Assembly (NCBI GenBank): GCA_905479265.1 | Contig: CAJQLX010000024.1 | Span: 1 to 64,000 of the forward strand | Source: an uncultured Alphaproteobacteria bacterium | Lineage (GTDB): Bacteria > Pseudomonadota > Alphaproteobacteria > UBA7985 | Length of the DNA stretch: 64,000 nucleotides | Reading direction: 5' to 3' | In this document: positions 1 through 64,000 of the stretch, one piece after another | Layout: every line of letters starts with the position of its first letter | How positions within the stretch are numbered: position 1 is the first letter of the stretch | Program-made: the position numbers and the translations under genes | Notes under the pieces: model-generated | The model's input: only the letters and a program-made list of their open reading frames with translations | Told to the model about the DNA's origin: nothing | The model's database searches: none

Positions 1-1067
1 CGCTGCTGGATCGCTCGCGTTCGCGGCTGACGCAGGCTCGCATAGCGGCGTAGGCCGTCCTCGACATGGTTTGCCCGGTCCACCAATGTTGCCACCGTCC
101 AAGCGTCTTCCAGCCCTTGGCTGGCCCCTTGGGCGAACGTGGGCAACATGGGGTGCGCGGCATCACCGACCAGCGCCATTCTGCCCCTGATCCACTGGGT
201 CGATGGCGGACGATCAAACAGCGCCCACTGGCTAAGACCTTGGGAGGCTTGGATCATGCGGGTGATCGTTGGATCCCACCCGGCAAAGTCCTCCAGCGCT
301 TCGGCGATCTGTGGTGCTGTTCCGCTGACCGAACGCCACGTTTCCAGCGCTTCTGGGTTTGGGATGTCCTTTTCCACCACCCCAACAAAGTTCGCCACCT
401 GTCCCCTTGCGAGCAAATAGCTGACCGCGTGCCGCCCGGGTCCGGCCCAAACGCAAGCGGTTGGCGGCGGCGCGCTCCCGCGCAAAGCCGCAAGTGGAAC
501 CGTTGCGCGCCACGCGGTCATGCCAGTGTAGCGGGCCGGTTGCGGGCCAAAAGCTGCGCTGCGCAGGGTCGAGCGCAGGCCGTCTGCGGCAATGACCACG
601 TCCGCGCGCAACCGCTCGCCATCTTGGCAGACCACGCCCGCGCCATCCTCAAACAGCCCCTGCACCATGGTCCCCAGCCGCACGCAGCCCGGTGCGCGCT
701 GGTGCAGCGCTTGGCTGAGAATATCAATCAGGTCGGCCCGGTGAATATGCACGTAGGGCGCGCGCCAGCGGTAGTGCGAGGCGCTTTTGATCGGCAGGCG
801 AAAAATCGGAAACCCGCTGCGCCCCATCCGCATTTCCAGCGCTTCGGGCAAAAATCCGCGCTGCAGAACGGCGTCCTCCAGCCCCAAGGCGCGCATGATT
901 TTCATGCCGTTGGGCGAAAGCTGGATCCCTGCCCCGATCTCACGCAGCGCCACGGCGCGTTCGACCACCTGCACGTCCCAACCCCTGTGTTGAAACGCCA
1001 AGGCCGTCGCGAGACCGGCAATGCCGGCCCCAACGATCAGCGCGCGCGCGGGTGTTTGTGTGCTCAT
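1..1067 (-). CDS. FAD-dependent aromatic monooxygenase (salicylate / 6-hydroxynicotinate hydroxylase type), partial
   Basis: A class A flavoprotein hydroxylase that would use FAD and NAD(P)H to hydroxylate a small aromatic acid in the cytoplasm. Reading the minus strand from the ATG at 1067 gives MSTQTPARALIVGAGIAGLA, a Rossmann FAD motif (GAGIAG) at residues about 11-16. Further on come the ADGLRS region typical of this family and the GDAAHPMLP motif that contacts the FAD ribityl chain at about residue 290. About 355 codons are visible without a stop, so the C-terminus (family length 380-400) lies beyond the left edge. The neighbouring BASS-type symporter gene follows it in the upstream direction on the same strand. 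Substrate cannot be told. The long plus-strand open frame here is antisense and not a gene. Confidence 0.85.
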   Translation of the reverse strand, partial: MSTQTPARALIVGAGIAGLATALAFQHRGWDVQVVERAVALREIGAGIQLSPNGMKIMRALGLEDAVLQRGFLPEALEMRMGRSGFPIFRLPIKSASHYRWRAPYVHIHRADLIDILSQALHQRAPGCVRLGTMVQGLFEDGAGVVCQDGERLRADVVIAADGLRSTLRSAAFGPQPARYTGMTAWRATVPLAALRGSAPPPTACVWAGPGRHAVSYLLARGQVANFVGVVEKDIPNPEALETWRSVSGTAPQIAEALEDFAGWDPTITRMIQASQGLSQWALFDRPPSTQWIRGRMALVGDAAHPMLPTFAQGASQGLEDAWTVATLVDRANHVEDGLRRYASLRQPRTRAIQQ

Positions 1068-1136
1068 GGCCTCAAGGCTTAAGCCATGGCCCGCGCTATC
1101 CGCAAGGGCAACACGCCGCTGTTGCGGCTTTGAACG

Positions 1137-2012
1137 CTATTTATTGGCGATAAAGCGCCACAGAACAAAGGGCGCGGCGACGAAATACATCAGCACGCCA
1201 TAGGCTGCGGACGGCAGCGCATAAACACTGAAGTCAGGCACCGTTCCGTCACCCAGGGAGGCCCAGAGAATAGCGCCAATGGCCATGCCAAGGCCCGCGT
1301 TCTGGACCCCGGCTTCGAGCGCCACCGTGGTTGCGGGACGACCCGTTAATCCGCCCAACCGTGCGATAAACCACCCCAAAGCCAACATGATGACATTCAG
1401 CAAAATCAGCATGGGGCCCAGCACCGGCAATTGCTCGCGCAGGATATCCAGATTGGTGAAAATGATCGCCAAAACCAACACGATGAACAGCACGGTCGCG
1501 GCGATGCTCACGGGGCGATTGATCGCCTTCATCGCCGACGGCAGAAACTGGCGCAGGGCGACGCCGATGGCAACGGGGACGGCCGTGATCAGGAACGCTT
1601 TGAGGAACAGCTCAAACACTGGAATTGAGGCGCCGAGGTCTGCCCCCTGATAGAAACTCACCGCTGCGGGGATCAGCAGGGGCAAAGTCACCACAAAGGC
1701 GACGGAAACAACCGCCGTTAGAGTAACCGAAAGCGCCACATCACCGCGCGCGAGCCGCGTGATCATGTTGGACGTGGTGCCGCCGGGGACAAAAGACAGG
1801 ATCATCACACCCACTTTGAACGCCGGTGGCAGATCAAAAAACAGCAGCAGGATAAAGGCGACGACTGGCAAAACCAGCATCTGAGCCACAATCCCCAGAA
1901 CCACAGCCCGAGGCCGCGTCAACACCCGCCCAAAGTCCTTGAACGTCAGACCGATGCCCAAGGAAAACATGATAAACGCTAAGACCAAAGGCAGCACAAC
2001 ATTCGCCAACAT
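1137..2012 (-). CDS. Bile acid:sodium symporter (BASS) family transporter
   Basis: A 291-residue inner-membrane protein of the BASS/arsenite-carrier superfamily with about nine hydrophobic helices and few charged loops. The segment FVPGGTTSNMITRLARGD (residues about 75-92) matches the family's conserved GG.(T/S)SN signature, and a second inverted-repeat half carries ALEAGVQNAGLGMAIGA near residue 235, the matching E.G.QN signature of sodium and substrate binding. Members carry organic anions such as bile acids, pantoate or pyruvate. Lying just upstream of the aromatic monooxygenase on the same strand, it may import that enzyme's substrate; this is inference from position only. Confidence 0.85.
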   Translation of the reverse strand: MLANVVLPLVLAFIMFSLGIGLTFKDFGRVLTRPRAVVLGIVAQMLVLPVVAFILLLFFDLPPAFKVGVMILSFVPGGTTSNMITRLARGDVALSVTLTAVVSVAFVVTLPLLIPAAVSFYQGADLGASIPVFELFLKAFLITAVPVAIGVALRQFLPSAMKAINRPVSIAATVLFIVLVLAIIFTNLDILREQLPVLGPMLILLNVIMLALGWFIARLGGLTGRPATTVALEAGVQNAGLGMAIGAILWASLGDGTVPDFSVYALPSAAYGVLMYFVAAPFVLWRFIANK

Positions 2013-2063
2013 CGCGACTTACTCCAAAAAATACATATGTCTCAGCCCGTAAGCGATTTACCC

Positions 2064-2096
2064 CAAAAATGCAAACAGGGACGCCGCAGCGCCCCT
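2064..2096 (-). terminator. Probable rho-independent terminator after the repeat-protein gene
   Basis: On the minus strand, just past the stop codon at 2120, an imperfect stem pairs AGGGGCGC with GCGTCCCT around a four-base loop (2077-2096), with one mismatch. It is followed by a T-rich stretch ending in TTTTT (2064-2068). It lies 24 bases past the stop. Confidence 0.5.
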
Positions 2097-2119
2097 TTGT
2101 AAACGAGAGCCGTCGCCGA

Positions 2120-5100
2120 TCAATTAATCAGCAAATCGCCGTTGCTATCTATCGAGAGATTGAAATCCGATGTGCTTGCATCTGCTACAATCAATTTGAC
2201 GTAAACGTCAGCGGACCCGGTTGACTGCACAATTACGTCCGAACCAGATTGTTCAAAATCCAAATCATCCACGTTGTCCAGCTTCTTAAAGATCATTTCA
2301 TCTTCTGCCGCTGTTCCACCTTCACCCGCATCAAAGTTCTGAATTATTACTACACCGTTATTCGGTGCTACAGAGTTATTAAAGATGATAACGTCCTTTG
2401 ACGTGTCACTTCCCAGGTCAAAAGTGACCTCACCGTTACCATGGGCAAGTTTGTTATTGGTTTCAATTTCATCGGTGCCTGTTCCGCCCGTATAGGTGAT
2501 TGAACCACCATCACCAGCAGCCTCGTTACCTAGGTATAGTTTATTGTACCCATTGCCTGCATTGATTGTAACTTCGCCTTTGTCTTTAGCCACGAATTGA
2601 AGGAACCGAAGTTCATCAGAGCCATCACCGCCCGTGTACGAAATTTTACCCCCACTGGAAGCGGCCTCATAACGGGTTTTAAAATAATTCTCACCGTCGC
2701 CTAAATCAATCGTCACTTCGTTCCCAGCACCAGCACCGAGGTTGTCGAGCGTTAGATCAACGTCATCGTCCGCAACGTCACTACCCTCTATGGTATAGCT
2801 TGTTTCTTTTACGATTCCGCCGTTCGATCCTGAAATATTCAGACCGATATAGATGTCGAGTGTATCGCTCGCTGACAGCTTATTAGAACCATTTGCGTCG
2901 CCGTCATCCGTGGCCTTGACCGTTACAGTGTGTGTTTCTGCCTTTAGGGGGTCAGTCAGAGCTGCAGTACCAGCGATTGAACCGTTCGATGTAAAGCTCC
3001 AACCCGTCTGAAGCCCAGAGGCGGTTAGTGCGAGCGAGCTGTCATCAACATCATCGAAGGTAAGACCAATACTACTGCCTGGTGTCGCTTCATACCCACC
3101 AACGGCTGGAACCAAGAAAACGGCATCGTTCTCGGTTTGTGTATCTTGCAAGGCAATATCGTTGGCTTTGGTCTCCACCGTCGGAGCGTCGTTTACGCCT
3201 GTAATGGTGACGGTGATGGTCGCGGTACCTGTGGCTCCGTGCTCGTCCTGGACTTTATACGTTGCTTTGTCTTTCGCTGTTTTACCAGCCTCCAAATAGT
3301 CAAAGTCAGAAGAGGCCAACGAGTAGCTAACAGAACCATTAGTTCCGAGTGTGAAGGTCCCTTCGCTTCCTGTTGTATCAATGGGAAGGGCCGAAATAAC
3401 AGCATCGTTGTCAACGTCGGTCGAAGCCCCAATTACGTTGAAACTGATTGAGTTTGTTGCATCCTCGGTCATCGCGCCGGTTAAGTCTTTGGCCGTAGGT
3501 GCATCATTCACACCCTTGATGGTGACCTTAAGCGTGCCCGTGTCAGTGCCGCCGTTGCCGTCACTAACGGTGTAGGTCGCTGTCTCTGTTTTAGTCTCGC
3601 CTGCCTTCAAACTTTGCGCTGCAGCGGTGTCCGCAAAGGCGTATTGAATGTCACCATTCGTAGTCTGGCTAAACGCACCATAGGTCCCTGTTTTGTCGGT
3701 GAATGAAACCGTCAGGGTATCGTTATCTGCGTCACTTATGTTGCTTGGAACATTGAAGCTCGTGGCTTTTGCTGTGTCTTCTGTGAACGAGAGACTTATG
3801 TCCTTAGCTTCTGGATCTGTATTGTCGTTTAAGCCATCGATTGTGATGGTGATCGTCTTTTCCGTGGTCGCGCCGTGTTGGTCGGTGACTTTGTACTTAA
3901 TTGTTTCCGTCGTCTTCGAACCTGTATCCAGATCATCCAAACTGTCATCGTCGTCAAAAGTATAGGAAATTTTATGCTCATCCGCAGTCAAGGCAAACGT
4001 GCCGTGACTGGTGGCGGTGGAGCCCAAGGTAATCGTCAATTTATCGTTTTTATTGTCCGCCGTTACGTCCGAATCAACATCTGAAGCAGACTCCATCGCG
4101 TCAAATGTTTGACGTGATGAGCCGCTACCCTCCTTAAATGACCCCTTGAAGTCCACAGCTGACGGCTTGTCATTCACACCCTGGATCTTGGCCGTAACCT
4201 TACCCGTTGTTGCCGTCCCGCCTTGGTTATCCGTAATGCTATAAGATGCTGTTTCAGAGACAGTTTCGCTCTTAGCCAAGGCTTGCACCACTGCTAACCT
4301 GCTGTCCAAAGTGTATTGGATGTCGTTCTCAGAGGACGTTTTAGCAAAAGACCCGTACGTTGTCGTAACGTTAGTAAAAGCCTTGAGGACGAGTGTACTG
4401 CCGTCAACGTCTGTGTCGTTATTGACGGCACTAAATTTTTGGGTCGCTTGGCCAGTATTGTCTTCCACGAACGTCGCGACATCCACCACGGGGACCGGGG
4501 CGTCGTTTACGCCTGTAACCTTGACCGTCACCGTGCTGGTGTCGGTCGTATCGCCATCCGTTACTTCGTAAGTGAACCCGGTTGTGGTCGTGGCTCCCTT
4601 GCCGAGCTTGTCAAAAGCACTTCCAGGGTCAAAAGTCATCGCACCCCCGGCTGTGAGTGTGAAAGTGCCACCCTCGCTTCCCGAGTAAGTTTTAGTGCCA
4701 GAAATCTTCGTGCCGTTGTCTGAAACGTGTTTGGTGTCGTTGGCGTCCTTATCGGTAACGTTGTCCAATACGTTTAGCCCAGTAGAAATACCTTTATTTT
4801 CCGTCACGGCCAGCACAGATGAATCTGTGTAGCTTTCGTTTCCATCGCTTATCGGATCGTTTTCGCCAATAATCGTGATTGTCACGGTGCTGGACGTCGT
4901 GCTGCCTCGACCATCGGAGACGGTATAGTTAATACTAACCGTGGTCGTATCGCCTTCATCCAAATAGTCAAAATCGCTACCGGGAGCAAAAGACGCAACT
5001 CCGTTTGCCGTGATGGTGAAAGAGCCGCCACCATTCGCAGCAACAGCCTCGCCCAAGGTGCCACCGGCAACAGCGGAAATGAAGGGAACGCCGCCGTCGG

Positions 5101-6025
5101 CGTCACTGGCATTTTTCAACAAATCTGTCGAAAACGAACCATTCTCCGTCATGTCGCCGTCGTTGGGCTTCTCGCTTGGTTCATTGCCGTCCACAACTTG
5201 CTTGTTGATGCCCGTTACCGTGACGGTCAGCGTTGCCGTGTCGGTCAGGCCGTGTTCGTCCTGGATCTGGTATCGCGCTGTGTCTGTGCCGGTTTCACCT
5301 TCGGCCAAATTGGTCGCGTTGATATCGTCGAGGAAGTGATACTCGATGTCGGTCCCTGCCGCATTCATCGTGAAGCGACCAAAAGTGCCCGTTACGTCTG
5401 CAAACGGCAGCAGAGAAATGGTGTCGTTGTTTTCGTCGTAGTCGTCACCCAACACATTGAAGGAAAGCGTCTCTTCATTGTCGCCTTGGTTATCGCCCTC
5501 TGTGAACGCCAAAGCGTCATCAACAGCCACGGGTGGATCGTTGCGGCCCAAGAGCCACCAGATGCCGCCACCAGCCATCACACCGGCCGGATGACCCCAA
5601 AGGACGTTCCAGACAGCATGCACCGGGAAGGCCTGGATGAAAATGTTTTCCGGCCACAGGAAGAGCTCATCGCCGTCGAAGCAAAACTCACCAACCTCAA
5701 AAACGCCGCGCCAGCCATCGTCAAACAGAACCTTGAGCGCGCCGGTTTCTTCATCGATTTCCCACTCGACTGCATTCACAGCATGGTAGAGGACGCGACC
5801 AAACTCCGGCAATTCGCGGAAGTAGTCGCGGTCAAGCGTTACTGCCTCTGCCTCTGGCGTGAACAGAAGGTTCGCCATCGCGACAGGCACCAAGGCGCTG
5901 GTCGCGAGCAAGGCCTTTCGTTTCAATCCGCCTTTTAAATCACGACGGATGTTTAATTCGTTATTTTCTCTTTTAAATGGCAGAGAAGCGCAGAGGCTTC
6001 CATTCGCACCCAAATTCATTGTCAT
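2120..6025 (-). CDS. Giant exported VCBS / cadherin-like tandem-repeat protein
   Basis: An acidic protein of about 1300 residues, probably surface-located or secreted. The N-terminus has a long charged region, then a signal-peptide-like stretch (KRK, then ALLATSALVPVAMANLLF, ending AEA). A unique domain of about 100 residues follows, and then at least seven repeats of about 100 residues, each closing on a G-x-N-D-x-P type linker (GENDP, GVNDAP, GVNDKP, GLNDN, GVNDAP, GVNDAP). Next comes a dystroglycan/cadherin-like domain (about residues 1000-1110) and a C-terminal region with repeats such as SYTGGDGSDEL and TYTGGTGTDEI that resemble beta-roll turns but are not canonical RTX nonapeptides. I chose the ATG at 6025; an in-frame GTG at 6061 has no ribosome-binding site. 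Function, adhesion or biofilm matrix, is inferred from family. Confidence 0.8.
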   Translation of the reverse strand: MTMNLGANGSLCASLPFKRENNELNIRRDLKGGLKRKALLATSALVPVAMANLLFTPEAEAVTLDRDYFRELPEFGRVLYHAVNAVEWEIDEETGALKVLFDDGWRGVFEVGEFCFDGDELFLWPENIFIQAFPVHAVWNVLWGHPAGVMAGGGIWWLLGRNDPPVAVDDALAFTEGDNQGDNEETLSFNVLGDDYDENNDTISLLPFADVTGTFGRFTMNAAGTDIEYHFLDDINATNLAEGETGTDTARYQIQDEHGLTDTATLTVTVTGINKQVVDGNEPSEKPNDGDMTENGSFSTDLLKNASDADGGVPFISAVAGGTLGEAVAANGGGSFTITANGVASFAPGSDFDYLDEGDTTTVSINYTVSDGRGSTTSSTVTITIIGENDPISDGNESYTDSSVLAVTENKGISTGLNVLDNVTDKDANDTKHVSDNGTKISGTKTYSGSEGGTFTLTAGGAMTFDPGSAFDKLGKGATTTTGFTYEVTDGDTTDTSTVTVKVTGVNDAPVPVVDVATFVEDNTGQATQKFSAVNNDTDVDGSTLVLKAFTNVTTTYGSFAKTSSENDIQYTLDSRLAVVQALAKSETVSETASYSITDNQGGTATTGKVTAKIQGVNDKPSAVDFKGSFKEGSGSSRQTFDAMESASDVDSDVTADNKNDKLTITLGSTATSHGTFALTADEHKISYTFDDDDSLDDLDTGSKTTETIKYKVTDQHGATTEKTITITIDGLNDNTDPEAKDISLSFTEDTAKATSFNVPSNISDADNDTLTVSFTDKTGTYGAFSQTTNGDIQYAFADTAAAQSLKAGETKTETATYTVSDGNGGTDTGTLKVTIKGVNDAPTAKDLTGAMTEDATNSISFNVIGASTDVDNDAVISALPIDTTGSEGTFTLGTNGSVSYSLASSDFDYLEAGKTAKDKATYKVQDEHGATGTATITVTITGVNDAPTVETKANDIALQDTQTENDAVFLVPAVGGYEATPGSSIGLTFDDVDDSSLALTASGLQTGWSFTSNGSIAGTAALTDPLKAETHTVTVKATDDGDANGSNKLSASDTLDIYIGLNISGSNGGIVKETSYTIEGSDVADDDVDLTLDNLGAGAGNEVTIDLGDGENYFKTRYEAASSGGKISYTGGDGSDELRFLQFVAKDKGEVTINAGNGYNKLYLGNEAAGDGGSITYTGGTGTDEIETNNKLAHGNGEVTFDLGSDTSKDVIIFNNSVAPNNGVVIIQNFDAGEGGTAAEDEMIFKKLDNVDDLDFEQSGSDVIVQSTGSADVYVKLIVADASTSDFNLSIDSNGDLLIN

Positions 6026-6101
6026 ATGACCCCAAAAAAGATCAGCAGCTCTAACGGCCACTTTTTTTCGCAGCCCATTTTGGACTGCATGTTTTTGACA
6101 G

Positions 6102-6116
6102 CCGTTAACGGCCGTT
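6102..6116. promoter_or_regulatory. Two overlapping palindromes upstream of the repeat-protein gene
   Basis: CCGTTAACGG (6102-6111) and AACGGCCGTT (6107-6116) are both perfect 10-base palindromes sharing five bases. They lie about 80-90 bases upstream of the ATG at 6025 and could be an operator. A 7-base-stem hairpin (GCAGTCC/GGGCTGC, one G-U pair) follows toward the gene. The rest of 6117-6447 shows no gene. Confidence 0.3.
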
Positions 6117-6447
6117 CATTTTCGTCGCACACGGCACGTTTGGCCGCCTTATTAGTTATGCGTCATTAATAAATCTAAATTCATGTTTCGTCAAATTTAT
6201 CACTTAATCTTTGCAGACTTTAGGTTTTGTCCCGAGTGAAAGCACAACCTTCAAGGTTTAACTAACTAAATCAGTGACATAGGCATTAAACCAAAACGGG
6301 TTTTGTACGATTTATAAGTGTGCGCCGCCCGAATCGTCGGACCAAAAACCCCCTGATTGCAGCCATTCCACACTCGCGCTTTACCAGGCCGTTTCATGCC
6401 TCTTCCAGCGTCGATCTTGGGCTGTTTTGGGTTTGACTCGACAGGTC

Positions 6448-6464
6448 GTATACATGTTGTATAC
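6448..6464. promoter_or_regulatory. Probable GntR operator overlapping the operon promoter
   Basis: GTATACATGTTGTATAC is an inverted repeat of two GTATAC arms around five bases. GTATAC half-sites are typical of FadR/VanR-type (FCD) GntR regulators. A TTGACT -35-like hexamer sits just upstream (6433-6438), so the site would overlap the promoter and allow autoregulation of the GntR gene and its operon. Confidence 0.6.
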
Positions 6465-6497
6465 CCTCGCGAGACCTTAATCAGAGCCAGCGGTGCC

Positions 6498-7202
6498 GTG
6501 TCGTCAAACAAGAAACATTCCTGCTTGCGGAGCTTGCGAGAGCGGATCCTGTCCACGGAACTTGAGCCGGGAACAGATCTGGATGAAGCGAGTTTGTGTG
6601 ACGCCTATGGCATCTCCCGCACGCCGTTGCGCGAAGTGCTGCAGCGGCTGAGCGGAGATGGCTATATCGTGCTTGAAGACAATCGCGGGGCCAAAGTGGC
6701 CTCGATGGATGTTGCCGTCATGCGAACGTTCTTTCAGACCGCACCGCTGATCTACGCCAACATTTCACGGTTGGCCGCCGAGAACTGGCGCACGCAACAG
6801 CTCGACGCGCTCAAAGACACGCAGCGGGCTTTTGCCGCCGCTGCCAAGAACGGCAGTGCCAGTGAAGCCGCGCTCAGCAACCATCGCTTTCACGGTTTGA
6901 TCGGTGACATGGCCCAGAACGCGTATTTGGTGGCCAGTCTGAACCGACTGTTGATTGACCATACGCGGATGAGCCAGACCTTCTACCGTCCCACATCAGC
7001 GGCGGAAACGTCGCTGGTGCATCAGGCTATTGACCAACACGATGCCATGATCGCGGCATTCGAGAGCCGCGAGGCGTCGCTGTCGCTGGATCTCGCGCTT
7101 AAACACTGGGACTTGTCCCGCGACCAACTGGAGCGCTTCGTACGCCCCGACCCCCTGCCCGTTGACGTTTATTCACTGGAAGCCAAACGCCATGCAGTTT
7201 GA
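6498..7202 (+). CDS. GntR-family transcriptional regulator (FCD domain)
   Basis: A repressor-type regulator of about 234 residues. The winged-helix domain contains LRERILSTELEPGTDLDEASLCDAYGISRTPLREVLQRL, summarised by the key pieces ISRTPLREVL and GDGYIVLEDNRGA, which are diagnostic of the FadR/FCD subgroup. The C-terminal helical FCD domain carries the ligand/metal histidines (HRFH, and H in HQAIDQHDAM). The open frame extends upstream to 6357, but that stretch contains the GTATAC operator and promoter. The GTG at 6498 is therefore the more plausible start, giving a normal family length. The stop overlaps the start of the DapA-family gene, so it leads and probably autoregulates the operon that runs to 14002. 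Confidence 0.85.
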   Translation: MSSNKKHSCLRSLRERILSTELEPGTDLDEASLCDAYGISRTPLREVLQRLSGDGYIVLEDNRGAKVASMDVAVMRTFFQTAPLIYANISRLAAENWRTQQLDALKDTQRAFAAAAKNGSASEAALSNHRFHGLIGDMAQNAYLVASLNRLLIDHTRMSQTFYRPTSAAETSLVHQAIDQHDAMIAAFESREASLSLDLALKHWDLSRDQLERFVRPDPLPVDVYSLEAKRHAV

Positions 7203-8142
7203 AGGTATCTATACCCCTGTTGTCACCCCGTACTTTGAGGACTTCAGCCTCAACCAAGAAGGGCTGGCGAAGACCATTGACCACCTGATCAACGCCGGTG
7301 TTCACGGCTTGATTATCGCTGGGACCACGGGCGAGTATTACGCGCAATCCACCGAAGAGCGGATGGAGATGATGGGGCTTGCCAAAGACATGATCGGCGG
7401 ACGGGTGCCGATGATTGTTGGCACAGGCGCGATCCGGACAGAGGACAGCATCGCCTTTGCCAGCGCCGCCAAAGACATCGGTGCCGATGCCCTGCTGATT
7501 GCCACGCCGCCCTATGCCTATCCAACAGGCCGAGAAATCGCTTTGCATGCGCTCGCCATCGACCGCGCGGCGAACCTGCCGGCCATGCTGTATAACTATC
7601 CCGGCCGGATGAGCGTGAACATGGACGAGGAAACACTCGATCGTTTGGGCCGCAGTCCGAATTTCTGTGCGATCAAGGAAAGCTCGGGCGACCCGAACCG
7701 CTTGCACATGCTGGCCCGGGATTACCCGCATATCCAACTGAGCTGCGGGATGGATGATCAGGCGCTTGAGTTCTTTGCTTGGGGCGCACGGTCGTGGGTT
7801 TGTGCCGGATCGAACTTCGCCCCCGAAGCCCACATTGCGCTGTACCAAGCGTGCGCGATTGAGGGCGACTTTACCAAGGGCCGCGCCATTATGTCTGCGA
7901 TGATGCCGCTGATGCGGGTGCTCGAACAGGGCGGCAAGTTCATTCAGTGCATCAAGTACGGCCTGACGCTGCGCGGGATTGATGCCGGACCGCCGCGCCG
8001 ACCGCTGCAACCGCTGAACAAGGACGATAAGCGCGAACTCGCCGAAGTCATCCGCACCATGAACACGACACTTTCACAGATCACAGGCCAAGTGATTGGC
8101 CAATCGATTGGCCAAACTAAGAGCCTTGGAGACAACCCATGA
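7192..8142 (+). CDS. Dihydrodipicolinate synthase (DapA/NAL) family lyase
   Basis: A 316-residue class I aldolase-fold enzyme that forms a Schiff base with a 2-oxo acid. The signatures are present: GTTGEYYAQST (substrate carboxylate binding), YNYPGR (the catalytic Tyr) and AIKESSGD (the Schiff-base Lys). The ATG at 7192 overlaps the regulator's stop; an upstream in-frame ATG at 7162 would overlap it further and is less likely. The C-terminal tail is unusual, repeating IGQ (VIGQSIGQTK). Position in a catabolic operon with an aldehyde dehydrogenase and amine oxidoreductase argues against lysine biosynthesis. Dehydratase/deaminase roles such as in hydroxyproline or sugar-acid breakdown are the usual jobs of such paralogues. 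Substrate unknown. Confidence 0.85.
   Translation: MQFEGIYTPVVTPYFEDFSLNQEGLAKTIDHLINAGVHGLIIAGTTGEYYAQSTEERMEMMGLAKDMIGGRVPMIVGTGAIRTEDSIAFASAAKDIGADALLIATPPYAYPTGREIALHALAIDRAANLPAMLYNYPGRMSVNMDEETLDRLGRSPNFCAIKESSGDPNRLHMLARDYPHIQLSCGMDDQALEFFAWGARSWVCAGSNFAPEAHIALYQACAIEGDFTKGRAIMSAMMPLMRVLEQGGKFIQCIKYGLTLRGIDAGPPRRPLQPLNKDDKRELAEVIRTMNTTLSQITGQVIGQSIGQTKSLGDNP
8094..8115 (+). repeat. Tandem GATTGGCCAA repeat in the 3' end of the DapA-family gene
   Basis: GATTGGCCAA occurs at 8094-8103 and again at 8106-8115, with a related GGCCAA just before. Each copy contains the palindrome TTGGCCAA. It encodes the repeated IGQ tail and may reflect slippage. Confidence 0.5.
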
Positions 8143-9629
8143 GCGACCTTCTGACTCGGAACGAATATCAGGCGATTGCCGACACGCTGGTGTACCCGCG
8201 CGCTGCCTTTATCGACGGCAAGTACCAAGCGGGTCACGGGGAGACTCTGGCGTCGATCAACCCGGCGACCGGAGAGACGATCGCGGAGATTGCGGCCTGT
8301 AACGCTGACGACGTGGACTTTGCCGTTCAGAAGGCAAAGGAGGCGTTTGAGCAAGGCCATTGGGCCAAAATGCACCCCACTGAGCGCAAAGGTGTGTTGG
8401 TCCGGCTCTCTAAGCTCATGACCCGCAACCGCCGCGAACTCGCGGTCCTGGAAAGCCTGGAAAGCGGCAAGCCGATTGCCGATTGTGAGACCATCGACAT
8501 CCCCGAAAGCATCCACACGATCCTGTGGCACGCCGAAGCGGTCGATAAGATTTACGATCAGACGGGCCCGAGCGGAGACGGCGCGATTTCTATGATCGTG
8601 CGGGAGCCGATTGGCGTGGTGGGTGCTGTATTGCCGTGGAACTTCCCTTTGCTGATGCTGGCGTGGAAAATTGGTCCTGCGCTAGCGGCGGGCTGTTCGG
8701 TGATCGTCAAGCCTGCGGAGCAAACATCCATGACAGCCCTCCGGGTTGCTGAGCTGGCGGCCGAAGCGGGTCTTCCGCGCGGCGTCCTGCAAGTCTTGCC
8801 CGGGGATGGCCCTTCGGTGGGTGAGCCCATCGGCATGCACCCTGACATCGATATGGTCAGCTTTACCGGGTCGACGGAAACGGGCCGGCGGTTCCTGCGC
8901 TATGCGGCGGACAGCAATCTGAAGAAGGTCGTGTTGGAATGCGGCGGCAAGAACCCGGCGGTGGTGCTGGAAGATGCAGAGAACCTCGACCATGTGGCTG
9001 ACAACGTCGTGAATGCAGCGTTTTGGAACATGGGTGAGAACTGTTCCGCCAACTCTCGCTTGATCGTCCACAAAGACGTGAAAGCACCGCTGATGGAGCG
9101 GATTTTGGCACGGGTGCGCGACTGGAAGACGGGCGACCCTCTGGACCCCAGCAACAGCCTTGGCGCGCTGATCGACGCTGAGCATTGCAGCAAGGTCGCG
9201 TCCTTTTTGACCGGCGAAGCGCTGATTGGTGGCGCGATGGACGGTCCCTATTGCCCACCCACCATCTATGAAGTGTCCCGCGATGACAGCCGAGCGATCG
9301 ATGAGATCTTTGGGCCGGTGCTCAGTGTGATTGAAGTGGCATCCATGGATGAGGCGATCGAAGTGGCCAACGACACAGACTACGGTCTCGCCGCGTCTGT
9401 CTTTACCGCAAATGCGCGCAAGGCGCTGCGGGCCGCCCGCGATATTCGCGCGGGAACGGTGACTGTGAATTGCTACGGTGAGGGCGACATCTCCACGCCG
9501 TTTGGCGGTTACAAGCAGTCCGGCTTTGGGGGGCGTGACAACGGCATTCATGCGCACGACCAGTACACCGAGCTCAAGACCATATGGATCGACCTGAACG
9601 ATCCAAAAGACGGAGATAACGTAGCATGA
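8139..9629 (+). CDS. Aldehyde dehydrogenase (NAD(P)+), betaine/semialdehyde type
   Basis: A 496-residue ALDH-superfamily enzyme oxidising an aldehyde to the acid. Visible motifs are PWNFPLLMLAWKIGPALAAG (nucleotide-fold entry), KPAEQTS, FTGSTETGR, the general-base Glu in ECGGKNP, the nucleophile Cys in NMGENCSANSRL, and the distal EIFGPVLSV. The start ATG overlaps the preceding stop in an ATGA, showing tight translational coupling. By context it should oxidise an aldehyde released by an upstream or downstream step of the operon, for example the semialdehyde from the DapA-family enzyme or formaldehyde/aminoaldehyde from amine oxidation. This role is inferred. Confidence 0.92.
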   Translation: MSDLLTRNEYQAIADTLVYPRAAFIDGKYQAGHGETLASINPATGETIAEIAACNADDVDFAVQKAKEAFEQGHWAKMHPTERKGVLVRLSKLMTRNRRELAVLESLESGKPIADCETIDIPESIHTILWHAEAVDKIYDQTGPSGDGAISMIVREPIGVVGAVLPWNFPLLMLAWKIGPALAAGCSVIVKPAEQTSMTALRVAELAAEAGLPRGVLQVLPGDGPSVGEPIGMHPDIDMVSFTGSTETGRRFLRYAADSNLKKVVLECGGKNPAVVLEDAENLDHVADNVVNAAFWNMGENCSANSRLIVHKDVKAPLMERILARVRDWKTGDPLDPSNSLGALIDAEHCSKVASFLTGEALIGGAMDGPYCPPTIYEVSRDDSRAIDEIFGPVLSVIEVASMDEAIEVANDTDYGLAASVFTANARKALRAARDIRAGTVTVNCYGEGDISTPFGGYKQSGFGGRDNGIHAHDQYTELKTIWIDLNDPKDGDNVA

Positions 9630-11176
9630 GCGTAGCAGCAGTCGGTACAGAGCGCCGCGGACGTGGCGCGCGCAAAGCCTCGCGGCAGAAGCGGAACACC
9701 ACCATGCTCCCCGCGCTGCGTCGAAGGCTCCCGCTGACGGAGCCGATGAGCCAAGAGCAGGTGGAGAAGATCGACGCGGCGTCGATGGACATCCTTGAAA
9801 ACATTGGTGTGGTATTTCGCGATGAGATTGCGCTGGAAGATTGGCGCAAGGCCGGCGCCGATGTCCGCGGTGAGACGGTGCATCTGGACCGTGGTTTGGT
9901 GCGTGAGTTGATTGCCAGCATCCCCAGCACCTTCACCATCCACGCTCGAAACCACGCCAACGATTTACCCTTCGGCAACGATCACTCCATTTTCGTACCG
10001 ATGACCGGCGCGCCGTACCTGCGGGACATGGAAGACGTCCGCCGAAACCCGACGCTGGACGATCTGGCGAACTTCCACAAGCTCAGCCACATGCTGCCGG
10101 CCATCCACTCCAGCGCGCATCATATCGTTGAGCCCTACGACCACCCCATCTCGCACCGCCATTTGCGCATCACATACTCGTCGATGAAACACAGCGACAA
10201 AACCTTCATGGGCATGACAACCTCGCCCAAGAATGCCGAAGACGTGATGGATATGTGCGCTGTGCTGTTCGGCGAAGATTATCTCGAAGATCACGCCGTC
10301 TGCACCGGCAACTGCAACGGCAACTCTCCGCTGGTGTGGGACGAGACCATGCTGGGCGCCATGCGCGCCTTTGCCCGGCGCAAGCAGCCGGTTTTGTGCT
10401 CACCGTTCGTCCTTGGCGGCGCCAACACGCCGGCCTCCGTTGCGCCCACGGTCGCACAGCTGAATGCTGAAGCCTTATCCGCCCTCGCTTACACCCAAGT
10501 TGTGCGCAAAGGGACACCGGCGATCTATGGACATTACCTGGCAACGGTTTCCATGAAGTCCGGCGCGCCGATGGCGGGGACACCTGAAATCAGCCTGATG
10601 AACTTCATGATTGGTCAAATGGCGCGGTATTATGACGTGCCGTGGCGGACCTCGAACACGCTGGGTGGGGCTAAGACCTTTGACGCCCAGGCCGGGTACG
10701 AGAGCGCAACAACGATGATGGCCGCGCTCATGTCCGGGGCCAACTATATCTGGCATTCGGCGGGCTGGAATGAAGCGGGCATGCACTGTTCCATGGCGAA
10801 GTTTGTCGTGGATGCTGAGCAGTGCGCCATGGGGTATCGTATGGCGGAGGGTGTGCGCTGGGACGACTTTGACGAAGCGCTGCAGGCCGTTCGCGATGTC
10901 GGACCCGGCGGCCACTATTTGGGCCATCCCCATACGTTAGAGAACTTTCAACGCGCGTTCTTTATGCCCGAAATGTTCGACAACAACTCAATCGAGCAGT
11001 GGCAGGCCGAAGGCTCCGTTGAGATCAACGAACGTGCGCTGCAGCGGGTCAAAGACCTGCTCAATGAATACGAAGAGCCAAAGCTGGACGAAGGCGTTAA
11101 CGAAGCACTGCTGGATTACATTGCCCGTCGAGAGCGTGAAATCCCCGCTGTCGAAGCCTTGAACCAGGATCACTAG
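9626..11176 (+). CDS. MttB-like trimethylamine methyltransferase family protein (non-pyrrolysine)
   Basis: A 516-residue member of the MttB superfamily of corrinoid-dependent N-methyltransferases. The frame is open throughout, with no internal amber codon, so it is a non-pyrrolysine homologue like those demethylating quaternary amines such as glycine betaine, proline betaine or carnitine. Recognisable regions are the acidic N-terminal helical part, SSMKHSDKTFMGM, the G-rich barrel segments with TGNCNGNSPLVWD, and the C-terminal barrel GGAKTFDAQAGYES. No corrinoid protein or methyltetrahydrofolate partner lies beside it, which is odd for a classical methyltransferase system. The ATGA overlap with the aldehyde dehydrogenase shows coupling. 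Substrate and methyl acceptor are unknown. Confidence 0.8.
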   Translation: MSVAAVGTERRGRGARKASRQKRNTTMLPALRRRLPLTEPMSQEQVEKIDAASMDILENIGVVFRDEIALEDWRKAGADVRGETVHLDRGLVRELIASIPSTFTIHARNHANDLPFGNDHSIFVPMTGAPYLRDMEDVRRNPTLDDLANFHKLSHMLPAIHSSAHHIVEPYDHPISHRHLRITYSSMKHSDKTFMGMTTSPKNAEDVMDMCAVLFGEDYLEDHAVCTGNCNGNSPLVWDETMLGAMRAFARRKQPVLCSPFVLGGANTPASVAPTVAQLNAEALSALAYTQVVRKGTPAIYGHYLATVSMKSGAPMAGTPEISLMNFMIGQMARYYDVPWRTSNTLGGAKTFDAQAGYESATTMMAALMSGANYIWHSAGWNEAGMHCSMAKFVVDAEQCAMGYRMAEGVRWDDFDEALQAVRDVGPGGHYLGHPHTLENFQRAFFMPEMFDNNSIEQWQAEGSVEINERALQRVKDLLNEYEEPKLDEGVNEALLDYIARREREIPAVEALNQDH

Positions 11177-11178
11177 TC

Positions 11179-11922
11179 ATGGCAGCCGGACAATTCGCAG
11201 GCAAAACAGCGCTGGTGACGGGCGGCAACGGGGGGATTGGCCAAGCCATCATCTCCCGCTTGCAAGCTGATGGTGCCACGGTTGTTTCAACCGATTTGGT
11301 GGCTGATCCCGCCGGTCTTGCCGATCACCATATCATCGGTGATTTGATGGACTCCCGTTTTTGCGAAGGTTTGCCGGCTCAGGCAGCCGCGCTAACCGGG
11401 CGGCTTGATATCTTGTGCAACAACGCCGGGATCATCACACGCGGCGTGATAACCGAGACCTCAGACGACGATCTAAGCCGCTCGCTTGCCATCAACGTCG
11501 AAGCCCCTTTTCGCCTGTGTCGCAGTACCATCCCGATCATGGCTGAACAAGGCGGCGGTGCCATTGTGAATACCGCTTCGTGCTGGGGGCTGCAGCCGGG
11601 TCCAGCCCATCCAATCTACGTGATGACCAAAGCAGCTTTAGCGTCGCTCACACAGTGTTTGGGGCGCGACCACGCGCATCAAGGCATTCGCGTAAACGCG
11701 GTTTGTCCCAACGAGGTGAACACCGGCATGCTCCGCACGGGGTTCAAGGTCCGTGGACTGGACCCAGACGCGGGCGTTGCGACCTTGAACCAGACCGTCC
11801 CGCTGGGGCGCATCGCAGAACCTGAAGACATTGCCGATGTCATCGCGTTTCTGGCCTCAAATGACGCGCGTTACATGGTCGGCGCGTTGCTTGAGGTTAA
11901 CGGGGGAAAGCCGGTCGGATGA
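11179..11922 (+). CDS. Short-chain dehydrogenase/reductase (SDR)
   Basis: A 247-residue classical SDR with TGGNGGIGQ (cofactor loop), DLMD, NNAG, the active-site region NTASCWG and YVMTK (the Tyr-xxx-Lys pair). The segment EVNGGKPVG closes the fold. It starts two bases after the MttB-like gene's stop. One of two adjacent SDRs in the operon; together they probably oxidise hydroxyl groups of the substrate or an intermediate. The pair share fold but are only distantly similar, so this is not a recent duplication. Confidence 0.88.
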   Translation: MAAGQFAGKTALVTGGNGGIGQAIISRLQADGATVVSTDLVADPAGLADHHIIGDLMDSRFCEGLPAQAAALTGRLDILCNNAGIITRGVITETSDDDLSRSLAINVEAPFRLCRSTIPIMAEQGGGAIVNTASCWGLQPGPAHPIYVMTKAALASLTQCLGRDHAHQGIRVNAVCPNEVNTGMLRTGFKVRGLDPDAGVATLNQTVPLGRIAEPEDIADVIAFLASNDARYMVGALLEVNGGKPVG

Positions 11923-12659
11923 CACAGCAAGCGCCCCAAAAAGTCGCTCTTGTCACAGGCGCAAGCAGCGGGATCGGCGAGGCCATTGCCCGCCGTTTTG
12001 ATGCCCAAGGCTACCGCGTGCTCACGGTTCAACGCCGCCCTGCGCCCGTTGGTGAAACCATCGCCCTCTCGCTGCTCGAACCAGACGCCCCGGATCGGGT
12101 AAGCGCCGAGGTTTTGGCGCGGACCGGTCGTCTTGATGTGCTGGTGAATAATGCCGGCGTGATGCTCGAAGGCACCGTGCAGGAAAGCTCGCTGGAAGAC
12201 TGGGAAACGCAGATGCGGCTGAACCTGACGGTTCCCTTTGCCCTCAGTCGCGGCCTCATGCCCCTGCTCCACACCAGCCAAGGCAGCATCGTCAACATCA
12301 GCAGCGTTGAGGCCAGCGCCTCAAACCCGCGTCACCCGGCCTATTGCGCGTCCAAAGCAGGCCTGAATGGTCTCACCCGTGCCATCGCGGTTGACGAAGG
12401 GCCAAAGGGCGTGCGCTGTAACGCGGTTGCGCCGGGGTGGATTGATACGCCGCTCAATCTCGATTTCATCCAATCACTCACCGGCGACACGCAAGCCTTT
12501 GCTCAGGGTTTGCAAGACATTCACCCCGTTGGCCGCACCGGAAGGCCAGAGGAAGTCGCCAGTCTGGTCTATTGGCTGGCGTCTGAAGAAGCAGGTTTTA
12601 CCACCGGCCAAATCATGACGGTAGACGGTGGACGAACCGCGAAGCTGAGTTTGCCGTGA
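11919..12659 (+). CDS. Short-chain dehydrogenase/reductase (SDR)
   Basis: A 246-residue classical SDR with TGASSGIGEAIA, NNAGVML, the catalytic Ser in NISSVEASASN, YCASK and the closing MTVDGGRTAKL. The ATG overlaps the previous SDR stop by four bases. Cytoplasmic NAD(P)-linked oxidoreductase of unknown substrate, part of the 6.5-14 kb operon. Confidence 0.88.
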   Translation: MTQQAPQKVALVTGASSGIGEAIARRFDAQGYRVLTVQRRPAPVGETIALSLLEPDAPDRVSAEVLARTGRLDVLVNNAGVMLEGTVQESSLEDWETQMRLNLTVPFALSRGLMPLLHTSQGSIVNISSVEASASNPRHPAYCASKAGLNGLTRAIAVDEGPKGVRCNAVAPGWIDTPLNLDFIQSLTGDTQAFAQGLQDIHPVGRTGRPEEVASLVYWLASEEAGFTTGQIMTVDGGRTAKLSLP

Positions 12660-14002
12660 CGCTCAAGATCACCGTCCCACCCCTGCCCGCTGAACCCGGC
12701 CCTGCCGCGTGGAATGCTTTACTGCCAGAGCCCGCTGCGCCTCGGGTGTTGGCGGAGAAGCGGACTGCTGATTGGTTGGTGATTGGCGCGGGCTTCGCGG
12801 GGTTGGCAGCGGCAAAACGGTTGAGCCAGTTGCGGCCAGACGACACGATTGTCATCCTTGAAGCCTTGCGCGTGGCCGAAGGTCCGGCGGGCCGCAATTC
12901 CGGCTTTATGATCGACCTGCCCCATGACCTGACCTCCGAAGACTACGGCGGCGCGCTTGAGTCGGACCGCGCGCAAACGCGCGCCAACCGCGCGGCCATA
13001 GATTTTGCTCAAGCGATGGCAGAAGAAGCCGAACTGAGCGCGGAAGCCTTCAACCGCTGCGGTAAAATTAACGGCGCAGCGACCGACAAGGGCCACCAGC
13101 ACAACCTCGATTACGCCAAGCATCTGGAGAATCTGGGCGAAGCCTACCAGATGCTCGATGCACACGCGATGCGGCAACTCACAGGGATCGAGTATTACAA
13201 ATCGGGCTTGTTTACGCCCGGTTCTGCAATGATCCAACCGGCCCTCTATGTGCGCAGCCTGGCAGAGGCCATTGGATCGAACCGTGTAACGCTCTACGAA
13301 CATTCACCCGTGCGCAGTCTGCAGCGTGTGGATGGAACCTGGGAAGTCCAGACCGAACAAGGACAAGTGACCGCGCCAAAAGTTATTCTTGGGGTCAATG
13401 GTCTGATCAACGACTTTGGCTTTTATCAGGGTCGCTTGATGCACTTCAACACCTTCGGCTCTATGACAAGAGCGCTTACGGACGATGAAGTGCAGGCATT
13501 GGGCGGTGAGGCCAACTGGCACCTGACACCGGCTGATCCCATGGGCACCACGGTTCGCCGCACGTTCGGAACCGGCGGCCATCGGCTCGTGGTGCGGAAC
13601 CGGTTTAGCTTTGACCCAAACTACGCCGTTCCGCCTTCACGCTTTGACAACATCAACCGCGACCACGACCGATCTTTCGCCGACCGTTTTCCCATGCTCG
13701 CTGGCATCGAAATGGAATACCGCTGGGGAGGTCGGATTTGTTTGTCGCCGAACAATGTTGGTGCGTTTGGCGAAGTTGAGGACGGCTTGTTCTCAGCCTG
13801 CTGCCAAAATGCGCTGGGCACGGCAAAAGGAACACTCGTCGGTATGGCTGCCGCAGAGATGGCTACGGGCAATCAGAGCGAGTATCTCGACTACTTACTC
13901 AAGGAACCAGCGCCAAGCCGTGTGCCAGGCGGCCCCTTTAAGAGTCTTGGCGCAACGGCTGTCATCAAATGGAACGAGTTTAGAGCCGGTCGCGAGTTCT
14001 AG
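12656..14002 (+). CDS. FAD-dependent amine/amino-acid oxidoreductase (DAO family)
   Basis: A 448-residue flavoprotein of the D-amino-acid oxidase/PuuB group. After a 40-residue lead comes VIGAGFAGLAAAKRL (FAD-binding Rossmann motif) and EALRVAEGPAGRNSGF, the arrangement seen in gamma-glutamylputrescine-oxidase-like proteins. A C-terminal GRICLSPNNVGAFGEVEDGLFSACC segment matches the second FAD-contact region. It begins with GTG in a GTGA overlap with the preceding SDR stop. Likely oxidises an amine or N-methylamino acid to an imine, with electrons passed to oxygen or a quinone; substrate inferred only as an amine. It is the last gene of the operon. Confidence 0.88.
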   Translation: MTLKITVPPLPAEPGPAAWNALLPEPAAPRVLAEKRTADWLVIGAGFAGLAAAKRLSQLRPDDTIVILEALRVAEGPAGRNSGFMIDLPHDLTSEDYGGALESDRAQTRANRAAIDFAQAMAEEAELSAEAFNRCGKINGAATDKGHQHNLDYAKHLENLGEAYQMLDAHAMRQLTGIEYYKSGLFTPGSAMIQPALYVRSLAEAIGSNRVTLYEHSPVRSLQRVDGTWEVQTEQGQVTAPKVILGVNGLINDFGFYQGRLMHFNTFGSMTRALTDDEVQALGGEANWHLTPADPMGTTVRRTFGTGGHRLVVRNRFSFDPNYAVPPSRFDNINRDHDRSFADRFPMLAGIEMEYRWGGRICLSPNNVGAFGEVEDGLFSACCQNALGTAKGTLVGMAAAEMATGNQSEYLDYLLKEPAPSRVPGGPFKSLGATAVIKWNEFRAGREF

Positions 14003-14239
14003 AGTCGCGCTTGTGGGTTGGAGCGATTCGGCAAACGCCAACATTATTGGACTAATTTTATTCGAATAGTGGCAAGTATGGCACCGGCGGCGGGATAATC
14101 ACGCGTTATGCGACGGCCTTAGGGATCCAAGGCGAAAACCTATGGGCTTAGGCCCGCAGGACTTGTTGCCAATGAGACACATATGTATTTTTGACCAGCA
14201 TTGTTCTCTTTGTTTTCACTCGTCGATAAGGCTGTTTCC
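14003..14239. other. Intergenic stretch
   Basis: About 240 bases between the amine-oxidoreductase gene and the small exported protein. I see no reading frame or convincing promoter here. Confidence 0.4.
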
Positions 14240-14641
14240 ATGAAACTGCTGTCTTTTCACAGCCTCGGTTTTCTCGTTGCGCTTGGCATGTCCAGCGGAG
14301 CAAGTGCACAAACCCTGAATCTGACCGGCAATACTCCGCCGCAGACGATGGAGTTTTACTGCATCAATGATACCGGAGTTCTGGAACAGCCGCTTTGCGT
14401 CCCTGCTGACCAAACCCAAGCGACACCCAGTGTGCGGGGTAGCCACAGTCTCAAGCAGGAACGACAGGTCGCGACCAAGGCTGACATCATTATTCTCAGC
14501 TCCAAAGTCGCAAAGTTGGAGGCGAAGCTCGCTCGCATCCCCAACACCTTCAACAACCGTCGTAAGACGGAAAAGCTGAAGGATCAGATCTTGGCCATGC
14601 ACTATGAGCTCACAATGCTCACGGCCAATCTATCAAACTAA
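14240..14641 (+). CDS. Small exported protein with coiled-coil tail, unknown function
   Basis: I do not recognise this 133-residue protein. The ATG at 14240 starts a good signal peptide (MKLLSFHSLGFLVALGMSSG, ending ASA), so I prefer it to the in-frame start at 14201. The mature part has two cysteines (FYCIND and QPLCVP) that could form a periplasmic disulfide. A lysine/leucine-rich helical tail of about 70 residues (KADIIILSSKVAKLEAKLARI) looks like a short coiled coil. It stands alone, facing the urt operon tail-to-tail. Confidence 0.6.
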   Translation: MKLLSFHSLGFLVALGMSSGASAQTLNLTGNTPPQTMEFYCINDTGVLEQPLCVPADQTQATPSVRGSHSLKQERQVATKADIIILSSKVAKLEAKLARIPNTFNNRRKTEKLKDQILAMHYELTMLTANLSN

Positions 14642-14655
14642 AGCGCGCCGTTCCG

Positions 14656-14680
14656 GCCCTTCTTCATCACGAAGAAGGGC
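14656..14680. terminator. Perfect 10-bp hairpin between convergent genes
   Basis: GCCCTTCTTC and GAAGAAGGGC form a perfect 10-base stem around ATCAC, between two genes that converge on it. A long T-run is lacking on either side, so it could work as a weak bidirectional terminator. Confidence 0.55.
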
Positions 14681-14693
14681 GCGGGGAAACAAT

Positions 14694-14858
14694 TTAGCGC
14701 GCGCGAACGATCATCCGCGTTACGACGGCACCAACCGCAACCACGAAAGCGACAGCGATAACCATCTCGTTGTGGCTGTGAGCAGCCTCAGCGGTGTGCG
14801 CTGCGGCGGTTCCAGCGGTGAGCAAAAGGGCAGAAGCAGATGCGATCAAACGAGTCAT
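14694..14858 (-). CDS. 54-residue membrane/exported micropeptide next to urtE
   Basis: A small protein, MTRLIASASALLLTAGTAAA at its N-terminus, then a His-rich stretch (HTAEAAHSHNE) and a hydrophobic helix (MVIAVAFVVAVGAVV) ending in basic residues (RMIVRAR). It is therefore either a cleaved peptide with one membrane helix or a two-helix membrane peptide. The ATG at 14858 has AGGA eight bases upstream; a longer in-frame start at 14894 lacks this. It lies 125 bases past urtE on the same strand. Function unknown; the histidines could bind metal, which is only a guess. Confidence 0.6.
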   Translation of the reverse strand: MTRLIASASALLLTAGTAAAHTAEAAHSHNEMVIAVAFVVAVGAVVTRMIVRAR

Positions 14859-14983
14859 GGTTTGCGTTCCTAAGTGTTGGTGTATTTCGCGCATTCTGAC
14901 GAATCCCTCGCGCGAATACCATTGAAAAAAGGGACTCTCTCAAGCGCAAATGCGCCATGGTCTCGAAAACAAAATGCACCGGG

Positions 14984-15685
14984 TCAGATGGAAATCAACC
15001 GCCGCAATTGATCTATGTTCGCATCATCCTTTCGGGTTTGAGCGATGACCTCACCACGCCGCATGACGGTAAAGCTATCCGACAGCTTTTGGGCCCAGTC
15101 AAAGTACTGCTCAACCAAGATGATGGACATCTGGCCCTCCTCCTTCAGCGCGCGGATGACATCGCCAATCTGCTGGATGACGTTGGGCTGAATGCCCTCT
15201 GTTGGCTCGTCAAGGATCAGCAACCGTGGCTTGGTAATCAGCGCCCGGGCAATCGCCAGCTGTTGCTGTTGCCCACCGGATAAATCACCCCCACGACGCC
15301 CCATGAAATCGGCTAAAATAGGGAACAGCTCGAACACGCGATCGGGGATGCGCCACTGGTTGCGTGGCAAGCAGGCAAACCCGCTTTTGAGGTTTTCTTC
15401 GACCGTGAGACGCGGGAAGATCATTCGCCCCTGCGGAACATAACCAACACCCGCGCGCGCCAACTGATGACCACTGAGTTTGCCCAGATCCGTCTCGCCT
15501 AAGCGTATAGCCCCGCCGCTAAACGGATGCACACCAACAATGGCCTTAAGCAGCGAGGTCTTGCCGACCCCATTGGGCCCCATGACACAGGTCACTTCGC
15601 CCGTGCGAGCCTCCAAGGATACACCGTGCAGGATTTGGGATGCGCCATAGGACAGCGTGATATTTTCAGCGACCAAGGTAGACAT
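14984..15685 (-). CDS. urtE: Urea ABC transporter ATP-binding subunit UrtE
   Basis: A 233-residue ABC ATPase (LivF type) energising urea import. Walker A is GPNGVGKT, the signature is LSGGQQQQLAIARAL and Walker B is LLILDEPTEGIQPN; the last, with TEGIQP, is characteristic of UrtE. It is the last gene of urtABCDE, overlapping urtD by 20 bases. The complex sits on the cytoplasmic face of the inner membrane with UrtD, UrtB and UrtC. Confidence 0.93.
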   Translation of the reverse strand: MSTLVAENITLSYGASQILHGVSLEARTGEVTCVMGPNGVGKTSLLKAIVGVHPFSGGAIRLGETDLGKLSGHQLARAGVGYVPQGRMIFPRLTVEENLKSGFACLPRNQWRIPDRVFELFPILADFMGRRGGDLSGGQQQQLAIARALITKPRLLILDEPTEGIQPNVIQQIGDVIRALKEEGQMSIILVEQYFDWAQKLSDSFTVMRRGEVIAQTRKDDANIDQLRRLISI

Positions 15686-16502
15686 CGATCACCTCCTCAT
15701 TATTGACGACATGATCAATGAAGCCCTCGGCCAGCACTGAGCCTTCGTGCAGCACTGTCACGCGGCAATCGAGATTACGGACAAACTCCATATCGTGTTC
15801 GATCACGACGACGGAGCGGGTCTTGGACACCTCGCGCAAAATGTTAACGGTGCGCTCACGTTCTGCGGGCGTCATGCCGGCTGCGGGTTCATCGACCAGC
15901 AAAAGTTTCGGCTCCTGCGCGAGTAACATGCCGATTTCGAGCCATTGCTTCTGTCCGTGGGACAGGATCCCTGCCTCGCTTTGCAGCACATCTTGCAGGT
16001 TGATCTGCTCTGCCACGTCTTGCACCCGCTCTCGATCCGATCGGTTGAGCGCATAGAAAATGCCTGCGATGGGATCCCGTGGGTTGGCGAGGGCCATCAT
16101 CAGGTTTTCGAAGACGGTTTGGTGTTCAAAGACTGTTGGTCGCTGGAACTTACGGCCAATGCCCAGACGGGCAATTTCGGCTTCGGACTTCCGCAACACA
16201 TCCGTTGAGCCAAACACCACGCGGCCTTTATCGGGCCGCGTTTTGCCGGTGACGACGTCCATGAATGTTGTTTTTCCCGCGCCATTGGGGCCAATGATCG
16301 CCCGCAATTCGCCGTCTGAGATCGAAAATGACAGGTCATTCAAGGCTTTGAAACCGTCAAAGGACACGGTGACTGACTGCATCATCAAGAGCGATGAACC
16401 AGAGTTCAAATCACTGCTCTCAAAACTCGATGTTGTGCGAGGGGACGGCGGCTCAGCCGGGATCGGTGCCATGTTGAGCACCATTGGGGGATACTTACTC
16501 AT
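15666..16502 (-). CDS. urtD: Urea ABC transporter ATP-binding subunit UrtD
   Basis: A 278-residue ABC ATPase (LivG type). Walker A is GPNGAGKT, the signature is the LSHGQKQWLEIGM variant typical of UrtD, and Walker B is LLLVDEPAAGM. An N-terminal extension of about 40 residues, Pro/Ser-rich, precedes the ATPase domain. Its ATG overlaps the urtC stop by four bases. Confidence 0.93.
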   Translation of the reverse strand: MSKYPPMVLNMAPIPAEPPSPRTTSSFESSDLNSGSSLLMMQSVTVSFDGFKALNDLSFSISDGELRAIIGPNGAGKTTFMDVVTGKTRPDKGRVVFGSTDVLRKSEAEIARLGIGRKFQRPTVFEHQTVFENLMMALANPRDPIAGIFYALNRSDRERVQDVAEQINLQDVLQSEAGILSHGQKQWLEIGMLLAQEPKLLLVDEPAAGMTPAERERTVNILREVSKTRSVVVIEHDMEFVRNLDCRVTVLHEGSVLAEGFIDHVVNNEEVIDVYLGR

Positions 16503-17815
16503 GCGCTGGCGACCACTTCACGTCCAGATGATACCTCGGGCGGCTCTTGTTCCGGGTGTTCTGAAGCTCCGCCTGCGCCAGCACCTGCGACCAACCTTGG
16601 TTTCACCAAACCCTGCCACGCCATACCCATTATATCGTGCCAAAGTCCCATGATCCCTCGAGGCAGGAACAGCGTCACCAAGACAAACATCAGCCCCAGC
16701 ACGATCGGCCAAAACTCTGGCCAAGGCACCCCGCTGACATCGATGGATGCAGCACCAAAACCGATGGAATTGATCCAGCCCCCTGTCAGTGCAGAACGGA
16801 GCAAATTGGCGGTGATTGCCCCAACAATCGCGCCGTAAATCATGCCGCGACCACCCAGGGCGACCCAAACAGCAATCTCAATCGACTTTAAGGGGCCAAA
16901 GCTGTCGGGGTTGATGATACCCGCTTGCGGCGCAAACAACGCGCCGGCCACGCCCGCCATCATGGCGGAGATCACAAAGGCGAAAACCTTATAACCCTCG
17001 ACCTGATACCCCAGAAACCGAACGCGGTCTTCGTCATCGCGAATGCCGCGAATAACGTTGCCGAACTTGGATTGTGTCAGAAACAACGTGATGGCATAGC
17101 CCACCATCAGCGCGACGCCAGAGGCAATGAACAACAGCGCCTTGGTCGATGGCTCAGTCGTTGACGCCCCCATCACATTTTGCAGGCCCGACAGTCCGTT
17201 ATTCCCGCGCAAACCGAACTCGTTCATGATGAACAAGTAGCCAAGGACCAGCGTAAGGGCTTGCGTGATAATGGAGAGATAAACCCCCGTCACTCGGCTG
17301 CGAAACGCCAGCCACCCGAACCCAAAGGCGAGCGCCCCCGGAACGATGAGGACCAGCAAGGCATGGAACCAGAATTGGTCTGCCAGCAGCCAAAACCACG
17401 GCCACGGGTCTTCACCCTGCCCCACGACGGAGAAAATAGACTGTTTGACCGCTTCATCACGGGCGACAGCATCGGTGATTTGGGCCAGTTTCTCGTCTGC
17501 GGTGGCATAAATCAGGTTCATGCCAATGGCGTAACCGCCCAACGCGAAGAACGCACCGTGACCGAGCGACAGAATTCCGCAGTAGCCCCAGACCAAATCC
17601 ATAGCGACGGCCAGCAGCGCAAAACACAAGATCTTGCCAAACAGCTGCACCATGGTATCTGGCAGCGCTCCACTGCCGCCGGTGAACGAACCGTTGGCCA
17701 GCGGGACATAGACCATGAATGCCGCCAGCAAAGCGAACACCACCAGCATGGAAATAACCGGAGAGGCTCGGCGATAGCGACGGCCCAAATCGGTGTATTG
17801 TGTTGGGGTCATCAT
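16499..17815 (-). CDS. urtC: Urea ABC transporter permease UrtC
   Basis: A 438-residue LivM-type permease with about ten membrane helices. The segment DLVWGYCGILSLGHGAFFALGGYAIGM and the loop GLSGLQNV are typical. The polar C-terminal tail is rich in Gly, Glu and Pro. It pairs with UrtB to form the urea channel. A four-base overlap joins it to urtB. Confidence 0.93.
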   Translation of the reverse strand: MMTPTQYTDLGRRYRRASPVISMLVVFALLAAFMVYVPLANGSFTGGSGALPDTMVQLFGKILCFALLAVAMDLVWGYCGILSLGHGAFFALGGYAIGMNLIYATADEKLAQITDAVARDEAVKQSIFSVVGQGEDPWPWFWLLADQFWFHALLVLIVPGALAFGFGWLAFRSRVTGVYLSIITQALTLVLGYLFIMNEFGLRGNNGLSGLQNVMGASTTEPSTKALLFIASGVALMVGYAITLFLTQSKFGNVIRGIRDDEDRVRFLGYQVEGYKVFAFVISAMMAGVAGALFAPQAGIINPDSFGPLKSIEIAVWVALGGRGMIYGAIVGAITANLLRSALTGGWINSIGFGAASIDVSGVPWPEFWPIVLGLMFVLVTLFLPRGIMGLWHDIMGMAWQGLVKPRLVAGAGAGGASEHPEQEPPEVSSGREVVASA

Positions 17816-19425
17816 AGCTCAGCCGACCTTCCCTTTTGCGCGAACAGTCCGCGCGGACGGAATTGAATGAAGCCGATGACGGCGACGAGGATAATGGCTG
17901 TGGCAAGCAGTGTATTGTTTGGAAACAGCGGCTCGACCAACTTGGTTGCCATGCCCACAAGGCCCGCGCCAACCAGCGCCCCCCATAGACTGCCGACGCC
18001 ACCAACCACGATCACCATAAAGCTTGGGATGATCAGATCCGTCCCCATGTCAGGATTGGTCTTCAACACCTGACTGAGCACGGCCCCGGCCAGGCCCGCA
18101 ATGCCAGATCCCAGGCCAAAGGTCAGGTAATCGACACGGCTGGAGTTGATGCCCATGGTTTTGGCGATGGCGCGGTTCTGTGTGACGGCGCGCATTTCAA
18201 GGCCAAAGCGCGAGCGCTGCAAAAACAGCAACAGGCCAAAGAAGACAGCGAGCGCGATCCCAAAGACGAAAAGTCGGGGCGTGGTAATGCCCAAAATGGG
18301 ATTGAGAGACAGATTACCAGCCAACCAATCCGGGGTCACGATGGGTCGGTTCTGCGGGGTGAAAATCAAGCGGAAGGACTGTTGCAGCACCAGCGACACA
18401 CCAAAGGTCGCCAGCAGGGTTTCCAGCGGACGACCGTAGAGGAACCGGATCACCAGTCGTTCCAGAATAACCCCGGCGATAAACGCTACGGCAAAGGCGA
18501 TGGGGATCGATATGAGTAAGCCTACGCCGGACGAAACCGGCAAGGAGGTTTGCACCACAAACGTCGTGTAGGCTCCGATCATGACAAACTCGCCATGGGC
18601 CATATTGATGACCCGCATGACGCCAAAAGTGATGGCGAGGCCAATGGCGCTCAGCAGCAAAACCGAGGCTTGAGACAGGCCAAACAGGATGTTGTTGCCA
18701 AAATTGTTGAGCGCCACGCGGGTTTCGATGCTGGCAAGCCGCGCCTGTGCCGCTTCTCTTATCTCTGGCGCTGCGTTTTTATCGTTGGCAACCCGCTGAA
18801 CGGCCCCTCGTACAGATGGTTCCAGACGGTCGCCCATGGTTTCTAAAGCGGCCAACTTATCAGCGGCGTCCGAAACGGCGAAGGTTGCGATCAGTGCGGC
18901 GGTCTCAAGGGCTGATTGAACCCCGGCGACGGTTTCAGTCGCCAACGCTTGTTCGAGCAAAGCCAAGGATTGCACGGTTGGCTTTTTCGAGATTTGCTCA
19001 GCCGCCGATAGCCGCTTTTCAGGGTCAACGCTGCTGAGGTCCAGCGCGGCTAGGCCGGGCCGGAGAATGGCCTTGATCGGCGTCGAATTCTTTACTTTTT
19101 TGGTATCTTTCTTACCGACTGAACCAAGCGCATCGCCCGTAATGGGGTCGCTCAGGTCGTAGCCGGACTCAGTCTTGTCGGCGAAGACAATCAGGTTGTC
19201 GCTGCGACGGTAATGCAGGCGGCCATCAATCCAACCTTCAAGCACGTCTCGGGTCTGGGGATCACGGGTGGCGGCAACGTCGGCGGCGATTTCTTTGATC
19301 GTTGCTGTTTTACCAGCAGCGAGATCGTCCGACCGGCCGGCCAGAATGTCGCCAAGCGACTGCGCCGAGGCCCATGCGGGGCTCAATATAACCAGCGCAA
19401 CAAGAAGGGTGAGCAAACGAAGCAT
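17812..19425 (-). CDS. urtB: Urea ABC transporter permease UrtB
   Basis: A 537-residue protein with a signal peptide (MLRLLTLLVALVILSPAWAS), a periplasmic domain of about 230 residues, and a C-terminal LivH-type permease starting near NNFGNNILFGLSQASVLLLS. This long N-terminal domain distinguishes UrtB from amino-acid LivH. The open frame extends to a TTG at 19488, but the ATG at 19425 starts the signal peptide directly and is preferred. A hairpin with a T-run separates it from urtA, consistent with higher expression of the binding protein. Confidence 0.92.
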   Translation of the reverse strand: MLRLLTLLVALVILSPAWASAQSLGDILAGRSDDLAAGKTATIKEIAADVAATRDPQTRDVLEGWIDGRLHYRRSDNLIVFADKTESGYDLSDPITGDALGSVGKKDTKKVKNSTPIKAILRPGLAALDLSSVDPEKRLSAAEQISKKPTVQSLALLEQALATETVAGVQSALETAALIATFAVSDAADKLAALETMGDRLEPSVRGAVQRVANDKNAAPEIREAAQARLASIETRVALNNFGNNILFGLSQASVLLLSAIGLAITFGVMRVINMAHGEFVMIGAYTTFVVQTSLPVSSGVGLLISIPIAFAVAFIAGVILERLVIRFLYGRPLETLLATFGVSLVLQQSFRLIFTPQNRPIVTPDWLAGNLSLNPILGITTPRLFVFGIALAVFFGLLLFLQRSRFGLEMRAVTQNRAIAKTMGINSSRVDYLTFGLGSGIAGLAGAVLSQVLKTNPDMGTDLIIPSFMVIVVGGVGSLWGALVGAGLVGMATKLVEPLFPNNTLLATAIILVAVIGFIQFRPRGLFAQKGRSAEL

Positions 19426-19510
19426 GGCGTCAGCCTTTGCTGAGGAGACAGGACTACGAGACTGCTGACCCGCTGGACTTTGGGCCAAGGAATGGGTTCA
19501 GCGAGGAGCG

Positions 19511-19561
19511 AAAAAACAGTATGGGAAGGCCGACTGCGAGGAGGCAGTGAGCGACCTTCCC
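19511..19561 (-). terminator. Intercistronic hairpin with T-run between urtA and urtB
   Basis: On the minus strand GGGAAGG (19555-19561 complement) pairs with CCTTCCC (complement of 19523-19529), and inside it ACTGC pairs with GCAGT around GAGGAG. Six T residues (19511-19516 complement) follow. It looks like a partial terminator or mRNA stabiliser that sets urtA above urtBCDE. Confidence 0.65.
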
Positions 19562-19579
19562 AAGCTTAGTCAGAGCTGA

Positions 19580-20863
19580 TTAGTAGTTCTGACCAAAACA
19601 CTCGCCGGTTTCGGTGTCGTAGTTACCGCAATCGACTTCAGAGTCTGCCCAATCGGACATCCGTGTCGCAGAAGCTGCAAGGAAATCGGTCCAAGCGTCG
19701 CCCGGGACTTCGGTGGTCTGTGAAACAATGTCGAACTGGCCATCGTCCTGAATTTCACCAATCAACACTGGCTTTGTCAGGTGGTGGTTTGGCAGCATGG
19801 TTGCTTCACCGCCGGTGAGGTTTGGCACGGACATGCCGTAAATCTCTGGACGCCAGTCAGCGTAAGTTTCGGAGCCAGCAGCTTCGACAGCCTGTGCCCA
19901 AAGCTTGAAGCCGATGTAGGTTGCTTCCATTGGGTCATTGGTGACGCGTTCATCGTTGCCGATGAAGCTCTGCCACGTTTCAACAAACTCGTCGTTTACG
20001 TCAGCTTCTGCAGACTGGAAGTAGTTCCATGCTGCGAGGTGACCGACCAGCGGGCCTGTATCCAAACCGGAAAGCTCTTCTTCACCAACGGAGAAGGCCA
20101 CAACCGGAATGTCTTCAGCAGAAATGCCTTGGTTTGCGAGTTCTTTGTAGAACGGCACGTTGGCGTCTCCGTTGATCGTCGAAATCACGCCGACCTTTTT
20201 ACCCGAAGCGGACAGATCCTTAACCGTCGAAACGATGGTCTGCCAATCTGAGTGACCGAAGGGGGTGTAGTTCACGAAAATATCTTCTGCTGCGATACCT
20301 GCATCAAGAAGGTATTGCTCAAGAATGGTGTTGGTTGTCCGTGGGTACACGTAGTCCGTACCGAGCAAGGCAAAGGACTCAACGCCCAATTCTTCAAGGT
20401 AGTAGTCAACCGCTGGGATCGCCTGCTGGTTCGGTGCTGCGCCGGTGTAGAAGACGAACTTGGAGGACTCTTCGCCCTCGTACTGCACGGGGTAGAACAG
20501 CGGAACGGACGCCAATTCTTCAATGACCGGCAGGACCGACTTACGCGATACCGATGTCCAGCAACCGAACATCACGTCCACGCCTTCAATCTCGATCAGC
20601 TCACGCGCTTTTTCAGCGAAAAGCGGCCAGTCAGAAGCTGGGTCAACGACGACCGCTTCAAGCTGCTTACCGAGCAGTCCACCAGCTTTGTTCTGCTCGT
20701 CGATCATCATCAAGACCGTGTCTTTCAAGGTGGTCTCAGAGATGGCCATCGTGCCAGAAAGGGAATGAAGAACGCCAACTTTGATGGTGTCGTCTTCGGC
20801 AAGGGCAGCGTTCGCAGACAGCGCGCTCACAAGCGCCCCTGCTGCAATCAGGAACTTTTTCAT
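19580..20863 (-). CDS. urtA: Urea ABC transporter substrate-binding protein UrtA
   Basis: A 427-residue periplasmic binding protein with signal peptide MKKFLIAAGALVSALSANAA. The mature sequence IKVGVLHSLSGTMAISETTLKD matches the UrtA/FmdD type. The motif FGCWTSVSRKSVLPVIEE and the tail YDTETGECFGQNY, with a likely disulfide, also fit. An AGAGGA ribosome-binding site precedes the ATG. First gene of urtABCDE; delivers urea (or a close analogue such as short-chain amides) to UrtBC. Urease genes are not in the window. Confidence 0.93.
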   Translation of the reverse strand: MKKFLIAAGALVSALSANAALAEDDTIKVGVLHSLSGTMAISETTLKDTVLMMIDEQNKAGGLLGKQLEAVVVDPASDWPLFAEKARELIEIEGVDVMFGCWTSVSRKSVLPVIEELASVPLFYPVQYEGEESSKFVFYTGAAPNQQAIPAVDYYLEELGVESFALLGTDYVYPRTTNTILEQYLLDAGIAAEDIFVNYTPFGHSDWQTIVSTVKDLSASGKKVGVISTINGDANVPFYKELANQGISAEDIPVVAFSVGEEELSGLDTGPLVGHLAAWNYFQSAEADVNDEFVETWQSFIGNDERVTNDPMEATYIGFKLWAQAVEAAGSETYADWRPEIYGMSVPNLTGGEATMLPNHHLTKPVLIGEIQDDGQFDIVSQTTEVPGDAWTDFLAASATRMSDWADSEVDCGNYDTETGECFGQNY

Positions 20864-21941
20864 GGTTCAGGATTCCTCTTGATTTTTTATTACATTTTTT
20901 TGAACCGAAAGAGCCGGTTCGGAACGCTGGTGAAACGTTCTGAACGAAAAACTATTCAAGCCGCCCGCAGATGGTCTAGTGCTGAATCTGGCACGGCCTG
21001 TTGCTCAAAATCGGACAGGCAACGAAATCTCAAAGCGCACAGCGCAGAGAGAAGCGCACCCTAAGCCGGTGCGAAATACTGTTCGTCGCTGCCAGTGTTT
21101 CGGCTCATTTTAACCGCTTCACAGCACAAATGTTTAAGCCGTTGAGTGATAAAAACTGGCGATGTGTGGACCAACTCCTCTGAGGCCAAGGCGTAGGATT
21201 TTTTCAGCCGTTCCGGCACGAAATAGCGCCGTTGTAGAACCGACAAGACCCTTTCTCAGCCTGCCCCTGACACACCACCGCTGGCCACAGTCGCTCGTTT
21301 GTTTTCAGGTTTACGGCCCAAGGCTAAACCGCACCAACTCCGACATTTTAGGTGTTGGTTGCAAGATTGTCCGCACAACCGTCGCGCTCCGCCGGATGGT
21401 TCAGCACGGGCACGAGGGATGGGTCTCCTCAGCGATTGTCATTAGGTCATACAATCCAAAGCGACTTTTAATGCATTATTGAGCAGAGCAAATGCACTCT
21501 GAAGATGACCCCGCAGTGATGGCCCTTCACCCCCTTTTTACTCGCGCACAATCGCTACAAGCCTCGTCTGGGGCTCTCCCCTCAGGCACACGGGCATCCA
21601 CCCTTCCCCAAGGCCACCATTCGTTGCCATAAAGTCAGTGCTAAGAACCACCAGAAGCACGCGCTGTAATCGCTTGCATGAGGGCCAATAACTCTGGCTC
21701 CATAGCGCCAAATCCCCGCCCAAAAAACGGGCAGAAACTTGGAACGAGCCTGACCCCGTGGGTGGAAGACAGCCGTTCGGGTCGCTTTCCCGGCACCAAC
21801 TGGCCTCATCGGTCGAGACTCCAAGGAAACACGTGAAGTGAATTTTCCGACGCTGATTGAGGCAATGTGCCCGCGCGCCTCACAAAAACATGACGCTCCC
21901 AGACTTTTTCTGGCTGTACCGATAGCGCTAAGGTCAAAGGC
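20864..21941. other. About 1.1 kb without an intact gene, upstream of urtA
   Basis: It should hold the urtA promoter. Two short hairpins lie in the urtA leader: GAACCG/CGGTTC at 20902-20920 and GAACG/CGTTC at 20922-20940. A 61-codon minus-strand frame (21061-21246) resembles nothing I know. The right part leads into the hydrolase remnant and probably contains its decayed 5' half, but I could not recognise it in any frame. Confidence 0.5.
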
Positions 21942-22337
21942 GTGGTTCAGGCCATGCGCGCACAGAGTGTGCCAGAAATCCTTGCGACCCTTGCAAGCCG
22001 CTGGTTCACCGATGCCTTCATCGCTGCGAGCCCCGAGGTGGTCCAAGGCCGGATGGATCAGGTTGTTGGCACAGACGCCGAGATTTTCCTGAACGTTTTT
22101 GACATCTATGCGAGCACGGAAATGGCGCCTTGGTTGCATGAAATTGCGGCACCTGCGCTGGTGCTGACAGGCGAAAACGATGGTGGCTGCCCGCCGCGCT
22201 TAAACGAGCAAATCACCCGTGCAATGCCGAGCGCCGCGTTGGTGGTCTTGCCGAAGGTCAAGCACTCGATCATGTTGGAATGCGGTGACGTTGTTGCCCA
22301 GCACATGCTGTCCTTCATCAAAGGTTTGACCCCATGA
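21942..22337 (+). pseudogene. C-terminal remnant of an alpha/beta-hydrolase (enol-lactonase type)
   Basis: About 130 residues that match only the second half of a 260-residue alpha/beta-hydrolase of the 3-oxoadipate enol-lactonase group. Visible are RWFTDAFIAASPEVVQ, IAAPALVLTGENDGGCPP (strand with the catalytic Asp) and KVKHSIMLE (the catalytic His). The N-terminal core with the G-x-S-x-G nucleophile is missing, and the frame is closed by a TGA at 21891-21893. The remaining GTG at 21942 is not a credible start for a working enzyme. Its stop still overlaps the start of the epimerase gene in an ATGA, a relic of operon coupling. A degraded gene is most likely. Confidence 0.7.
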
Positions 22338-23248
22338 CCCGCAAGCGCATTCTTTTTACCGGTGGCTCTGGAAAGGCGGGACGCCACGTCGTGCCGTGGC
22401 TGTTGGAACAGGGCTATCGCGTGGTCAATGTCGATCTGACGCCCTTGGATCATCCCGGCGTTGATAACCTGATCGCTGACATCACCGATAGCGGGCAAAT
22501 GTTTAACGTCCTGACCAGCTACGCCAACTTTGACGAGCTGGAACCCGGCACGGGCGTTCCGACGTTTGATGCGGTGGTGCACTTCGCCGCTGTTCCTCGG
22601 ATCCTGCTCAAGCCGGACAACGAGACCTTTCGCGTTAACACCATGGGCACTTACAACGTCATCGAAGCCGCGACCAAGTTGGGCATCAACAAGATTGTCA
22701 TTGCATCTTCGGAAACCACCTATGGCGTGTGCTTTGCCGACGGACAGGTGAACCCGGATTTTTTGCCGCTCGAAGAAGATGACTACGACACCAACCCGAC
22801 GGATAGCTACGCGTTATCCAAAGTCGTCAATGAGCAAACGGCGCGCAGTTTTGCCAAGCGAACAGGCGCGGATATTTATGCTTTACGGATCGGAAACGTG
22901 ATCGAGCCGCACGAATATGCTGAGAACTTCCCCGGCTACTTCGCGGACCCGGCTGTGCGGCGGCGCAATGCGTTCTGCTACATCGATGCTCGCGACTTAG
23001 GCCAAATCGTGCATTTGTGCATCCAGAAAGACGGCCTCGGGTTCGAGGTCTTTAACGCCGGCAATGACGATAACTCGGCCAATATTCCGGCGCCAGAGTT
23101 GGCGGAGCGGTTCTTTCCCGGCACGCCCGTGCGCCACGCCCTTGGCCGGTTCGAAGCACTTTATTCCAACCGAAAGATCCGCGAGGTCTTAGGCTTCAAG
23201 GAACAGCACAACTGGCGCATGTACGTCGCAGATCCTGCAGCGGACTAG
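22334..23248 (+). CDS. NAD-dependent epimerase/dehydratase family protein
   Basis: A 304-residue extended SDR. The N-terminal TGGSGKAGRHVVPWLLEQG is the NAD-binding loop, the SSETTYG segment holds the catalytic Ser/Thr, and YALSK is the Tyr-xxx-Lys pair. The family acts on nucleotide sugars or, in related uronate dehydrogenases, on sugar acids. The start overlaps the broken hydrolase gene, so its original operon partner appears to have been lost. Substrate cannot be inferred. Confidence 0.85.
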   Translation: MTRKRILFTGGSGKAGRHVVPWLLEQGYRVVNVDLTPLDHPGVDNLIADITDSGQMFNVLTSYANFDELEPGTGVPTFDAVVHFAAVPRILLKPDNETFRVNTMGTYNVIEAATKLGINKIVIASSETTYGVCFADGQVNPDFLPLEEDDYDTNPTDSYALSKVVNEQTARSFAKRTGADIYALRIGNVIEPHEYAENFPGYFADPAVRRRNAFCYIDARDLGQIVHLCIQKDGLGFEVFNAGNDDNSANIPAPELAERFFPGTPVRHALGRFEALYSNRKIREVLGFKEQHNWRMYVADPAAD

Positions 23249-23378
23249 ATGCTAGGGCGCGGCAAGCCTCCGCTTTTCAGACAGTTTTAGCCCGCGAAGT
23301 CTTCTTAATCCCGCCCGTTTCCTGCTCAAAACCCTCAATAGAGTGGAGCGTGACAGAGGAATCTCGGGGGGACTTTCC

Positions 23379-23978
23379 ATGGGTTTAAGAGGATTGGTTG
23401 CGGCTGCGCTGGCATTGGTCATCACCGGATGCTCGGCGACAAGTGCGTCTGAGCGGACCAATACCGCCACCAACACGGCCACCTCTCCCACAGGCAATCA
23501 GGCGGGCAGCGGTGCCTTCATTGCCGCATCAGCAACGACGCTGGACCTAAACCAACTGGATGATGTGTTGGTGGCGGAGCTTCAAACCTTTCGCACCACA
23601 CAAGGCATGGCGACCCTTAAGCGCGATGCCCAACTGGACGCCGCCGCGCAAGCGTTGGCAACCGTGATGGCGCGCAAGAACGATTTGAGCCACAGCGCGG
23701 ATGGTCAGCGGGCGGGAGATCGGATTGAAGACGCGGGCTATGTGCTCTGCACGCAGGGCGCGCCGTGGGCGGAGAACATCGCCCGGTCTTCACAGTTCGG
23801 AACAACGGCTGATTTGGCGAACACCATCATGACGGGTTGGATCAACTCGCCGGGCCATCGCAAAAACATGGTGGGCGCATTTGCCGAAGTCGGCCTTGCC
23901 GTCGCGGAAACCAGCGACGGCAGCCGCGTCTATGCCGCACAAGTGTTCGCAACGCCCGGCCCCGGACGGTGTTTGTAA
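23379..23978 (+). CDS. CAP-domain (SCP/PR1, YkwD-like) lipoprotein
   Basis: A 199-residue exported protein. The ATG at 23379 begins a lipoprotein signal (MGLRGLVAAALALVITGCSA) with lipobox ITGC. After a Thr/Ser-rich linker comes a CAP domain: FRTTQGMATLKRDAQLDAAA, NDLSHSADGQRAGDRI, ENIA and the family signature WINSPGHRKNM, with the typical His/Glu pairs. Bacterial CAP proteins are envelope-associated and of mostly unknown activity. It stands alone between an epimerase and a convergent LysR gene. Confidence 0.85.
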   Translation: MGLRGLVAAALALVITGCSATSASERTNTATNTATSPTGNQAGSGAFIAASATTLDLNQLDDVLVAELQTFRTTQGMATLKRDAQLDAAAQALATVMARKNDLSHSADGQRAGDRIEDAGYVLCTQGAPWAENIARSSQFGTTADLANTIMTGWINSPGHRKNMVGAFAEVGLAVAETSDGSRVYAAQVFATPGPGRCL

Positions 23979-23989
23979 TCGCTACGCTT

Positions 23990-24802
23990 TCAGCTCGTCC
24001 AGATACGCGCATCTATGGCGGTGTCTTCTTTGCGATTTAGAAACACAACACGGGTGAAAACCGGCGCTTGTGCCAGCCGATGCAAGCGGCCTTGAGCCAC
24101 CAGCGCTTCGACCATCCGCGCTGGTAAATAGGCTGTGCCGCCCTTGTTCAAAATAAACGATAGGGCCGGCGAAGGCGCGTTGAATGTCAGGCGGGCGGAG
24201 TTGGCATCAGCATAGAAGGTCATATGCTGTTGGCTGAAGTCCTCACCATAGTCGACGAAAATATAACCCGGATCAAACCGCAATGGCGCATCGGGGTCTG
24301 TGGAGACCAAGATCAACTGATCCTCGCCCACCGCTTCATTCACCACCCCCACGCGCGTGATTGGCACATAGCCCAAAGCCGTATCCACCAACCCACTATC
24401 CAACCAGCCTGATAAGTCGCTCTCGCCGCCGGAGAACACGGAGACGCTGATCCCTTCGTGCTCGTCCAAAGCGGAAAACAGCCGCTCGCCCCACCCATCC
24501 CACAGATCCGCGTGCACCGCGCAGTTCCGAAACACGCGACGGCCCGTCGGCGAAGAGACTTCCAATCGCGCTTGCCGCCACATGCCGGAGATGGTTTGCG
24601 CATAGCGCTGAAGCCGCAAACCGGCGCTGGTGCAGGTCGCGCCAGACTTGGAGCGCGTGATCAATGTCTGCCCCAACGCTTCCTCCAGCGCCTTGAGGCG
24701 TGCGGTCACCGTGGACTGCGTGACATTCAACCGCTCAGACGCCCGCACGAGCGAGCCGGTTTCAACAATGGCAAGAAATGTTTGGATGGCTGCGATATTC
24801 AT
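23990..24802 (-). CDS. LysR-family transcriptional regulator
   Basis: A 270-residue LysR regulator. The N-terminal winged helix runs MNIAAIQTFLAIVETGSLVR through SERLNVTQSTVTARLKALE, and a periplasmic-binding-like effector domain follows. It is transcribed away from the aldehyde dehydrogenase operon at 24918, the usual arrangement for a LysR activator of its divergent neighbour, and a LysR-type box lies between them. Confidence 0.9.
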   Translation of the reverse strand: MNIAAIQTFLAIVETGSLVRASERLNVTQSTVTARLKALEEALGQTLITRSKSGATCTSAGLRLQRYAQTISGMWRQARLEVSSPTGRRVFRNCAVHADLWDGWGERLFSALDEHEGISVSVFSGGESDLSGWLDSGLVDTALGYVPITRVGVVNEAVGEDQLILVSTDPDAPLRFDPGYIFVDYGEDFSQQHMTFYADANSARLTFNAPSPALSFILNKGGTAYLPARMVEALVAQGRLHRLAQAPVFTRVVFLNRKEDTAIDARIWTS

Positions 24803-24810
24803 GGCACCGA

Positions 24811-24831
24811 TAATTCATGTTTTTCGAATTA
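24811..24831. promoter_or_regulatory. LysR-type box between the regulator and the ALDH operon
   Basis: TAATTC-N9-GAATTA is a perfect interrupted palindrome containing the T-N11-A form. It lies 9 bases from the LysR start and 87 bases before the ALDH start, a standard position for a LysR recognition site. Confidence 0.6.
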
Positions 24832-24917
24832 AAACCACGATTAATTTCATTTTCTTATAGGACCGCAATGATTTAGGAAGGTCTTATACAAGCACTGTTT
24901 TGGGGAGGAACTGCGCT

Positions 24918-26396
24918 GTGTCGCTTGAAGCCTATAAAATGCTGATTGATGGTCAATGGGTTAGCGCCAGTGACGGCGGGGCGTTTGAGTCCGTCGATCC
25001 CGCCACCAACACACCGTGGGCCACCATCCCCGAAGCCACCGAAGCCGACGTGGATGCCGCCGTCAAAGCCGCATATCACGCACAAACCGAAGGCCCATGG
25101 GCCAGCATGACACCGTCACAGCGCGGTAAGCTGCTGGGCAAGCTTGGTGATCTTCTGGCCGCAAACTCGGAACACCTAGGCCGCATCGAAACCCGCGATA
25201 CCGGCAAGATGTTTAAGGAGACCGCGTGGCAGGCGAAGTATATCGCCGAGTATTTCCATTTCTTCGCGGGCGCAGCTGACAAAATTAGCGGCGAGACCCT
25301 GCCCATCGACAAGCCGGACATGTTCGTGTTCACCGATCGGGAACCGCTGGGCGTGGTCGCCGCTGTGATCCCGTGGAACTCGCAAATGTTCCTCAGCGCT
25401 GTCAAGATCGGCCCCGCTTTGGCCGCTGGCAACACCATCGTGCTCAAGGCCAGCGAAGAAGCCTCCACGCCGTTGCTAGAGTTCGGCAAGCTGGTCGCAG
25501 AAGCGGGCATTCCTGCGGGTGTTGTGAATATTGTCACCGGTCATGGTGAGCCTTGTGGCCGTGTGCTGACCAGTCACCCCTTGGTCGCCCGCGTCGCCTT
25601 TACCGGCGGTCCCAAGGCCGCCGCCCACGTGATCCGTAACACAGCCAACAACTACGCGGCGCTGTCGTTGGAACTCGGTGGCAAGTCGCCGTTCATTGTC
25701 TTTGATGACGCCAATCTGGAAAGCGCGGTCAATGGTTCTGTCGCTGGGATCTTTGGCGCGTCTGGCCAAAGCTGTGTGGCGGGGTCTCGCTTGTTCCTGC
25801 AAGAGGGCATCGCGGACGCGTTCCTCGAACGGATGATTGCGACCGCCAAAGGCATCCGCATTGGCGACCCAATGGCCGATGAAACCGAAATGGGCCCGCT
25901 GTGTACCACCGCACAGGTCAGCCACATCCAGCATCAGATCAAAACGGCGGTCGATCAGGGGGGAACAATCCTGACCGGGGGCCAGCAAGCTGATGGCTTG
26001 GGCAGCCAGTACTTCCAGCCCACGATCATCGAAGCCCCGGACCCGTCCCTCGACATCGTGGATACGGAGCTGTTTGGTCCCGTCCTAACGGTGCAGCGTT
26101 TCCGGGATGAAGCGCACGTTCTGGCGCTGGCGAACCAATCCGAGCATGGCTTGGCCGCAGGCATCTTTACCCGTGACAGCGCCCGTTCGATCCGCATGGC
26201 GCGCCGCATCCGTGCTGGCATTGTGTGGGTGAATACCTACCGCGCCATCTCCCCAATTGCTGCCTTTGGCGGTGAGAAGATGTCCGGCTATGGCCGTGAA
26301 GCGGGCATGCAAGCGATGTACGACTACACCCGCCCCAAGACCGTCTGGATGAACCTATCAGACGAGCCCCTGACGTCCCCGTTCCAACCCCGTTAA
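24918..26396 (+). CDS. Aldehyde dehydrogenase (NAD(P)+)
   Basis: A 492-residue ALDH with VIPWNSQMFLSAVKIGPALAAGN, KASEEAS, FTGGPKAAAHV, ELGGKSPF (general-base Glu), the catalytic Cys in GASGQSCVAGSRL and ELFGPVLTV. The GTG at 24918 has GGAGGA eight bases upstream; a TTG at 24900 would precede that site and is rejected. First gene of an operon with a luciferase-like monooxygenase, DUF1185 protein, hydrolase and TPP enzyme. It probably oxidises the aldehyde made by one of these; which one is not known. Confidence 0.92.
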   Translation: MSLEAYKMLIDGQWVSASDGGAFESVDPATNTPWATIPEATEADVDAAVKAAYHAQTEGPWASMTPSQRGKLLGKLGDLLAANSEHLGRIETRDTGKMFKETAWQAKYIAEYFHFFAGAADKISGETLPIDKPDMFVFTDREPLGVVAAVIPWNSQMFLSAVKIGPALAAGNTIVLKASEEASTPLLEFGKLVAEAGIPAGVVNIVTGHGEPCGRVLTSHPLVARVAFTGGPKAAAHVIRNTANNYAALSLELGGKSPFIVFDDANLESAVNGSVAGIFGASGQSCVAGSRLFLQEGIADAFLERMIATAKGIRIGDPMADETEMGPLCTTAQVSHIQHQIKTAVDQGGTILTGGQQADGLGSQYFQPTIIEAPDPSLDIVDTELFGPVLTVQRFRDEAHVLALANQSEHGLAAGIFTRDSARSIRMARRIRAGIVWVNTYRAISPIAAFGGEKMSGYGREAGMQAMYDYTRPKTVWMNLSDEPLTSPFQPR

Positions 26397-26415
26397 GACG
26401 AAGTGGACTGAAACC

Positions 26416-27450
26416 ATGAAATTCCATCTCGCCATCAACCTAGAGCGCACCTCCGCCGACACTTCGATCATGGACGTGCGCCACCATGTTGAAGATATGA
26501 TCCGCATGGCGGACGATGCTGGTTTTGAGATCGCTTGGGCCGCTGAGCATCACGCGCTTGAAATGACAATCGCCCCCAACCCGTTCCAGATTCTGACGTG
26601 GTGGGCTGGCATTACCAAGAACATTCGACTGGGCTGCGGCGTTGCCAATGCTTCATACTGGCACCCCATCAACATCGCGGGTGAAGCAGCGCTGCTCGAC
26701 GTGCTCTCTGAGGGGCGGCTTGAGCTGGGTTTGGGCTCAGGCGCTTATCAGCGCGAGTTCGATCGCATGAAGCCCGGGCTGGAGCAGAAGGATTCCTGGC
26801 AGTACATGCAGGAGATGCTGCCGCTGATCAAACAGCTGTGGGCTGGCGACGTTGAGCACAATGGCCGCTTCTGGCAGTTTCCCTCCTCTACCGCTTGCCC
26901 CAAGCCTGTGCAGGACGAGGTGCCGCTGTGGGTCGCAGCACGATCGCCCATCACCTTTGACTACGCTGTTGCCAACAACGCAAATATCATGAGTTGGCCG
27001 CTGACCATGCCGTTTGCTGAAGCCGAAAAGTATCGGGAGCAGCTCAACGACGCCATCGCCAAGTCAGAGACCCCCTTCACCGGTAAGTTCGCCATGATGC
27101 GCCACTCGGCGATCTATGAGAACGAAGCCGACCGCCAGCTTGCGCTGGGCGCGCTGCGGCACACGCTGGGGCAGTTCGGTAATCTGATGCAGAAGAAGGG
27201 CGACGTCATCAACGGTTTCCCAGAGCGTGTGCCCGTTGACCAGCTCGACGGCAACATGCGTTACGACCCCGACACATTGGAAGAAAACCTCATGTTCGGC
27301 TCTGCGGAGCAATGCGCAGAGAAATTGGCCGCGTACAAAGACATCGGTGTTGATGCGTATATCTATTACGCCTCCATGGGTCTGGACATGGATATGCAGA
27401 AGCGCTCCCTGTCGACCTTTATCGAGCGGGTAATGCCGCACGCAGCCTGA
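26416..27450 (+). CDS. LLM-class (bacterial luciferase-like) flavin-dependent monooxygenase
   Basis: A 344-residue TIM-barrel flavoprotein using FMNH2 and oxygen. Features are AEHHALEMTIAPNPFQIL, the G-V-A-N-A segment, LDVLSEGRLELGLGSGAYQREF (the family's conserved S-x-GR-x-x-x-G-x-G loop) and PLWVAARSP. No flavin reductase gene lies beside it, so it would draw reduced flavin from elsewhere. In this operon it could open or cleave a heteroatom bond (N, S or C-C) in the starting compound. Substrate unknown. Confidence 0.88.
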   Translation: MKFHLAINLERTSADTSIMDVRHHVEDMIRMADDAGFEIAWAAEHHALEMTIAPNPFQILTWWAGITKNIRLGCGVANASYWHPINIAGEAALLDVLSEGRLELGLGSGAYQREFDRMKPGLEQKDSWQYMQEMLPLIKQLWAGDVEHNGRFWQFPSSTACPKPVQDEVPLWVAARSPITFDYAVANNANIMSWPLTMPFAEAEKYREQLNDAIAKSETPFTGKFAMMRHSAIYENEADRQLALGALRHTLGQFGNLMQKKGDVINGFPERVPVDQLDGNMRYDPDTLEENLMFGSAEQCAEKLAAYKDIGVDAYIYYASMGLDMDMQKRSLSTFIERVMPHAA

Positions 27451-27494
27451 TCACCGCCTCAACCCCTGTTTCACATCCCACAAGGACCCCCATC

Positions 27495-28091
27495 ATGGCC
27501 GTAGAAATCCGCCGCACCCTGTTGAACATCCAAGACACCTTCATCGAGGGCGGCAAAGTCATCGACACGCCAACCAAACTGGTGGCCGCGATCGCTGTGA
27601 TCCGGAACCCGTGGTTTGGCCGCGGTTATGTTGAGGATTTGCAGCCCGAAATCCGGGAGCATGGTCCTGTTCTGGGAAAGCTGCTGACGCAAATGCTGCT
27701 GGATACGGTAGGTGACACACTGGAAGGCTGCGGCAAGGCATCGAACGTTGGTTCGGGCGGCGAGGTTGAGCACGCGCAAGCCCTGACCCACACCCTGTGG
27801 TTCGGCAACGAGTTCCGCGAAGCGATCAACGCCAAGTCCTACCTTGCCTTTACCAACACGCGCGGTGCGATGGGGACGGCGATGATGATCCCGCTGATGC
27901 ACAAGGACGACGGCGGCCTGCGCTCTCACTACCAGACCATCCACCTGACCATCCCCGACGCTCCAGCGGATGACGAGATCGTTGTGGCCTTGGGCGCGTC
28001 TGTAGGCGGGCATCCAAACCACCGCATTGGCAACCGCTATTCCGACCTTAAGGAAATGGGCCGCGACGTTGATAATCCGGCGGGCGTCTAA
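27495..28091 (+). CDS. DUF1185 / 'amino acid synthesis' family protein
   Basis: A 198-residue protein of the poorly described DUF1185 (PF06684) family, with a chorismate-mutase-like/ring-forming fold known from structure but no proven reaction. Characteristic stretches are AVIRNPWFGRGYVEDLQP, CGKASNVGSGGEVEHAQALTH and TNTRGAMGTAMMIPLMHKDDG. The gene has an AAGGA site and sits between the LLM monooxygenase and the hydrolase. The conserved context in this operon implies an enzymatic role in breakdown of a ring or amide compound, not in amino acid synthesis. Confidence 0.8.
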   Translation: MAVEIRRTLLNIQDTFIEGGKVIDTPTKLVAAIAVIRNPWFGRGYVEDLQPEIREHGPVLGKLLTQMLLDTVGDTLEGCGKASNVGSGGEVEHAQALTHTLWFGNEFREAINAKSYLAFTNTRGAMGTAMMIPLMHKDDGGLRSHYQTIHLTIPDAPADDEIVVALGASVGGHPNHRIGNRYSDLKEMGRDVDNPAGV

Positions 28092-28093
28092 GG

Positions 28094-28909
28094 GTGAGTG
28101 ACCACCCCTCAACAGAAATGACGCTCGACGGCACGGCCTATGAGCGTCATGGCGATCCGACGACACAGCCCACCGTGGTGCTGATCCACGGTCTGGGTCT
28201 GTCGCGGCGCCTGTTTGACCCGATGATCGCGGCGTTCAGCGCGCACTTCGCTGTGCTGTCCTACGACCTGTATGGCCATGGGGAAAGCGCCCCGCCGCCG
28301 CGCACCGCTACGCTGGGGCTTTATGCCGAGCAAATCCGCGGCCTGCTCGATGCAACCGGTATCCAGCGGGCGGCGCTGGTGGGGTTCTCCATCGGTGGGA
28401 TGATCAACCGCCGCTTTGCGCTGGATTTCCCCGATCGGCTGAGCGCGCTGGCGATTTTGAACAGCCCCCATGATCGGGGTGACGCAGCCCAACTCGCCGT
28501 CGAAGACCGCGCCGCGAAAGTGCGTGAGCAAGGCACGATGAGCACCCTGCCCGACGCCTTGTTGCGCTGGTTCACGCCTGACTTCCTCGCCAACCACGCA
28601 TCCACCGTGGACCACGTCCGCCAGTGGCGCAGCGCCGTGGATGCGGAGGGGTACGCCCAAACCGCTTGGGTGCTGGCCCACGGGGTGCGCGAGTTGATCC
28701 AGCCCGACCAGCCCATCACCGCACCGACACTGGTGATGACCAGCGAGCACGACACCGGCTCGACCCCCGCCATGGCCCACGCCATCGCCCATGAGATCAG
28801 CGGCGCGCAAACGCACGTCGTCCCGCGCCTACAGCACTTGGGTCTGATGGAAGACCCCGCCGCCTTTACCGGCCCCACGGTTGAATTTTTGAAGAGGACA
28901 CTGACGTGA
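28094..28909 (+). CDS. Alpha/beta-hydrolase (enol-lactonase type)
   Basis: A 271-residue hydrolase. The oxyanion-hole region is LIHGLGLSRRLFDPM, the nucleophile elbow is GFSIGG, the acid is in TLVMTSEHDTGS and the catalytic His lies in LQHLGLMED. It begins with GTG (28094) two bases after the DUF1185 stop and overlaps the TPP-enzyme start (GTGA). Likely hydrolyses an ester, lactone or C-C bond produced by the monooxygenase. The remnant at 21942 belongs to the same group. Confidence 0.88.
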   Translation: MSDHPSTEMTLDGTAYERHGDPTTQPTVVLIHGLGLSRRLFDPMIAAFSAHFAVLSYDLYGHGESAPPPRTATLGLYAEQIRGLLDATGIQRAALVGFSIGGMINRRFALDFPDRLSALAILNSPHDRGDAAQLAVEDRAAKVREQGTMSTLPDALLRWFTPDFLANHASTVDHVRQWRSAVDAEGYAQTAWVLAHGVRELIQPDQPITAPTLVMTSEHDTGSTPAMAHAIAHEISGAQTHVVPRLQHLGLMEDPAAFTGPTVEFLKRTLT

Positions 28910-30594
28910 CCAAACTTTCTGGCGGTCAAGCCGCCGTCGAGGCACTCCGCGCTGAGGGCACCCGCCACGTATTCGGCCTCATTGGTTCGGCGACGATGGA
29001 GCTGTTCGATGCGCTCTATGATGCGTCCGAGATCAACTTCATCGGCGTCCGTGACGAGCGGACCGGCACCCACATGGCCGACGGCTACGCGCGCGTTTCT
29101 GGCGATCCCGGCGTCATTCTGGCCGGTCAGAACGGCCCGGGCGCGACCAACCTTGTCACCGGGCTCAGTCAGGCCAAAGCCGCCTTTTCCCCTGTGGTCA
29201 GCATCGCCGGCGCCCTGTCGTCACAGCACGTGTACCGCGATGCGTTCCAAGAGGTCGATCAGCAATCCGTTTTCACGCCTGTCACGAAAAAGACGTGGAC
29301 GGCCCCCTCCACCGACCGCGTGCCAGAGCTGTTCCGCGAGGCCTTCCGCACCGCCATGACCCCGCGCAAAGGGCCCGTGCAGCTCAACCTGCCGCGTGAT
29401 GTCCTCTCCGGTCAGGCTGAGTTCGACATGCCGATGCAGACGCCGGACCAATATCGCAGCTTCCACCTGCCCGGCGCGCACCCCGACGCCATCGCCCAGG
29501 CCGCCACCCTGCTCACCGGGGCGCGTCAGCCCGTGATCGTCACCGGCGGCGGGATCAAGAACACCTTGGGCCATGACCAGGCGATTGCGCTGGCACAGGC
29601 GCTGAACTGTCCGCTGGTCAGTGCGCCCGGCCATGGCGACGGCATCCCCTTTGCCCACCCGTTGAACGCGGGTCAAATGGGGCCGCGCGGCAATCCCGTC
29701 GCCTCGCGATTGGTTAAGGAAGCGGACGTCATCCTCGCGCTGGGGACGCGGCTTGGCTTCAACTCGACCTTCTACAGCTACGACAACATCAACCGCGACG
29801 CGCAGATCATCCAGATCGAGCTTGAGCCGACCGCCATTGGCCGCTTCTTCCCGATCACGCTGGGCATCTGGGCCGATGCACCGACCGCAGCGCAGCAGCT
29901 GGCCGACGCCGTAACCAGCATTCAACGCCGCGCCGCCGCCGATGCGTGGGTCAGCGGGTTCCAGACCGAGCGTCAAGCCTACCTCGCCAAGCGCGACGCC
30001 GACGCGGACATGTCTCACCCAACCCAGCCTTCCGGGCTGTTCAAAACCTTGCGCGGTGTGTTGCCCGAAGATGCGGCGATCACCATGGATGCGGGGACGC
30101 TGTGCCTGCAAGCGACGGACGCGCTCAACTACCACCATCCCCGCAGCCTGTTCACCCCGCTGGATTTTGGCTTGGTTGGCTTTTCCTTTGCCTGCGGATT
30201 GGGGATCAAGGCAGCGCGGCCCGAACGTCCTGTGGTCAGCTTCATGGGCGATGGCGGCTTTGGCATGACCATATCAGAGCTGAGCACGGCGGTGGATTAC
30301 GGCCTGAACACGGTAACGGTGGTGATGAACAACCAGTGTTGGGGCGCGGAAAAGGCGTATCAGCGCGATTTCTTTGGCGAGCGCTACATCGGCGCCGACA
30401 TCACCTCCCCCGACTTCGCCCAAGCCGCCGAGCTGTATGGCGCAGCAGGGTTCCGGGCGGATCGGTTGTCGGACGTGGCCGGCGCGGTAGAGGCGGCTTT
30501 GGCCTGCGGCAAGCCCGCAGTGGTTGACGTCGCTGTGGACCCCAACGCGCTCTATTCCTTCCGCCGCGACAGCTTCAAACACCGAGGCGGCTAA
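28906..30594 (+). CDS. Thiamine-diphosphate enzyme, Xsc-like (sulfoacetaldehyde acetyltransferase/acetolactate synthase family)
   Basis: A 562-residue ThDP enzyme. Segments HVFGLIGSATMELFD, GQNGPGATN, FQEVDQQSVF (ThDP-activating Glu region), GDGGFGMTISELSTA (ThDP-Mg motif GDG...N) and NNQCWGAEKAYQRDF closely resemble, as I recall them, the signature stretches of sulfoacetaldehyde acetyltransferase more than those of acetolactate synthase; the tail SFRRDSFK also fits. Xsc makes acetyl phosphate and sulfite. No pta gene is adjacent, so it may act on a related aldehyde or 2-oxo acid. Start is a GTG overlapping the hydrolase stop. Confidence 0.82.
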   Translation: MTKLSGGQAAVEALRAEGTRHVFGLIGSATMELFDALYDASEINFIGVRDERTGTHMADGYARVSGDPGVILAGQNGPGATNLVTGLSQAKAAFSPVVSIAGALSSQHVYRDAFQEVDQQSVFTPVTKKTWTAPSTDRVPELFREAFRTAMTPRKGPVQLNLPRDVLSGQAEFDMPMQTPDQYRSFHLPGAHPDAIAQAATLLTGARQPVIVTGGGIKNTLGHDQAIALAQALNCPLVSAPGHGDGIPFAHPLNAGQMGPRGNPVASRLVKEADVILALGTRLGFNSTFYSYDNINRDAQIIQIELEPTAIGRFFPITLGIWADAPTAAQQLADAVTSIQRRAAADAWVSGFQTERQAYLAKRDADADMSHPTQPSGLFKTLRGVLPEDAAITMDAGTLCLQATDALNYHHPRSLFTPLDFGLVGFSFACGLGIKAARPERPVVSFMGDGGFGMTISELSTAVDYGLNTVTVVMNNQCWGAEKAYQRDFFGERYIGADITSPDFAQAAELYGAAGFRADRLSDVAGAVEAALACGKPAVVDVAVDPNALYSFRRDSFKHRGG

Positions 30595-30617
30595 CCACCG
30601 CCACTAGGCCCATCACC

Positions 30618-30831
30618 TTCAAGCCCTCCACGAGTAACCGCGAACCCCACCCACTCAAGCCCTCCCTGAGTGACCGCGAAGCGGTTGTATCGAAGGGGGC
30701 CAACCCACTCAAACCCTCCCCGAGAGACCGCGAAGGCACCACACTCAAATCCTCTCTAAGTGACCACGAAGCCCACCCACTCCGGCCCTCCCTGAGTGGC
30801 CGCGAAGCGGTTGTATCGAAGGGGGCCAACC
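30618..30831. repeat. Five imperfect hairpin-bearing intergenic repeats
   Basis: About five units of roughly 36 bases follow CACTCAAGCCCTCCCTGAGTG then ACCGCGAAG in pattern; CACTCA and TGAGTG can pair. Two units (from 30652 and 30778) carry an extra segment, giving a 32-base exact duplicate at 30674-30705 and 30800-30831 containing the palindrome CCGCGAAGCGG. The array fills the gap between the TPP-enzyme gene and the small protein at 30872 within the operon. Confidence 0.75.
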
Positions 30832-30871
30832 GCACCATCGCCCCACTCAACCCGACACTCGGAAAGCCACG

Positions 30872-31201
30872 ATGATCACAAAACTCGCGATATTCGAAGG
30901 AACGGTAAAGCAGGGCCAAGAGGCCGCGATGCGGGACTATGTGGAAACCACCCTACGCCCGCTGTGGGAAGCCTTCGAAGGCGCGCACCGCGTCCGCGTC
31001 CTCTATGGCACCAAATCCGACGACAAAGGCCCCAACATCCCCCTCATCCTAGAGGTCGATTACCTCACCCAAGACCACCTAACCCAAGCCATGGCCTCCC
31101 CGGCCCGTTTTGAGTCCCGAGACCTGCTGCCGAGGTTCTATGAAGCGTATTTTGATGATGTGGTTTTGCGGCATGTGGAGTGCAAAAGCATCAACGATTA
31201 G
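30872..31201 (+). CDS. Small EthD/Dabb-like ferredoxin-fold protein
   Basis: A 109-residue protein that I assign to the dimeric alpha/beta-barrel group by pattern only: beta start MITKLAIFEGTVKQG, helix DYVETTLRPLWEAF, then PLILEVDYLTQDHLTQAMASPARFESRD, a layout common to EthD and stress-responsive A/B-barrel proteins. Such proteins often act as small hydrolases/monooxygenases or accessory factors beside catabolic operons. It follows the repeat array after the TPP-enzyme gene and could be the operon's last gene. Confidence 0.55.
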   Translation: MITKLAIFEGTVKQGQEAAMRDYVETTLRPLWEAFEGAHRVRVLYGTKSDDKGPNIPLILEVDYLTQDHLTQAMASPARFESRDLLPRFYEAYFDDVVLRHVECKSIND

Positions 31202-31412
31202 CTCAGAACATTTATACCTTGAGGCGACTGATGAGCAGGAGTTGGACTAGGATATCTTCCTCTTCCTTCCGCCAACATAGCTTTACGCACCGTGCATAAA
31301 AGAAAAAGATCTATTCAAAAAAAAGCCAACCCCTGAACTTTTAGAGATTACCCCCTTTTTTCTTGCCTCAACACTAATAACACCTTAGGTTTTAAAAAAC
31401 CCAGAGGACACA

Positions 31413-32963
31413 ATGACCGCAGACAAACAAAAAGAAACCGAATCCGCTGCAGAAGCGCTTAAAGCCCTAATACGCGAGGTCAATCGTGCACAACCGGAGA
31501 GCTTAAACCCATTACCGGAAGAGTTTGGAGCACAGATAGTAACACGATTGGCAACAAATCAACCGCAACTAAAAAATTTCCTAGAAAACCACGTAAATCT
31601 ATGCGCACGCAGACAAAATAAAAATGAAGAAACACAATATAGTTTAGACGTGATAAATGTCTGCTTGCCTCATATCTGGGAATTTAAAAATTGTAATCCG
31701 TTCGCCCACATAAAGTTTAAAAATTGCAAAATTTCAACGATTTTCACTTCCTTAAACAAAAGCTACGTTTTCGAAAATTGCCAGTTATTCCAGACGTAAA
31801 ACGAAACAGAAATACAAGTTGTTTTCACCCATCGCTCGCCTGACGACAGTCATCTGCACAATCAAATACTAATATTCAAAGAAAACAATAATCTGGCTAC
31901 CAATTTTTTGTTTATAGGAGCCAAATCTTCAAGTAATTTCAAATTAACAGCCCATATATTTGACGAAGAAAAGAAAAATTTGCCACTCTGTACATCAGGA
32001 ATATCCTTTCAGTCTCTACACATCGGATCATTATCGATTTATCAAAATATCGGTCGCATATCGATGCTAGATTGCACATTGGGAACGCTTGAAACTAAAG
32101 CTGCAGTGAATATAGACACAATACAAGCAACCTATACTAGCTGCTACAATCTTAAAATTACAAACTCCTATGTAGGGAACATTATTTTCCGAGGCTCAAC
32201 AATATCCACTCATTCAGACTCAGCATGTTTGAATATATCAGATTCCAATATTGGTGAAATTTCTCTGATACAAATGTCAGTTCCAAAATTTTCTATTAAT
32301 AGAACTTCAAAATTGGAATTCCTATCTTTAAAATATTGCTTGGTGCATTCCCTTGAAATTGCAACCAGCCACGTAAGAAGCCTGAAATCCCTTTTATTGG
32401 AAAATAGTGACTTTTTCGATACCGAATGTCTATTATTTGAGGCTGAAAATTGGCCCAGTCCAGAATCGCCAAATATTGAAAATCATTTGGCCTGGCATGC
32501 AAGCTGTCAATTTATTCTATCAAAGTTACATTCTTCGCAAACATCTACTCATACAAATTTTTTTCAAATTTTGAGTGAAAAATTTTTCCTAAAATCATGC
32601 TCTAATCATTTTGATAGAATCTTTTTCTATGCATACTACCTTTTTTCGAGTTTTGGATTGAGTGTTGTTCGGCCTCTGATCTGGTTTTTCGCCTTTTTTA
32701 TTATAGCATCATTATTAAATGGAATTCATTTCATCAATTCTAACCCAAATTGCACCTACTTTTTGTGTGGAACAATACCTGGTGACAGTGGAAAATCAGC
32801 ACTTCAGACAGCATTTCCATATCTGCCTATAAATGCTCGGACCGAGGAAAAGGGATTTGTTTTTCATTTGCTGGATACTTTCCATAGCTTAATCAGCACC
32901 GTATTGATTTTCCTTTTTTCCTTAGGGATTAGAAACTTACTTAGATTGCGTACGGCGAACTGA
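31413..32963 (+). pseudogene. AT-rich beta-helix membrane-protein gene interrupted by one in-frame TAA
   Basis: From ATG 31413 to the stop at 32963 the frame is open for 517 codons except for one TAA at 31797-31799. The bases 31800-31907 are open in the same frame, so the two halves are one gene. The product has repeated aromatic/Cys strands (FKNCNPFAHIKFKNCK; ISTIFTSLN) that look like a pentapeptide-repeat or beta-helix, and two C-terminal membrane helices (LIWFFAFFIIASLL and STVLIFLFSLGIRNLL). It is far richer in A+T than its neighbours, suggesting recent acquisition. Function unknown; the C-terminal two-helix module is common in uncharacterised repeat proteins. Read-through or a sequencing error would restore it. 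Confidence 0.7.
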
Positions 32964-33056
32964 ATTGCGACAGTGCTCTTAGCGCATCAAAATTTATGCC
33001 TGCCAAGGTGTTGCCATTTTCCCGTTTAACGGACATTTATTGAGCCTATTTCTCGG

Positions 33057-33695
33057 ATGAAAGGCTTGATTGCGTCCATGTTTACACTGTCTCTGTTCTC
33101 CCCCCTCCGTTCTTCCCTGCACACCGCCTTGGGGTCTATCCGGCTTGGCGTGCGCGCCTTTGCTGGGGTTGGTTTTGGGGCGGCGGTTTCCGCGCTGTTG
33201 CTCGCCGCGCCTTCTGCGCTGGCTGAGCAGGTAGAGATTACGCTGGTTGACCAGCTCGATGGGCAGAAGAATTCCTATTGCATCGACATCGTTGGTGGGG
33301 GCCGGAATGTGGATCCGGCGAATGGGTTGCAGTCGCACACGTGCTACTCCTACCGCGGCGCGTTGGGCCGGGATCAGGCGTTTGAGGCTGATGACTTCGC
33401 CGACGGCATTCTTTCCATGCCGCAAATGGATGTGTGCGTGGTCGCTGCGGCGCCGGTGGCGGGGTCGGTGATGACGCTGGATGCTTGCGACGCCGATGCA
33501 GCGGCGCAGCGGTTCGCCATCACCCTGCCCGGCACGATTGAGCCTGTGGCCGCGCCGGGGCTGTGCATGACGGTCGCGGCGGAAACCCGTTTGGGCAACA
33601 ATCCCATCCACCAGATCAAGGCGCTATCGCTGCAGCCGTGCAGCGCGGACTTGGCCGCGTTCCAAACCTGGCGCGCCCGCAGCGAAGACGACTAG
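33057..33695 (+). CDS. Exported Cys-rich protein, possibly lectin-like
   Basis: A 212-residue protein. A long N-terminal region with basic residues precedes a signal peptide core (GVGFGAAVSALLLAAPSALA) with ALA cleavage site. The mature part has paired cysteines (SYCIDI...HTCYSY; VCVVAA...LDACDAD; GLCMTV...LQPCSAD) spaced like a beta-trefoil (ricin-type) repeat, with QRFAI and FQTWRA near the end. I infer a periplasmic or secreted carbohydrate-binding-like domain; no catalytic motif is seen. The start could also be the ATG at 33078. Confidence 0.6.
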   Translation: MKGLIASMFTLSLFSPLRSSLHTALGSIRLGVRAFAGVGFGAAVSALLLAAPSALAEQVEITLVDQLDGQKNSYCIDIVGGGRNVDPANGLQSHTCYSYRGALGRDQAFEADDFADGILSMPQMDVCVVAAAPVAGSVMTLDACDADAAAQRFAITLPGTIEPVAAPGLCMTVAAETRLGNNPIHQIKALSLQPCSADLAAFQTWRARSEDD

Positions 33696-33721
33696 CGAGC
33701 CCAGCCGACCCGACAGCGCGC

Positions 33722-34603
33722 TTAAACCGCCTCTCCCCAATAGAGGCGCATGGGATTGTCGATCAGCAGCTTGCGCTGCAACGCCTCGGTCGGGGCGATC
33801 AGCGGGATGCGGTCAACCAGCAAGCCGTCGTCGGGGGCGTGGGACTTCATGTTGGGATGGGGCCAATCTGTGCCCCACAGCACGCGGTCGGGGAAGCTCT
33901 CGACCATGTCCCGGCCAAAGGGCAAAACATCGTCATAGGGCGGACCGGCTTTGGTCAGGCGTTCGGGACAGGAGACTTTGATCCAGAATTTCTCGTCTTC
34001 CATCATCCGCTTGATCCGCAGATAGTCGGGGTGGTCGATCCCGCCCTCAACATCGGGCCGGCCCAAATGGTCAATCACCACCGTGGTCGGCAGCTCCCGC
34101 AGGAACCCTTCGATTTCGTGCAGCTCATTGGCTTCGAAATAGACCACGATATGCCAACCGAGCTTGGCGATCTTCTCGACGATTTTCAGATAATGCTCGC
34201 GTGGGGTTGAGTCGACCAAGCGCTTGAGGAAGTTAAAGCGCACGGCCCGCACCCCGGCGGCGTCCATCCATTCCAACTCGCCCTGGGTCACGTCATGGCG
34301 GACAAAGGCGACGCCGCGCGCCAACTCTCCCGCTGCGGTCAGCGCGTCCACCAGCGCCCGGTTATCGGGGCCGTGGCACGACGCCTGCACAATCACGTTG
34401 CGGCTGAACCCCAGATGGTCGCGCAGGGCAAACAGCTGGTCCTTGCCCGCGTCACAGGGCGTGTACTTTCGCGCAGGGTGATAGGGAAACTCGACCGCCG
34501 GACCAAACACGTGGCAGTGCGCGTCAACCGCGCCCACCGGCGGCACAAAGTCCGGCTTTTTGGGGTTGGGGTGAAACGGCAGGTAATCAGGGTCCATGGT
34601 CAT
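33722..34603 (-). CDS. ligI: 2-pyrone-4,6-dicarboxylate lactonase (LigI type)
   Basis: A 293-residue amidohydrolase-superfamily enzyme hydrolysing 2-pyrone-4,6-dicarboxylate to 4-oxalomesaconate. Motifs are VDAHCHVFGP (the HxH-like metal-independent site of LigI), IVQASCHGPDN, VRAVRFNF, VVIDHLGRP and VLWGTDWPHPN with the catalytic Asp. It is last in the marR-galB-ligK-galD-ligI operon, after a 70-base gap. A second in-frame ATG at 34597 is possible. Confidence 0.9.
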   Translation of the reverse strand: MTMDPDYLPFHPNPKKPDFVPPVGAVDAHCHVFGPAVEFPYHPARKYTPCDAGKDQLFALRDHLGFSRNVIVQASCHGPDNRALVDALTAAGELARGVAFVRHDVTQGELEWMDAAGVRAVRFNFLKRLVDSTPREHYLKIVEKIAKLGWHIVVYFEANELHEIEGFLRELPTTVVIDHLGRPDVEGGIDHPDYLRIKRMMEDEKFWIKVSCPERLTKAGPPYDDVLPFGRDMVESFPDRVLWGTDWPHPNMKSHAPDDGLLVDRIPLIAPTEALQRKLLIDNPMRLYWGEAV

Positions 34604-34673
34604 GTCGGTTTTTTCCTCCCGGCCAGCGGCGTGAATAATGGAATGCGGATGCGGATGAATGGGGCGGGGCCGA

Positions 34674-35729
34674 TCATGCGAACACGCGCCCTTCCATCAA
34701 TTTGCGCGCCGTGCGGATGATCCCGGCTTGGGTCACTGTCCCGGCGGCGTCCAGCTCCAGGGCGGCTTCGGTGATGCCGCTGGGCTGCTCAACCCCCACG
34801 GCAGGTGAGCGCCCCTCGGGCATGCGGGCCAGTCGGTGCGCGGGTGAGCCCGCCAGCGTCGCTGCGGTCGCAACCGTCACCGCAGCCAACACGCCAATGG
34901 TCGCGTGGCAGCGATGGGGGATGAAGGAGCGGGTGGAAATCGCCCCGCCAGCGGTCGGCGCGGATACCAGCGTCATCTTCGGCACGGATTTCTCTGTAAC
35001 GTCGCCCAAATTCATCATCGGACCAACAGACAGGCGGATCGCCTCCAACTTTGTTTTCAGGGCTTGGTCCGCGTCCAGCGTCTCCCGACTTTCCGTGCCC
35101 GTGATGCCAAAGTCAGCCGCATCCATGATGACGCACGGCATGCCGTTGTCGATCAGCGTGCATTCAACCCCGTTGACCACGTCAACCGCCCTGCCCGTTG
35201 GCAACAAAGCCCCGCAAGACGACCCGGCGGTATCGCTGAACAGCAACGGAATGGCCGCAGCGGTGCCGGGGACGCCATCGATGGCCGTCTGCCCGGTGTA
35301 GATCGGCTGGCGGCGGGGGGTCTGGATGGTGGCACGAGCGGTCTGGCCGGTGTTTTCCATGTAGATGGTGAGGGGGGTCTCCCCCTCCTGCGCTTCAATC
35401 AGGCCGCGTTCGATCGCAAACGGGCCAACGCCGGCGAGGATGTTGCCGCAGTTCTGCGCGTCGGTGACAATGGCTTGATCGACCATGACCTGCAGGAACA
35501 AGTAATCGACATCGACCCCAGGCCGGGCTGATTTCCGCACCACGGCAACCTTGGACCGCAGCGGATCCCCGCCGCCCATCCCGTCGATCTGCAGTGGATC
35601 GGGCGAGCCCATGACGGCGAGTAAAAAGGCGTCACGCGCGGCTGTATCCGCGGGCAAGTCGTCGGCCAAGAAATATCCGCCCTTGGATGTGCCACCCCGC
35701 ATCCACGTGCAGGGCGTGCCCTCAGACAT
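34674..35729 (-). CDS. galD: 4-oxalomesaconate tautomerase (PrpF/GalD family)
   Basis: A 351-residue diaminopimelate-epimerase-fold isomerase converting the keto and enol forms of 4-oxalomesaconate. The N-terminal [17 protein letters not shown] and [17 protein letters not shown] are the PrpF family signatures; [17 protein letters not shown] holds a catalytic Cys. Its start overlaps the aldolase gene by 8 bases. PrpF proteins also isomerise aconitate, but the LigI/LigK neighbours favour the aromatic role. Confidence 0.88.
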
Positions 35730-36396
35730 ACTTCAGCCCCTTGGCCGCCAAGCGCGCGCGCATGTCATAGACGTCGAGCCCGAGCTCTCCAGCTTCAAAC
35801 CGGGCGCGCTTGCCGGTTTCGTTGGCTTCCCGCGCCTGTGCCTTTTCCAGCACGGCGGCCGCGTCTTCGCGCCGGACGACACAGACGCCGTCATCGTCGG
35901 CAACAATGGTGTCGCCGGGGTTTATCGCCTGTCCGCCGCACACGATGGGGACATTGACGCTGCCAAGGGTTTCTTTCACCGTGCCGGTCGCGGAAACGTA
36001 CTTGGACCACACGGGGAAGCCCATTTCGGTCAGATCGCGAATGTCGCGCACCCCCGCCTCAATCACCAAACCGCGCACGCCCCGGCTCATCAGCGACGTC
36101 GCCAGCAGATCACCGAAGTAACCCGCATCAGAAGGCGAAGTCGGCGCGACAACCAGGATGTCACCGGGCTGGCACTGCTCAACCGCGACGTGGATCATCC
36201 AGTTGTCACAGGGGGGAATGCTCACCGTCACCGCCGTCCCCGCCACTCGCGCACCGGTATAAATGGGCCGCAAGCTGTTGCTGAGATAGCCGATCCGGCC
36301 CTGCGCTTCGTGAACGGTGGAAACCCCCGCCTGTGCAAGACCGTCTACCAGCTCAAGCGGTGTACGGTCGATGTTCTGCACCACAACATTGGCCAT
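35722..36396 (-). CDS. ligK: 4-carboxy-4-hydroxy-2-oxoadipate aldolase / oxaloacetate decarboxylase (LigK/GalC)
   Basis: A 224-residue RraA-fold class II aldolase cleaving 4-carboxy-4-hydroxy-2-oxoadipate to pyruvate and oxaloacetate. The segment [30 protein letters not shown], key residues G-D and R-D, is the metal and substrate site of the family. It sits between the hydratase and tautomerase genes, with a 24-base gap and an 8-base overlap. Confidence 0.9.
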
Positions 36397-36419
36397 GTTT
36401 TTACTCCACAGTTTGGGGT

Positions 36420-37154
36420 CTAGAGTTCATCAACGGTGCGCGGGAAGATGCTCTCGAAGCCTTCCGCGTACTTGCAATCACGCCCGCCGGACATGCCGCC
36501 GGAGTTGCGTTTGAAGTGGTTGGCGCGCTGCTGTGCGACGCGGGTGTAGAAATCCCACAAGTGGACTTGCCCATCCATGCACTCCATCGCCGCGCGCTTT
36601 TTGTCCCAAACCGGCGTGATGTCGAGGAAGGTGTCGGGTTTCCAGCCCATTTGCTCAGTCTGGTGCGGCTCGAACAGGTAAAGCTGCGGCGCGCCGAGCA
36701 CTTTCTCACCGGGGTTATGCCCCCAAGCCTGCGCGATCATCCGGCACTCCAGCGCGACTTGCGTGGTGTACATGTGGTCGGTGTTGTAGGGATCGTACTT
36801 GGAATGGCTCATCATAAACGCGGGCTGGACGCGGCGGATGATGTCGACAAGATCGTCCTTGTTCTCGCGCGAAAGCTCCAGCGGGTAGTCGCCGAGATCC
36901 ATGGCGATCATCTCATGCGCGCCCAGGGCCTCTGCTGCGGCTTCGGCTTCTGCCCGGCGGGCGTCCTTGACGGTTTGCAGGTCCATCCCCTCCTGCTTCC
37001 ACAGCTTCGCGCTCTCACCCCGCTCGCCAAAGGACAAGCAAACGATGGTGACCTCGTAGCCAAGCTCGGCATGAAGCGCGATCGAGCCCCCGCACCGCCA
37101 GACAAAATCAGCCGCGTGCGCGCTGATCACCAGCGCGGTTTTTTTGTCACTCAT
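36420..37154 (-). CDS. galB: 4-oxalomesaconate hydratase (PIG-L/GalB type)
   Basis: A 244-residue zinc-dependent PIG-L/LmbE-fold hydratase giving 4-carboxy-4-hydroxy-2-oxoadipate. [16 protein letters not shown] is the modified H-x-x-D zinc motif; [16 protein letters not shown] provides the second zinc histidine. The ATG at 37154 overlaps the MarR gene stop by 8 bases; the longer frame upstream lies inside marR and is not used. This GalB-type hydratase replaces the unrelated LigJ amidohydrolase of sphingomonads, while a LigI lactonase is also present. Confidence 0.88.
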
Positions 37155-37713
37155 AAGTCTCTCCCATATCTTCCAAATCGCCTCCCAACACGAAATCGCC
37201 GGTTGGTGAGGATGTGACGGCGTCGAGCCGGTCGAGGTAATCGACAAGCTGTTCGAATTCTTCATCGGTAAAGGCGTTGCGCATCGCCTCCGACCGCGCG
37301 CGCAAGGGGCTGTAGTGCTCATCCACCACCCGCTGTCCGGCATCGGTCAGGCGCACAAAGATCTGTCGCTTGTCTTCGTCGCTCTTGATCAGCGTCACCC
37401 AGCCTTGATCGCGCAAATCCGGCAACGCACGGCTCACCAACGAACGGTTGGCGCCGAGCAGCTCGGAGATGCCTTGCACGTTCTGTGTCCCGGCTTGGCG
37501 CAGGCGCAGCAGGATGCGGAACTGGACGACGCTCAGGTCTGAGGTCAGGGCCAGCAGCTGCTGTGTCTGCGTCTGAACGGCGTTGCCCAGACGGAACAGG
37601 CGACTGACGAGGTTCCGGCGCAACTTGGCGCGCTGCTCGATCACTTTGCCTTTGATCAGTCCGGCGGAAATTTGTTCTGTCATCGTTTCGGAGTCTGTCA
37701 TTTTCCGTGACAT
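37147..37713 (-). CDS. MarR-family transcriptional regulator
   Basis: About 188 residues with a winged-helix core: LLALTSDLSVVQFRILLRL, ISELLGANRSLVSRALPDLRDQGWV (recognition helix) and SDEDKRQIFVRLT (wing). Probably represses or controls the 2-pyrone-4,6-dicarboxylate operon in response to an aromatic acid. The open frame extends to 37788, but there it runs through the terminator of the neighbouring gene. Starts at 37713, 37701 or 37683 are possible; an operator-like palindrome overlaps the first. Confidence 0.85.
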   Translation of the reverse strand: MSRKMTDSETMTEQISAGLIKGKVIEQRAKLRRNLVSRLFRLGNAVQTQTQQLLALTSDLSVVQFRILLRLRQAGTQNVQGISELLGANRSLVSRALPDLRDQGWVTLIKSDEDKRQIFVRLTDAGQRVVDEHYSPLRARSEAMRNAFTDEEFEQLVDYLDRLDAVTSSPTGDFVLGGDLEDMGETYE

Positions 37714-37717
37714 GTCA
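37708..37717. promoter_or_regulatory. Operator-like palindrome at the marR start
   Basis: TGACATGTCA is a perfect 10-base palindrome at the start of the MarR gene. A near copy (TGATATGTCA, nine of ten bases) lies upstream of the TRAP permease gene at 40969-40978. Probable MarR autoregulation site. Confidence 0.45.
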
Positions 37718-37744
37718 ACATATAAGCGCCCGACCGCAAGCCAC

Positions 37745-37780
37745 AAAAAAAGGGCCGCCCGGTTGGGGCCGCCCTTTTTG
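37745..37780. terminator. Bidirectional terminator after the TAXI-TRAP gene
   Basis: AAAAAGGGC pairs with GCCCTTTTT around a GC-rich loop with one mismatch; T-runs lie on both strands. It ends the transporter operon and separates it from marR. Confidence 0.75.
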
Positions 37781-37806
37781 CGGTGCATTGAATGCAGGAT
37801 CGAAGC

Positions 37807-38778
37807 TTAGAGTGCGCCGGCTTCCATGTAGAAGCGTGCCGCACCGGGGTGGTAGGTGATACCGCCCTGCGGGGTGGCTGCGTACTCTAGGCTCAGCGAC
37901 TTCGCCCAAGGCGCCTCAGAGGTCACCTGATCGATGTTTTCCCAGAACGCCTTGGTGATCTCGTAAACCGTGTCCTCGGATACGTTCGAGTTCACAGCGA
38001 TACCAACCGCCGTGTTCAAGGAAATCACGTCACCATCGTTGGCTTGGTTGTTGTAGGAACCAGCCGGGATTGTGTCGCGGTAGCGGAACTTGCCCAAGTA
38101 CTTATCAACGGCTTCGCCAGTGGCATCCTCAGGCCCGACAAAACGGATCGATTCCGTTTCTGTGATCTGCAGGAACGGGCCACAAGGGTCGATACAACCA
38201 GTAACGTACATATCAATGGTGCCGTCGAGGAAGGACTGATAACCGGTGGTCCAGTTGGCGTCGATGGCTTCGAAATCGCCTTCTTTCGCGTCCAGGCCTG
38301 TCGTCGCCTTTACCCAACCATAAGCCGCGTTCCATGCACCACCGCCCGTTGGGCCGAGGAAGACAGACGCGCCTTCGAGATCGTCGAGGGTCTGGATGTC
38401 AGAATCTGCGCGAACGGCGAAGTGGTACTGACCATAGGGGAACCACATAAGCAACTGCACACTGTCAGCAAGCGTTGGCGCTTCTTCCTGCTTGGAATAC
38501 ATCGCCTTGCCGCCCTTCATCAGGTTCCACACAACCGGCGAGGTCATGGACATATCGAGGTTACCCCGGCCCACTTCCATCATGTGCGCCGTCGCAGCAC
38601 CGCCCGCAGCGATTTCGATGTTTACGTCATCGAGCTGCGAAGAAACGATGTTTGCGAAGGTTGCCATAACGACAGCCTGCGGCAGGTTTGATGGCAGCGT
38701 TGCCATCTTCAAATCTTCAGCCTGAGCGGCTGAGGTGGTTGCAACCAGAGCAGCGGTTGCCAGAATAAACTTACGCAT
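37807..38778 (-). CDS. TAXI-type TRAP transporter solute-binding protein
   Basis: A 323-residue periplasmic protein of the TAXI family. MRKFILATAALVATTSAAQAEDLKMATLP is the signal peptide and first strand. ASVFLGPTGGGAWNAAYGWVKATTG and TGCIDPCGPFLQITE follow. The ATG at 38778 has GGAGGAAAAA upstream and is preferred to 38838. It hands a substrate, probably an organic acid, to the fused permease encoded upstream. Confidence 0.88.
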   Translation of the reverse strand: MRKFILATAALVATTSAAQAEDLKMATLPSNLPQAVVMATFANIVSSQLDDVNIEIAAGGAATAHMMEVGRGNLDMSMTSPVVWNLMKGGKAMYSKQEEAPTLADSVQLLMWFPYGQYHFAVRADSDIQTLDDLEGASVFLGPTGGGAWNAAYGWVKATTGLDAKEGDFEAIDANWTTGYQSFLDGTIDMYVTGCIDPCGPFLQITETESIRFVGPEDATGEAVDKYLGKFRYRDTIPAGSYNNQANDGDVISLNTAVGIAVNSNVSEDTVYEITKAFWENIDQVTSEAPWAKSLSLEYAATPQGGITYHPGAARFYMEAGAL

Positions 38779-38800
38779 TTTTTCCTCCCAAGATGGTGCG

Positions 38801-40963
38801 TTAAGTCGACGTCGTAGAGGCTTTGACGCTTTGGTCAAAACTCGGAGGCGTACCCCCTAAATAGCGATGCGCCACGATAAGGGCGACCGCGATTACCAGC
38901 GCTGGGCCACAGATCCATACATTCGGAACCAGCAGCGCAAGACCCGCACCCACGCGTGCGACCCGCTCCAGCGTGCGCAGTTGGTTACGTTCAAATCCAA
39001 TGAGCCCCGAAGCGATCACCCACATGGCGAGACTAAAGGCGACGAGGATCCAACCATAATCAAACCAACTCACAGTACTGAGGTCGATCATCGCTTTGCT
39101 TTTCACCGCCTCGCCACTCATCCATTCGAACACCACCTGCAACTTATACAGCACGGCGGGGTGATAGACGAAGACGAAGGGAATCAGAAAACCAGCAACA
39201 GACAGTCGTGAAGCCTGCCATCCGGTCTTGATCGGATCCGCACCAGCGATGGGTGCTGCGGCAAAGGCGGCAAGCGCCACCGGCGGGGTCACTGTGCTCA
39301 TCACCGCAAAGAACACGACAAACAGGTGCAGGCTCAGCGGCGCGAGAACGACGGTATCAATCCCCGACGAAAGCGCAATGACGATGATGAAGTACGTTGC
39401 GCCGGGCGGTAAGCCCATCCCCAGAACAATCGCGCCCAAAGCGACAATGATCAGCACAAAGAACAGCGGACCGTTCGCAATTTCGGTAAGGAACAGCGCG
39501 AGGCGGCCCGTGAAACCGGACAAGGACAGCAACCCAATGATCAGCCCGATCATGGCCACAATGATAATGATTTTGGCCGACATTTTCCCCGCCTCAGCAA
39601 AGGCTCGGTAAATCCCGCCAAAGGTTCGGAACCGTGGAAACAAGATCGTCGACATGATGATCGCAGCAAGGAAACCGTAAAAGCCGGCCTTTGGCACCGA
39701 CGGCTGCGTGAACAAGAAGTACGTCAGAACAGCCAGTGGAACGATGAAAACAAGCGTCTTTACAGCCTCGTCTCGCGTCAGTCCTGGCCGTTGCTCACGC
39801 GGCAGAGGGCCGATCCCCGACTTCCGCGCTTCGAAGTACACGGTCAGGAAAACGCCGAGGTAATAGAACACAGCCGGGGTGATGGCTGCGATCATGATAA
39901 AGCGGTAATCAAGGCCGATTTCCGCAGCAACAAAGAACGCGACAACACCCATCACTGGCGGCATCACTTGACCGCCCGTCGAGGCAGAGGCTTCGACAGC
40001 GCCGGCGAAGGATGGCTTAAACCCCGATCGCTTGATCACCGGGATGGTCATCACCCCCGTGGAGACAACGTTCGAGATTGCAGCGCCGGACAGGGTGCCA
40101 AACATGGCGGAACTCGCCACCGCCGCGTGCGCTGCACCGCCGATCATGCCGCCTGTCAGTCGGTTGGCGATCTTGAGCAACAAATCCCCCGCGCCACTGG
40201 CCATCAACACCGCGCCAAAGACGATGAATACCAAAACGTTGCGGGAAACGACTTGTAACGGTTGACCGAAAATACCGCCGGTATCCACCCAAAATGACTG
40301 CACGGCAAACGAGTAATTCTGGGCAAAGGTATTGCTGGCTGCGCCTTCACCGAAAATAGGGATCCAGTCGGGCAGATACCCTTTGACGAACAGATAAACG
40401 ATCCAGAAGACCGCAAAGGAGACGATGAACCCGCCGTATTCACGCAGGGTAAAGTACAGCACAAGCAGTATGGCTACTGGAAACAGCAGCATATCCCATC
40501 GCTCAGGCTCGATGACCTGAGACATGTCGCGGGTGTAGACCTGAACAAACCAAAATCCGAGCAGCACGAGCGACAGCACCGCTAAAGTCCACCGCAACGC
40601 CTCGGACGCACGCCCCGCGCTGTTTCGCATCGACAACGCGACAATCACCAAGGATGCCAGCAGCGGAACGCCGAGGAACACTGCTGTTTTTGTAAAGAAG
40701 TTCACCTTGAGAAACTGAAACGTGCCGCCAATCAAGCCTTCCTTCAGCGCAACGCGCTTGGCGCGCTTGGAAAGCTCTTCCCATTCGGGGGTTAGCGCAG
40801 GGATGATCGTTCTGACGAGTTCTTGAAGCGGGCCCTGAGCCGCGAAAAGCAGGATAAAAACAACAAATAGCGCTGCGAGGACATCAGCAACCCGATCTGA
40901 AATTCTAGCCTTATCAGTGCCCAACACCGCCTCCGCATGAGATAAATTGATTGCTGTAATCAC
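38801..40963 (-). CDS. TAXI-TRAP transporter fused permease
   Basis: A 720-residue membrane protein fusing the small (DctQ) and large (DctM) permease domains, with about 16-18 hydrophobic helices. VMPPVMGVVAFFVAAEIG and MGLPPGATYFIIVIALSSG are large-subunit signatures. Together with the TAXI binding protein it forms a secondary, ion-driven importer. Its upstream region bears a MarR-like site, so it may carry the substrate of the pyrone-dicarboxylate pathway. Confidence 0.9.
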   Translation of the reverse strand: MITAINLSHAEAVLGTDKARISDRVADVLAALFVVFILLFAAQGPLQELVRTIIPALTPEWEELSKRAKRVALKEGLIGGTFQFLKVNFFTKTAVFLGVPLLASLVIVALSMRNSAGRASEALRWTLAVLSLVLLGFWFVQVYTRDMSQVIEPERWDMLLFPVAILLVLYFTLREYGGFIVSFAVFWIVYLFVKGYLPDWIPIFGEGAASNTFAQNYSFAVQSFWVDTGGIFGQPLQVVSRNVLVFIVFGAVLMASGAGDLLLKIANRLTGGMIGGAAHAAVASSAMFGTLSGAAISNVVSTGVMTIPVIKRSGFKPSFAGAVEASASTGGQVMPPVMGVVAFFVAAEIGLDYRFIMIAAITPAVFYYLGVFLTVYFEARKSGIGPLPREQRPGLTRDEAVKTLVFIVPLAVLTYFLFTQPSVPKAGFYGFLAAIIMSTILFPRFRTFGGIYRAFAEAGKMSAKIIIIVAMIGLIIGLLSLSGFTGRLALFLTEIANGPLFFVLIIVALGAIVLGMGLPPGATYFIIVIALSSGIDTVVLAPLSLHLFVVFFAVMSTVTPPVALAAFAAAPIAGADPIKTGWQASRLSVAGFLIPFVFVYHPAVLYKLQVVFEWMSGEAVKSKAMIDLSTVSWFDYGWILVAFSLAMWVIASGLIGFERNQLRTLERVARVGAGLALLVPNVWICGPALVIAVALIVAHRYLGGTPPSFDQSVKASTTST

Positions 40964-41186
40964 AAAGGTGATATGTCACGTTTCAAGCGAATTGGTTAAT
41001 ATGTCAACCAAAGACTTATCCGTGGAGAATACTTCGGATTGCTTTGCGCCAATGGCGATCCACGACAGGCATCATCGCATCCGGACGCCTGCCTGTCCGT
41101 GCGCTGTGGCTCATGGCTTGAAGCCGCGCAGTGGGGCGTGGGGCGCGTTGGCGTTGCAATGAAACGGGCTCTTGGCTTTTGTCTGT
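40964..41186. promoter_or_regulatory. Upstream region of the TRAP operon with two MarR-like sites
   Basis: TGATATGTCA (40969-40978) and TAATATGTCA (40997-41006) resemble the palindrome TGACATGTCA at the marR start. No gene is seen in this interval. Confidence 0.35.
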
Positions 41187-42887
41187 TCAAACATCCTGAC
41201 CAAGACGCGCCTGCTCGTAGGCGTTGCTGATTTCTTCGTCACTGAGGCCATAATCATCGCGCGCTGACTGCGCGCTAATGTAGCCTCGGACCAAATCGCG
41301 CAGGACGTGTGCGCGATTTCGCGCACTGGCGATGCCATAACCGCCGCCGCCGGGAAAAGCGAGCATGACGCGCTGACCGTGCGGAACGTACTGCCGCCCC
41401 TTGCCGCGCATCGCGCCACCGTCACTGCGCGCAATGGTCGTTGGCGCCCCCTGTCCGCCGCCCACGCGCCCGAGGGCCGGATGATCCACCCGGTCGAACA
41501 TGGCGGAGAAATCGAATTCGTGGCCGTCCTGTGCGCCGACCTCCATGTATTGGCCTAAGCCGCCCCGAAACTCACCCACGCCGCCGCTATCCGGGCGCAG
41601 CTCTTTGCGCCAAATGATGACCGGACCCGCGTGCTCAGTCGCTTCGACCGGCATGGTCATCACACCGCTGGGAAAGGCTGTCGCATTCAGGCCATCGACA
41701 CGAGGCCGAGCGCCCGAACCGCCAGAGTTAAACGTCAGCACCTCTGACCGCCGAGCGTGCTCCGGCGCTGGCGCGTCTGTCCGAGGGCGGAGCGAAACTT
41801 GGAAGTTACACAGCGTCCCAGCCCCTTGGGCGGGAACCGTGCGTGGCAGCAACTGGTCCAGCGCTTCGTAAACGGTGTCGGGCACCATGTGGCCAATGAC
41901 GTGACGCAGAGCGACCGGTGCCGGATGAACCGCATTGACGATGGAATTCTCCGGCGCAATCACCTCAAACGGTGCCAGCGACGCGGCGTTGTTCGGGATT
42001 TCAGGCGCAATGGCGCACTTGATCGCGTAACAGGTGTAAGCCTTGGTGTAGACCATTGGGACGTTGATCCCTTTGGCATCCAAACCCGATGTTCCGTCAA
42101 AGTCAGCCAAAACACGGTCTTCCATGATCTCCAGCCGCACCCGCAGATCAACGGGCTTGCTGTAGCCATCAATCGTCATGGCACCGTGCGCAACACCATG
42201 ATCGAGCGCATTGATCTTCTCCAACGTCGCCCGACGCGAGTTTTTGAGGATAAAGGTCGAGACCTCACCCAGATCATCGAGGGCAAACTCGTCCATCATT
42301 TCAATCAACCGGCGATGGCCAATCTCGTTGCAGGTTGCCAGTGCATAGACATCACCCACCAGCTGATCCGGCTCGCGCACGTTGCCACGAATGATCCGCA
42401 TCAGCGTTTCATCGACCTTGCCTTGGTCCGCAAAACGCATGATGGGGATATACAGCCCCTCCTCGTAAATCGAGTTCGCATCCGCACCAAAACCGCGCCC
42501 ACCAATATCGACGATATGCGCTGTACACGCGAAATAGCCCACCAACGCCCCGTGCTTAAACGACGGTGTAACCACTGTAATATCATGCAGGTGGCCGGTG
42601 CCTTCCCATGGATCATTGGTGATGTAGACGTCACCATCTTTCATCGTCTCCACACCAATGCGCCGCATGAAGTGCGGGACGGCATCAGCCATGGCGTTCA
42701 CATGCCCCGGCGTGCCGGTTACCGCCTGCGCCAGCATCCGGCCTTGTGCGTCATAGACGCCTGCGGACAGGTCACCGGCTTCGCGGACCGATGTTGAAAA
42801 CGCGGTGCGCACCAGCGCCTGAGCCTGCTCTTCAACAACCGAAATCAGTCGGTTCCACATGACTTGCTTGGATACAGTCGATGCCAT
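41187..42887 (-). CDS. Hydantoinase B/oxoprolinase family protein (HyuB)
   Basis: A 566-residue HyuB-family subunit. VYITNDPWEGTGHLHDITVVTPSF is its diagnostic NDP-x-x-GGTH-type motif, with DFDGTSGL and a Gly-rich GGSGARPRVDGL. It pairs with HyuA for ATP-dependent ring opening of hydantoin- or 5-oxoproline-like compounds, or carboxylation in related enzymes. Gap of 4 bases to the hyuA stop. Confidence 0.88.
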   Translation of the reverse strand: MASTVSKQVMWNRLISVVEEQAQALVRTAFSTSVREAGDLSAGVYDAQGRMLAQAVTGTPGHVNAMADAVPHFMRRIGVETMKDGDVYITNDPWEGTGHLHDITVVTPSFKHGALVGYFACTAHIVDIGGRGFGADANSIYEEGLYIPIMRFADQGKVDETLMRIIRGNVREPDQLVGDVYALATCNEIGHRRLIEMMDEFALDDLGEVSTFILKNSRRATLEKINALDHGVAHGAMTIDGYSKPVDLRVRLEIMEDRVLADFDGTSGLDAKGINVPMVYTKAYTCYAIKCAIAPEIPNNAASLAPFEVIAPENSIVNAVHPAPVALRHVIGHMVPDTVYEALDQLLPRTVPAQGAGTLCNFQVSLRPRTDAPAPEHARRSEVLTFNSGGSGARPRVDGLNATAFPSGVMTMPVEATEHAGPVIIWRKELRPDSGGVGEFRGGLGQYMEVGAQDGHEFDFSAMFDRVDHPALGRVGGGQGAPTTIARSDGGAMRGKGRQYVPHGQRVMLAFPGGGGYGIASARNRAHVLRDLVRGYISAQSARDDYGLSDEEISNAYEQARLGQDV

Positions 42888-42891
42888 GATG

Positions 42892-44961
42892 TTACCCTTT
42901 CACCTGAAGGTCGATGCAGCCATCCGCTTGAACGCTGGCCGAGCGGCTAGAAGGGACGATGATTGTGGTTTCGTCCTCAGTAATAATGGCCGGCCCAGAA
43001 ATCCGCTGACCCAGCGTGAAGGTATCCCGCTCGATCACGGGTGCCTCAACCGTCCGTCCCAATGCGGCGTCAAAAACCGTACGCGTCCCCTGCGGTAGAG
43101 CGTCAGCAGTTGCGGCGGTTGCGGGCACGCGCTCTGCTTTGGGCGTCGGCGTGGTTGCGTTAACGGCCCAAACCGTCGCTTCAATCTCCAACCCCGCAAC
43201 GGTGCGCCCAAACAGTTGGGTGTAGTCACGCTCGAACAAGGCTTGAAACGTCGCTCGATCCGGTTTGGCCGCTTGCTCAGCCGTCAGGTTGATGGGGATT
43301 TCCCACCCCTGCCCTCGGTACCGCATATAGACCTTATATTCCGCCTCAATCGGCGCGTTGGCGTCACAAGAACGGACGAACGTCGTCGCCTCCTCGCGCA
43401 GCTCTGCGAGTGTTGAGGCAATGATCGACGGCTCAAAGGCTTTGAACTCCACAAACACCGACCGCGTGGCTTCGAAGCTGAAGGGGGCTTTGAGGAAGCC
43501 AATAGCAGAGCCAACGCCTGCGCCCGTTGGCACCAAGCAGCGATGAATCCCCAATTTCTCGCACAAGCGTGCGGCGTGAAGCGGTGCCGCGCCGCCGAAT
43601 GCGATCATGGTATAGTCGCTCAAGTCTTCGCCGTTTTCGACCGCATGAACCCGCGCTGCGTTAGACATGTTTTCATCCACGACTTCCGTTAATCCGTAAG
43701 CCGCCTCAACAGCATCCAAATCCAACTTTTCACCAATGTGGGCGCGTATGGCGGCGCTCGACGCGGCCTTGTCCAGCGGGATCGTGCCCCCGGCAAAGTT
43801 GTCAGGATCCAGCTTGCCTTGCAGCAGGTCGCCATCGGTAACCGCTGGACGCTCACCACCCCGGCCATAGCACGCCGGACCGGGTTCCGAGCCAGCTGAT
43901 TCCGGTCCAACACGGATCTGGTTCAAGGCATCCACGTGCGCCAAAGACCCGCCTCCAGCACCGATTTCGACCATATCGATGACAGGGATCGAGATGGGCA
44001 TCCCCGATCCCTTCTTGAAGCGATAGGTGCGGGCAACTTCGAACACGCGTGCGGTTTTGGGGGTTTGATCCTTGATCAAGCAGATTTTGGCCGTAGTGCC
44101 CCCCATGTCGAACGACAGCACTTTATCCAGATCGTGACGCCCCGCGATGTGCGCAGCGAAAACAGCACCGCCCGCAGGACCACTCTCCACCAATCGCACC
44201 GGGAATTCAGCCGCATTTTCCAGCGAGATAATCCCGCCGCCCGAGTGCATCAAGAAGATTGGACAATCCGTACCTTGCTCTCTCAAGCGCCCGGCCAACC
44301 GTCCCAAATAGGACTTCATCAACGGCTTGATATACGCATTGGCTGCCACGGTATTGAAGCGCTCGTATTCGCGCATCTGTGGTGAAACCTCACAAGACAG
44401 CGAAAGCGCCACGTTCGGCAAGCGCTGGGCAAAGACCTCGCCAATCAACCGCTCATGCTGGTCGTTCAGGTAAGAGTGTAGCAGCCCAACGGCGACACTC
44501 TCGTAGCCCGCTGCATCAATCGTGTCACACAGCGCCTCGACCTCAGCCCGGTCCAGCGGGATCAGAACGTCACCGTTGGCATCAATCCGCTCGCTGACGG
44601 TCAGGCGTTGCTGGCGTGGCAGCAAGGGGTCCGGCAGGACCAAGTCCAGATCGTACTGCTCAAACCGGCTTTCAGTCCGCATTTCGATGACATCACGAAA
44701 ACCTTGCGTGGTGATCAGCGCCGTCTTCGCCCCACGGCGTTCAATAAGCGCGTTGGTGGCCAGCGTTGTACCGTGGATAATCTGCTCAATCGCCGAAGCC
44801 GGAACCCCAGCGCGCTCGCATACGCGGTTCATGCCTTCGATGATGGCATTCTCCGGTGCGGCGTAGGTGGTCAGCACCTTGATCGACGTGAGCCCCTTGG
44901 GACTTTCCAGAACAACGTCCGTAAACGTACCGCCAATATCGACGCCCAGCCGAACTTCCAT
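42892..44961 (-). CDS. Hydantoinase A/oxoprolinase family protein (HyuA)
   Basis: A 689-residue ATP-binding subunit. GVDIGGTFTDVVLE is the nucleotide-binding motif, SFDMGGTTAKICLI the second phosphate-binding loop, and IVPSSRSASVQ is near the C-terminus. The ATG at 44961 has an AGGAG site at nine bases; the frame from 45030 is longer but less likely. Paired with HyuB. N-methylhydantoin is one typical substrate of such pairs, consistent with the window's other N-methyl genes, but this is unproven. Confidence 0.88.
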   Translation of the reverse strand: MEVRLGVDIGGTFTDVVLESPKGLTSIKVLTTYAAPENAIIEGMNRVCERAGVPASAIEQIIHGTTLATNALIERRGAKTALITTQGFRDVIEMRTESRFEQYDLDLVLPDPLLPRQQRLTVSERIDANGDVLIPLDRAEVEALCDTIDAAGYESVAVGLLHSYLNDQHERLIGEVFAQRLPNVALSLSCEVSPQMREYERFNTVAANAYIKPLMKSYLGRLAGRLREQGTDCPIFLMHSGGGIISLENAAEFPVRLVESGPAGGAVFAAHIAGRHDLDKVLSFDMGGTTAKICLIKDQTPKTARVFEVARTYRFKKGSGMPISIPVIDMVEIGAGGGSLAHVDALNQIRVGPESAGSEPGPACYGRGGERPAVTDGDLLQGKLDPDNFAGGTIPLDKAASSAAIRAHIGEKLDLDAVEAAYGLTEVVDENMSNAARVHAVENGEDLSDYTMIAFGGAAPLHAARLCEKLGIHRCLVPTGAGVGSAIGFLKAPFSFEATRSVFVEFKAFEPSIIASTLAELREEATTFVRSCDANAPIEAEYKVYMRYRGQGWEIPINLTAEQAAKPDRATFQALFERDYTQLFGRTVAGLEIEATVWAVNATTPTPKAERVPATAATADALPQGTRTVFDAALGRTVEAPVIERDTFTLGQRISGPAIITEDETTIIVPSSRSASVQADGCIDLQVKG

Positions 44962-45029
44962 GCCAACCTGCTCCTGTGGTTCTGCCCCAAATTGAGGATC
45001 ACTTTCTCCCGCAGGAGCGCTCAATGCCA

Positions 45030-45035
45030 ATTATA
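45030..45035 (-). promoter_or_regulatory. -10 element upstream of hyuA
   Basis: A perfect TATAAT (complement of ATTATA) lies 69 bases before the hyuA ATG, in the 101-base gap after the LysR gene; no good -35 is visible. It suggests that hyuAB can be transcribed on its own. Confidence 0.35.
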
Positions 45036-45062
45036 AGAGTTAATCCCGGCGATACAGTAAAT

Positions 45063-45944
45063 TTATAAAACAACCGCCTGCGCCGTCTCCAGCGCGCGTT
45101 CTACCAACAGGGGTTTCCGCTCCTCGCTAAACCGTGCGCTGCTCAGCAGAGGTTCTGGTCGCCAATCATGATCCATTGCCCGCAACCGCTTGTCGGCGAT
45201 GTCGTCCTGCACCATGCACAGTGGCAACAACCCAAAGCCCAACCCCTGACGGACAAGGTTTTGCGCCACAGACAGGTTCGACGAGGGCACCAGTGACGGG
45301 GCATCCAAACCGAACCGGGTGAGATAGGTTTGAAATTCGACAAAAGGCTGCGTCCCCTTGGCGGGTAGAAACAGCGAATGATGCGCCAGCGCTTCGCTCA
45401 CCGTCATATCTGCTGGTGCACGCCCCTCGCTCGCTACCCAGACAAAGGCATGCTGATCCAGCTCCATAAAGCCCAGCCCGGGTATGGGTCTGCTTTCCGT
45501 CTGAAAGCACAGGTCCAACTCGCCATCCTGCATGCGCTCCAACAAGTCGCGCGAAAGCTCGACTGTCAATTCGACCCGGACCGATGGCAAAGCCTGCGCA
45601 AACGCCGCAATAAACGGCTTCAGCCACGAATGCGCTACCACCTCACTCACGCCAAGCCGCAACACCCCATCCAATACCTCCGGCGCATCAGCCGCGATCA
45701 AGAATGCATCTCGGTGATTCAACGTCTCCCGCGCCATAGGCAGCAATTCGCGCCCCTTGGCGGTCAATGAGGTTTTGCCGGGTCCACGCGCAAACAGGCT
45801 CAAACCCAACTGCGCTTCCAAGGTGGCAAGGCGGTTTGAGATGTTGGGTTGCGTGGTGTTCAGCCGCTCAGCCGCACCGCCAAAACTTCCTGCGTCGGCC
45901 ACAGCGACAAAGGCTTCAATCGATTTGAGACTCAGCTTAGACAG
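45063..45944 (-). CDS. LysR-family regulator, probably with CTG start
   Basis: About 293 residues; DNA-binding core SLKSIEAFVAVADAGSFGGA then AERLNTTQPNISNRLATLEAQ. The first usual start in frame is a GTG at 45902, which would remove the first helix of the winged helix. Upstream in frame there are only two CTG codons (45944 and 45935) before the TAG that ends the sulfatase gene. CTG 45944 has GGGGGAG nine bases upstream, so it is the likely start. Lying after choline-sulfatase on the same strand, it fits the choline-sulfate utilisation regulator that often accompanies betC. Not certain. Confidence 0.75.
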   Translation of the reverse strand: MSKLSLKSIEAFVAVADAGSFGGAAERLNTTQPNISNRLATLEAQLGLSLFARGPGKTSLTAKGRELLPMARETLNHRDAFLIAADAPEVLDGVLRLGVSEVVAHSWLKPFIAAFAQALPSVRVELTVELSRDLLERMQDGELDLCFQTESRPIPGLGFMELDQHAFVWVASEGRAPADMTVSEALAHHSLFLPAKGTQPFVEFQTYLTRFGLDAPSLVPSSNLSVAQNLVRQGLGFGLLPLCMVQDDIADKRLRAMDHDWRPEPLLSSARFSEERKPLLVERALETAQAVVL

Positions 45945-45950
45945 AGCGCC

Positions 45951-47468
45951 CTACTCCCCCCGTGGATAGCGTTGATTATCTTCCAACACGTTCAGGTCCA
46001 TGTGATTACGCATGTAGCGTTCGCTGGCTTGCTGCAAGGGTTGAAAGTCCCAAGGATAGTATTGACCATTGCGCAAGGCGTCGTAAACCACCCAGCGCCG
46101 CGCCTGACTTTCCCGAACCTGCGCATCAAAGAGCGGTAAATCCCAGCGCTGGTCCGCCATTGCGCGCAGCCGGCTTAGGGCATCGTGGTGGGCTGGATCA
46201 TCGGCGAGATTGTGCAATTCATGGGGATCAGCGTCGAGGTCGAACAGCTGCTCTGGATCCAACGTGCAGCGCACATACTTGTAGCGCGCATCACGCAGTG
46301 CCACCAATGGCGCATAGGATCCCTCGGCGGCGTATTCCATCGCCACTGGCTCCGACCGCTGCCCGCCTTGTCCCAACGGAACCAAGGATTGCCCTTCGGT
46401 CCACGGCGACAATTCTGACAGATCCGCCCCCGCCAACGCACCCAGCGTTGCTGTCACGTCGATGGTTGAGACCGGGGTTTTCACCAGTCCGGGCGCCATA
46501 TCCGCGTCTGCAATCATCAGCGGCACCCGCGCTGAGCCCTCAAAGAACGTCATCTTGAACCACAGGCCGCGCTCGCCCAGCATATCACCGTGATCGCTGA
46601 CAAAAACAACAGTCGCCTCTTGGCGTGTTGCTTCCAATGCCCCCAGCAATTCCCCCACTTTATCATCCAGATAAGAAATGTTGGCAAAGTACGCGCGACG
46701 ACTGCGGATGATGTCTTCACGCTGTATGTCAAAGCTGCGCCAATCATTAGCGTCGAAAATGCGCTTGGAATGGGGGTCTTGCTGCTCATAGCCCAAATCC
46801 GCAATTTCCGGTTCGAGATGCGCGCAGTCTTCGTATAAATCCCAATACTTCTTGCGCGTGACATAGGGATCGTGGGGATGGGTAAAGCTGACCGTCAGGC
46901 ACCAAGGCCGATCATCGCCGCTCTTTTGCGCGCCACGCCCCAAGTCGTAAATCTTTTGGACACCATGAAAAGCGACCTCGTCGTCGAATTCCATCTGGTT
47001 GCTGATTTCAGACACCCCAGCGCCCGTGACCGAGCCCATGTTGTGATACCACCAATCGATGCGCTCACCCGGCTTCCGATAGTCGGGGGTCCAGCCGAAA
47101 TCGGCGGGATAGATGTCTGTGGTCAGCCGCTGCTCAAAACCATGGAGTTGATCCGGCCCCACAAAGTGCATTTTCCCCGACAAGCACGTCTGATACCCCG
47201 CACGGCGCAAATGATGAGCGTAGGTTGGAATGTCTGAGGCGAACTCCGCAGCGTTGTCGTAAACCCGCGTACGGCTCGGCAAAAGCCCACTCATAAAACT
47301 CGCCCGGCCCGGCGCACACAGCGGACTGGCGGTATAGGCGTTCTGGAACCGTGTGGAACGTTGGGCCAAGGCCCGCAGGTTTGGGGCGTGCAACCATGGG
47401 GCTGGCCCATCGGGAAACAGCGTTCCGTTGAGTTGATCAACCATGATTACCAGAATGTTTTTTGCCAC
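45951..47468 (-). CDS. betC: Choline-sulfatase
   Basis: A 505-residue type I sulfatase. SPLCAPGRASFMSGLLPSRT contains the C-x-P-x-R formylglycine signature. ILVIMVDQLNG gives the first metal ligands, SGKMHFVGPDQLHGFE and TTDIYPADFGWTPDY are typical of BetC, and VFVSDHGDMLGERG holds the second metal site. The tail YMRNHMDLNVLEDN also fits BetC. It releases choline and sulfate from choline-O-sulfate, an osmolyte. A sulfatase-modifying enzyme gene is not in the window. Confidence 0.88.
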   Translation of the reverse strand: MAKNILVIMVDQLNGTLFPDGPAPWLHAPNLRALAQRSTRFQNAYTASPLCAPGRASFMSGLLPSRTRVYDNAAEFASDIPTYAHHLRRAGYQTCLSGKMHFVGPDQLHGFEQRLTTDIYPADFGWTPDYRKPGERIDWWYHNMGSVTGAGVSEISNQMEFDDEVAFHGVQKIYDLGRGAQKSGDDRPWCLTVSFTHPHDPYVTRKKYWDLYEDCAHLEPEIADLGYEQQDPHSKRIFDANDWRSFDIQREDIIRSRRAYFANISYLDDKVGELLGALEATRQEATVVFVSDHGDMLGERGLWFKMTFFEGSARVPLMIADADMAPGLVKTPVSTIDVTATLGALAGADLSELSPWTEGQSLVPLGQGGQRSEPVAMEYAAEGSYAPLVALRDARYKYVRCTLDPEQLFDLDADPHELHNLADDPAHHDALSRLRAMADQRWDLPLFDAQVRESQARRWVVYDALRNGQYYPWDFQPLQQASERYMRNHMDLNVLEDNQRYPRGE

Positions 47469-47753
47469 GCTTGCACGCTCCCACGTTATCGCTGTCTATG
47501 AACAGGGTTTGCACTGGATTACTGCGGCAGCGCGTCCCATTCTAGGACGCCACGTGGCCGAGTTGCGACACGACGGCAAAAGCGAACGCGCAGCGCCTCT
47601 TAATCCCTTATAACCACGATCTGGTTCGTACCTTCCATCGGGAACGGTGGGGCACCCAAGCGATAAACGCGGGCTTACCCTTTGCTATTTTCGTTACCAT
47701 GTTAACCGAGGCGTCCCAATGGCGAGGCGCTCAAACCGGAACCGACACCCTAT
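47469..47753. other. Divergent intergenic region, betC and MFS gene
   Basis: Contains the perfect palindrome GCCACGTGGC at 47549-47558, a possible operator. No gene seen. Confidence 0.35.
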
Positions 47754-48977
47754 ATGACCCCTGCACCGCGCCCGCCCAAGCTGATAACCATCACCATGAT
47801 GGCGGCCGTTGGCGTACTATCGCTCAACATGATTGTTCCGGCCTTTGGTGAAATGGCAGACGACTTTGGGGTTTCCTACGCCAACATCAGCTTTCTGTTC
47901 AGCGGCTACTTGATCATCACCGGGTTCCTGACACTGCTTGCTGGTCCATTTTCCGACCGCTTTGGCCGACGGCCTGTTGCGCTGTTTGGTGTATCGCTGT
48001 TTATCGTCGCCTCGATCGTCTGCGCGATCACGCCCAACTTAGCGATTTTGTATGCCGCCCGAATTGTCCAAGCCGTGGTGGTGGGCAGCGCCGTCATTTC
48101 TCAGGCCGTTGTCCGCGATACCTCTGTGGATCGAGCGAACACGACCCGGCGGCTGGCATCGGTGGCGATGGTGATGGGCCTTGCGCCCTTGATCGGTCCA
48201 ACGACGGGCGGTTTCCTCGCGGACATGCTCGGCTGGCGTGCTGTCTTTTGGTTCCAAGCCCTCGCCGGCATTTTCACCTTTGCGCTGGTGTGGTTCGATC
48301 TCAAAGAAACCAACCTGAACCCATCCTCGACCTTTTTTGCGCAAATGCGGGATTACCCGTCGATCATCACCTCACCGCGCTATTGGGCCTATGCCGGAAC
48401 GCTATGCCTTGGCGTCTCGACTTTCTTTGCCTTTCTCGCCGGTATGCCCCTGATCGGCAAAGCCGAGTTTCAGCTGAGCCAAACCCAAATCGGGATGGTG
48501 CTGGGAACGCTGACCGTCGGCTACATCGCCGCCAACGCCATCACCAGACAGGTTACCGCCCACGTGTGGGATTCATCGCTGATGCTGTTTGGACGTTTGG
48601 TGGGGGTATCAGGGGCGGTAGGCTCGCTGGTGCTCTACTACAGCGGCTTCACCAGTCCGATTTTTATCATCGCGCCCTTGATCTTGCTCGGTGCTGCAAA
48701 CGGCTTTTCGGTCCAACCGGCGAATGCAGGCGTCGTCTCTGTGAATCCAGCGCTGGCCGGATCTGCCGCAGGCTTGAGCGGGGCCATGGTCTATTGGATC
48801 GGAGCCAGCGCATCGGCCTTGATGAGTTTCTTGCTCAACGAAAACCCCTCACCCCTGTTCTTTATCTGGCTCCTCCTCGGTGCCACTTTGCTGAGCTTGG
48901 TCCCATCGGTGTTTAGCTTGCTGCTCGATAAGCGCGATCAAAGGGCCGGTATCCACACACGAGAAACCAAGCCCTAA
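47754..48977 (+). CDS. MFS efflux transporter, Bcr/CflA family
   Basis: A 407-residue major facilitator with 12 hydrophobic helices. GPFSDRFGRRPVALFGVSLF is the loop 2-3 motif, followed by ARIVQAVVVGSAV and APLIGPTTGGFLADMLGWRAVFWF, the antiporter motif of drug-exporting Bcr/CflA proteins. Drug or metabolite export across the inner membrane. Stands divergent from betC. Confidence 0.9.
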   Translation: MTPAPRPPKLITITMMAAVGVLSLNMIVPAFGEMADDFGVSYANISFLFSGYLIITGFLTLLAGPFSDRFGRRPVALFGVSLFIVASIVCAITPNLAILYAARIVQAVVVGSAVISQAVVRDTSVDRANTTRRLASVAMVMGLAPLIGPTTGGFLADMLGWRAVFWFQALAGIFTFALVWFDLKETNLNPSSTFFAQMRDYPSIITSPRYWAYAGTLCLGVSTFFAFLAGMPLIGKAEFQLSQTQIGMVLGTLTVGYIAANAITRQVTAHVWDSSLMLFGRLVGVSGAVGSLVLYYSGFTSPIFIIAPLILLGAANGFSVQPANAGVVSVNPALAGSAAGLSGAMVYWIGASASALMSFLLNENPSPLFFIWLLLGATLLSLVPSVFSLLLDKRDQRAGIHTRETKP

Positions 48978-49010
48978 GCCGGCGTTATGCCCGCCGCCGT
49001 TGCCGTCCAA

Positions 49011-49029
49011 GCGCCATAGCTTATGGCGC
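49011..49029. terminator. Hairpin after the MFS gene
   Basis: GCGCCATA and TATGGCGC form a perfect 8-base stem around GCT, 33 bases past the MFS stop. No T-run follows, so terminator function is uncertain. Confidence 0.4.
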
Positions 49030-49104
49030 GATTGGACAGGCTCGCGTATCGCTCTTGCCTACTGTGGCCACTCCTGCCCCCTAGAAAAGATAGCTGATCA
49101 TCTC

Positions 49105-50055
49105 TTGAACACCCCCGCCACCACGTCAAGCGCGCGCACGGCCCCCATCAATCGCCCGTTGCTGGGGATCGGTTTGGCCATTTTAGCGATGTTTAGCTTT
49201 AGCAGTCAGGACGCGCTGACCAAGCAGTTGATCGATGATCTACCGATTTCAACCGTCCTGCTCACCCGCTACGCCGCCTTTACCCTCTTCGCCTTTGCGC
49301 TCGCCGCTTTGACCGGCCCCCCGGGTCGACGAGGCATCCTGCGCAGTTTCCGCAGCAACGTTCCCCTGATGCACATCTTGCGCGGCCTGATTTTGGTGGC
49401 TGAGATTTTTGTTTTCTCCTTTGGGGTGCGGCATCTGGATTTGGGCCTTCAACACGCGCTCTTCGCCGTTTTCCCCCTTATCATCACAGCGCTGGCCATG
49501 CCTGTTTTGGGCGAGCGTGTTGGGGTTTGGCGCTGGTCTTCGGTGGCGCTGGGTTTTGTTGGTGCGCTGATCATCATCCGGCCGGGTTTCTCCACCTTCA
49601 GCGTGTTTATCGCATTCCCTCTGATCGCTGCGCTGATGTACGCGCTCTATAATCTGCTCACACGCATCGCTGGGCGCAGTGGCGACAGCTTTCAAACGTC
49701 TATGGTGTATCTGGGCCTGTTTGGATTGTTGGCCATTCTGCCCGTCGGCCTGTGGCAGTGGCAAACCCCTGTCGATCAACAGATTTGGCAATTGGCTCTG
49801 CTGTGCTGTACCGCGATCCTCGGTCACGGCGCACTGATCCTTGCGCTGATGTTTACCCAAGCCAGCGCCATTCAGCCGCTCAACTACTTGCTGCTGGTCT
49901 TCGCCTTCTTCAACGGCTTTATCTACTTCGGTGAAGTCCCCGACATCTTTACGCTGATCGGTGGTGCTGTCATCGTCTTCAGCGGCCTGTTCATCATCGT
50001 GCGAGAGCGCATCCGCGCCCGCGAGAGTTCCAGACAAGCTGCCACCAAGCCCTAA
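49105..50055 (+). CDS. DMT-superfamily (EamA) transporter
   Basis: About 316 residues with ten hydrophobic helices and two EamA repeats. LLGIGLAILAMFSFSSQDALTK starts helix 1 and ALGFVGALIIIRPG ends the first repeat. The C-terminal tail is basic. The start is uncertain: TTG 49105 is close to helix 1, while TTG 49000 lies ahead of the hairpin. Exporter or importer of small metabolites; substrate unknown. Confidence 0.8.
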   Translation: MNTPATTSSARTAPINRPLLGIGLAILAMFSFSSQDALTKQLIDDLPISTVLLTRYAAFTLFAFALAALTGPPGRRGILRSFRSNVPLMHILRGLILVAEIFVFSFGVRHLDLGLQHALFAVFPLIITALAMPVLGERVGVWRWSSVALGFVGALIIIRPGFSTFSVFIAFPLIAALMYALYNLLTRIAGRSGDSFQTSMVYLGLFGLLAILPVGLWQWQTPVDQQIWQLALLCCTAILGHGALILALMFTQASAIQPLNYLLLVFAFFNGFIYFGEVPDIFTLIGGAVIVFSGLFIIVRERIRARESSRQAATKP

Positions 50056-50096
50056 CCCCCCGCCATTTGAAGGGGCACCCAAGGACGTTCAACGCC

Positions 50097-51329
50097 ATGG
50101 CCAAACTGCTCAATTTTGCCAACGACATCGACACCGAACACCCGCACGCAGGCATTGAAGCACTCCGCGCCCTTGGCCCGGTTGTCCCGATGAAAATGCC
50201 CCTGATGGGCAAAATCCATGTCACCACCACCTATGAAGCCACCGCCGCGTTACTGACCCAGCGAGAGCGGTTTGTCTCCGAACCCAAAAACGCCGGAAAA
50301 TCCGGGTCGCCGGTCCCCTTCCCCCTGCCCCCCAGCGTGCGCTACCTCATGGATGGCTTTATTCAAAAGGACGAGCCCGACCATCGGCGGCTACGTGGTT
50401 TCGTTGACAAAGCCTTCGCCAAAAGCTCGGTAACAGCGTTGGCAGAGGCGTCTTACGACCACTCCATTGAGCTTGTTGACCGCATGAAAGGCACCGCTGG
50501 GCAAAACGGCGGCGTGGACTACCTCACCGGCTTTTCGACCCTCATGCCCATGCGCGTGATCAGCGTTCTACTCGGCTTCCCGCCGCACATGCAGGAGCGG
50601 TTCCTCGAATGGATGAAACCTCTGCGCCAAATGGAAGTTACGCCATGGGGCATTTTCCGCATCTTGGGCAGTGTCGGCACGGCGTCCAAGGGGATCGAAA
50701 CGTGGTCCAAAACGCTTGTGAACGCCGATGCTCAAGGGCTCATCGCTGAACTGGTCAACCTGCAAGAAGGAACAGATCGCCTTTCAGCCAACGAGATGAA
50801 AGCTATCGTTTTCACGTTGATTATCGCAGGCGGCGAGACGACCACGCACCTGCTCAACGGCGCGCTGTGGTACTTGCTCAAGCATCCAGAGATGAAGGAA
50901 CACCTACGCGCAAATCCTGCTGATATTCCGGGTTTTGTTGAAGAAATGCTGCGCTGGTTCTGCCCCCTGACAACCACCAAACCTCGTCTATCGGCGTGTG
51001 ATCAGGATTTTGGCGGCGTGCGGCTCAAGGCCGGTGATATGATTTTCCCGTCCCTGCTCGCGGCCAATACTGACGAGGCCGTCTTTACCGACCCTTGGAC
51101 CTTTGACCTCAAGCGCAGTAACGCGGTTCAGCACATGGCCTTTGGTTCGGGCATTCACAACTGCTTAGGCCGACCGCTGGTGCGGATCGAAGCCCAGGCC
51201 GCGTTAGAGGTGCTCCTCGACCGCTGGCCTGATTTTCAGGCTGATGAGGGCGGCAAAGAGCCTTGGTACATGTTCAAAAACACCATGGGACGTCGGAGTT
51301 TCAAGTGGCTGCGGATGAGGTCCGCCTAG
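50097..51329 (+). CDS. Cytochrome P450
   Basis: A 410-residue soluble bacterial P450. The oxygen-activating helix is AGGETTTHLLNG, the ExxR motif is EEMLRWF, and the heme-thiolate loop is FGSGIHNCLGRPL with the Cys ligand. The ATG at 50097 is preferred to the TTG at 50067. No ferredoxin gene lies beside it, although the DmmB reductase at 59728 is in the same region. Substrate unknown. It converges on the methyltransferase gene with a four-base overlap. Confidence 0.92.
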   Translation: MAKLLNFANDIDTEHPHAGIEALRALGPVVPMKMPLMGKIHVTTTYEATAALLTQRERFVSEPKNAGKSGSPVPFPLPPSVRYLMDGFIQKDEPDHRRLRGFVDKAFAKSSVTALAEASYDHSIELVDRMKGTAGQNGGVDYLTGFSTLMPMRVISVLLGFPPHMQERFLEWMKPLRQMEVTPWGIFRILGSVGTASKGIETWSKTLVNADAQGLIAELVNLQEGTDRLSANEMKAIVFTLIIAGGETTTHLLNGALWYLLKHPEMKEHLRANPADIPGFVEEMLRWFCPLTTTKPRLSACDQDFGGVRLKAGDMIFPSLLAANTDEAVFTDPWTFDLKRSNAVQHMAFGSGIHNCLGRPLVRIEAQAALEVLLDRWPDFQADEGGKEPWYMFKNTMGRRSFKWLRMRSA

Positions 51330-51964
51330 CAACGGCGCAGCACCACATACCACCCGGTTGGCGTCACATCGCTTTCGAACAGCCGATCCGGGTCACGAGA
51401 AACGATCTCAGCCGCCCCGCTCGAAACCAAGCCTGCCAGCACAGCCCCAAAGCGCCCCTGATCCCACACGTCCTGATGCACGGTACAAATCAGCACGCCA
51501 CCGGGTCGCAACACCTCAATCAGCGCCTCAAGGCAATCCCCCCCGACGTGGCCGTGGGTGAACGTGCCGGTTGAGACCAGCGCGTCAAACTGGGCTTCAC
51601 CCATCTCCAAGGGCTGGTTCAAATCTTTCTCAAACCGCTCGACAATCCGGCCCTTGCGCTTGGCCACGTCCAGCATTTCTGCGGAGTAATCCAACCCATC
51701 AATCTGGCTAAACCCCTCCTCCATCAAAAAGGCAGCGAGCAAGCCCGTTCCGCAGCCAACGTCAAGAATACGCGCCGCCCGGTCCGGTACAAGCTGAGCC
51801 GTCAACGCGGCGATTTTCATCGGCGAGACATAGCCCAATCCGTCAATCATGGTGCCGTCATAGGTTTCCGCCCAATCTCGATAAAGCGCCTTGGTCTCTT
51901 CGTCGTTGGCTCCATCCAGCTCATAAGCACGGCGGAGCAACGCTTGGGCTTGCTTGTCCTTCAT
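51326..51964 (-). CDS. Class I SAM-dependent methyltransferase
   Basis: A 212-residue methyltransferase. ILDVGCGTGLLAAFL is the SAM-binding motif I, GLDYSAEMLDVAKRKG motif II and VLRPGGVLICTVH motif III. The ATG at 51964 has GGAG six bases upstream and is preferred to starts at 51976 and 52075. Substrate unknown. Confidence 0.85.
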   Translation of the reverse strand: MKDKQAQALLRRAYELDGANDEETKALYRDWAETYDGTMIDGLGYVSPMKIAALTAQLVPDRAARILDVGCGTGLLAAFLMEEGFSQIDGLDYSAEMLDVAKRKGRIVERFEKDLNQPLEMGEAQFDALVSTGTFTHGHVGGDCLEALIEVLRPGGVLICTVHQDVWDQGRFGAVLAGLVSSGAAEIVSRDPDRLFESDVTPTGWYVVLRRC

Positions 51965-52110
51965 AGGGGTCTCCATAAAAAGGATCGTGTTCTGCTCATA
52001 AAACCCCATTAAAGTCTGAACACCAAGGCGCAAGCAAAGTCTGGCACCTTTTACGATATTCCTGTAAGTGAACATTTATTCATTAAAAGCACCAAAGGTT
52101 TCTGCCCCCT

Positions 52111-52998
52111 ATGGCTACGCCTGATCCCCGCTACTTGAGCGGTCTCCCCGTTAAAAAACGTATTCTGGCCGAAGTTGCCGAGGCCATTAGCGCCCTCTCT
52201 GGCGCTGCGCCCTTGCCGCGGTTGGTATCCATCTCCATCGGCGATACCCCGGAAGTCGCCGTGTATATTCGCGGGCAAAAGCGTGCGGCAGAACAGGTTG
52301 GTTTGCCGTTTGATGACCAGTATTGGCCCGGTGATATCACGGCTGAAGACGCCAAAGCGCGGCTGGTGGCAATGAATGATGATCCTGACGTTTTGGGCGT
52401 TATTTTGCAGCGTCCGGTTCCAGAGCACTTGAACGTCCGCTCGCTCCAAGGCGCTATTCACCCGCTTAAAGATGTCGAAGGCATGAACCCGGCGTCGATC
52501 GGTAATATGGTCTATAACGACTTGGCGCTGGCACCCTGTACAGCCGCGGCATCGGTTGAGATGATCAAAGCGACGGGTTTAGACCTGCATGGTCTGGAAG
52601 TCGTGATGATTGGTCATTCCGCGATTGTCGGCAAACCAGCGGCGTTCATGCTGATGGCCGAAGGCGCGACTGTGACGGTCTGTCACCACATGACCCGCTC
52701 GGTCGCTGCGCACTCGCGGCGGGCTGATGCAATCTTGGTCGCTGTCGGCATTCCGAACTTTATTACCCCAGAAATGGTCCGTCCCGGCGCGGCTGTGATC
52801 GACATTGGCATCAACCAAATCGACGATGGAGCCGGCGGAACGCGGATTGTCGGTGACGTTGATACAGAGGCGGTCAAAGAGGTTGCGAGTTGGGTAACGC
52901 CTGTACCGGGCGGCGTTGGTCCGGTTACCGTCGCTATCCTCATGCGCAATGCCCTCACCGCCTTGCGCCGTCAGCGTGAATTGGGGTGGACGGCATGA
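52111..52998 (+). CDS. folD: FolD-family methylene-THF dehydrogenase/cyclohydrolase paralogue with altered active site
   Basis: A 295-residue FolD-fold protein. VSISIGDTPEVAVYIRGQKR, VILQRPVPEHL, IHPLKDVEGMNP, MIGHSAIVGKPAA and ITP-like VTPVPGGVGPVTVA show the family. Aligned by eye with E. coli FolD, the catalytic Lys56 (YVASK) falls on Gln (YIRGQ), and Asp121 (KDVDG) on Glu (KDVEG). The LPLP segment reads RPVP. It may therefore be a dehydrogenase with reduced cyclohydrolase activity, or act on another C1-folate, and is likely a paralogue of a housekeeping FolD. Context: followed by a micropeptide, and 3.4 kb from tmm. Confidence 0.85.
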   Translation: MATPDPRYLSGLPVKKRILAEVAEAISALSGAAPLPRLVSISIGDTPEVAVYIRGQKRAAEQVGLPFDDQYWPGDITAEDAKARLVAMNDDPDVLGVILQRPVPEHLNVRSLQGAIHPLKDVEGMNPASIGNMVYNDLALAPCTAAASVEMIKATGLDLHGLEVVMIGHSAIVGKPAAFMLMAEGATVTVCHHMTRSVAAHSRRADAILVAVGIPNFITPEMVRPGAAVIDIGINQIDDGAGGTRIVGDVDTEAVKEVASWVTPVPGGVGPVTVAILMRNALTALRRQRELGWTA

Positions 52999-53165
52999 AA
53001 CGCTCAACCTTCGAATTGGCCGGTTGGATCGTCTTTCTGCTCTGCGCCATCTGCTTCATCATAACCAGTGTGGGCAGCTTTTGGGGCATGACAGGCAGCC
53101 TGCTGTTCCTGCTCGGCTGTGTGTTATTTCTCGTCCCTTACTTTGTTGATCTCGACAAAGACTAG
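52995..53165 (+). CDS. 56-residue two-helix membrane micropeptide coupled to FolD
   Basis: Begins with ATG in an ATGA overlap with the folD-like stop and ends with TAG at 53163-53165. The sequence starts MKRSTFELAGWIVFLLCAIC, has two hydrophobic helices (WIVFLLCAICFIIT and SLLFLLGCVLFLVPYF) and ends in acidic VDLDKD. The perfect frame overlap and clean helix pattern support a real gene. Function unknown; it might anchor or regulate a partner. Confidence 0.65.
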   Translation: MKRSTFELAGWIVFLLCAICFIITSVGSFWGMTGSLLFLLGCVLFLVPYFVDLDKD

Positions 53166-53173
53166 CGGCGGAT

Positions 53174-54274
53174 TTACCAGCCCATTGCATCGGCCAGACG
53201 AGTAACGGTGCGCTCGGGGTTGCGGAGTTTGTCCAGACCAAAGAGGCCGAAACGGAAGCTTTTGTAGTCTGGACCTTCTTCGATGGCCAAGGGAACGCCC
53301 GCTGCGATCTGTAAGCCATTAGCGGCGAAAACGGAGCCGTTCTGGTAATCGGCTGAAGGGGCGAAGCTGACCACCACCGGTGACGCCTGGAAACCCTCGG
53401 CTGCCACGCTTTGAAAGCCTTGGGTGGCGAGCAGGTCACGAACATTCTGACCGATCTTGATTTGCGCCGAGCGACAGTTTTCCAGACCAAATTCCAAGGT
53501 TTCACGCATGTTGTCCGCGAAGCTCAAAAGCGAGTCCGTCGGCATGGTGGCGTGATAGGCGTGACCACCATTGAGGTAGGCCTGCATGATCTGATGCCAC
53601 TTCGCCAAATCCAGTACAAAGCTGCTCGGCTGGTTGTCGCCCAAGCGCTCGACCGCACGCTCGTCCAGGCAGACGACACCAGAAGACGGCGTGGAGGACC
53701 AACCCTTTTGCGGCGCGGTGACCAGAACGTCGATGTTCAAGTCCTGCATATCCACCCAAAGCGAGCCTGAGGCCACGCAATCGAGCACGAACAGACCACC
53801 CTGAGCGCGGACCGCTGCGCCAACGGACCGGATATAGTCTTCGGGTAACACCATGCCGGCCGATGTTTCGACATGCGGGGCAAAGAACACCTCCGGTTGG
53901 TAGGTCGCGATGTGTTCAAGAACTTCGTCTAACGGCTTAGGCTGAAACGGTGCCGTTGCGCCTTCCCCAACCCGCTGGGCCATGAGAACAGGCGCCTGAT
54001 AGCCCGGCTCAATCGCGTCAAAAATTTGCGTCCAACGGTAGGAAAACCAGCCATTGCGAAGGAAGGTCTTGCGCTTTCCCATGCCGAATTGGCGCGCAAC
54101 GGCTTCCATCGCGTAAGACCCGCCACCGGGCACCAGAACCATCGATGCCGCGTTATAGGTTTCCGTCAAACCCGTATGCAGCTCGTTCATGCACGTCTGA
54201 AAACGGTGCGACATGTGATTGACAGAACGGTCTGTGAAAACGACGGAATATTCGAGCAGGTCTTGCGGGGTCAT
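53174..54274 (-). CDS. Class V aminotransferase (alanine/serine-glyoxylate type)
   Basis: A 366-residue PLP enzyme of fold type I. The PLP-binding Lys is in TAPQKGWSSTP, the PLP Asp in FVLDCVASGS, and the N-terminal GGGSYAMEAVAR is the phosphate-binding region. Similar enzymes transaminate glyoxylate with serine or alanine, or 2-aminoethylphosphonate. The ATG at 54274 (MTPQDLL) is preferred to a TTG at 54286. Possibly joins C1/serine metabolism here. Confidence 0.85.
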   Translation of the reverse strand: MTPQDLLEYSVVFTDRSVNHMSHRFQTCMNELHTGLTETYNAASMVLVPGGGSYAMEAVARQFGMGKRKTFLRNGWFSYRWTQIFDAIEPGYQAPVLMAQRVGEGATAPFQPKPLDEVLEHIATYQPEVFFAPHVETSAGMVLPEDYIRSVGAAVRAQGGLFVLDCVASGSLWVDMQDLNIDVLVTAPQKGWSSTPSSGVVCLDERAVERLGDNQPSSFVLDLAKWHQIMQAYLNGGHAYHATMPTDSLLSFADNMRETLEFGLENCRSAQIKIGQNVRDLLATQGFQSVAAEGFQASPVVVSFAPSADYQNGSVFAANGLQIAAGVPLAIEEGPDYKSFRFGLFGLDKLRNPERTVTRLADAMGW

Positions 54275-54380
54275 GGTGCATTCCAAGCGTTGAAGACAAA
54301 GAAAAACAGAGTAGAGCGGGTGAGAGAGAGCGAGAAAGGGCTAGAGAGAGTGCGTAAGAAGCGCCTCCCTCCGAAAGCGA

Positions 54381-54749
54381 CTAGGCTGCCACATCAAGGT
54401 GAAGGGGTGCCTCGATGGGCAGACCTAGCGTTTTCAGCCCGAGGAATGTGAGCTCCTCGCGCCAAGCTTCAACGTCATCAACCACCAGAACCAGCGGTTT
54501 TACGGTGGCAAACATGGTTTCCAAAGCCTCCCGAACGCCTGGTCCTTCGCTATCGTAAAGATCGACGGGCAGCTGCTGATAATTGATGAAGCCTTGGTTC
54601 AGGACTTTGAGGACGGGTTCCTCAATCGGACGTCCAGCGGTGGAACCGATGCTGGTGCGCAGGTCCAAAACGGTGCCAAAACCCTGGCTCACCAGACGGG
54701 TTGCCGTGTCGCGTTTCAAGGTCGAAACAAGTGTCAATTCCATGATCAT
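54381..54749 (-). CDS. DUF442-like (phosphatase-fold) protein without the catalytic Cys
   Basis: A 122-residue protein. The pattern LVSQGFGTVLDLRTSIGS, GFINYQQLPVDL and ALETMFATVKPLVLVVD fits the small dual-specificity phosphatase-like (DUF442) family. The usual HC-x5-R active-site loop after this point is absent, the chain passing straight to VDDVEAWREEL. It may be a non-catalytic or regulatory member. The ATG at 54749 has GGAGGA at seven bases. It faces the ScfR gene and shares its operator region. Confidence 0.5.
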   Translation of the reverse strand: MIMELTLVSTLKRDTATRLVSQGFGTVLDLRTSIGSTAGRPIEEPVLKVLNQGFINYQQLPVDLYDSEGPGVREALETMFATVKPLVLVVDDVEAWREELTFLGLKTLGLPIEAPLHLDVAA

Positions 54750-54834
54750 TCATCAGTCCTCCACAAGTGTATGACCTCACAAAGCCACAGTCCGGGCTTC
54801 TTTTCACGCAAAAGCGTGTCAGAGTGTGTGTTGT

Positions 54835-54874
54835 GTACTTTACATCTTTACAAATTGTGAAAGTTGTAAAGTAC
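54835..54874. promoter_or_regulatory. Four-half-site operator between the DUF442-like gene and the ScfR-type gene
   Basis: GTACTTTACA (54835-54844) and TGTAAAGTAC (54865-54874) form a perfect 10-base inverted repeat. Between them are CTTTACAA (54846-54853) and TTGTGAAAG (54855-54863). These resemble the alternating half-sites bound by RamB/ScfR-type regulators. The site ends seven bases before the regulator's ATG, so autoregulation is likely. Confidence 0.6.
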
Positions 54875-54881
54875 TGTTGCC

Positions 54882-56294
54882 ATGGAAACCGGAAAGCTCT
54901 TTATCGGGCCGCGCTTGCGTGCCCTTCGTCTGGAACGAGGTCTGACACAAACGGACTTCGCCCGCTTGCTTGGGGTCAGTGGTTCGCTGGTAAACCTGCT
55001 CGAACGTAATCAGCGGAGCGCGTCTTTAGCCGTGCTCATGCGGCTCAGTGACGTGTTTGGGCTGGAGATGCAGGAGCTGACCTCAGCCAACACGCAAGTC
55101 TCGTTGCAACAGCTGCGGAAGACCTTGTCGGATCCGGCGGTGGGTGTCGACGATATCTCGATCGACGAATTACGCTCGGCGATGGATCTCGCGCCCAAAG
55201 TGGTTGACGGGTTAATGGCGCTTTTTGACAGCTATCAGGTGGTGCAAGAGCGATTGGCCGGAACCCTTGAGACGACCGAAGACCGATCAAAAAGCCTGCG
55301 GGCCAGTGAGCAGCGCGTGCACGAATTTTTCCAACGCAAGGGAAATTACTTCGAAGAACTGGAAACGATTGCTCAGGATTTCCGTGCCCGTCACAGCGTG
55401 TCTAACGACCATGCGCTCAGCCTGCTGTCAAACATCCTGAAAGCTGAACACGGGACCACGGTGAAGGTGGTTGAGCACGAAGTGATGACCCCTTCGGTGC
55501 GGCGCTATGATGCCAATGAGCAGACACTTTACCTGTCGGACGCGCTGGACCATGGCAATAAGGTTTTTCAGCTCGCGCATTGGATCGGGTTGATGGTCTA
55601 TGCGGATCAAGTAGACGACGTGGTTCGCCAAGCAGAATTTACCGACCAGCATGATGCAGCGCGGGCACGTGTCGCGCTGTGCGACTACTTTGCCGCCGCC
55701 TTGCTGATGCCCTATGAGCCCTTCCTCGATGCCGCCAAGAAATGGGCCTATGACTTTGAACGGTTGGCGGCGTCATTCAGCGTGTCCTATGAGCAAGTGT
55801 GTCAGCGCGCGACAACCTTGCAGCGCCCGTCAAACCGGGGGATTCCGTTTTTCTTCCTGCGTGTGGACAAGGCGGGGAACGTCTCCAAACGGTTTAACGC
55901 GTCGAGCATCCAACTGGCACGCTACGGCGGCACCTGTCCCCGGCTGGACGTACACTATTGCTTCCGCGTGCCGGGGCGCATCCTGACCCAACGCGTCGAG
56001 ATGCCGGACGGGGCCGAATTTATCACGATCAACCGGACCGTTTCTCGCCCGGCGAGCCGCTTCAATCAAGAAGATCGCCGACAGGCTGTTTCAGTCGGAT
56101 GTGCCATTCAGCACGCGCCGGAACTGGTTTATGGCGCCGACAATACCTTTGGTTTGCCCGGCACAGCGACAGAGATCGGCGTGAACTGTCGGCTGTGTCC
56201 CCGAGCCATGTGCGACCAGCGTGCACACGAGTCTATTGTCCGCCAAATGCCACTCACAGAGTCCCGTCGCGGCCAAAATCGGTTTGAAAATTGA
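54882..56294 (+). CDS. ScfR/RamB-type short-chain acyl-CoA regulator (XRE-HTH, IrrE-like)
   Basis: A 470-residue regulator. The N-terminal XRE helix-turn-helix is LRALRLERGLTQTDFARLLG and the following residues, then a helical linker. An IrrE/ImmA-like central domain follows, and a C-terminal DUF2083 region ends in the Cys-rich NCRLCPRAMCDQRAHE. Such proteins sense short-chain acyl-CoA and control isocitrate lyase/propionate genes. Here it faces a phosphatase-like gene and precedes tmm. Confidence 0.88.
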   Translation: METGKLFIGPRLRALRLERGLTQTDFARLLGVSGSLVNLLERNQRSASLAVLMRLSDVFGLEMQELTSANTQVSLQQLRKTLSDPAVGVDDISIDELRSAMDLAPKVVDGLMALFDSYQVVQERLAGTLETTEDRSKSLRASEQRVHEFFQRKGNYFEELETIAQDFRARHSVSNDHALSLLSNILKAEHGTTVKVVEHEVMTPSVRRYDANEQTLYLSDALDHGNKVFQLAHWIGLMVYADQVDDVVRQAEFTDQHDAARARVALCDYFAAALLMPYEPFLDAAKKWAYDFERLAASFSVSYEQVCQRATTLQRPSNRGIPFFFLRVDKAGNVSKRFNASSIQLARYGGTCPRLDVHYCFRVPGRILTQRVEMPDGAEFITINRTVSRPASRFNQEDRRQAVSVGCAIQHAPELVYGADNTFGLPGTATEIGVNCRLCPRAMCDQRAHESIVRQMPLTESRRGQNRFEN

Positions 56295-56390
56295 TTTACT
56301 GCGGTTAATTTTTGTTTCCTGGACATATCGACAGGTTGGCAAAGCGCGGGTAGCATTTCCTCTCACATTCGAAAAAGAGGGAACCATCAT

Positions 56391-57731
56391 ATGTCAAAGC
56401 GAGTTGCCATCATCGGCGCAGGTCCGTCGGGTCTGGCACAGTTGCGAGCGTTTCAGTCTGATCAAGCCAAGGGCGCAGACATTCCAGAGGTTGTTTGTTT
56501 TGAAAAGCAAAGCGATTGGGGTGGTCTGTGGCGCTATGATTGGCGGACGGGTCTCGATGCTAAGGGTGAGCCCGTTCATGGGTCCATGTACCGCTATCTT
56601 TGGTCCAATGGTCCAAAGGAAGGGCTGGAGTTCGCTGATTACTCCTTTGACGAACATTTTGGAAAACCCATTGCGAGCTATCCGCCGCGGGCGGTGTTGT
56701 TCGACTATATCGAGGGCCGGGTTAAGAAGGCTGGAATCCGCGACTGGATCCGCTTTGAAACAGCCGTGCGCCGCGTGGAAGAGACCGCTGCTGGCGGATT
56801 TCGCGTGGTTTCAGAAGACCTCAACAGTGGTGAAGAAACCGACGAGCACTTTGACCATGTCGTCGTCGCCTCCGGGCACTTCTCAACCCCCAATGTGCCA
56901 CACTACCCGGGCTTTGACCGCTTTGGTGGCCGGATCCTGCACGCGCATGATTTCCGGGACGCCGTCGAGTTCAAAGATCAGGATATTCTGATCCTCGGCT
57001 CCTCCTATTCCGCCGAAGATATTGGATCCCAGTGCTGGAAATACGGTGCGAAGTCGATCACGTGTTGCTACCGCACCGCACCGATGGGGTACGACTGGCC
57101 AGACAACTGGAAAGAAGTGCCCGCGCTGCAGCGGCTTGAGGGCAAGACAGCGCACTTTAAGGACGGTACCTCTCAGGCCGTGGATGCCATTATTCTCTGC
57201 ACGGGCTACTTGCACCACTTCCCGTTCATGGAAGAGAAACTGACACTCAAGACCACAAACCGGCTGGCGACGGCGGACCTGTTCAAGGGCGTTGCTTTCG
57301 TCGGGAACACGGATCTGTTCTACTTGGGCATGCAGGACCAATGGTACACATTCAACATGTTCGACGCACAAGCATGGTGGGTTCGAGATGCCATCATGGG
57401 CCGCATTTCCGTGCCCACGGACCCCAAGGCGCTGGCCGCTGACGTCGCGGCCCGTGAAGCGGAAGAAGAGGCGCAGGCCGATGGCTATGGCCCCATTGTG
57501 TATCAGGGTGCTTACGTCAAAGAGCTGATGGATGAAACGGACTACCCCAGCTTTGACGTTGAGGTCGCCAACCAAGCTTTCAAAGAGTGGAAAGGCCACA
57601 AGAAGAAAAACATCATGACGTTCCGAGACAATGGCTATGTTTCTCCGCTCAGCGGCAAACGAGCGCCAGCGCACCATACGCCATGGAAAGACGCCCTCGA
57701 CGATAGTATGGAAGCGTACTTGAAGTCGTAA
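56391..57731 (+). CDS. tmm: Trimethylamine monooxygenase (flavin-containing, Tmm)
   Basis: A 446-residue [23 protein letters not shown] is the FAD motif, [14 protein letters not shown] and [10 protein letters not shown] are highly characteristic of bacterial Tmm, [10 protein letters not shown] is the NADPH motif and FMO-like segment, and YLHHFPF and [17 protein letters not shown] close the protein. It oxidises trimethylamine (and can oxidise dimethyl sulfide) using NADPH and oxygen. The ATG has AGAGGG upstream. The downstream TMAO demethylase and TMAO importer genes are not in the window. Confidence 0.95.
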
Positions 57732-57739
57732 AATTTAAG

Positions 57740-57771
57740 AGTGCCGTAACGCAATACTGCCTTACGGCACT
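57740..57771 (+). terminator. Terminator-like hairpin after tmm
   Basis: AGTGCCGTAA and TTACGGCACT form a perfect 10-base stem around a 12-base loop, eight bases past the tmm stop. There is no T-run. Confidence 0.6.
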
Positions 57772-57849
57772 ACAATTCCACTGGTACCCACCCTACTTAA
57801 CCTGTGCGAAGAGGCGACCGACGACGTAACAACAGAGAGAACCGGGCCG

Positions 57850-58524
57850 TTGACGAAGAATGAAACCGACAGTGCGATCATGACAGAAGCGGAAGGCTTG
57901 CAAGCGCCGGTTCTGAAACAAGATCCTCACAAAGTTGGCACGGACCAGCAGGAAAAAGTCCTGGAAGTGGCGATTGGCCGCGAAGTTAAGGCTGTCCGCA
58001 AGCAGCAGAACATTACGGTTTTGGAGCTGTCCAAAAAGACCGGAATCTCGCCGGGTATGCTGTCCAAGATTGAAAATGGTCTGACATCGCCCTCGCTGAC
58101 GACGCTGCAGACCCTTTCTGAAGCGCTGTCGGTGTCACTCACATCGTTCTTTCGCCGCTTCGAAGAGCAGCGTTCTGCTGTACTGGTCAAGGCAGGCAGC
58201 GGTATGGACGTTGACAGAGCGGGCACGCGCGCGGGTCACCAGTACAATCTGCTGGGGCACGTGGGCTCGAATGCCAGTGGGGTGATCGTTGAGCCTTACC
58301 TGATCGAGCTGACCACAGAATCTGATACCTTTGCGACGTTCCAGCACGATGGGATCGAGTTCATCTACATGCTCGAAGGCGAAGTGGACTATCACCACGC
58401 CGGCCAAGTTTATCGATTGGAACCGGGCGATAGCTTTACCTTTGACGCCGATGCGCCACACGGACCGGGGAAACTAACCACCCTGCCGGCGCGCTATTTG
58501 TCGATCATCACCTACCCGCAATAA
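57850..58524 (+). CDS. XRE-family regulator with C-terminal cupin
   Basis: About 224 residues. The HTH is VRKQQNITVLELSKKTGISPGMLSKIENG, and the cupin domain has FQHDGIEFIYMLEGEVDYHHAGQ and LEPGDSFTFDADAPHGP with metal-type His/Glu residues. Cupin regulators of this type control amine and amino acid catabolism. It lies between tmm and the dmm operon and may control either. Start TTG 57850 or ATG 57880. Confidence 0.85.
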   Translation: MTKNETDSAIMTEAEGLQAPVLKQDPHKVGTDQQEKVLEVAIGREVKAVRKQQNITVLELSKKTGISPGMLSKIENGLTSPSLTTLQTLSEALSVSLTSFFRRFEEQRSAVLVKAGSGMDVDRAGTRAGHQYNLLGHVGSNASGVIVEPYLIELTTESDTFATFQHDGIEFIYMLEGEVDYHHAGQVYRLEPGDSFTFDADAPHGPGKLTTLPARYLSIITYPQ

Positions 58525-58574
58525 GACAAAACCCGGCCCGACCGCCCGGATGCAAGGGCGTGTGACCAAACGGA

Positions 58575-58608
58575 AAAGGCGACCCCAAGAGGTCGCCTTT
58601 GCTTTTTT
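58575..58608. terminator. Strong terminator between regulator and dmmC
   Basis: AAAGGCGACC and GGTCGCCTTT form a perfect 10-base stem around CCAAGA, followed by GC and six Ts on the plus strand. It ends the regulator transcript and may also stop the opposing dmm transcript. Confidence 0.85.
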
Positions 58609-58645
58609 CGTGGTCTTGGTCTGCACGACGGACGGCTGAAGAGGC

Positions 58646-59692
58646 TTAGTCGTCCTCGGGCCATGTACCCAGCGAAGTTTCCGCACCATCGTCAAACTGC
58701 GACAAGTACTCAAGAATAGCCGGACGGTTATCGATGAAACCCTTGTAGGTCGCCAACTCAACCGGCAAATCCCGCAACACGCGATGCAAGCGCCGGCCCC
58801 ATTTGGGCTGGCTGACCAAATCCTGCAAGCTGATCAGGTAACAGCGGATCGGAAACACCAGCGCATTGGACCGCGGCAAGCGCCAGAAAGACTGGAGCTC
58901 CACCCGCAGGTGCTGTTTGGTGCCAATATTTTCGGAGGTGAGCGTGGTCTTTTGAATGCCCCACTTGTGATAGTTTTCCGGGCTGGTATCGAGCAGTGGG
59001 TTCACCGTCATGGTCCAGTTCAAACGACGCGCAGGCGCGCCAATCTGGACCGCCGTCAGGAACTTCAGCGCGCGCTGGAAAATCCCCAACTCGTGCGCCA
59101 AAGGAACCGGCGCGTGCCATTCGAAAAAGTTCATGCCGATGTCAAAATCAAGCGACCAGTCAGCCTGAGTGGTCACCATGCCGGCGTCCATCCAGAGGTT
59201 GCCTTCGCGTTGATCCAGAACGCAGAAATCGCCCTGCGCTTGGCGCGTGATGTATTCCATCGGGCCGTAAGGCAGAGTGGTTTCATCACCAAAGGTAAAG
59301 GTATCATCGATGCCCAATGGCCGGTTGATCCAATGCCAGCGGTCGCCGTCTTGGTGCAGCGTGAACAAGTCAGGATAGTCCTTGGCCTTTGCGACCATGA
59401 TCAACTCAAGCAAGTCCCACCCGGCCAGCGTCATATGCGGCAGGGATTGGCACCGCAGCGGGTCGTCAGCGAGCACCAAAGCCCGGTCCCGCATCTCTGA
59501 GACGTAATGCTCATCCACATCAAACGATTTTTCATAGACGCTTCCGGCGCGCACGGGGGTGTGCGGCTCCATATTGACGGCGTACATGTAGCTGTCTTTG
59601 TCGAACGGGAAAGGAAACCGCTTGATGGCCTCCGGTGAGTTCGAGAAGCTGTAGTCGTCACGAAAAGTCTCGTCTTTAAAGACCATGCCCAT
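58646..59692 (-). CDS. dmmC: Dimethylamine monooxygenase heme subunit (DUF3445/HODM family)
   Basis: A 348-residue DUF3445 heme-dependent oxidative N-demethylase. NRPLGIDDTFTFGDETTLPYGPMEYI, NFFEWHAPVPLAHELGIF and LRVELQSFWRLPRSNALVFPIRCYL are family-typical; the histidines near HAPVP and R-rich segment would sit by the heme. AAGGAGGGT precedes the ATG. Last of the dmmDABC operon: it oxidises dimethylamine to monomethylamine plus formaldehyde with electrons from DmmB. Subunit letters follow my recollection of the described order D-A-B-C. Confidence 0.85.
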   Translation of the reverse strand: MGMVFKDETFRDDYSFSNSPEAIKRFPFPFDKDSYMYAVNMEPHTPVRAGSVYEKSFDVDEHYVSEMRDRALVLADDPLRCQSLPHMTLAGWDLLELIMVAKAKDYPDLFTLHQDGDRWHWINRPLGIDDTFTFGDETTLPYGPMEYITRQAQGDFCVLDQREGNLWMDAGMVTTQADWSLDFDIGMNFFEWHAPVPLAHELGIFQRALKFLTAVQIGAPARRLNWTMTVNPLLDTSPENYHKWGIQKTTLTSENIGTKQHLRVELQSFWRLPRSNALVFPIRCYLISLQDLVSQPKWGRRLHRVLRDLPVELATYKGFIDNRPAILEYLSQFDDGAETSLGTWPEDD

Positions 59693-59727
59693 GATGCACG
59701 ACCCTCCTTATTTTTGAGTGGCGCCGT

Positions 59728-60717
59728 CTAGCGCTCCAAAACCAATTTGCTCCCGGAAAAGCGCGACATGCAGGGCATAATCGCCTGCTTGCTGGCGCGC
59801 TGTTCGTCGGTCAGCCAGTGGTCGTTGTGTTCGATGGTCCCATCGCAGGCGATGATCTTGGTTTCGCACTGTCCGCACGCACCACCCCGGCACATGTACG
59901 GCGCATCCACGCCGGCTGCCTCGATCGCTTCCAACAGCGACTGCCGCTCGCCCACGTCGACGGTTAGACCGCTTTTGGCAAGCTCCACCGTGAAGGGCTG
60001 ACCCGGTTGTGGTGCGACGAATTCCTCGTGGTGGATGTTCTCAATCGGCCAGCCAACCGACCGGGCTTGATTGATCACAATATCGATCATGGGCTTTGGA
60101 CCACAAACATAGAGGTGCGTGCCCAAGGGCTGGCGCGCCATCACGCCGGTCAAGTCGCGGTCGGGGTCTTCGTTATCGAAGTAAGTGGTCAGGCTGACGG
60201 CTGCATCATCACTAAGGTCCGCCAAATACGCCGTTTTGGCCGGCTCGCGGGTGAAGTAGTGCAGCTCAAAGTCTGCTTTGCCGGCGGTCCCCAATCGACC
60301 TTTTTGCGCCTTCAGCTGCTTGATCTGGCTGAGGAACGGGGTGATCCCGATCCCGCCGGCAATCATCAGGTGCTTTGACGCTGTACGATCGAGGGAAAAC
60401 AGGTTGTTCGGCATGGAAAGACGAACCCGGTCGCCCTGCTTTAGCTTGGTGTGCAGATAGAGCGAACCGCCCCGCCCCCCGTCATCTCGGCGCACCGAAA
60501 TGGCGTAAGTCGCCGTATCAGAGGGGTCACTCATCAAAGAGTATGGGTTCAGGCGTCGGGTTCCATCGTCGTCCATCTCAACGACCACATGCGCGCCACC
60601 GGAAAACGGGGGAAAGGCGTGGCCGTCAGCCCGTTGGAACTCAAACCGCTTGATCTCGTCGGTGACCTCAACAATGTCTGAAACAACAACGTCCAACTTC
60701 AGTTTCTCGTTGCTCAT
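59728..60717 (-). CDS. dmmB: PDR/VanB-type ferredoxin-reductase subunit of dimethylamine monooxygenase
   Basis: A 329-residue reductase. N-terminal flavin-binding barrel (NPYSLMSDPSDTATYAISVRR), NAD-binding part (IAGGIGITPFLSQIKQLK and YVCGPKPMIDIVI) and a C-terminal plant-type ferredoxin cluster (MCRGGACGQCETKIIACDG; C-x4-C-x2-C). It passes electrons from NAD(P)H to the heme subunit. The ATG overlaps the dmmA stop (ATGA). Confidence 0.92.
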   Translation of the reverse strand: MSNEKLKLDVVVSDIVEVTDEIKRFEFQRADGHAFPPFSGGAHVVVEMDDDGTRRLNPYSLMSDPSDTATYAISVRRDDGGRGGSLYLHTKLKQGDRVRLSMPNNLFSLDRTASKHLMIAGGIGITPFLSQIKQLKAQKGRLGTAGKADFELHYFTREPAKTAYLADLSDDAAVSLTTYFDNEDPDRDLTGVMARQPLGTHLYVCGPKPMIDIVINQARSVGWPIENIHHEEFVAPQPGQPFTVELAKSGLTVDVGERQSLLEAIEAAGVDAPYMCRGGACGQCETKIIACDGTIEHNDHWLTDEQRASKQAIMPCMSRFSGSKLVLER

Positions 60718-61325
60718 GGAAACACCTCCTCAGCCGGGGGGACGTTGCCGTGGTCTTCGGCGTCGATGCGAACCGCTTGAAACGCAGCAAGGCGACGAGA
60801 ATAATGGTCGCGCACGAACAGATGCAGATCGCAGTGGGGGCACTGATAGGGATCAGTGGTGACATCCTCGGCAATCCCCTTGCAATGCACGCACTGAACA
60901 CGGCGGGCCAAGGAGCCTCGATGCTCGGTCTGGATCGACATGTGGGAGATACCGGCGGCCATGATATCGCGCATGGCCTGGCCCATCAGTCCTTCGGTGC
61001 CTGTGAGGTAGAATTGGGTGCCCATTCGGCAGTCTTCCAGCGACCGCACCAAGCGGTTAAGCGCGCTGGATATATGAGAGGCGACGTAAAACTTCGGGGC
61101 GCCCAAAGCCTTTAACGCTGCCTGAAACGTCTCGCCGCTGCGGCCCGGCACGTAAATGATATGGGCCGCGCTCCAGAAGTCTTTGTCCGCCACTTTCGCC
61201 ACGTCGAGGATGGCTTCTGCCCCCTCTGCGTTGGCCACAAAGACATGCTCGGACCCTGTGCGGGCCTCCAACACGCCGTAAACCGGGCGGCTTTTGATCG
61301 AGGGTTCAAAATGGGTTTTGGTCAT
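60714..61325 (-). CDS. dmmA: Dimethylamine monooxygenase subunit DmmA family protein
   Basis: A 203-residue protein. A central domain with IIYVPGRSGETFQAALKALGAPKFYVASH and FYLTGTEGLMGQAM is followed by a zinc-ribbon-like CVHCKGIA...CPHCDLHLFVRDHYSRR. The ATG at 61325 is far inside a longer open frame that has no gene upstream. Associates with the heme and reductase subunits. Confidence 0.85.
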   Translation of the reverse strand: MTKTHFEPSIKSRPVYGVLEARTGSEHVFVANAEGAEAILDVAKVADKDFWSAAHIIYVPGRSGETFQAALKALGAPKFYVASHISSALNRLVRSLEDCRMGTQFYLTGTEGLMGQAMRDIMAAGISHMSIQTEHRGSLARRVQCVHCKGIAEDVTTDPYQCPHCDLHLFVRDHYSRRLAAFQAVRIDAEDHGNVPPAEEVFP

Positions 61326-61363
61326 AGAATCCGTCACCGATGGTTTGATCGTCGAAAACGGGA

Positions 61364-61399
61364 AATCGTGCGAGCGCTCTAGACCAAACTCGCACGATT
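61364..61399. promoter_or_regulatory. Perfect 11-bp inverted repeat between dmmD and dmmA
   Basis: AATCGTGCGAG and CTCGCACGATT pair perfectly around a 14-base loop in the 91-base gap between dmmD and dmmA. It could be an mRNA stem setting subunit ratios, or an attenuator, since a weak T-rich stretch follows. Confidence 0.65.
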
Positions 61400-61416
61400 G
61401 CCGAGGAGTGCGCTGC

Positions 61417-62550
61417 TTAGCCTTTGGCTGTGCGGCGCTTCTTGTCTGGGTCGTAAAATGGCATGGAGTGCGCCTTACACGCCACGTCACCACTTTCGTT
61501 GGCGACCACCATTTCCGTCCCGTCAACGGCGCAATCAACCGGCATCCGCGCGATACCGACGTTGTGCTTGTTCACGCTGGAGTACATGCCAACAGTGACG
61601 ACGCCCACTTGCTTGCCGTCCTTCATCAGCGGCGCCCCTTCGTCAGCGGGGGTTGTACCGTCGAGCATCACACCGTAAATCTTAAAGCGCTCCTTGCCCT
61701 TGAGCCGGTAGTGCTCCTCCGCACCGCGGAAACCCACTTTGCCCGGAGACACGGTAAAGTCGAGGCCGAGCTCCCATAAGGTGTCGCCGGTGACGTCGTT
61801 CTCAAACGGGTACATTTCAGAGTTATCGTAAGGGAAGAACAGCAGGTAGGATTCCGCGCGGAGCAAATCCAGCGTGGTAAAGCGCGTCGGGATGATGCCC
61901 ATCGGCGCGCCTTCTTCAACGATCCGGTCCCAGATGGTCGGCGCGTCTTGGCCACGACAGAAAATCTCGTAACCGCGCTCCCCCGTGTACCCCGTGCGCG
62001 AAATCATGACCGGCAGGTCAAACAGCGCGGTCTGCATGTGCGCAAAGTACGGCAGATCCCGGATACCCGGAACGTAGGTGCTCAGAAACTCAACCGACAG
62101 CGGACCTTGAAACGAAATATCGTGCAGGTTGTCGTCAAAGCGGATCGAAACATCACGGCCCGTTGCGGCCATGGTCAGCGCCTCGTGACCTGCGCCAGAA
62201 CCGTGTACAACCATCCAAGCGTTCGGGCCGGTGCGGTAGATCACACAATCATCCACGAACTTGCCCGCTTCGTTGAGCATGCAGGCGTAGCTTGAGCGAC
62301 CCGGCTTGATCTTCTCTACATTCCGCGTGGTGGCGCGATCAATCACGTGAGACGCGTGCGGACCGGTGATGTGCACCTTCTTCAGACCCGACACGTCCAT
62401 CACACCTGCTTTGGTGCGGATGGCAACGTACTCTTCTTCTTGGTTCTTATCGTAGGTCCAGGCTGTTCCCATACCGGACCAATCTTCGAGCGTTGAGCCC
62501 ATCGCGCGGTGGCGTTCACCCAGCGTGGAAAATCTCCAGGAAGCGGTCAT
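61417..62550 (-). CDS. dmmD: GcvT-family folate-dependent protein DmmD
   Basis: A 377-residue aminomethyltransferase-fold protein. Regions GVMDVSGLKKVHITGP, YACMLNEAGKFVDDCVIY, ISRTGYTGERGYEIF and TLDLLRAESYLLFF match GcvT/DMG-dehydrogenase C-terminal domains that bind tetrahydrofolate. It leads the dmm operon. By family, it transfers the C1 unit released by demethylation to folate, preventing free formaldehyde. This folate role links it with the FolD paralogue at 52111. Confidence 0.85.
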   Translation of the reverse strand: MTASWRFSTLGERHRAMGSTLEDWSGMGTAWTYDKNQEEEYVAIRTKAGVMDVSGLKKVHITGPHASHVIDRATTRNVEKIKPGRSSYACMLNEAGKFVDDCVIYRTGPNAWMVVHGSGAGHEALTMAATGRDVSIRFDDNLHDISFQGPLSVEFLSTYVPGIRDLPYFAHMQTALFDLPVMISRTGYTGERGYEIFCRGQDAPTIWDRIVEEGAPMGIIPTRFTTLDLLRAESYLLFFPYDNSEMYPFENDVTGDTLWELGLDFTVSPGKVGFRGAEEHYRLKGKERFKIYGVMLDGTTPADEGAPLMKDGKQVGVVTVGMYSSVNKHNVGIARMPVDCAVDGTEMVVANESGDVACKAHSMPFYDPDKKRRTAKG

Positions 62551-62939
62551 CGTTTATCTCCGATTAAAAATCATCTGCGGTTTTCTCGACAGCGAACCCC
62601 GGATCCGACTGTCAACGTGCCGGTATGTTGAAAAATCCAGTCCCGCTTTGCAAGACTATTGGTGAATTTTTTTTCTTAAAGGGAATATTTTTCGAGGGCC
62701 GTGCGTAACTTTTGATAAAGACCTTTGGTAACTTTTAAGACGAAAGCAATTAACGTCATGACTTTGAAACTAGACTGAGCTAGACCCCTTAATTCAAATT
62801 GGCATGCGGCGAAAATTTCTCTGCCAAGAAACTTTTTTTCTTTTCAGTTGAATTTTTGAGCGTCTATAGTGTGTGCACTAAGAGCCTGTGCCGCCACCGA
62901 TGACAGGGTGAAGCGCGCAAGAGAACCAAGGAACTTTGT
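62551..62939. promoter_or_regulatory. Divergent control region of the dmm and mgs operons
   Basis: A 389-base A+T-rich gap between divergent genes. The mgsA side has TATAGT (62865-62870) and an overlapping inverted repeat TAGTG-TGTG-CACTA (62867-62880). GTAACTTTT occurs twice about 25 bases apart (62705 and 62730 region). It probably holds both promoters and a shared regulator site, for which the XRE-cupin protein at 57850 is a candidate. Confidence 0.5.
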
Positions 62940-63836
62940 ATGTGTGGAATTGTTGGATTGTTTCTTAAGGACGACAGCTTGTCTCCTCAGCTGGGGGGGA
63001 TGTTGTCAGAAATGCTGGTGACCATGACCGATCGCGGCCCGGACAGTGCGGGCATCGCGCTCTATGGTGCCTCGGAAGGCTCTAGCTTCAAGGTGACCGT
63101 TCAGTCTGATGACCCTGCGACCGGGTTCAACGGTTTGGCAGCCCACCTGTCAGCAGCAACCGGAAGCCCTTGTCGTATCGAGGAAAAATCCACCCACGCC
63201 GTCATTTCAACCGATGGCGACAATGCTGAAAAGCTGGTCGCACACCTGCGCGATGCGCACAGTGCGCTGCGGATCATGTCCACCGGCGACAGCATGGAAA
63301 TCTACAAAGAAGTCGGCCTGCCCAAGGATGTCGCAGCCCGCTTCAACATCAACCAGATGAGTGGCACGCACGGCATTGGCCACACGCGGATGGCGACTGA
63401 GTCTGCCGTTACCACCATGGGCGCGCACCCCTTCTCAACCGGCGCGGACCAGTGCCTTGTCCACAACGGCTCGCTGTCGAATCACAACAGCCTGCGCCGT
63501 CGCCTGCGCCGCAATGGTGTGCATATCGAGACCGAGAACGATACTGAAGTCGCAGCCGCTTACCTGACACACCGCATGAATCAGGGGCGCAACCTTGGTG
63601 AAGCGCTCGAAGACAGCCTCGACGACCTCGACGGCTTCTTCACCTTTGTCGTCGGAACGAAGAATGGCTTTGGCGTGTTGCGCGATCCGATTGCTTGCAA
63701 GCCCGCCGTGATGGCCGAGACCGATCAGTATGTCGCCTTTGGCTCTGAATACCGCGCTCTGGTCTCCCTGCCCGGCATCGACACCGCGCGTGTTTGGGAG
63801 CCTGAGCCTGCCAACGTTTACTTCTGGGAGCGCTAA
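62940..63836 (+). CDS. mgsA: N-methylglutamate synthase subunit A (class II glutamine amidotransferase type)
   Basis: A 298-residue Ntn-hydrolase of the GlxB/GltB glutaminase type. After the start Met comes Cys (MCGIVGLF), the nucleophile; MTDRGPDSAG, GIGHTRMATESAVT and CLVHNGSLSNHN complete the site. It supplies part of the enzyme that makes N-methylglutamate from gamma-glutamylmethylamide. First gene of the mgs operon, facing dmm. Confidence 0.9.
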   Translation: MCGIVGLFLKDDSLSPQLGGMLSEMLVTMTDRGPDSAGIALYGASEGSSFKVTVQSDDPATGFNGLAAHLSAATGSPCRIEEKSTHAVISTDGDNAEKLVAHLRDAHSALRIMSTGDSMEIYKEVGLPKDVAARFNINQMSGTHGIGHTRMATESAVTTMGAHPFSTGADQCLVHNGSLSNHNSLRRRLRRNGVHIETENDTEVAAAYLTHRMNQGRNLGEALEDSLDDLDGFFTFVVGTKNGFGVLRDPIACKPAVMAETDQYVAFGSEYRALVSLPGIDTARVWEPEPANVYFWER

Positions 63837-63839
63837 GCC

Positions 63840-64000
63840 ATGCCCACGATTGATCTCGCTCAGGATGGCCTGCGCGCACTAAACAAGACGCTACAGAAAG
63901 CCGCGCGCGACGTTGCGGCGACCCAATCGAACGAAACCGATTGGACCATTGAGAATCCAAAGGGCTCGCACGCGATTGCGGTCGGTTTGGATGGCCCGAT
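63840..64000 (+). CDS. mgsB: N-methylglutamate synthase subunit B, partial
   Basis: Starts with ATG at 63840, three bases after mgsA. The visible 53 residues begin MPTIDLAQDGLRALNKTLQ and continue with an N-terminal region typical of the GXGXG glutamate-synthase-like domain. The rest lies beyond the window. Assigned mainly from order (mgsA-mgsB). Confidence 0.75.
   Translation, partial: MPTIDLAQDGLRALNKTLQKAARDVAATQSNETDWTIENPKGSHAIAVGLDGP

Follow-up and report, generated by a model that had tools for sequence, protein, structure and literature searches.

A probable variant of the trigonelline-type gene cluster with a distinct Xsc-like TPP enzyme in an uncultured alphaproteobacterium

The window analyzed here is a stretch of 64,000 nucleotides from an uncultured alphaproteobacterium. 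It contains an operon (Table 1) that looks, on sequence evidence, like a variant of the known tgn-type ring-opening gene set, the new element being an Xsc-like TPP enzyme instead of the enzyme for the usual final step. This operon probably serves, as a tgn-type module, to break down a nitrogen heteroaromatic betaine. The compound is most likely of the N-methylpyridinium type and of marine origin, and would be degraded by the steps proposed below. We infer the substrate and the reactions from homology, gene order and co-occurrence, and from gene neighborhoods that lack tgnE and pta. The substrate is probably a small osmolyte released by algae and not a sulfonate.

A LysR-controlled cluster of aldehyde dehydrogenase (ALDH), luciferase-like flavin monooxygenase (LLM), DUF1185, hydrolase and TPP enzyme genes had been proposed in a sequence-only reading of this DNA. 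Long open frames and matches to curated families show that the five genes are real. The regulator gene is present, divergent and conserved with the unit, but it lies just outside the interval 24811-31201 attributed to the cluster. The genes had also been described as overlapping. This holds for the hydrolase and TPP genes, whose overlap of 4 bp is the sole one in the cluster, but not for the DUF1185 and hydrolase genes (2 bp apart) or the LLM and DUF1185 genes (44 bp apart). The start codon of the ALDH gene is uncertain, the mechanical call being the TTG at 24900. Among curated models, PcaD-type 3-oxoadipate enol-lactonases are the nearest to the hydrolase, with scores below their cut-offs. 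No flavin reductase gene is found in the window cluster, and PF01613 has one weak match in the genome, away from the cluster.

Table 1. Coordinates in the window of the features discussed in the text.
Feature	Position	Strand	Basis or remark
LysR-family regulator	23990..24802	-	HTH_1 and LysR_substrate above cut-off; divergent from the operon
Aldehyde dehydrogenase (ALDH), TgnC-like	24900..26396	+	PF00171, 519 bits
Luciferase-like flavin monooxygenase (LLM), TgnB-like	26416..27450	+	PF00296, 184 bits
DUF1185/AA_synth, TgnF-like	27495..28091	+	PF06684, 199 bits
Alpha/beta hydrolase, PcaD/TgnD-like	28094..28909	+	Abhydrolase_1
TPP enzyme, Xsc-like subfamily	28906..30594	+	three TPP_enzyme domains
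Small ORF, predicted dimeric alpha+beta barrel type fold	30872..31201	+	no Pfam family
MgsA-like N-methylglutamate synthase subunit	62940..63836	+	69% identity to the MgsA-like protein of locus L138

The tgn cluster for trigonelline degradation was reportedly described in Acinetobacter baylyi ADP1 by Perchat in 2018, a work said to be the source of the Tgn enzyme chemistry. As reference, the cluster of Acinetobacter sp. PK01 (NZ_CP094644.1) was used, in which tgnA, tgnB and tgnC are annotated, with DUF1185 and hydrolase genes upstream of tgnABC and a succinate-semialdehyde dehydrogenase (SSADH) gene downstream. The window cluster shares with it homologues of the LLM oxygenase, the ALDH, the hydrolase and the DUF1185 protein, TgnC-, TgnD- and TgnF-like proteins all being encoded together, and in both cases methylamine-type genes occur on the same stretch or contig. 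The DUF1185 protein is the closest of the four homologues (56% identity). The ALDH is 53% identical to TgnC, against 35% to the SSADH of the same record, and the hydrolase shows 30% identity, with the GFSIGG serine motif and the candidate Asp and His aligned. The LLM is 35% identical to TgnB over the full length and, in the LLM tree, is not placed inside the TgnB clade but in a clade of its own (97/100), which neighbors that of tgnB and one of the Agrobacterium type. Therefore, the substrate need not be trigonelline. The window cluster further differs by the lack of a flavin reductase (TgnA) and of an SSADH (TgnE), by the additional Xsc-like TPP enzyme, by a different small barrel protein, and by a LysR regulator where PK01 has a GntR regulator.

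It could be argued from the homology of all four core genes, the DUF1185 gene above all, that trigonelline itself is degraded and that the TPP enzyme is a later addition replacing TgnE. This appears improbable, given the separate clade and the 35% identity of the LLM. Moreover, a family in the same order (f3) has LLMs inside the tgnB clade, and a genuine SSADH is encoded on another contig of the same genome, so that a replacement of TgnE would be unneeded for succinate semialdehyde. Related clusters are found on plasmids of Aminobacter sp. SR38 and Parasedimentitalea marina (LLM 57%, ALDH 68%, hydrolase 45-47% and DUF1185 50-53% identity). These have no TPP enzyme; in its stead are RidA, genes of the acyl-CoA type and either a CoA-transferase or a flavin reductase.

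The curated models that best match the TPP enzyme are the two Xsc models, with 407.7 bits for TIGR03457 (cut-off 676.4) and 416.4 bits for PRK07525 (cut-off 620), in both cases below the cut-off. In the TPP tree, the enzyme belongs to a clade of its own (100/99) on the Xsc side and away from acetolactate synthases (ALS). This clade does not fall inside that of genuine Xsc but is its sister group, with 100/99 branches between the two. The alignment has 34 columns fixed alike in the window clade and Xsc and different in ALS, and 51 positions fixed differently between the window clade and Xsc. W479, A481, E482, K483, Q75, N76 and Q119 are common to the TPP enzyme and Xsc, against ALS, and the motifs WGAEK, QNGPG and FQE..Q are shared with Xsc (TIGR03457). 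The tree and the residues thus uphold the Xsc-like character suggested by the sequence-only reading. Acetolactate synthase was rejected as an assignment: the enzyme scores 362.9 bits against the TIGR00118 cut-off of 538.35, stands outside the IlvB branch and has the ALS residues replaced by WGAEK. Judged by these comparisons, the enzyme is a distinct Xsc-like subfamily and not Xsc; to label this branch sulfoacetaldehyde acetyltransferase or acetolactate synthase in databases would mislead. A structure model of the enzyme was of low confidence (pLDDT 67.6, with loops of the active region below 50) and was therefore set aside.

The sequence-only reading suggested that the TPP enzyme cleaves a two-carbon aldehyde, perhaps releasing sulfite. 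In a sulfonate pathway of this kind the enzyme would be Xsc and would convert sulfoacetaldehyde to acetyl phosphate and sulfite, in line with its grouping toward Xsc in the tree, its best curated models and the Xsc-like WGAEK. In addition, the sister-clade genes of Ruegeria pomeroyi adjoin a class III aminotransferase and demethylation-type genes, a context that could yield sulfoacetaldehyde from N-methylated taurine. Nevertheless, this reading is very improbable because the Xsc scores are low, a genuine Xsc (950 bits) is encoded elsewhere in the same genome, as is Pta, and a pta partner is lacking. Indeed, as had been noticed for this DNA, there is no pta nearby; none of the loci searched has one close to its TPP gene, whereas the annotated xsc genes compared adjoin pta. 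The 51 fixed differences also speak against Xsc. The four upstream genes match the tgn cluster, no sulfonate gene is among the operon partners, and a betaine-type transporter and genes of methylamine assimilation recur in the neighborhood.

The conservation of the gene set was followed by tblastn at the 80 loci with the closest TPP homologues, of which 51 are fully flanked. At the latter, homologues of the hydrolase are found in 48, of the LLM in 45, of the ALDH in 40, of LysR (at least 35% identity) in 39 and of DUF1185 in 33. The five genes thus form one conserved unit with the divergent LysR gene, in which DUF1185 does co-occur with the others. Over all 80 loci, the counts are 70 for the hydrolase, 63 for the LLM, 52 for the ALDH and 45 for DUF1185; the LLM or DUF1185 is absent from some loci (e.g., L065, L069 and L192). 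In each of the 47 loci for which the ORF caller located LysR, its gene is on the strand opposite to the TPP gene. A flavin reductase is found in 22 of the 80 loci, a ProVWX-type (betaine-type) ABC transporter in 9-10, its ProX-like protein matching the glycine-betaine binding domain OpuAC, and MgsABC with GmaS in five. A TgnE-like SSADH (45% identity or more) occurs in none of the 80. As a control, the stretches taken around seven sister-clade TPP genes contained no homologue of the LLM, of DUF1185 or of the hydrolase. The operon is carried by Rhodobacterales, Rhizobiales, SAR116, Gammaproteobacteria and Acidimicrobiales, largely marine. Carriers that can be cultured include Roseovarius aestuarii (KCTC 22174), Loktanella sp. 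Alg231-35 and Rhodobacteraceae HTCC2150. Since the gene set is kept between phyla, it is not a chance arrangement.

By analogy with the Tgn enzymes, the following steps can be proposed. The LLM, using reduced flavin from a separate reductase, would open the ring oxidatively to give an N-formyl enamide aldehyde, as TgnB does, and the TgnC-like ALDH would oxidize the aldehyde to the acid. The TgnD-like hydrolase would then strip the formyl group, and the enamine would break down, yielding methylamine and formate besides a carbon product. The order suggested earlier from the sequence, in which a heteroatom bond is opened and the product hydrolyzed, also fits a ring-opening monooxygenase with a hydrolase after it. 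The Xsc-like TPP enzyme, as it replaces TgnE in the gene cluster, would process the carbon product in its place. In what would be the weakest step, DUF1185 and the small barrel protein may help with reactive intermediates.

Trigonelline and homarine are nitrogen betaines of marine plankton. Ruegeria pomeroyi grows on trigonelline (PMC8269262); such compounds are therefore used by marine bacteria. Homarine (N-methylpicolinate), one of the N-methylpyridinium betaines, is plentiful in marine environments (PMC8269262), N-methylglutamate dehydrogenase has been reported in its catabolism (PMC13390433), and the carriers of the operon are largely marine, all of which would suit the recently published homarine pathway or a variant of it. 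We nonetheless regard this assignment as rather unlikely: by our reasoning, a C5-C6 ring opening of homarine would give 2-oxoglutarate or N-methylglutamate, leaving the TPP enzyme unneeded, and the clusters of Agrobacterium, Thalassospira and Shinella are equally good candidates for it.

Under the preferred reading, a tgn-type module for a betaine of this type, methylamine would be released. Following the MgsA gene, homologues of MgsB (74% identity), MgsC (86%) and GmaS (79%) lie at 63.8-67.3 kb of the contig, mostly beyond the window and with the N-methylglutamate genes 32-36 kb from the cluster. These mgsABC-gmaS genes are a possible sink for the methylamine, but they adjoin a trimethylamine pathway, which by itself accounts for them. 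Adjacency of MgsABC and GmaS genes to the TPP gene is limited to five loci of Rhodobacteraceae (L138, L142, L158, L170 and L171), perhaps the result of one event; the GmaS-like protein of L138 is above the TIGR03105 cut-off.

Within the Xsc group of TPP enzymes, the operon points to an unexplored branch. Tentatively, the TPP enzyme may found a subfamily with a new terminal reaction, for instance the direct conversion of a ring-opening aldehyde or 2-oxo acid to an acyl phosphate or another acyl product. The pathway would then be a widespread marine one and would serve, after trigonelline and homarine, a third betaine of the N-methylpyridinium type. As the operon is held by such diverse groups, from Rhodobacterales to Acidimicrobiales, its genes could be used as further markers of nitrogen betaine turnover once the substrate is known.

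The operon also offers a concrete setting for testing DUF1185, a family with solved structures. The window protein is a full-length member of PF06684 (198.6 bits against a cut-off of 27, model positions 1-175 of 175), and its histidine-bearing motifs EH...H, RSH and C-terminal HRIG align with the solved homologues 2qtp and 3byq. To our knowledge, the family has no known reaction of its own, as the sequence-only reading had it. A part in the reaction of another enzyme has, however, been reported: according to work cited in PMC7913881, the homologue TgnF stimulates TgnE-dependent succinate-semialdehyde oxidation. Besides TgnF, PF06684 comprises HcdD of the 7-hydroxycoumarin cluster. The window protein represents a subset of the family tied to LLM ring-opening clusters, whereas more distant members (32-40% identity) are found at loci without an LLM.

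Homologues of the small ORF adjoin the TPP gene in 27 of the 80 loci, and none of 21 members of this family has a Pfam match above cut-off. Its AF2 model (pLDDT 92.5) has the EthD-family structure 2ftr as best Foldseek match (E 3e-6). In its predicted fold the small protein shares the barrel type of NIPSNAP, but assignment to NIPSNAP was rejected on the lack of a Pfam match and of blastp similarity to two NIPSNAP neighbors.

Plasmids of Thioclava, Rhizobium, Agrobacterium, Thalassospira, Aminobacter and Parasedimentitalea also carry the set of ALDH, LLM, DUF1185 and hydrolase genes, in most cases together with a flavin reductase. The plasmid records matched by the DUF1185 (389) and LLM (326) proteins of the window have nearly equal genus counts.

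Five genes on the + strand, encoding an ALDH, a luciferase-like monooxygenase (LLM), a DUF1185 protein, an alpha/beta hydrolase and a TPP enzyme, form a compact series with a divergent LysR gene in front, which confirms the gene cluster named in the sequence-only reading. Between the hydrolase and TPP genes there is a 4-bp overlap. A small ORF comes last, separated from the TPP gene by 277 bases containing repeats. Same-genus loci have the small ORF almost immediately after the TPP gene, and the repeat array therefore appears inserted. A 27-base core of the repeat is found again, with 3 mismatches, on contig C51 of the assembly (2.89 Mb as a whole; the window belongs to contig C24).

Searching the window LLM against plasmid records gave a match annotated tgnB, which led to the trigonelline degradation (tgn) cluster of Acinetobacter sp. 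PK01 (NZ_CP094644.1). There, the gene series is DUF1185, hydrolase, tgnA, tgnB and tgnC, with an SSADH and a CMD-family protein farther along and sarcosine-oxidase-like genes and folD on the upstream side. The window ALDH compares with TgnC at 53%, the LLM with TgnB at 35%, and the DUF1185 protein and hydrolase with their tgn-cluster counterparts at 56% and 30%, respectively. The pyridinium ring is reportedly opened by TgnAB and the resulting aldehyde oxidised by TgnC; the hydrolase step is then said to free methylamine, formate and CO2, leaving succinate semialdehyde, which TgnE oxidises. TgnE is stimulated by TgnF, the DUF1185 homologue (PMC7913881). The LLM tree comprises three groups: the LLMs of TPP clusters with those of Aminobacter and Parasedimentitalea; those of Agrobacterium, Thalassospira and Shinella; and the tgnB group, to which genomes from the window's own order also contribute. 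Therefore, the operon is best viewed as belonging to a set of three or more related modules for ring opening. It is a putative variant of the trigonelline type, with an Xsc-like enzyme of unassigned role. The nearest relatives of the LLM cluster lacking a TPP gene, on Aminobacter and Parasedimentitalea plasmids, sit among BKACE, hydratase, 3-hydroxyacyl-CoA dehydrogenase and ABC transporter genes.

The best models for the TPP enzyme are two Xsc models, yet it scores far under their cut-offs, and also under those of acetolactate synthase (ALS). In a midpoint-rooted tree, in which some branches are long, its clade is separate (support 100/99), followed by a sister clade and then genuine Xsc; ALS lies outside, so that the grouping with ALS named beforehand as counter-evidence is not observed. 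In the alignment, 34 fixed positions, including W479, A481, E482 and K483, are common to the TPP-enzyme clade and Xsc versus ALS, and 51 are fixed but differ between the clade and Xsc. It is natural to infer that the enzyme would perform Xsc-like chemistry on a substrate other than that of Xsc. The sulfonate cleavage with sulfite release proposed earlier is left unsupported by the low Xsc scores, by the genuine Xsc on another contig of the genome (other contigs also carry two Pta-family genes and a genuine SSADH) and by the lack of any match to Pta queries in the loci searched.

Sister-clade TPP genes have MttB-like, old-yellow-enzyme-like or aminotransferase neighbours (named from Ruegeria records, otherwise by eye). 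In two loci, one on the Ruegeria pomeroyi DSS-3 megaplasmid, the enzyme (43-44% identity) shares an operon with an MttB-family protein, a class III aminotransferase and two FAD oxidoreductases, a LysR gene adjoining; this is possibly another betaine pathway using an Xsc-like enzyme. Five further loci (L071-L075) have, by eye, old-yellow-enzyme-like neighbours, some with MttB-like and flavoprotein genes.

Searching genome contigs with the TPP alignment gave 443 relatives, of which the best 80 were retained; 51 had sufficient flank for scoring partner genes by tblastn. The hydrolase was found in 48/51, the LLM in 45, the ALDH in 40 and LysR in 39, counts that are not independent because several loci are close kin. 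DUF1185, whose failure to co-occur would have counted against the cluster, accompanies 33 of the 51. Less frequent are the small barrel protein of the last ORF (20), a flavin reductase (19), a CMD protein (17), a betaine-type transporter (9-10) and MgsABC with GmaS (5). As a control, LLM, DUF1185 and hydrolase homologues were absent from the stretches taken around the seven sister-clade TPP genes. No TgnE-like SSADH was detected by tblastn in the 80 loci; because the TPP enzyme is sited in clusters lacking TgnE, its position suggests that it may process the carbon compound that the hydrolase step yields. Individual loci vary: L063 and L192, apparently one contig, hold flavin reductase, ALDH, DUF1185, hydrolase, TPP and small ORF genes, the LLM gene missing; five Rhodobacterales loci (L142, L158, L170, L171, L182) have a TauD-family dioxygenase gene first or second downstream of TPP; and the DUF1185 match of L011 (G044:C14) contains one in-frame TAG.

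Concerning the substrate, some loci have, upstream of LysR, a ProVWX-type transporter with a binding protein that matches OpuAC. MgsABC and GmaS serve methylamine assimilation via N-methylglutamate; in five Rhodobacteraceae loci their genes follow in series downstream, the GmaS-type glutamine synthetase scoring above the curated cut-off. Together, transporter and methylamine genes favour an N-methylated betaine as the candidate substrate, without naming which. All four mgsABC and gmaS homologues also occur on the window's contig (62.9-67.3 kb), adjoining a trimethylamine monooxygenase gene (790.6 bits; curated cut-off 675), which explains their presence independently of the operon.

Positions of other features on the contig
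Feature	Position	Description
MttB-like (trimethylamine methyltransferase family) protein	window 9626-11176	below TIGR02369 cut-off; ALDH and DapA-like protein adjoining
Direct repeats	window 30652-30824	GC-rich, ~36 bases each, between TPP gene and small ORF
Methylated-amine cluster	window 56391-63836, on to 67.3 kb of contig C24	trimethylamine monooxygenase, TMAO-demethylase/GcvT-like and reductase genes, then mgsABC and gmaS homologues

As for the small ORF, none of the 21 homologues in its alignment scored above a Pfam cut-off. Its predicted model is confident (pLDDT 92.5) and has a fold of the dimeric alpha+beta barrel type, with the EthD-family structure 2ftr as top match. NIPSNAP and DUF1330 proteins have the same kind of fold, and one or the other is found near related clusters.

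Follow-up and report, generated by a model that had tools for sequence, protein, structure and literature searches.

A conserved FolD sister clade in Alphaproteobacteria with changes indicating remodelling of both the active site and the cofactor pocket, probably a 5,10-methylene-THF dehydrogenase

Seven key active-site residues have been listed for the human bifunctional methylene-THF dehydrogenase/cyclohydrolase (Tyr52, Lys56, Gln100, Leu101, Asp125, Gly273 and Gly276), and Arg173, His196 and Ser197 of the human DHCH bind the 2'-phosphate of NADP (PMC3368264). The lysine acts as general acid/base in the cyclohydrolase step and the aspartate positions the pterin (PMC3338484); the lysine also aids the dehydrogenase step (PMC3368264). 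Replacement of this lysine in E. coli FolD (K54N) left approximately 19% of the dehydrogenase activity and no detectable cyclohydrolase (PMC5688156).

Monofunctional dehydrogenases of the FolD fold are known from yeast, where Mtd1 (1edz) is an NAD-dependent methylene-THF dehydrogenase without cyclohydrolase; the proteins described below are not a new kind of system. Human mitochondrial MTHFD2 has an oxidative, NAD-linked role, and it uses NAD with both of its phosphate-binding arginines present (PMC9173628). In methylamine-using methylotrophs of the genus Paracoccus, the FolD of a folD-purU pair is devoted to oxidising CH2=THF (PMC4543880). For marine alphaproteobacteria the oxidation of methyl groups from trimethylamine (TMA), glycine betaine and related compounds has been drawn via a bifunctional FolD (PMC4744692, PMC3160333), and the former paper lists folD together with fhs, tmm and tdm and labels it a dehydrogenase/cyclohydrolase. 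An fhs null mutant of Ruegeria pomeroyi failed to grow when glycine betaine was the carbon source; with choline it grew poorly, and formate partly rescued this growth (PMC4744692).

The window analysed here is a stretch of 64,000 nucleotides from contig CAJQLX010000024.1 of an uncultured alphaproteobacterium. The initial annotation of one of its genes described a FolD paralogue with both catalytic residues substituted and proposed that it might be dehydrogenase-only. In the literature searched, with most subscription journals outside its coverage, no description was found of a FolD subfamily in which the cyclohydrolase lysine is replaced. Proteins of the kind encoded in the window, with glutamine in place of that lysine, are called Q-type here and their gene Q-folD.

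Residue changes and predicted fold

Residues were numbered after E. coli K-12 FolD (b0529, record NC_000913). In the MAFFT alignment, query residues Q56, Q100, R101, E123, H169 and H193 fell opposite E. coli K54, Q98, L99, D121, A167 and R191. Residues were counted in 43 aligned Q-type members, the query among them, and in 27 ordinary FolDs; members L032 and L035 were omitted for reasons of frame. The features of the window and the counts for the changed residues are collected in Table 1.

Table 1. Features of the window that bear on the Q-type FolD gene, with residue counts for Q-type members and ordinary FolDs
Feature	Position	Strand	Basis
Q-type FolD homologue, 295 aa, probable monofunctional 5,10-methylene-THF dehydrogenase	52111..52998	+	Open ORF
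Gln56 codon (E. coli K54, human K56); cyclohydrolase lysine lost	52276..52278	+	Q in 43/43 members; K in 26/27 ordinary FolDs
Arg101 codon (E. coli L99, human L101); QRPVP loop	52411..52413	+	R in 43/43; L in 26/27 ordinary
Glu123 codon (E. coli D121, human D125); pterin-binding acid	52477..52479	+	E in 43/43; D in 27/27 ordinary
His169 codon (human R173); NADP 2'-phosphate site	52615..52617	+	H in 43/43; R in 25/27 ordinary; role of R173 as described in PMC3368264
His193 codon (human S197, E. coli R191); NADP 2'-phosphate site	52687..52689	+	H in 43/43; S in 25/27 ordinary
tmm, trimethylamine monooxygenase, upstream pathway	56391..57731	+	NF058570, 790.6 bits, cut-off 675
Probable dimethylamine monooxygenase subunit	58646..59692	-	Position only, beside reductase and DmmA-family genes; no NCBIfam match
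Flavin/2Fe-2S reductase, probable dimethylamine monooxygenase reductase subunit	59728..60717	-	Reductase families under cut-off; subunit name by position
Dimethylamine monooxygenase subunit DmmA family	60714..61538	-	NF041259, 108.3 bits, cut-off 60
GcvT-like protein, DmmD candidate, predicted 5,10-methylene-THF source	61417..62550	-	Tdm and GcvT model matches under cut-offs
N-methylglutamate synthase subunit A candidate	62940..63836	+	Locus L067

The substitutions that had been noticed by eye proved real. The replacement of lysine by glutamine was found at E. coli position 54 (the "Lys56" of the initial annotation is the human number), Asp121 was replaced by glutamate, and the change from LPLP to RPVP reflects an arginine at the position of Leu99. 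Two MAFFT alignments that included E. coli FolD concurred, and chance or misalignment was ruled out as the source of the substitutions. Calling both residues catalytic was slightly loose, because Asp121 binds the pterin instead of doing chemistry (PMC3338484). Beyond the changes listed earlier, histidine was fixed at positions 167 and 191, so that Gln54, Arg99, Glu121, His167 and His191 were common to all 43 members. Position 54 of the ordinary FolDs held cysteine in the single sequence without lysine. Ser47, invariant in the 27 ordinary FolDs, was also replaced in the Q-type. Altogether three of the seven key residues of the human enzyme (Lys56, Leu101 and Asp125) and two of the three 2'-phosphate binders are replaced; the query reads H/H/H at human R173/H196/S197, the first and third being replaced in 43/43 members. 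Tyr52 and Gln100 (E. coli Tyr50 and Gln98) were retained in the query, as were their counterparts in every member. Against the NCBIfam FolD models the query scored 263.4 bits at best (cut-off 411), and it lay below the curated cut-off in the best 25 of 30 models matched. A separate loss of the lysine, with cysteine at position 54, was seen in Bacteroidota in a FolD of Paludibacteraceae (L042:8481-9344).

No lysine stood at position 54 of a Q-type member in any alignment. A substitute lysine nearby was ruled out as well: there is no conserved replacement, because position 55 varies (lysine in 7/43) and position 56 is mostly arginine (38/43; mostly lysine in ordinary FolDs). This bears on the view that the Q-type is still bifunctional, the positive charge having moved from Lys54 to Arg99 and the acid having been lengthened to Glu121, with hydrolysis carried out by the re-arranged site. 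Fixation of Arg99 and Glu121 along with Gln54 in 43/43 members fits such a rearrangement, as does the position of Arg99, which corresponds to human Leu101, one of the seven key residues (PMC3368264). We nevertheless regard it as quite unlikely, since arginine serves poorly as a general base, a conserved lysine has not newly arisen around position 54, and E. coli K54N was without detectable cyclohydrolase (PMC5688156).

An AlphaFold2 model, for which 29 members and relatives had been aligned, had the FolD fold (mean pLDDT 92.9). VIA-align Z values of the model were 39.3 with H. pylori FolD, 39.2 with human MTHFD2, 37.0 with E. coli FolD and 30.3 with yeast 1edz. The Q-type shares its fold and length, Tyr50 and Gln98, and the Rossmann core with the bifunctional FolD/MTHFD enzymes, and differs from them in the fixed changes of Lys54 to Gln, Leu99 to Arg and Asp121 to Glu and in the histidines at 167 and 191. 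MTHFD2 is 37% identical to the query and serves as a model for an oxidative, NAD-linked role; it retains the lysine (Lys88) that the Q-type has lost, together with cyclohydrolase and the two phosphate-binding arginines, according to PMC9173628. The FolD of the Paracoccus plasmid pAMI5, from a methylotroph, differs from the Q-type in having the ordinary lysine, QLPLP and KDVDG and in working with PurU. The fold of yeast Mtd1 is like that of the Q-type; in sequence the two match only at E 2.5e-9. The active-site lysine is, we assume, likewise absent from Mtd1, and we infer that its loss in the Q-type was independent. Comparison with MtdA gave a match over residues 143-195 only (E 0.077) and no full-length similarity.

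The proposal that the protein is dehydrogenase-only gains support from the loss of the cyclohydrolase lysine, the FolD fold with Gln98 and Tyr50 kept, and the published K54N variant. The prediction is made mainly because that variant keeps dehydrogenase and loses cyclohydrolase. Sah and Varshney (2015) are said to have found E. coli D121A poor in both activities; as the lysine also aids the dehydrogenase step, the Q-type protein could therefore be weak. A preference for NAD is suggested because two of the three residues binding the 2'-phosphate are replaced, and as a guess from the two histidines the Q-type is possibly NAD+-preferring. Against this, MTHFD2 uses NAD with its arginines kept (PMC9173628), and histidines can hold phosphate, which makes the assignment a tentative one.

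Distribution and conservation of the subfamily

The scan of bacterial genomes returned 41 loci, made up of 34 at 69 to 79% identity to the query and seven FolDs of other kinds at 34 to 39%. Neighbourhoods were compared at 45 loci (the 34 from the scan, eight from a further set, two plasmid loci and the window). Among the 144 alphaproteobacterial genomes of the class sample, 10 encoded a protein with a score over 330 bits, whereas no further match exceeded 213.1 bits; these 10 and two more genomes of the same order are the 12 Q-type genomes referred to below. Open reading frames around the loci were called with composition scores, and miscalls are possible, e.g. beside the FchA gene of genome G013. 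Members at 56 to 60% identity carried the same changes as the query in the alignment.

A maximum-likelihood tree with 71 rows, which did not contain yeast Mtd1, placed the Q-type in one clade on one side of a single branch with a support of 100/100. The Q-type is confirmed as a FolD sister clade that is conserved and whose residue changes indicate remodelling of both the active site and the cofactor pocket. A pseudogene was ruled out, the gene being intact and constrained. The related view, that of a degenerating duplicate without selected function, would agree with the patchy presence of the gene (10/144 genomes of the class sample and 0/5 congeners, only one of the five assemblies being at least 90% complete). 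It is highly improbable in view of the identity of 56 to 79% maintained across the class, the invariance of five changed residues in 43/43 members, and the 32 of 34 closer loci that were free of stops over the match.

Public records label Q-type proteins as "bifunctional" dehydrogenase/cyclohydrolase (L065:13998-14873 and L066:13986-14897). That label is probably wrong for the Q-type and finds no support in the sequence.

A search of phages gave matches that were all below 60% identity and furnished no lead. One contig filed as the actinobacterium Enemella evansiae (L032) carried an alphaproteobacterial-looking folD, Q-folD and tdm; it is probably a contaminant.

Co-occurring cyclohydrolase genes

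The genome to which the window belongs (2.89 Mb in 61 contigs, 96% complete) contains a standard folD besides the Q-type gene, in agreement with the description of the latter as a paralogue. This ordinary copy (G000:C11:24278-25075) encodes a protein with 36% identity to the query, in which the usual lysine is present along with QLPLP, KDVDG, GRS and HSRT. An independent cyclohydrolase candidate was found in all 12 Q-type genomes, namely an ordinary FolD in 11 (ordinary by score in each, nine of them aligned) and a divergent FolD plus FchA in G013. The divergent FolD (L070:5028-5915, minus strand) has kept the lysine and the aspartate, has glutamate in place of Gln98 and has lost QLPLP; it is adjoined by the FchA gene (G013:C6:342386-342916), the sole FchA among the 12 genomes. 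Ordinary folD is a common housekeeping gene and its co-presence is therefore expected; it fits the dehydrogenase-only hypothesis without proving it.

Ordinary folD was adjacent to Q-folD at 9/45 loci, or at 10 if L032, where only the folD end was in view, is counted. The gaps in these tandems ranged from minus 4 to 59 bases, and an overlap of 4 bp occurred once, in the gene order fdh, fdhF, fhs, folD, Q-folD, tdm. Such very short gaps or overlap, taken with the changes in the pterin-binding aspartate and its neighbour leucine, would suit a protein that acts on a different pterin or folate derivative or serves as a non-catalytic or regulatory partner in a mixed dimer with ordinary FolD. Most loci are not tandem, however, and the protein has retained Tyr50, Gln98, the Rossmann core and, as glutamate, an acidic group; we consider this explanation very unlikely.

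Gene neighbourhoods and predicted role in C1 oxidation

A C1 gene or an adjacent folD lay near Q-folD at 21/45 loci; at the remaining 24/45 none was seen close by. The annotated order in Ponticoccus alexandrii is NAD(P)H-dependent oxidoreductase subunit E, fdhF, fhs, folD, Q-folD and tdm. Formate dehydrogenase alpha was encoded directly upstream in L003, L004 and L005 (verified in L005, 733.5 bits) and nearby in L015 (892.7 bits). Tdm followed Q-folD in L028 and L031 (verified) and, judging from clustering or from the start of the sequence, in L030, L032, L033, L035 and L043, and sarcosine oxidase alpha was found near Q-folD in L052. Neighbours in SAR116 that had been taken by eye for formate dehydrogenase were not counted; L012:2718-5594 was without an NCBIfam match at 1e-60.

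Fhs exceeded the cut-off in 68/144 genomes of the class sample, comprising 10/10 with the Q-type vs 58/134 without it (Fisher p=3.8e-4, ancestry ignored). The median number of GcvT-domain matches was 15 in Q-type genomes vs 2 in the others (Mann-Whitney p=6.6e-6) and, among genomes with Fhs only, 15 vs 6 (p=6.9e-4), with at most 17 candidates scored per genome and ancestry ignored in both comparisons. The case for Fhs as the deciding partner was weakened by the congeners (one assembly at least 90% complete), 5/5 of which have Fhs yet 0/5 the Q-type. A tie to PurU was ruled out, PurU being over the cut-off in only 2/12 Q-type genomes.

From its position near tmm and dmmD the initial annotation had drawn a specialised role in C1 oxidation. 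The role itself is consistent with the neighbours in relatives and with the high count of THF-binding GcvT-type domains; the special tie to tmm and dmm found no support, a nearby C1 gene having gone unseen at 24/45 loci. A general tie to TMA use was ruled out, Tmm occurring in only 4/12 Q-type genomes, and the link of Q-folD to trimethylamine is local. Past the end of the window the same contig continues with mgsB, mgsC and a type III glutamine synthetase (GmaS-like) (L067). Elsewhere in this genome (L068), fhs follows a formate dehydrogenase whose NuoE/NuoF-type subunit is a fusion, in an fdh-fdhF-fhs cluster. No PurU over the cut-off was found in this genome, which in this respect, and in the presence of Fhs, differs from the Paracoccus pair.

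The reading we favour, and judge to be probable from the residue changes and gene context, is that the Q-type is a dehydrogenase-only 5,10-methylene-THF oxidase in C1 oxidation, on a route from CH2=THF to formate. The analysis establishes the residue changes and their fixation, the clade, the predicted fold and the accompanying genes; its activity, its lack of cyclohydrolase, its direction and its cofactor are what we infer here. With Tyr52, Gln100 and the Rossmann domain kept, the protein would oxidise CH2=THF by hydride transfer to a nicotinamide cofactor and, without the proton-shuttling lysine for ring opening, would release methenyl-THF. The ordinary FolD of the same cell (FchA where it is missing) would hydrolyse this to 10-formyl-THF, from which, in the present genome, Fhs would yield formate and ATP, and NAD-type formate dehydrogenase would then yield CO2. 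In this scheme the Q-type would draw off the methylene-THF that THF-dependent demethylations supply (in this genome DmmD and the N-methylglutamate route) and direct it into oxidation. This would place it at the CH2=THF dehydrogenase step of the pathway described for R. pomeroyi (PMC4744692).

A dehydrogenase-only enzyme might instead act chiefly as a reductase, converting methenyl-THF that originates from formate into CH2=THF to supply the serine cycle or biosynthesis. Fhs is reversible, and the Q-folD of Ponticoccus alexandrii lies beside fhs and serine-cycle genes. The usual neighbours, however, either yield CH2=THF (Tdm, sarcosine oxidase and DmmD) or, in the case of formate dehydrogenase, oxidise formate, and Q-type genomes are rich in GcvT-type domains, which makes a mainly reductive role unlikely.

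Extending the favoured oxidative, dehydrogenase-only role, it is possible, if doubtful, that many alphaproteobacteria split the catabolic FolD in two, with an NAD+-specific dehydrogenase-only FolD and an ordinary FolD acting as cyclohydrolase. The tandem loci would then be translationally coupled and their products perhaps physically paired, with methenyl-THF handed over, and C1 oxidation would be freed from the NADP pool and made one-way. If the catabolic copy were dehydrogenase-only and NAD-linked, the redox bookkeeping of the pathway would change, the automatic "bifunctional" annotation would be wrong for the whole subfamily, and an old question, how oxidative and biosynthetic C1 flux are kept apart on one THF pool, would become testable.

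Several other genes of the window were recorded. A choline-sulfatase is encoded at 45951-47468 (minus strand; 867.7 bits vs a cut-off of 433.45), which fits feeding on methylated nitrogen compounds. A two-gene pair at 41187-45030 (minus strand) is nearest to caprolactamase/acetophenone carboxylase subunits, under the cut-off. The 516-aa product of 9626-11176 (plus strand) is presumably, as judged by eye, an MttB-type trimethylamine methyltransferase; its gene adjoins those for an aldehyde dehydrogenase and two short-chain dehydrogenases. At 2120-6061 (minus strand) a protein of 1313 aa is encoded with many cadherin-like repeats recognized by eye.
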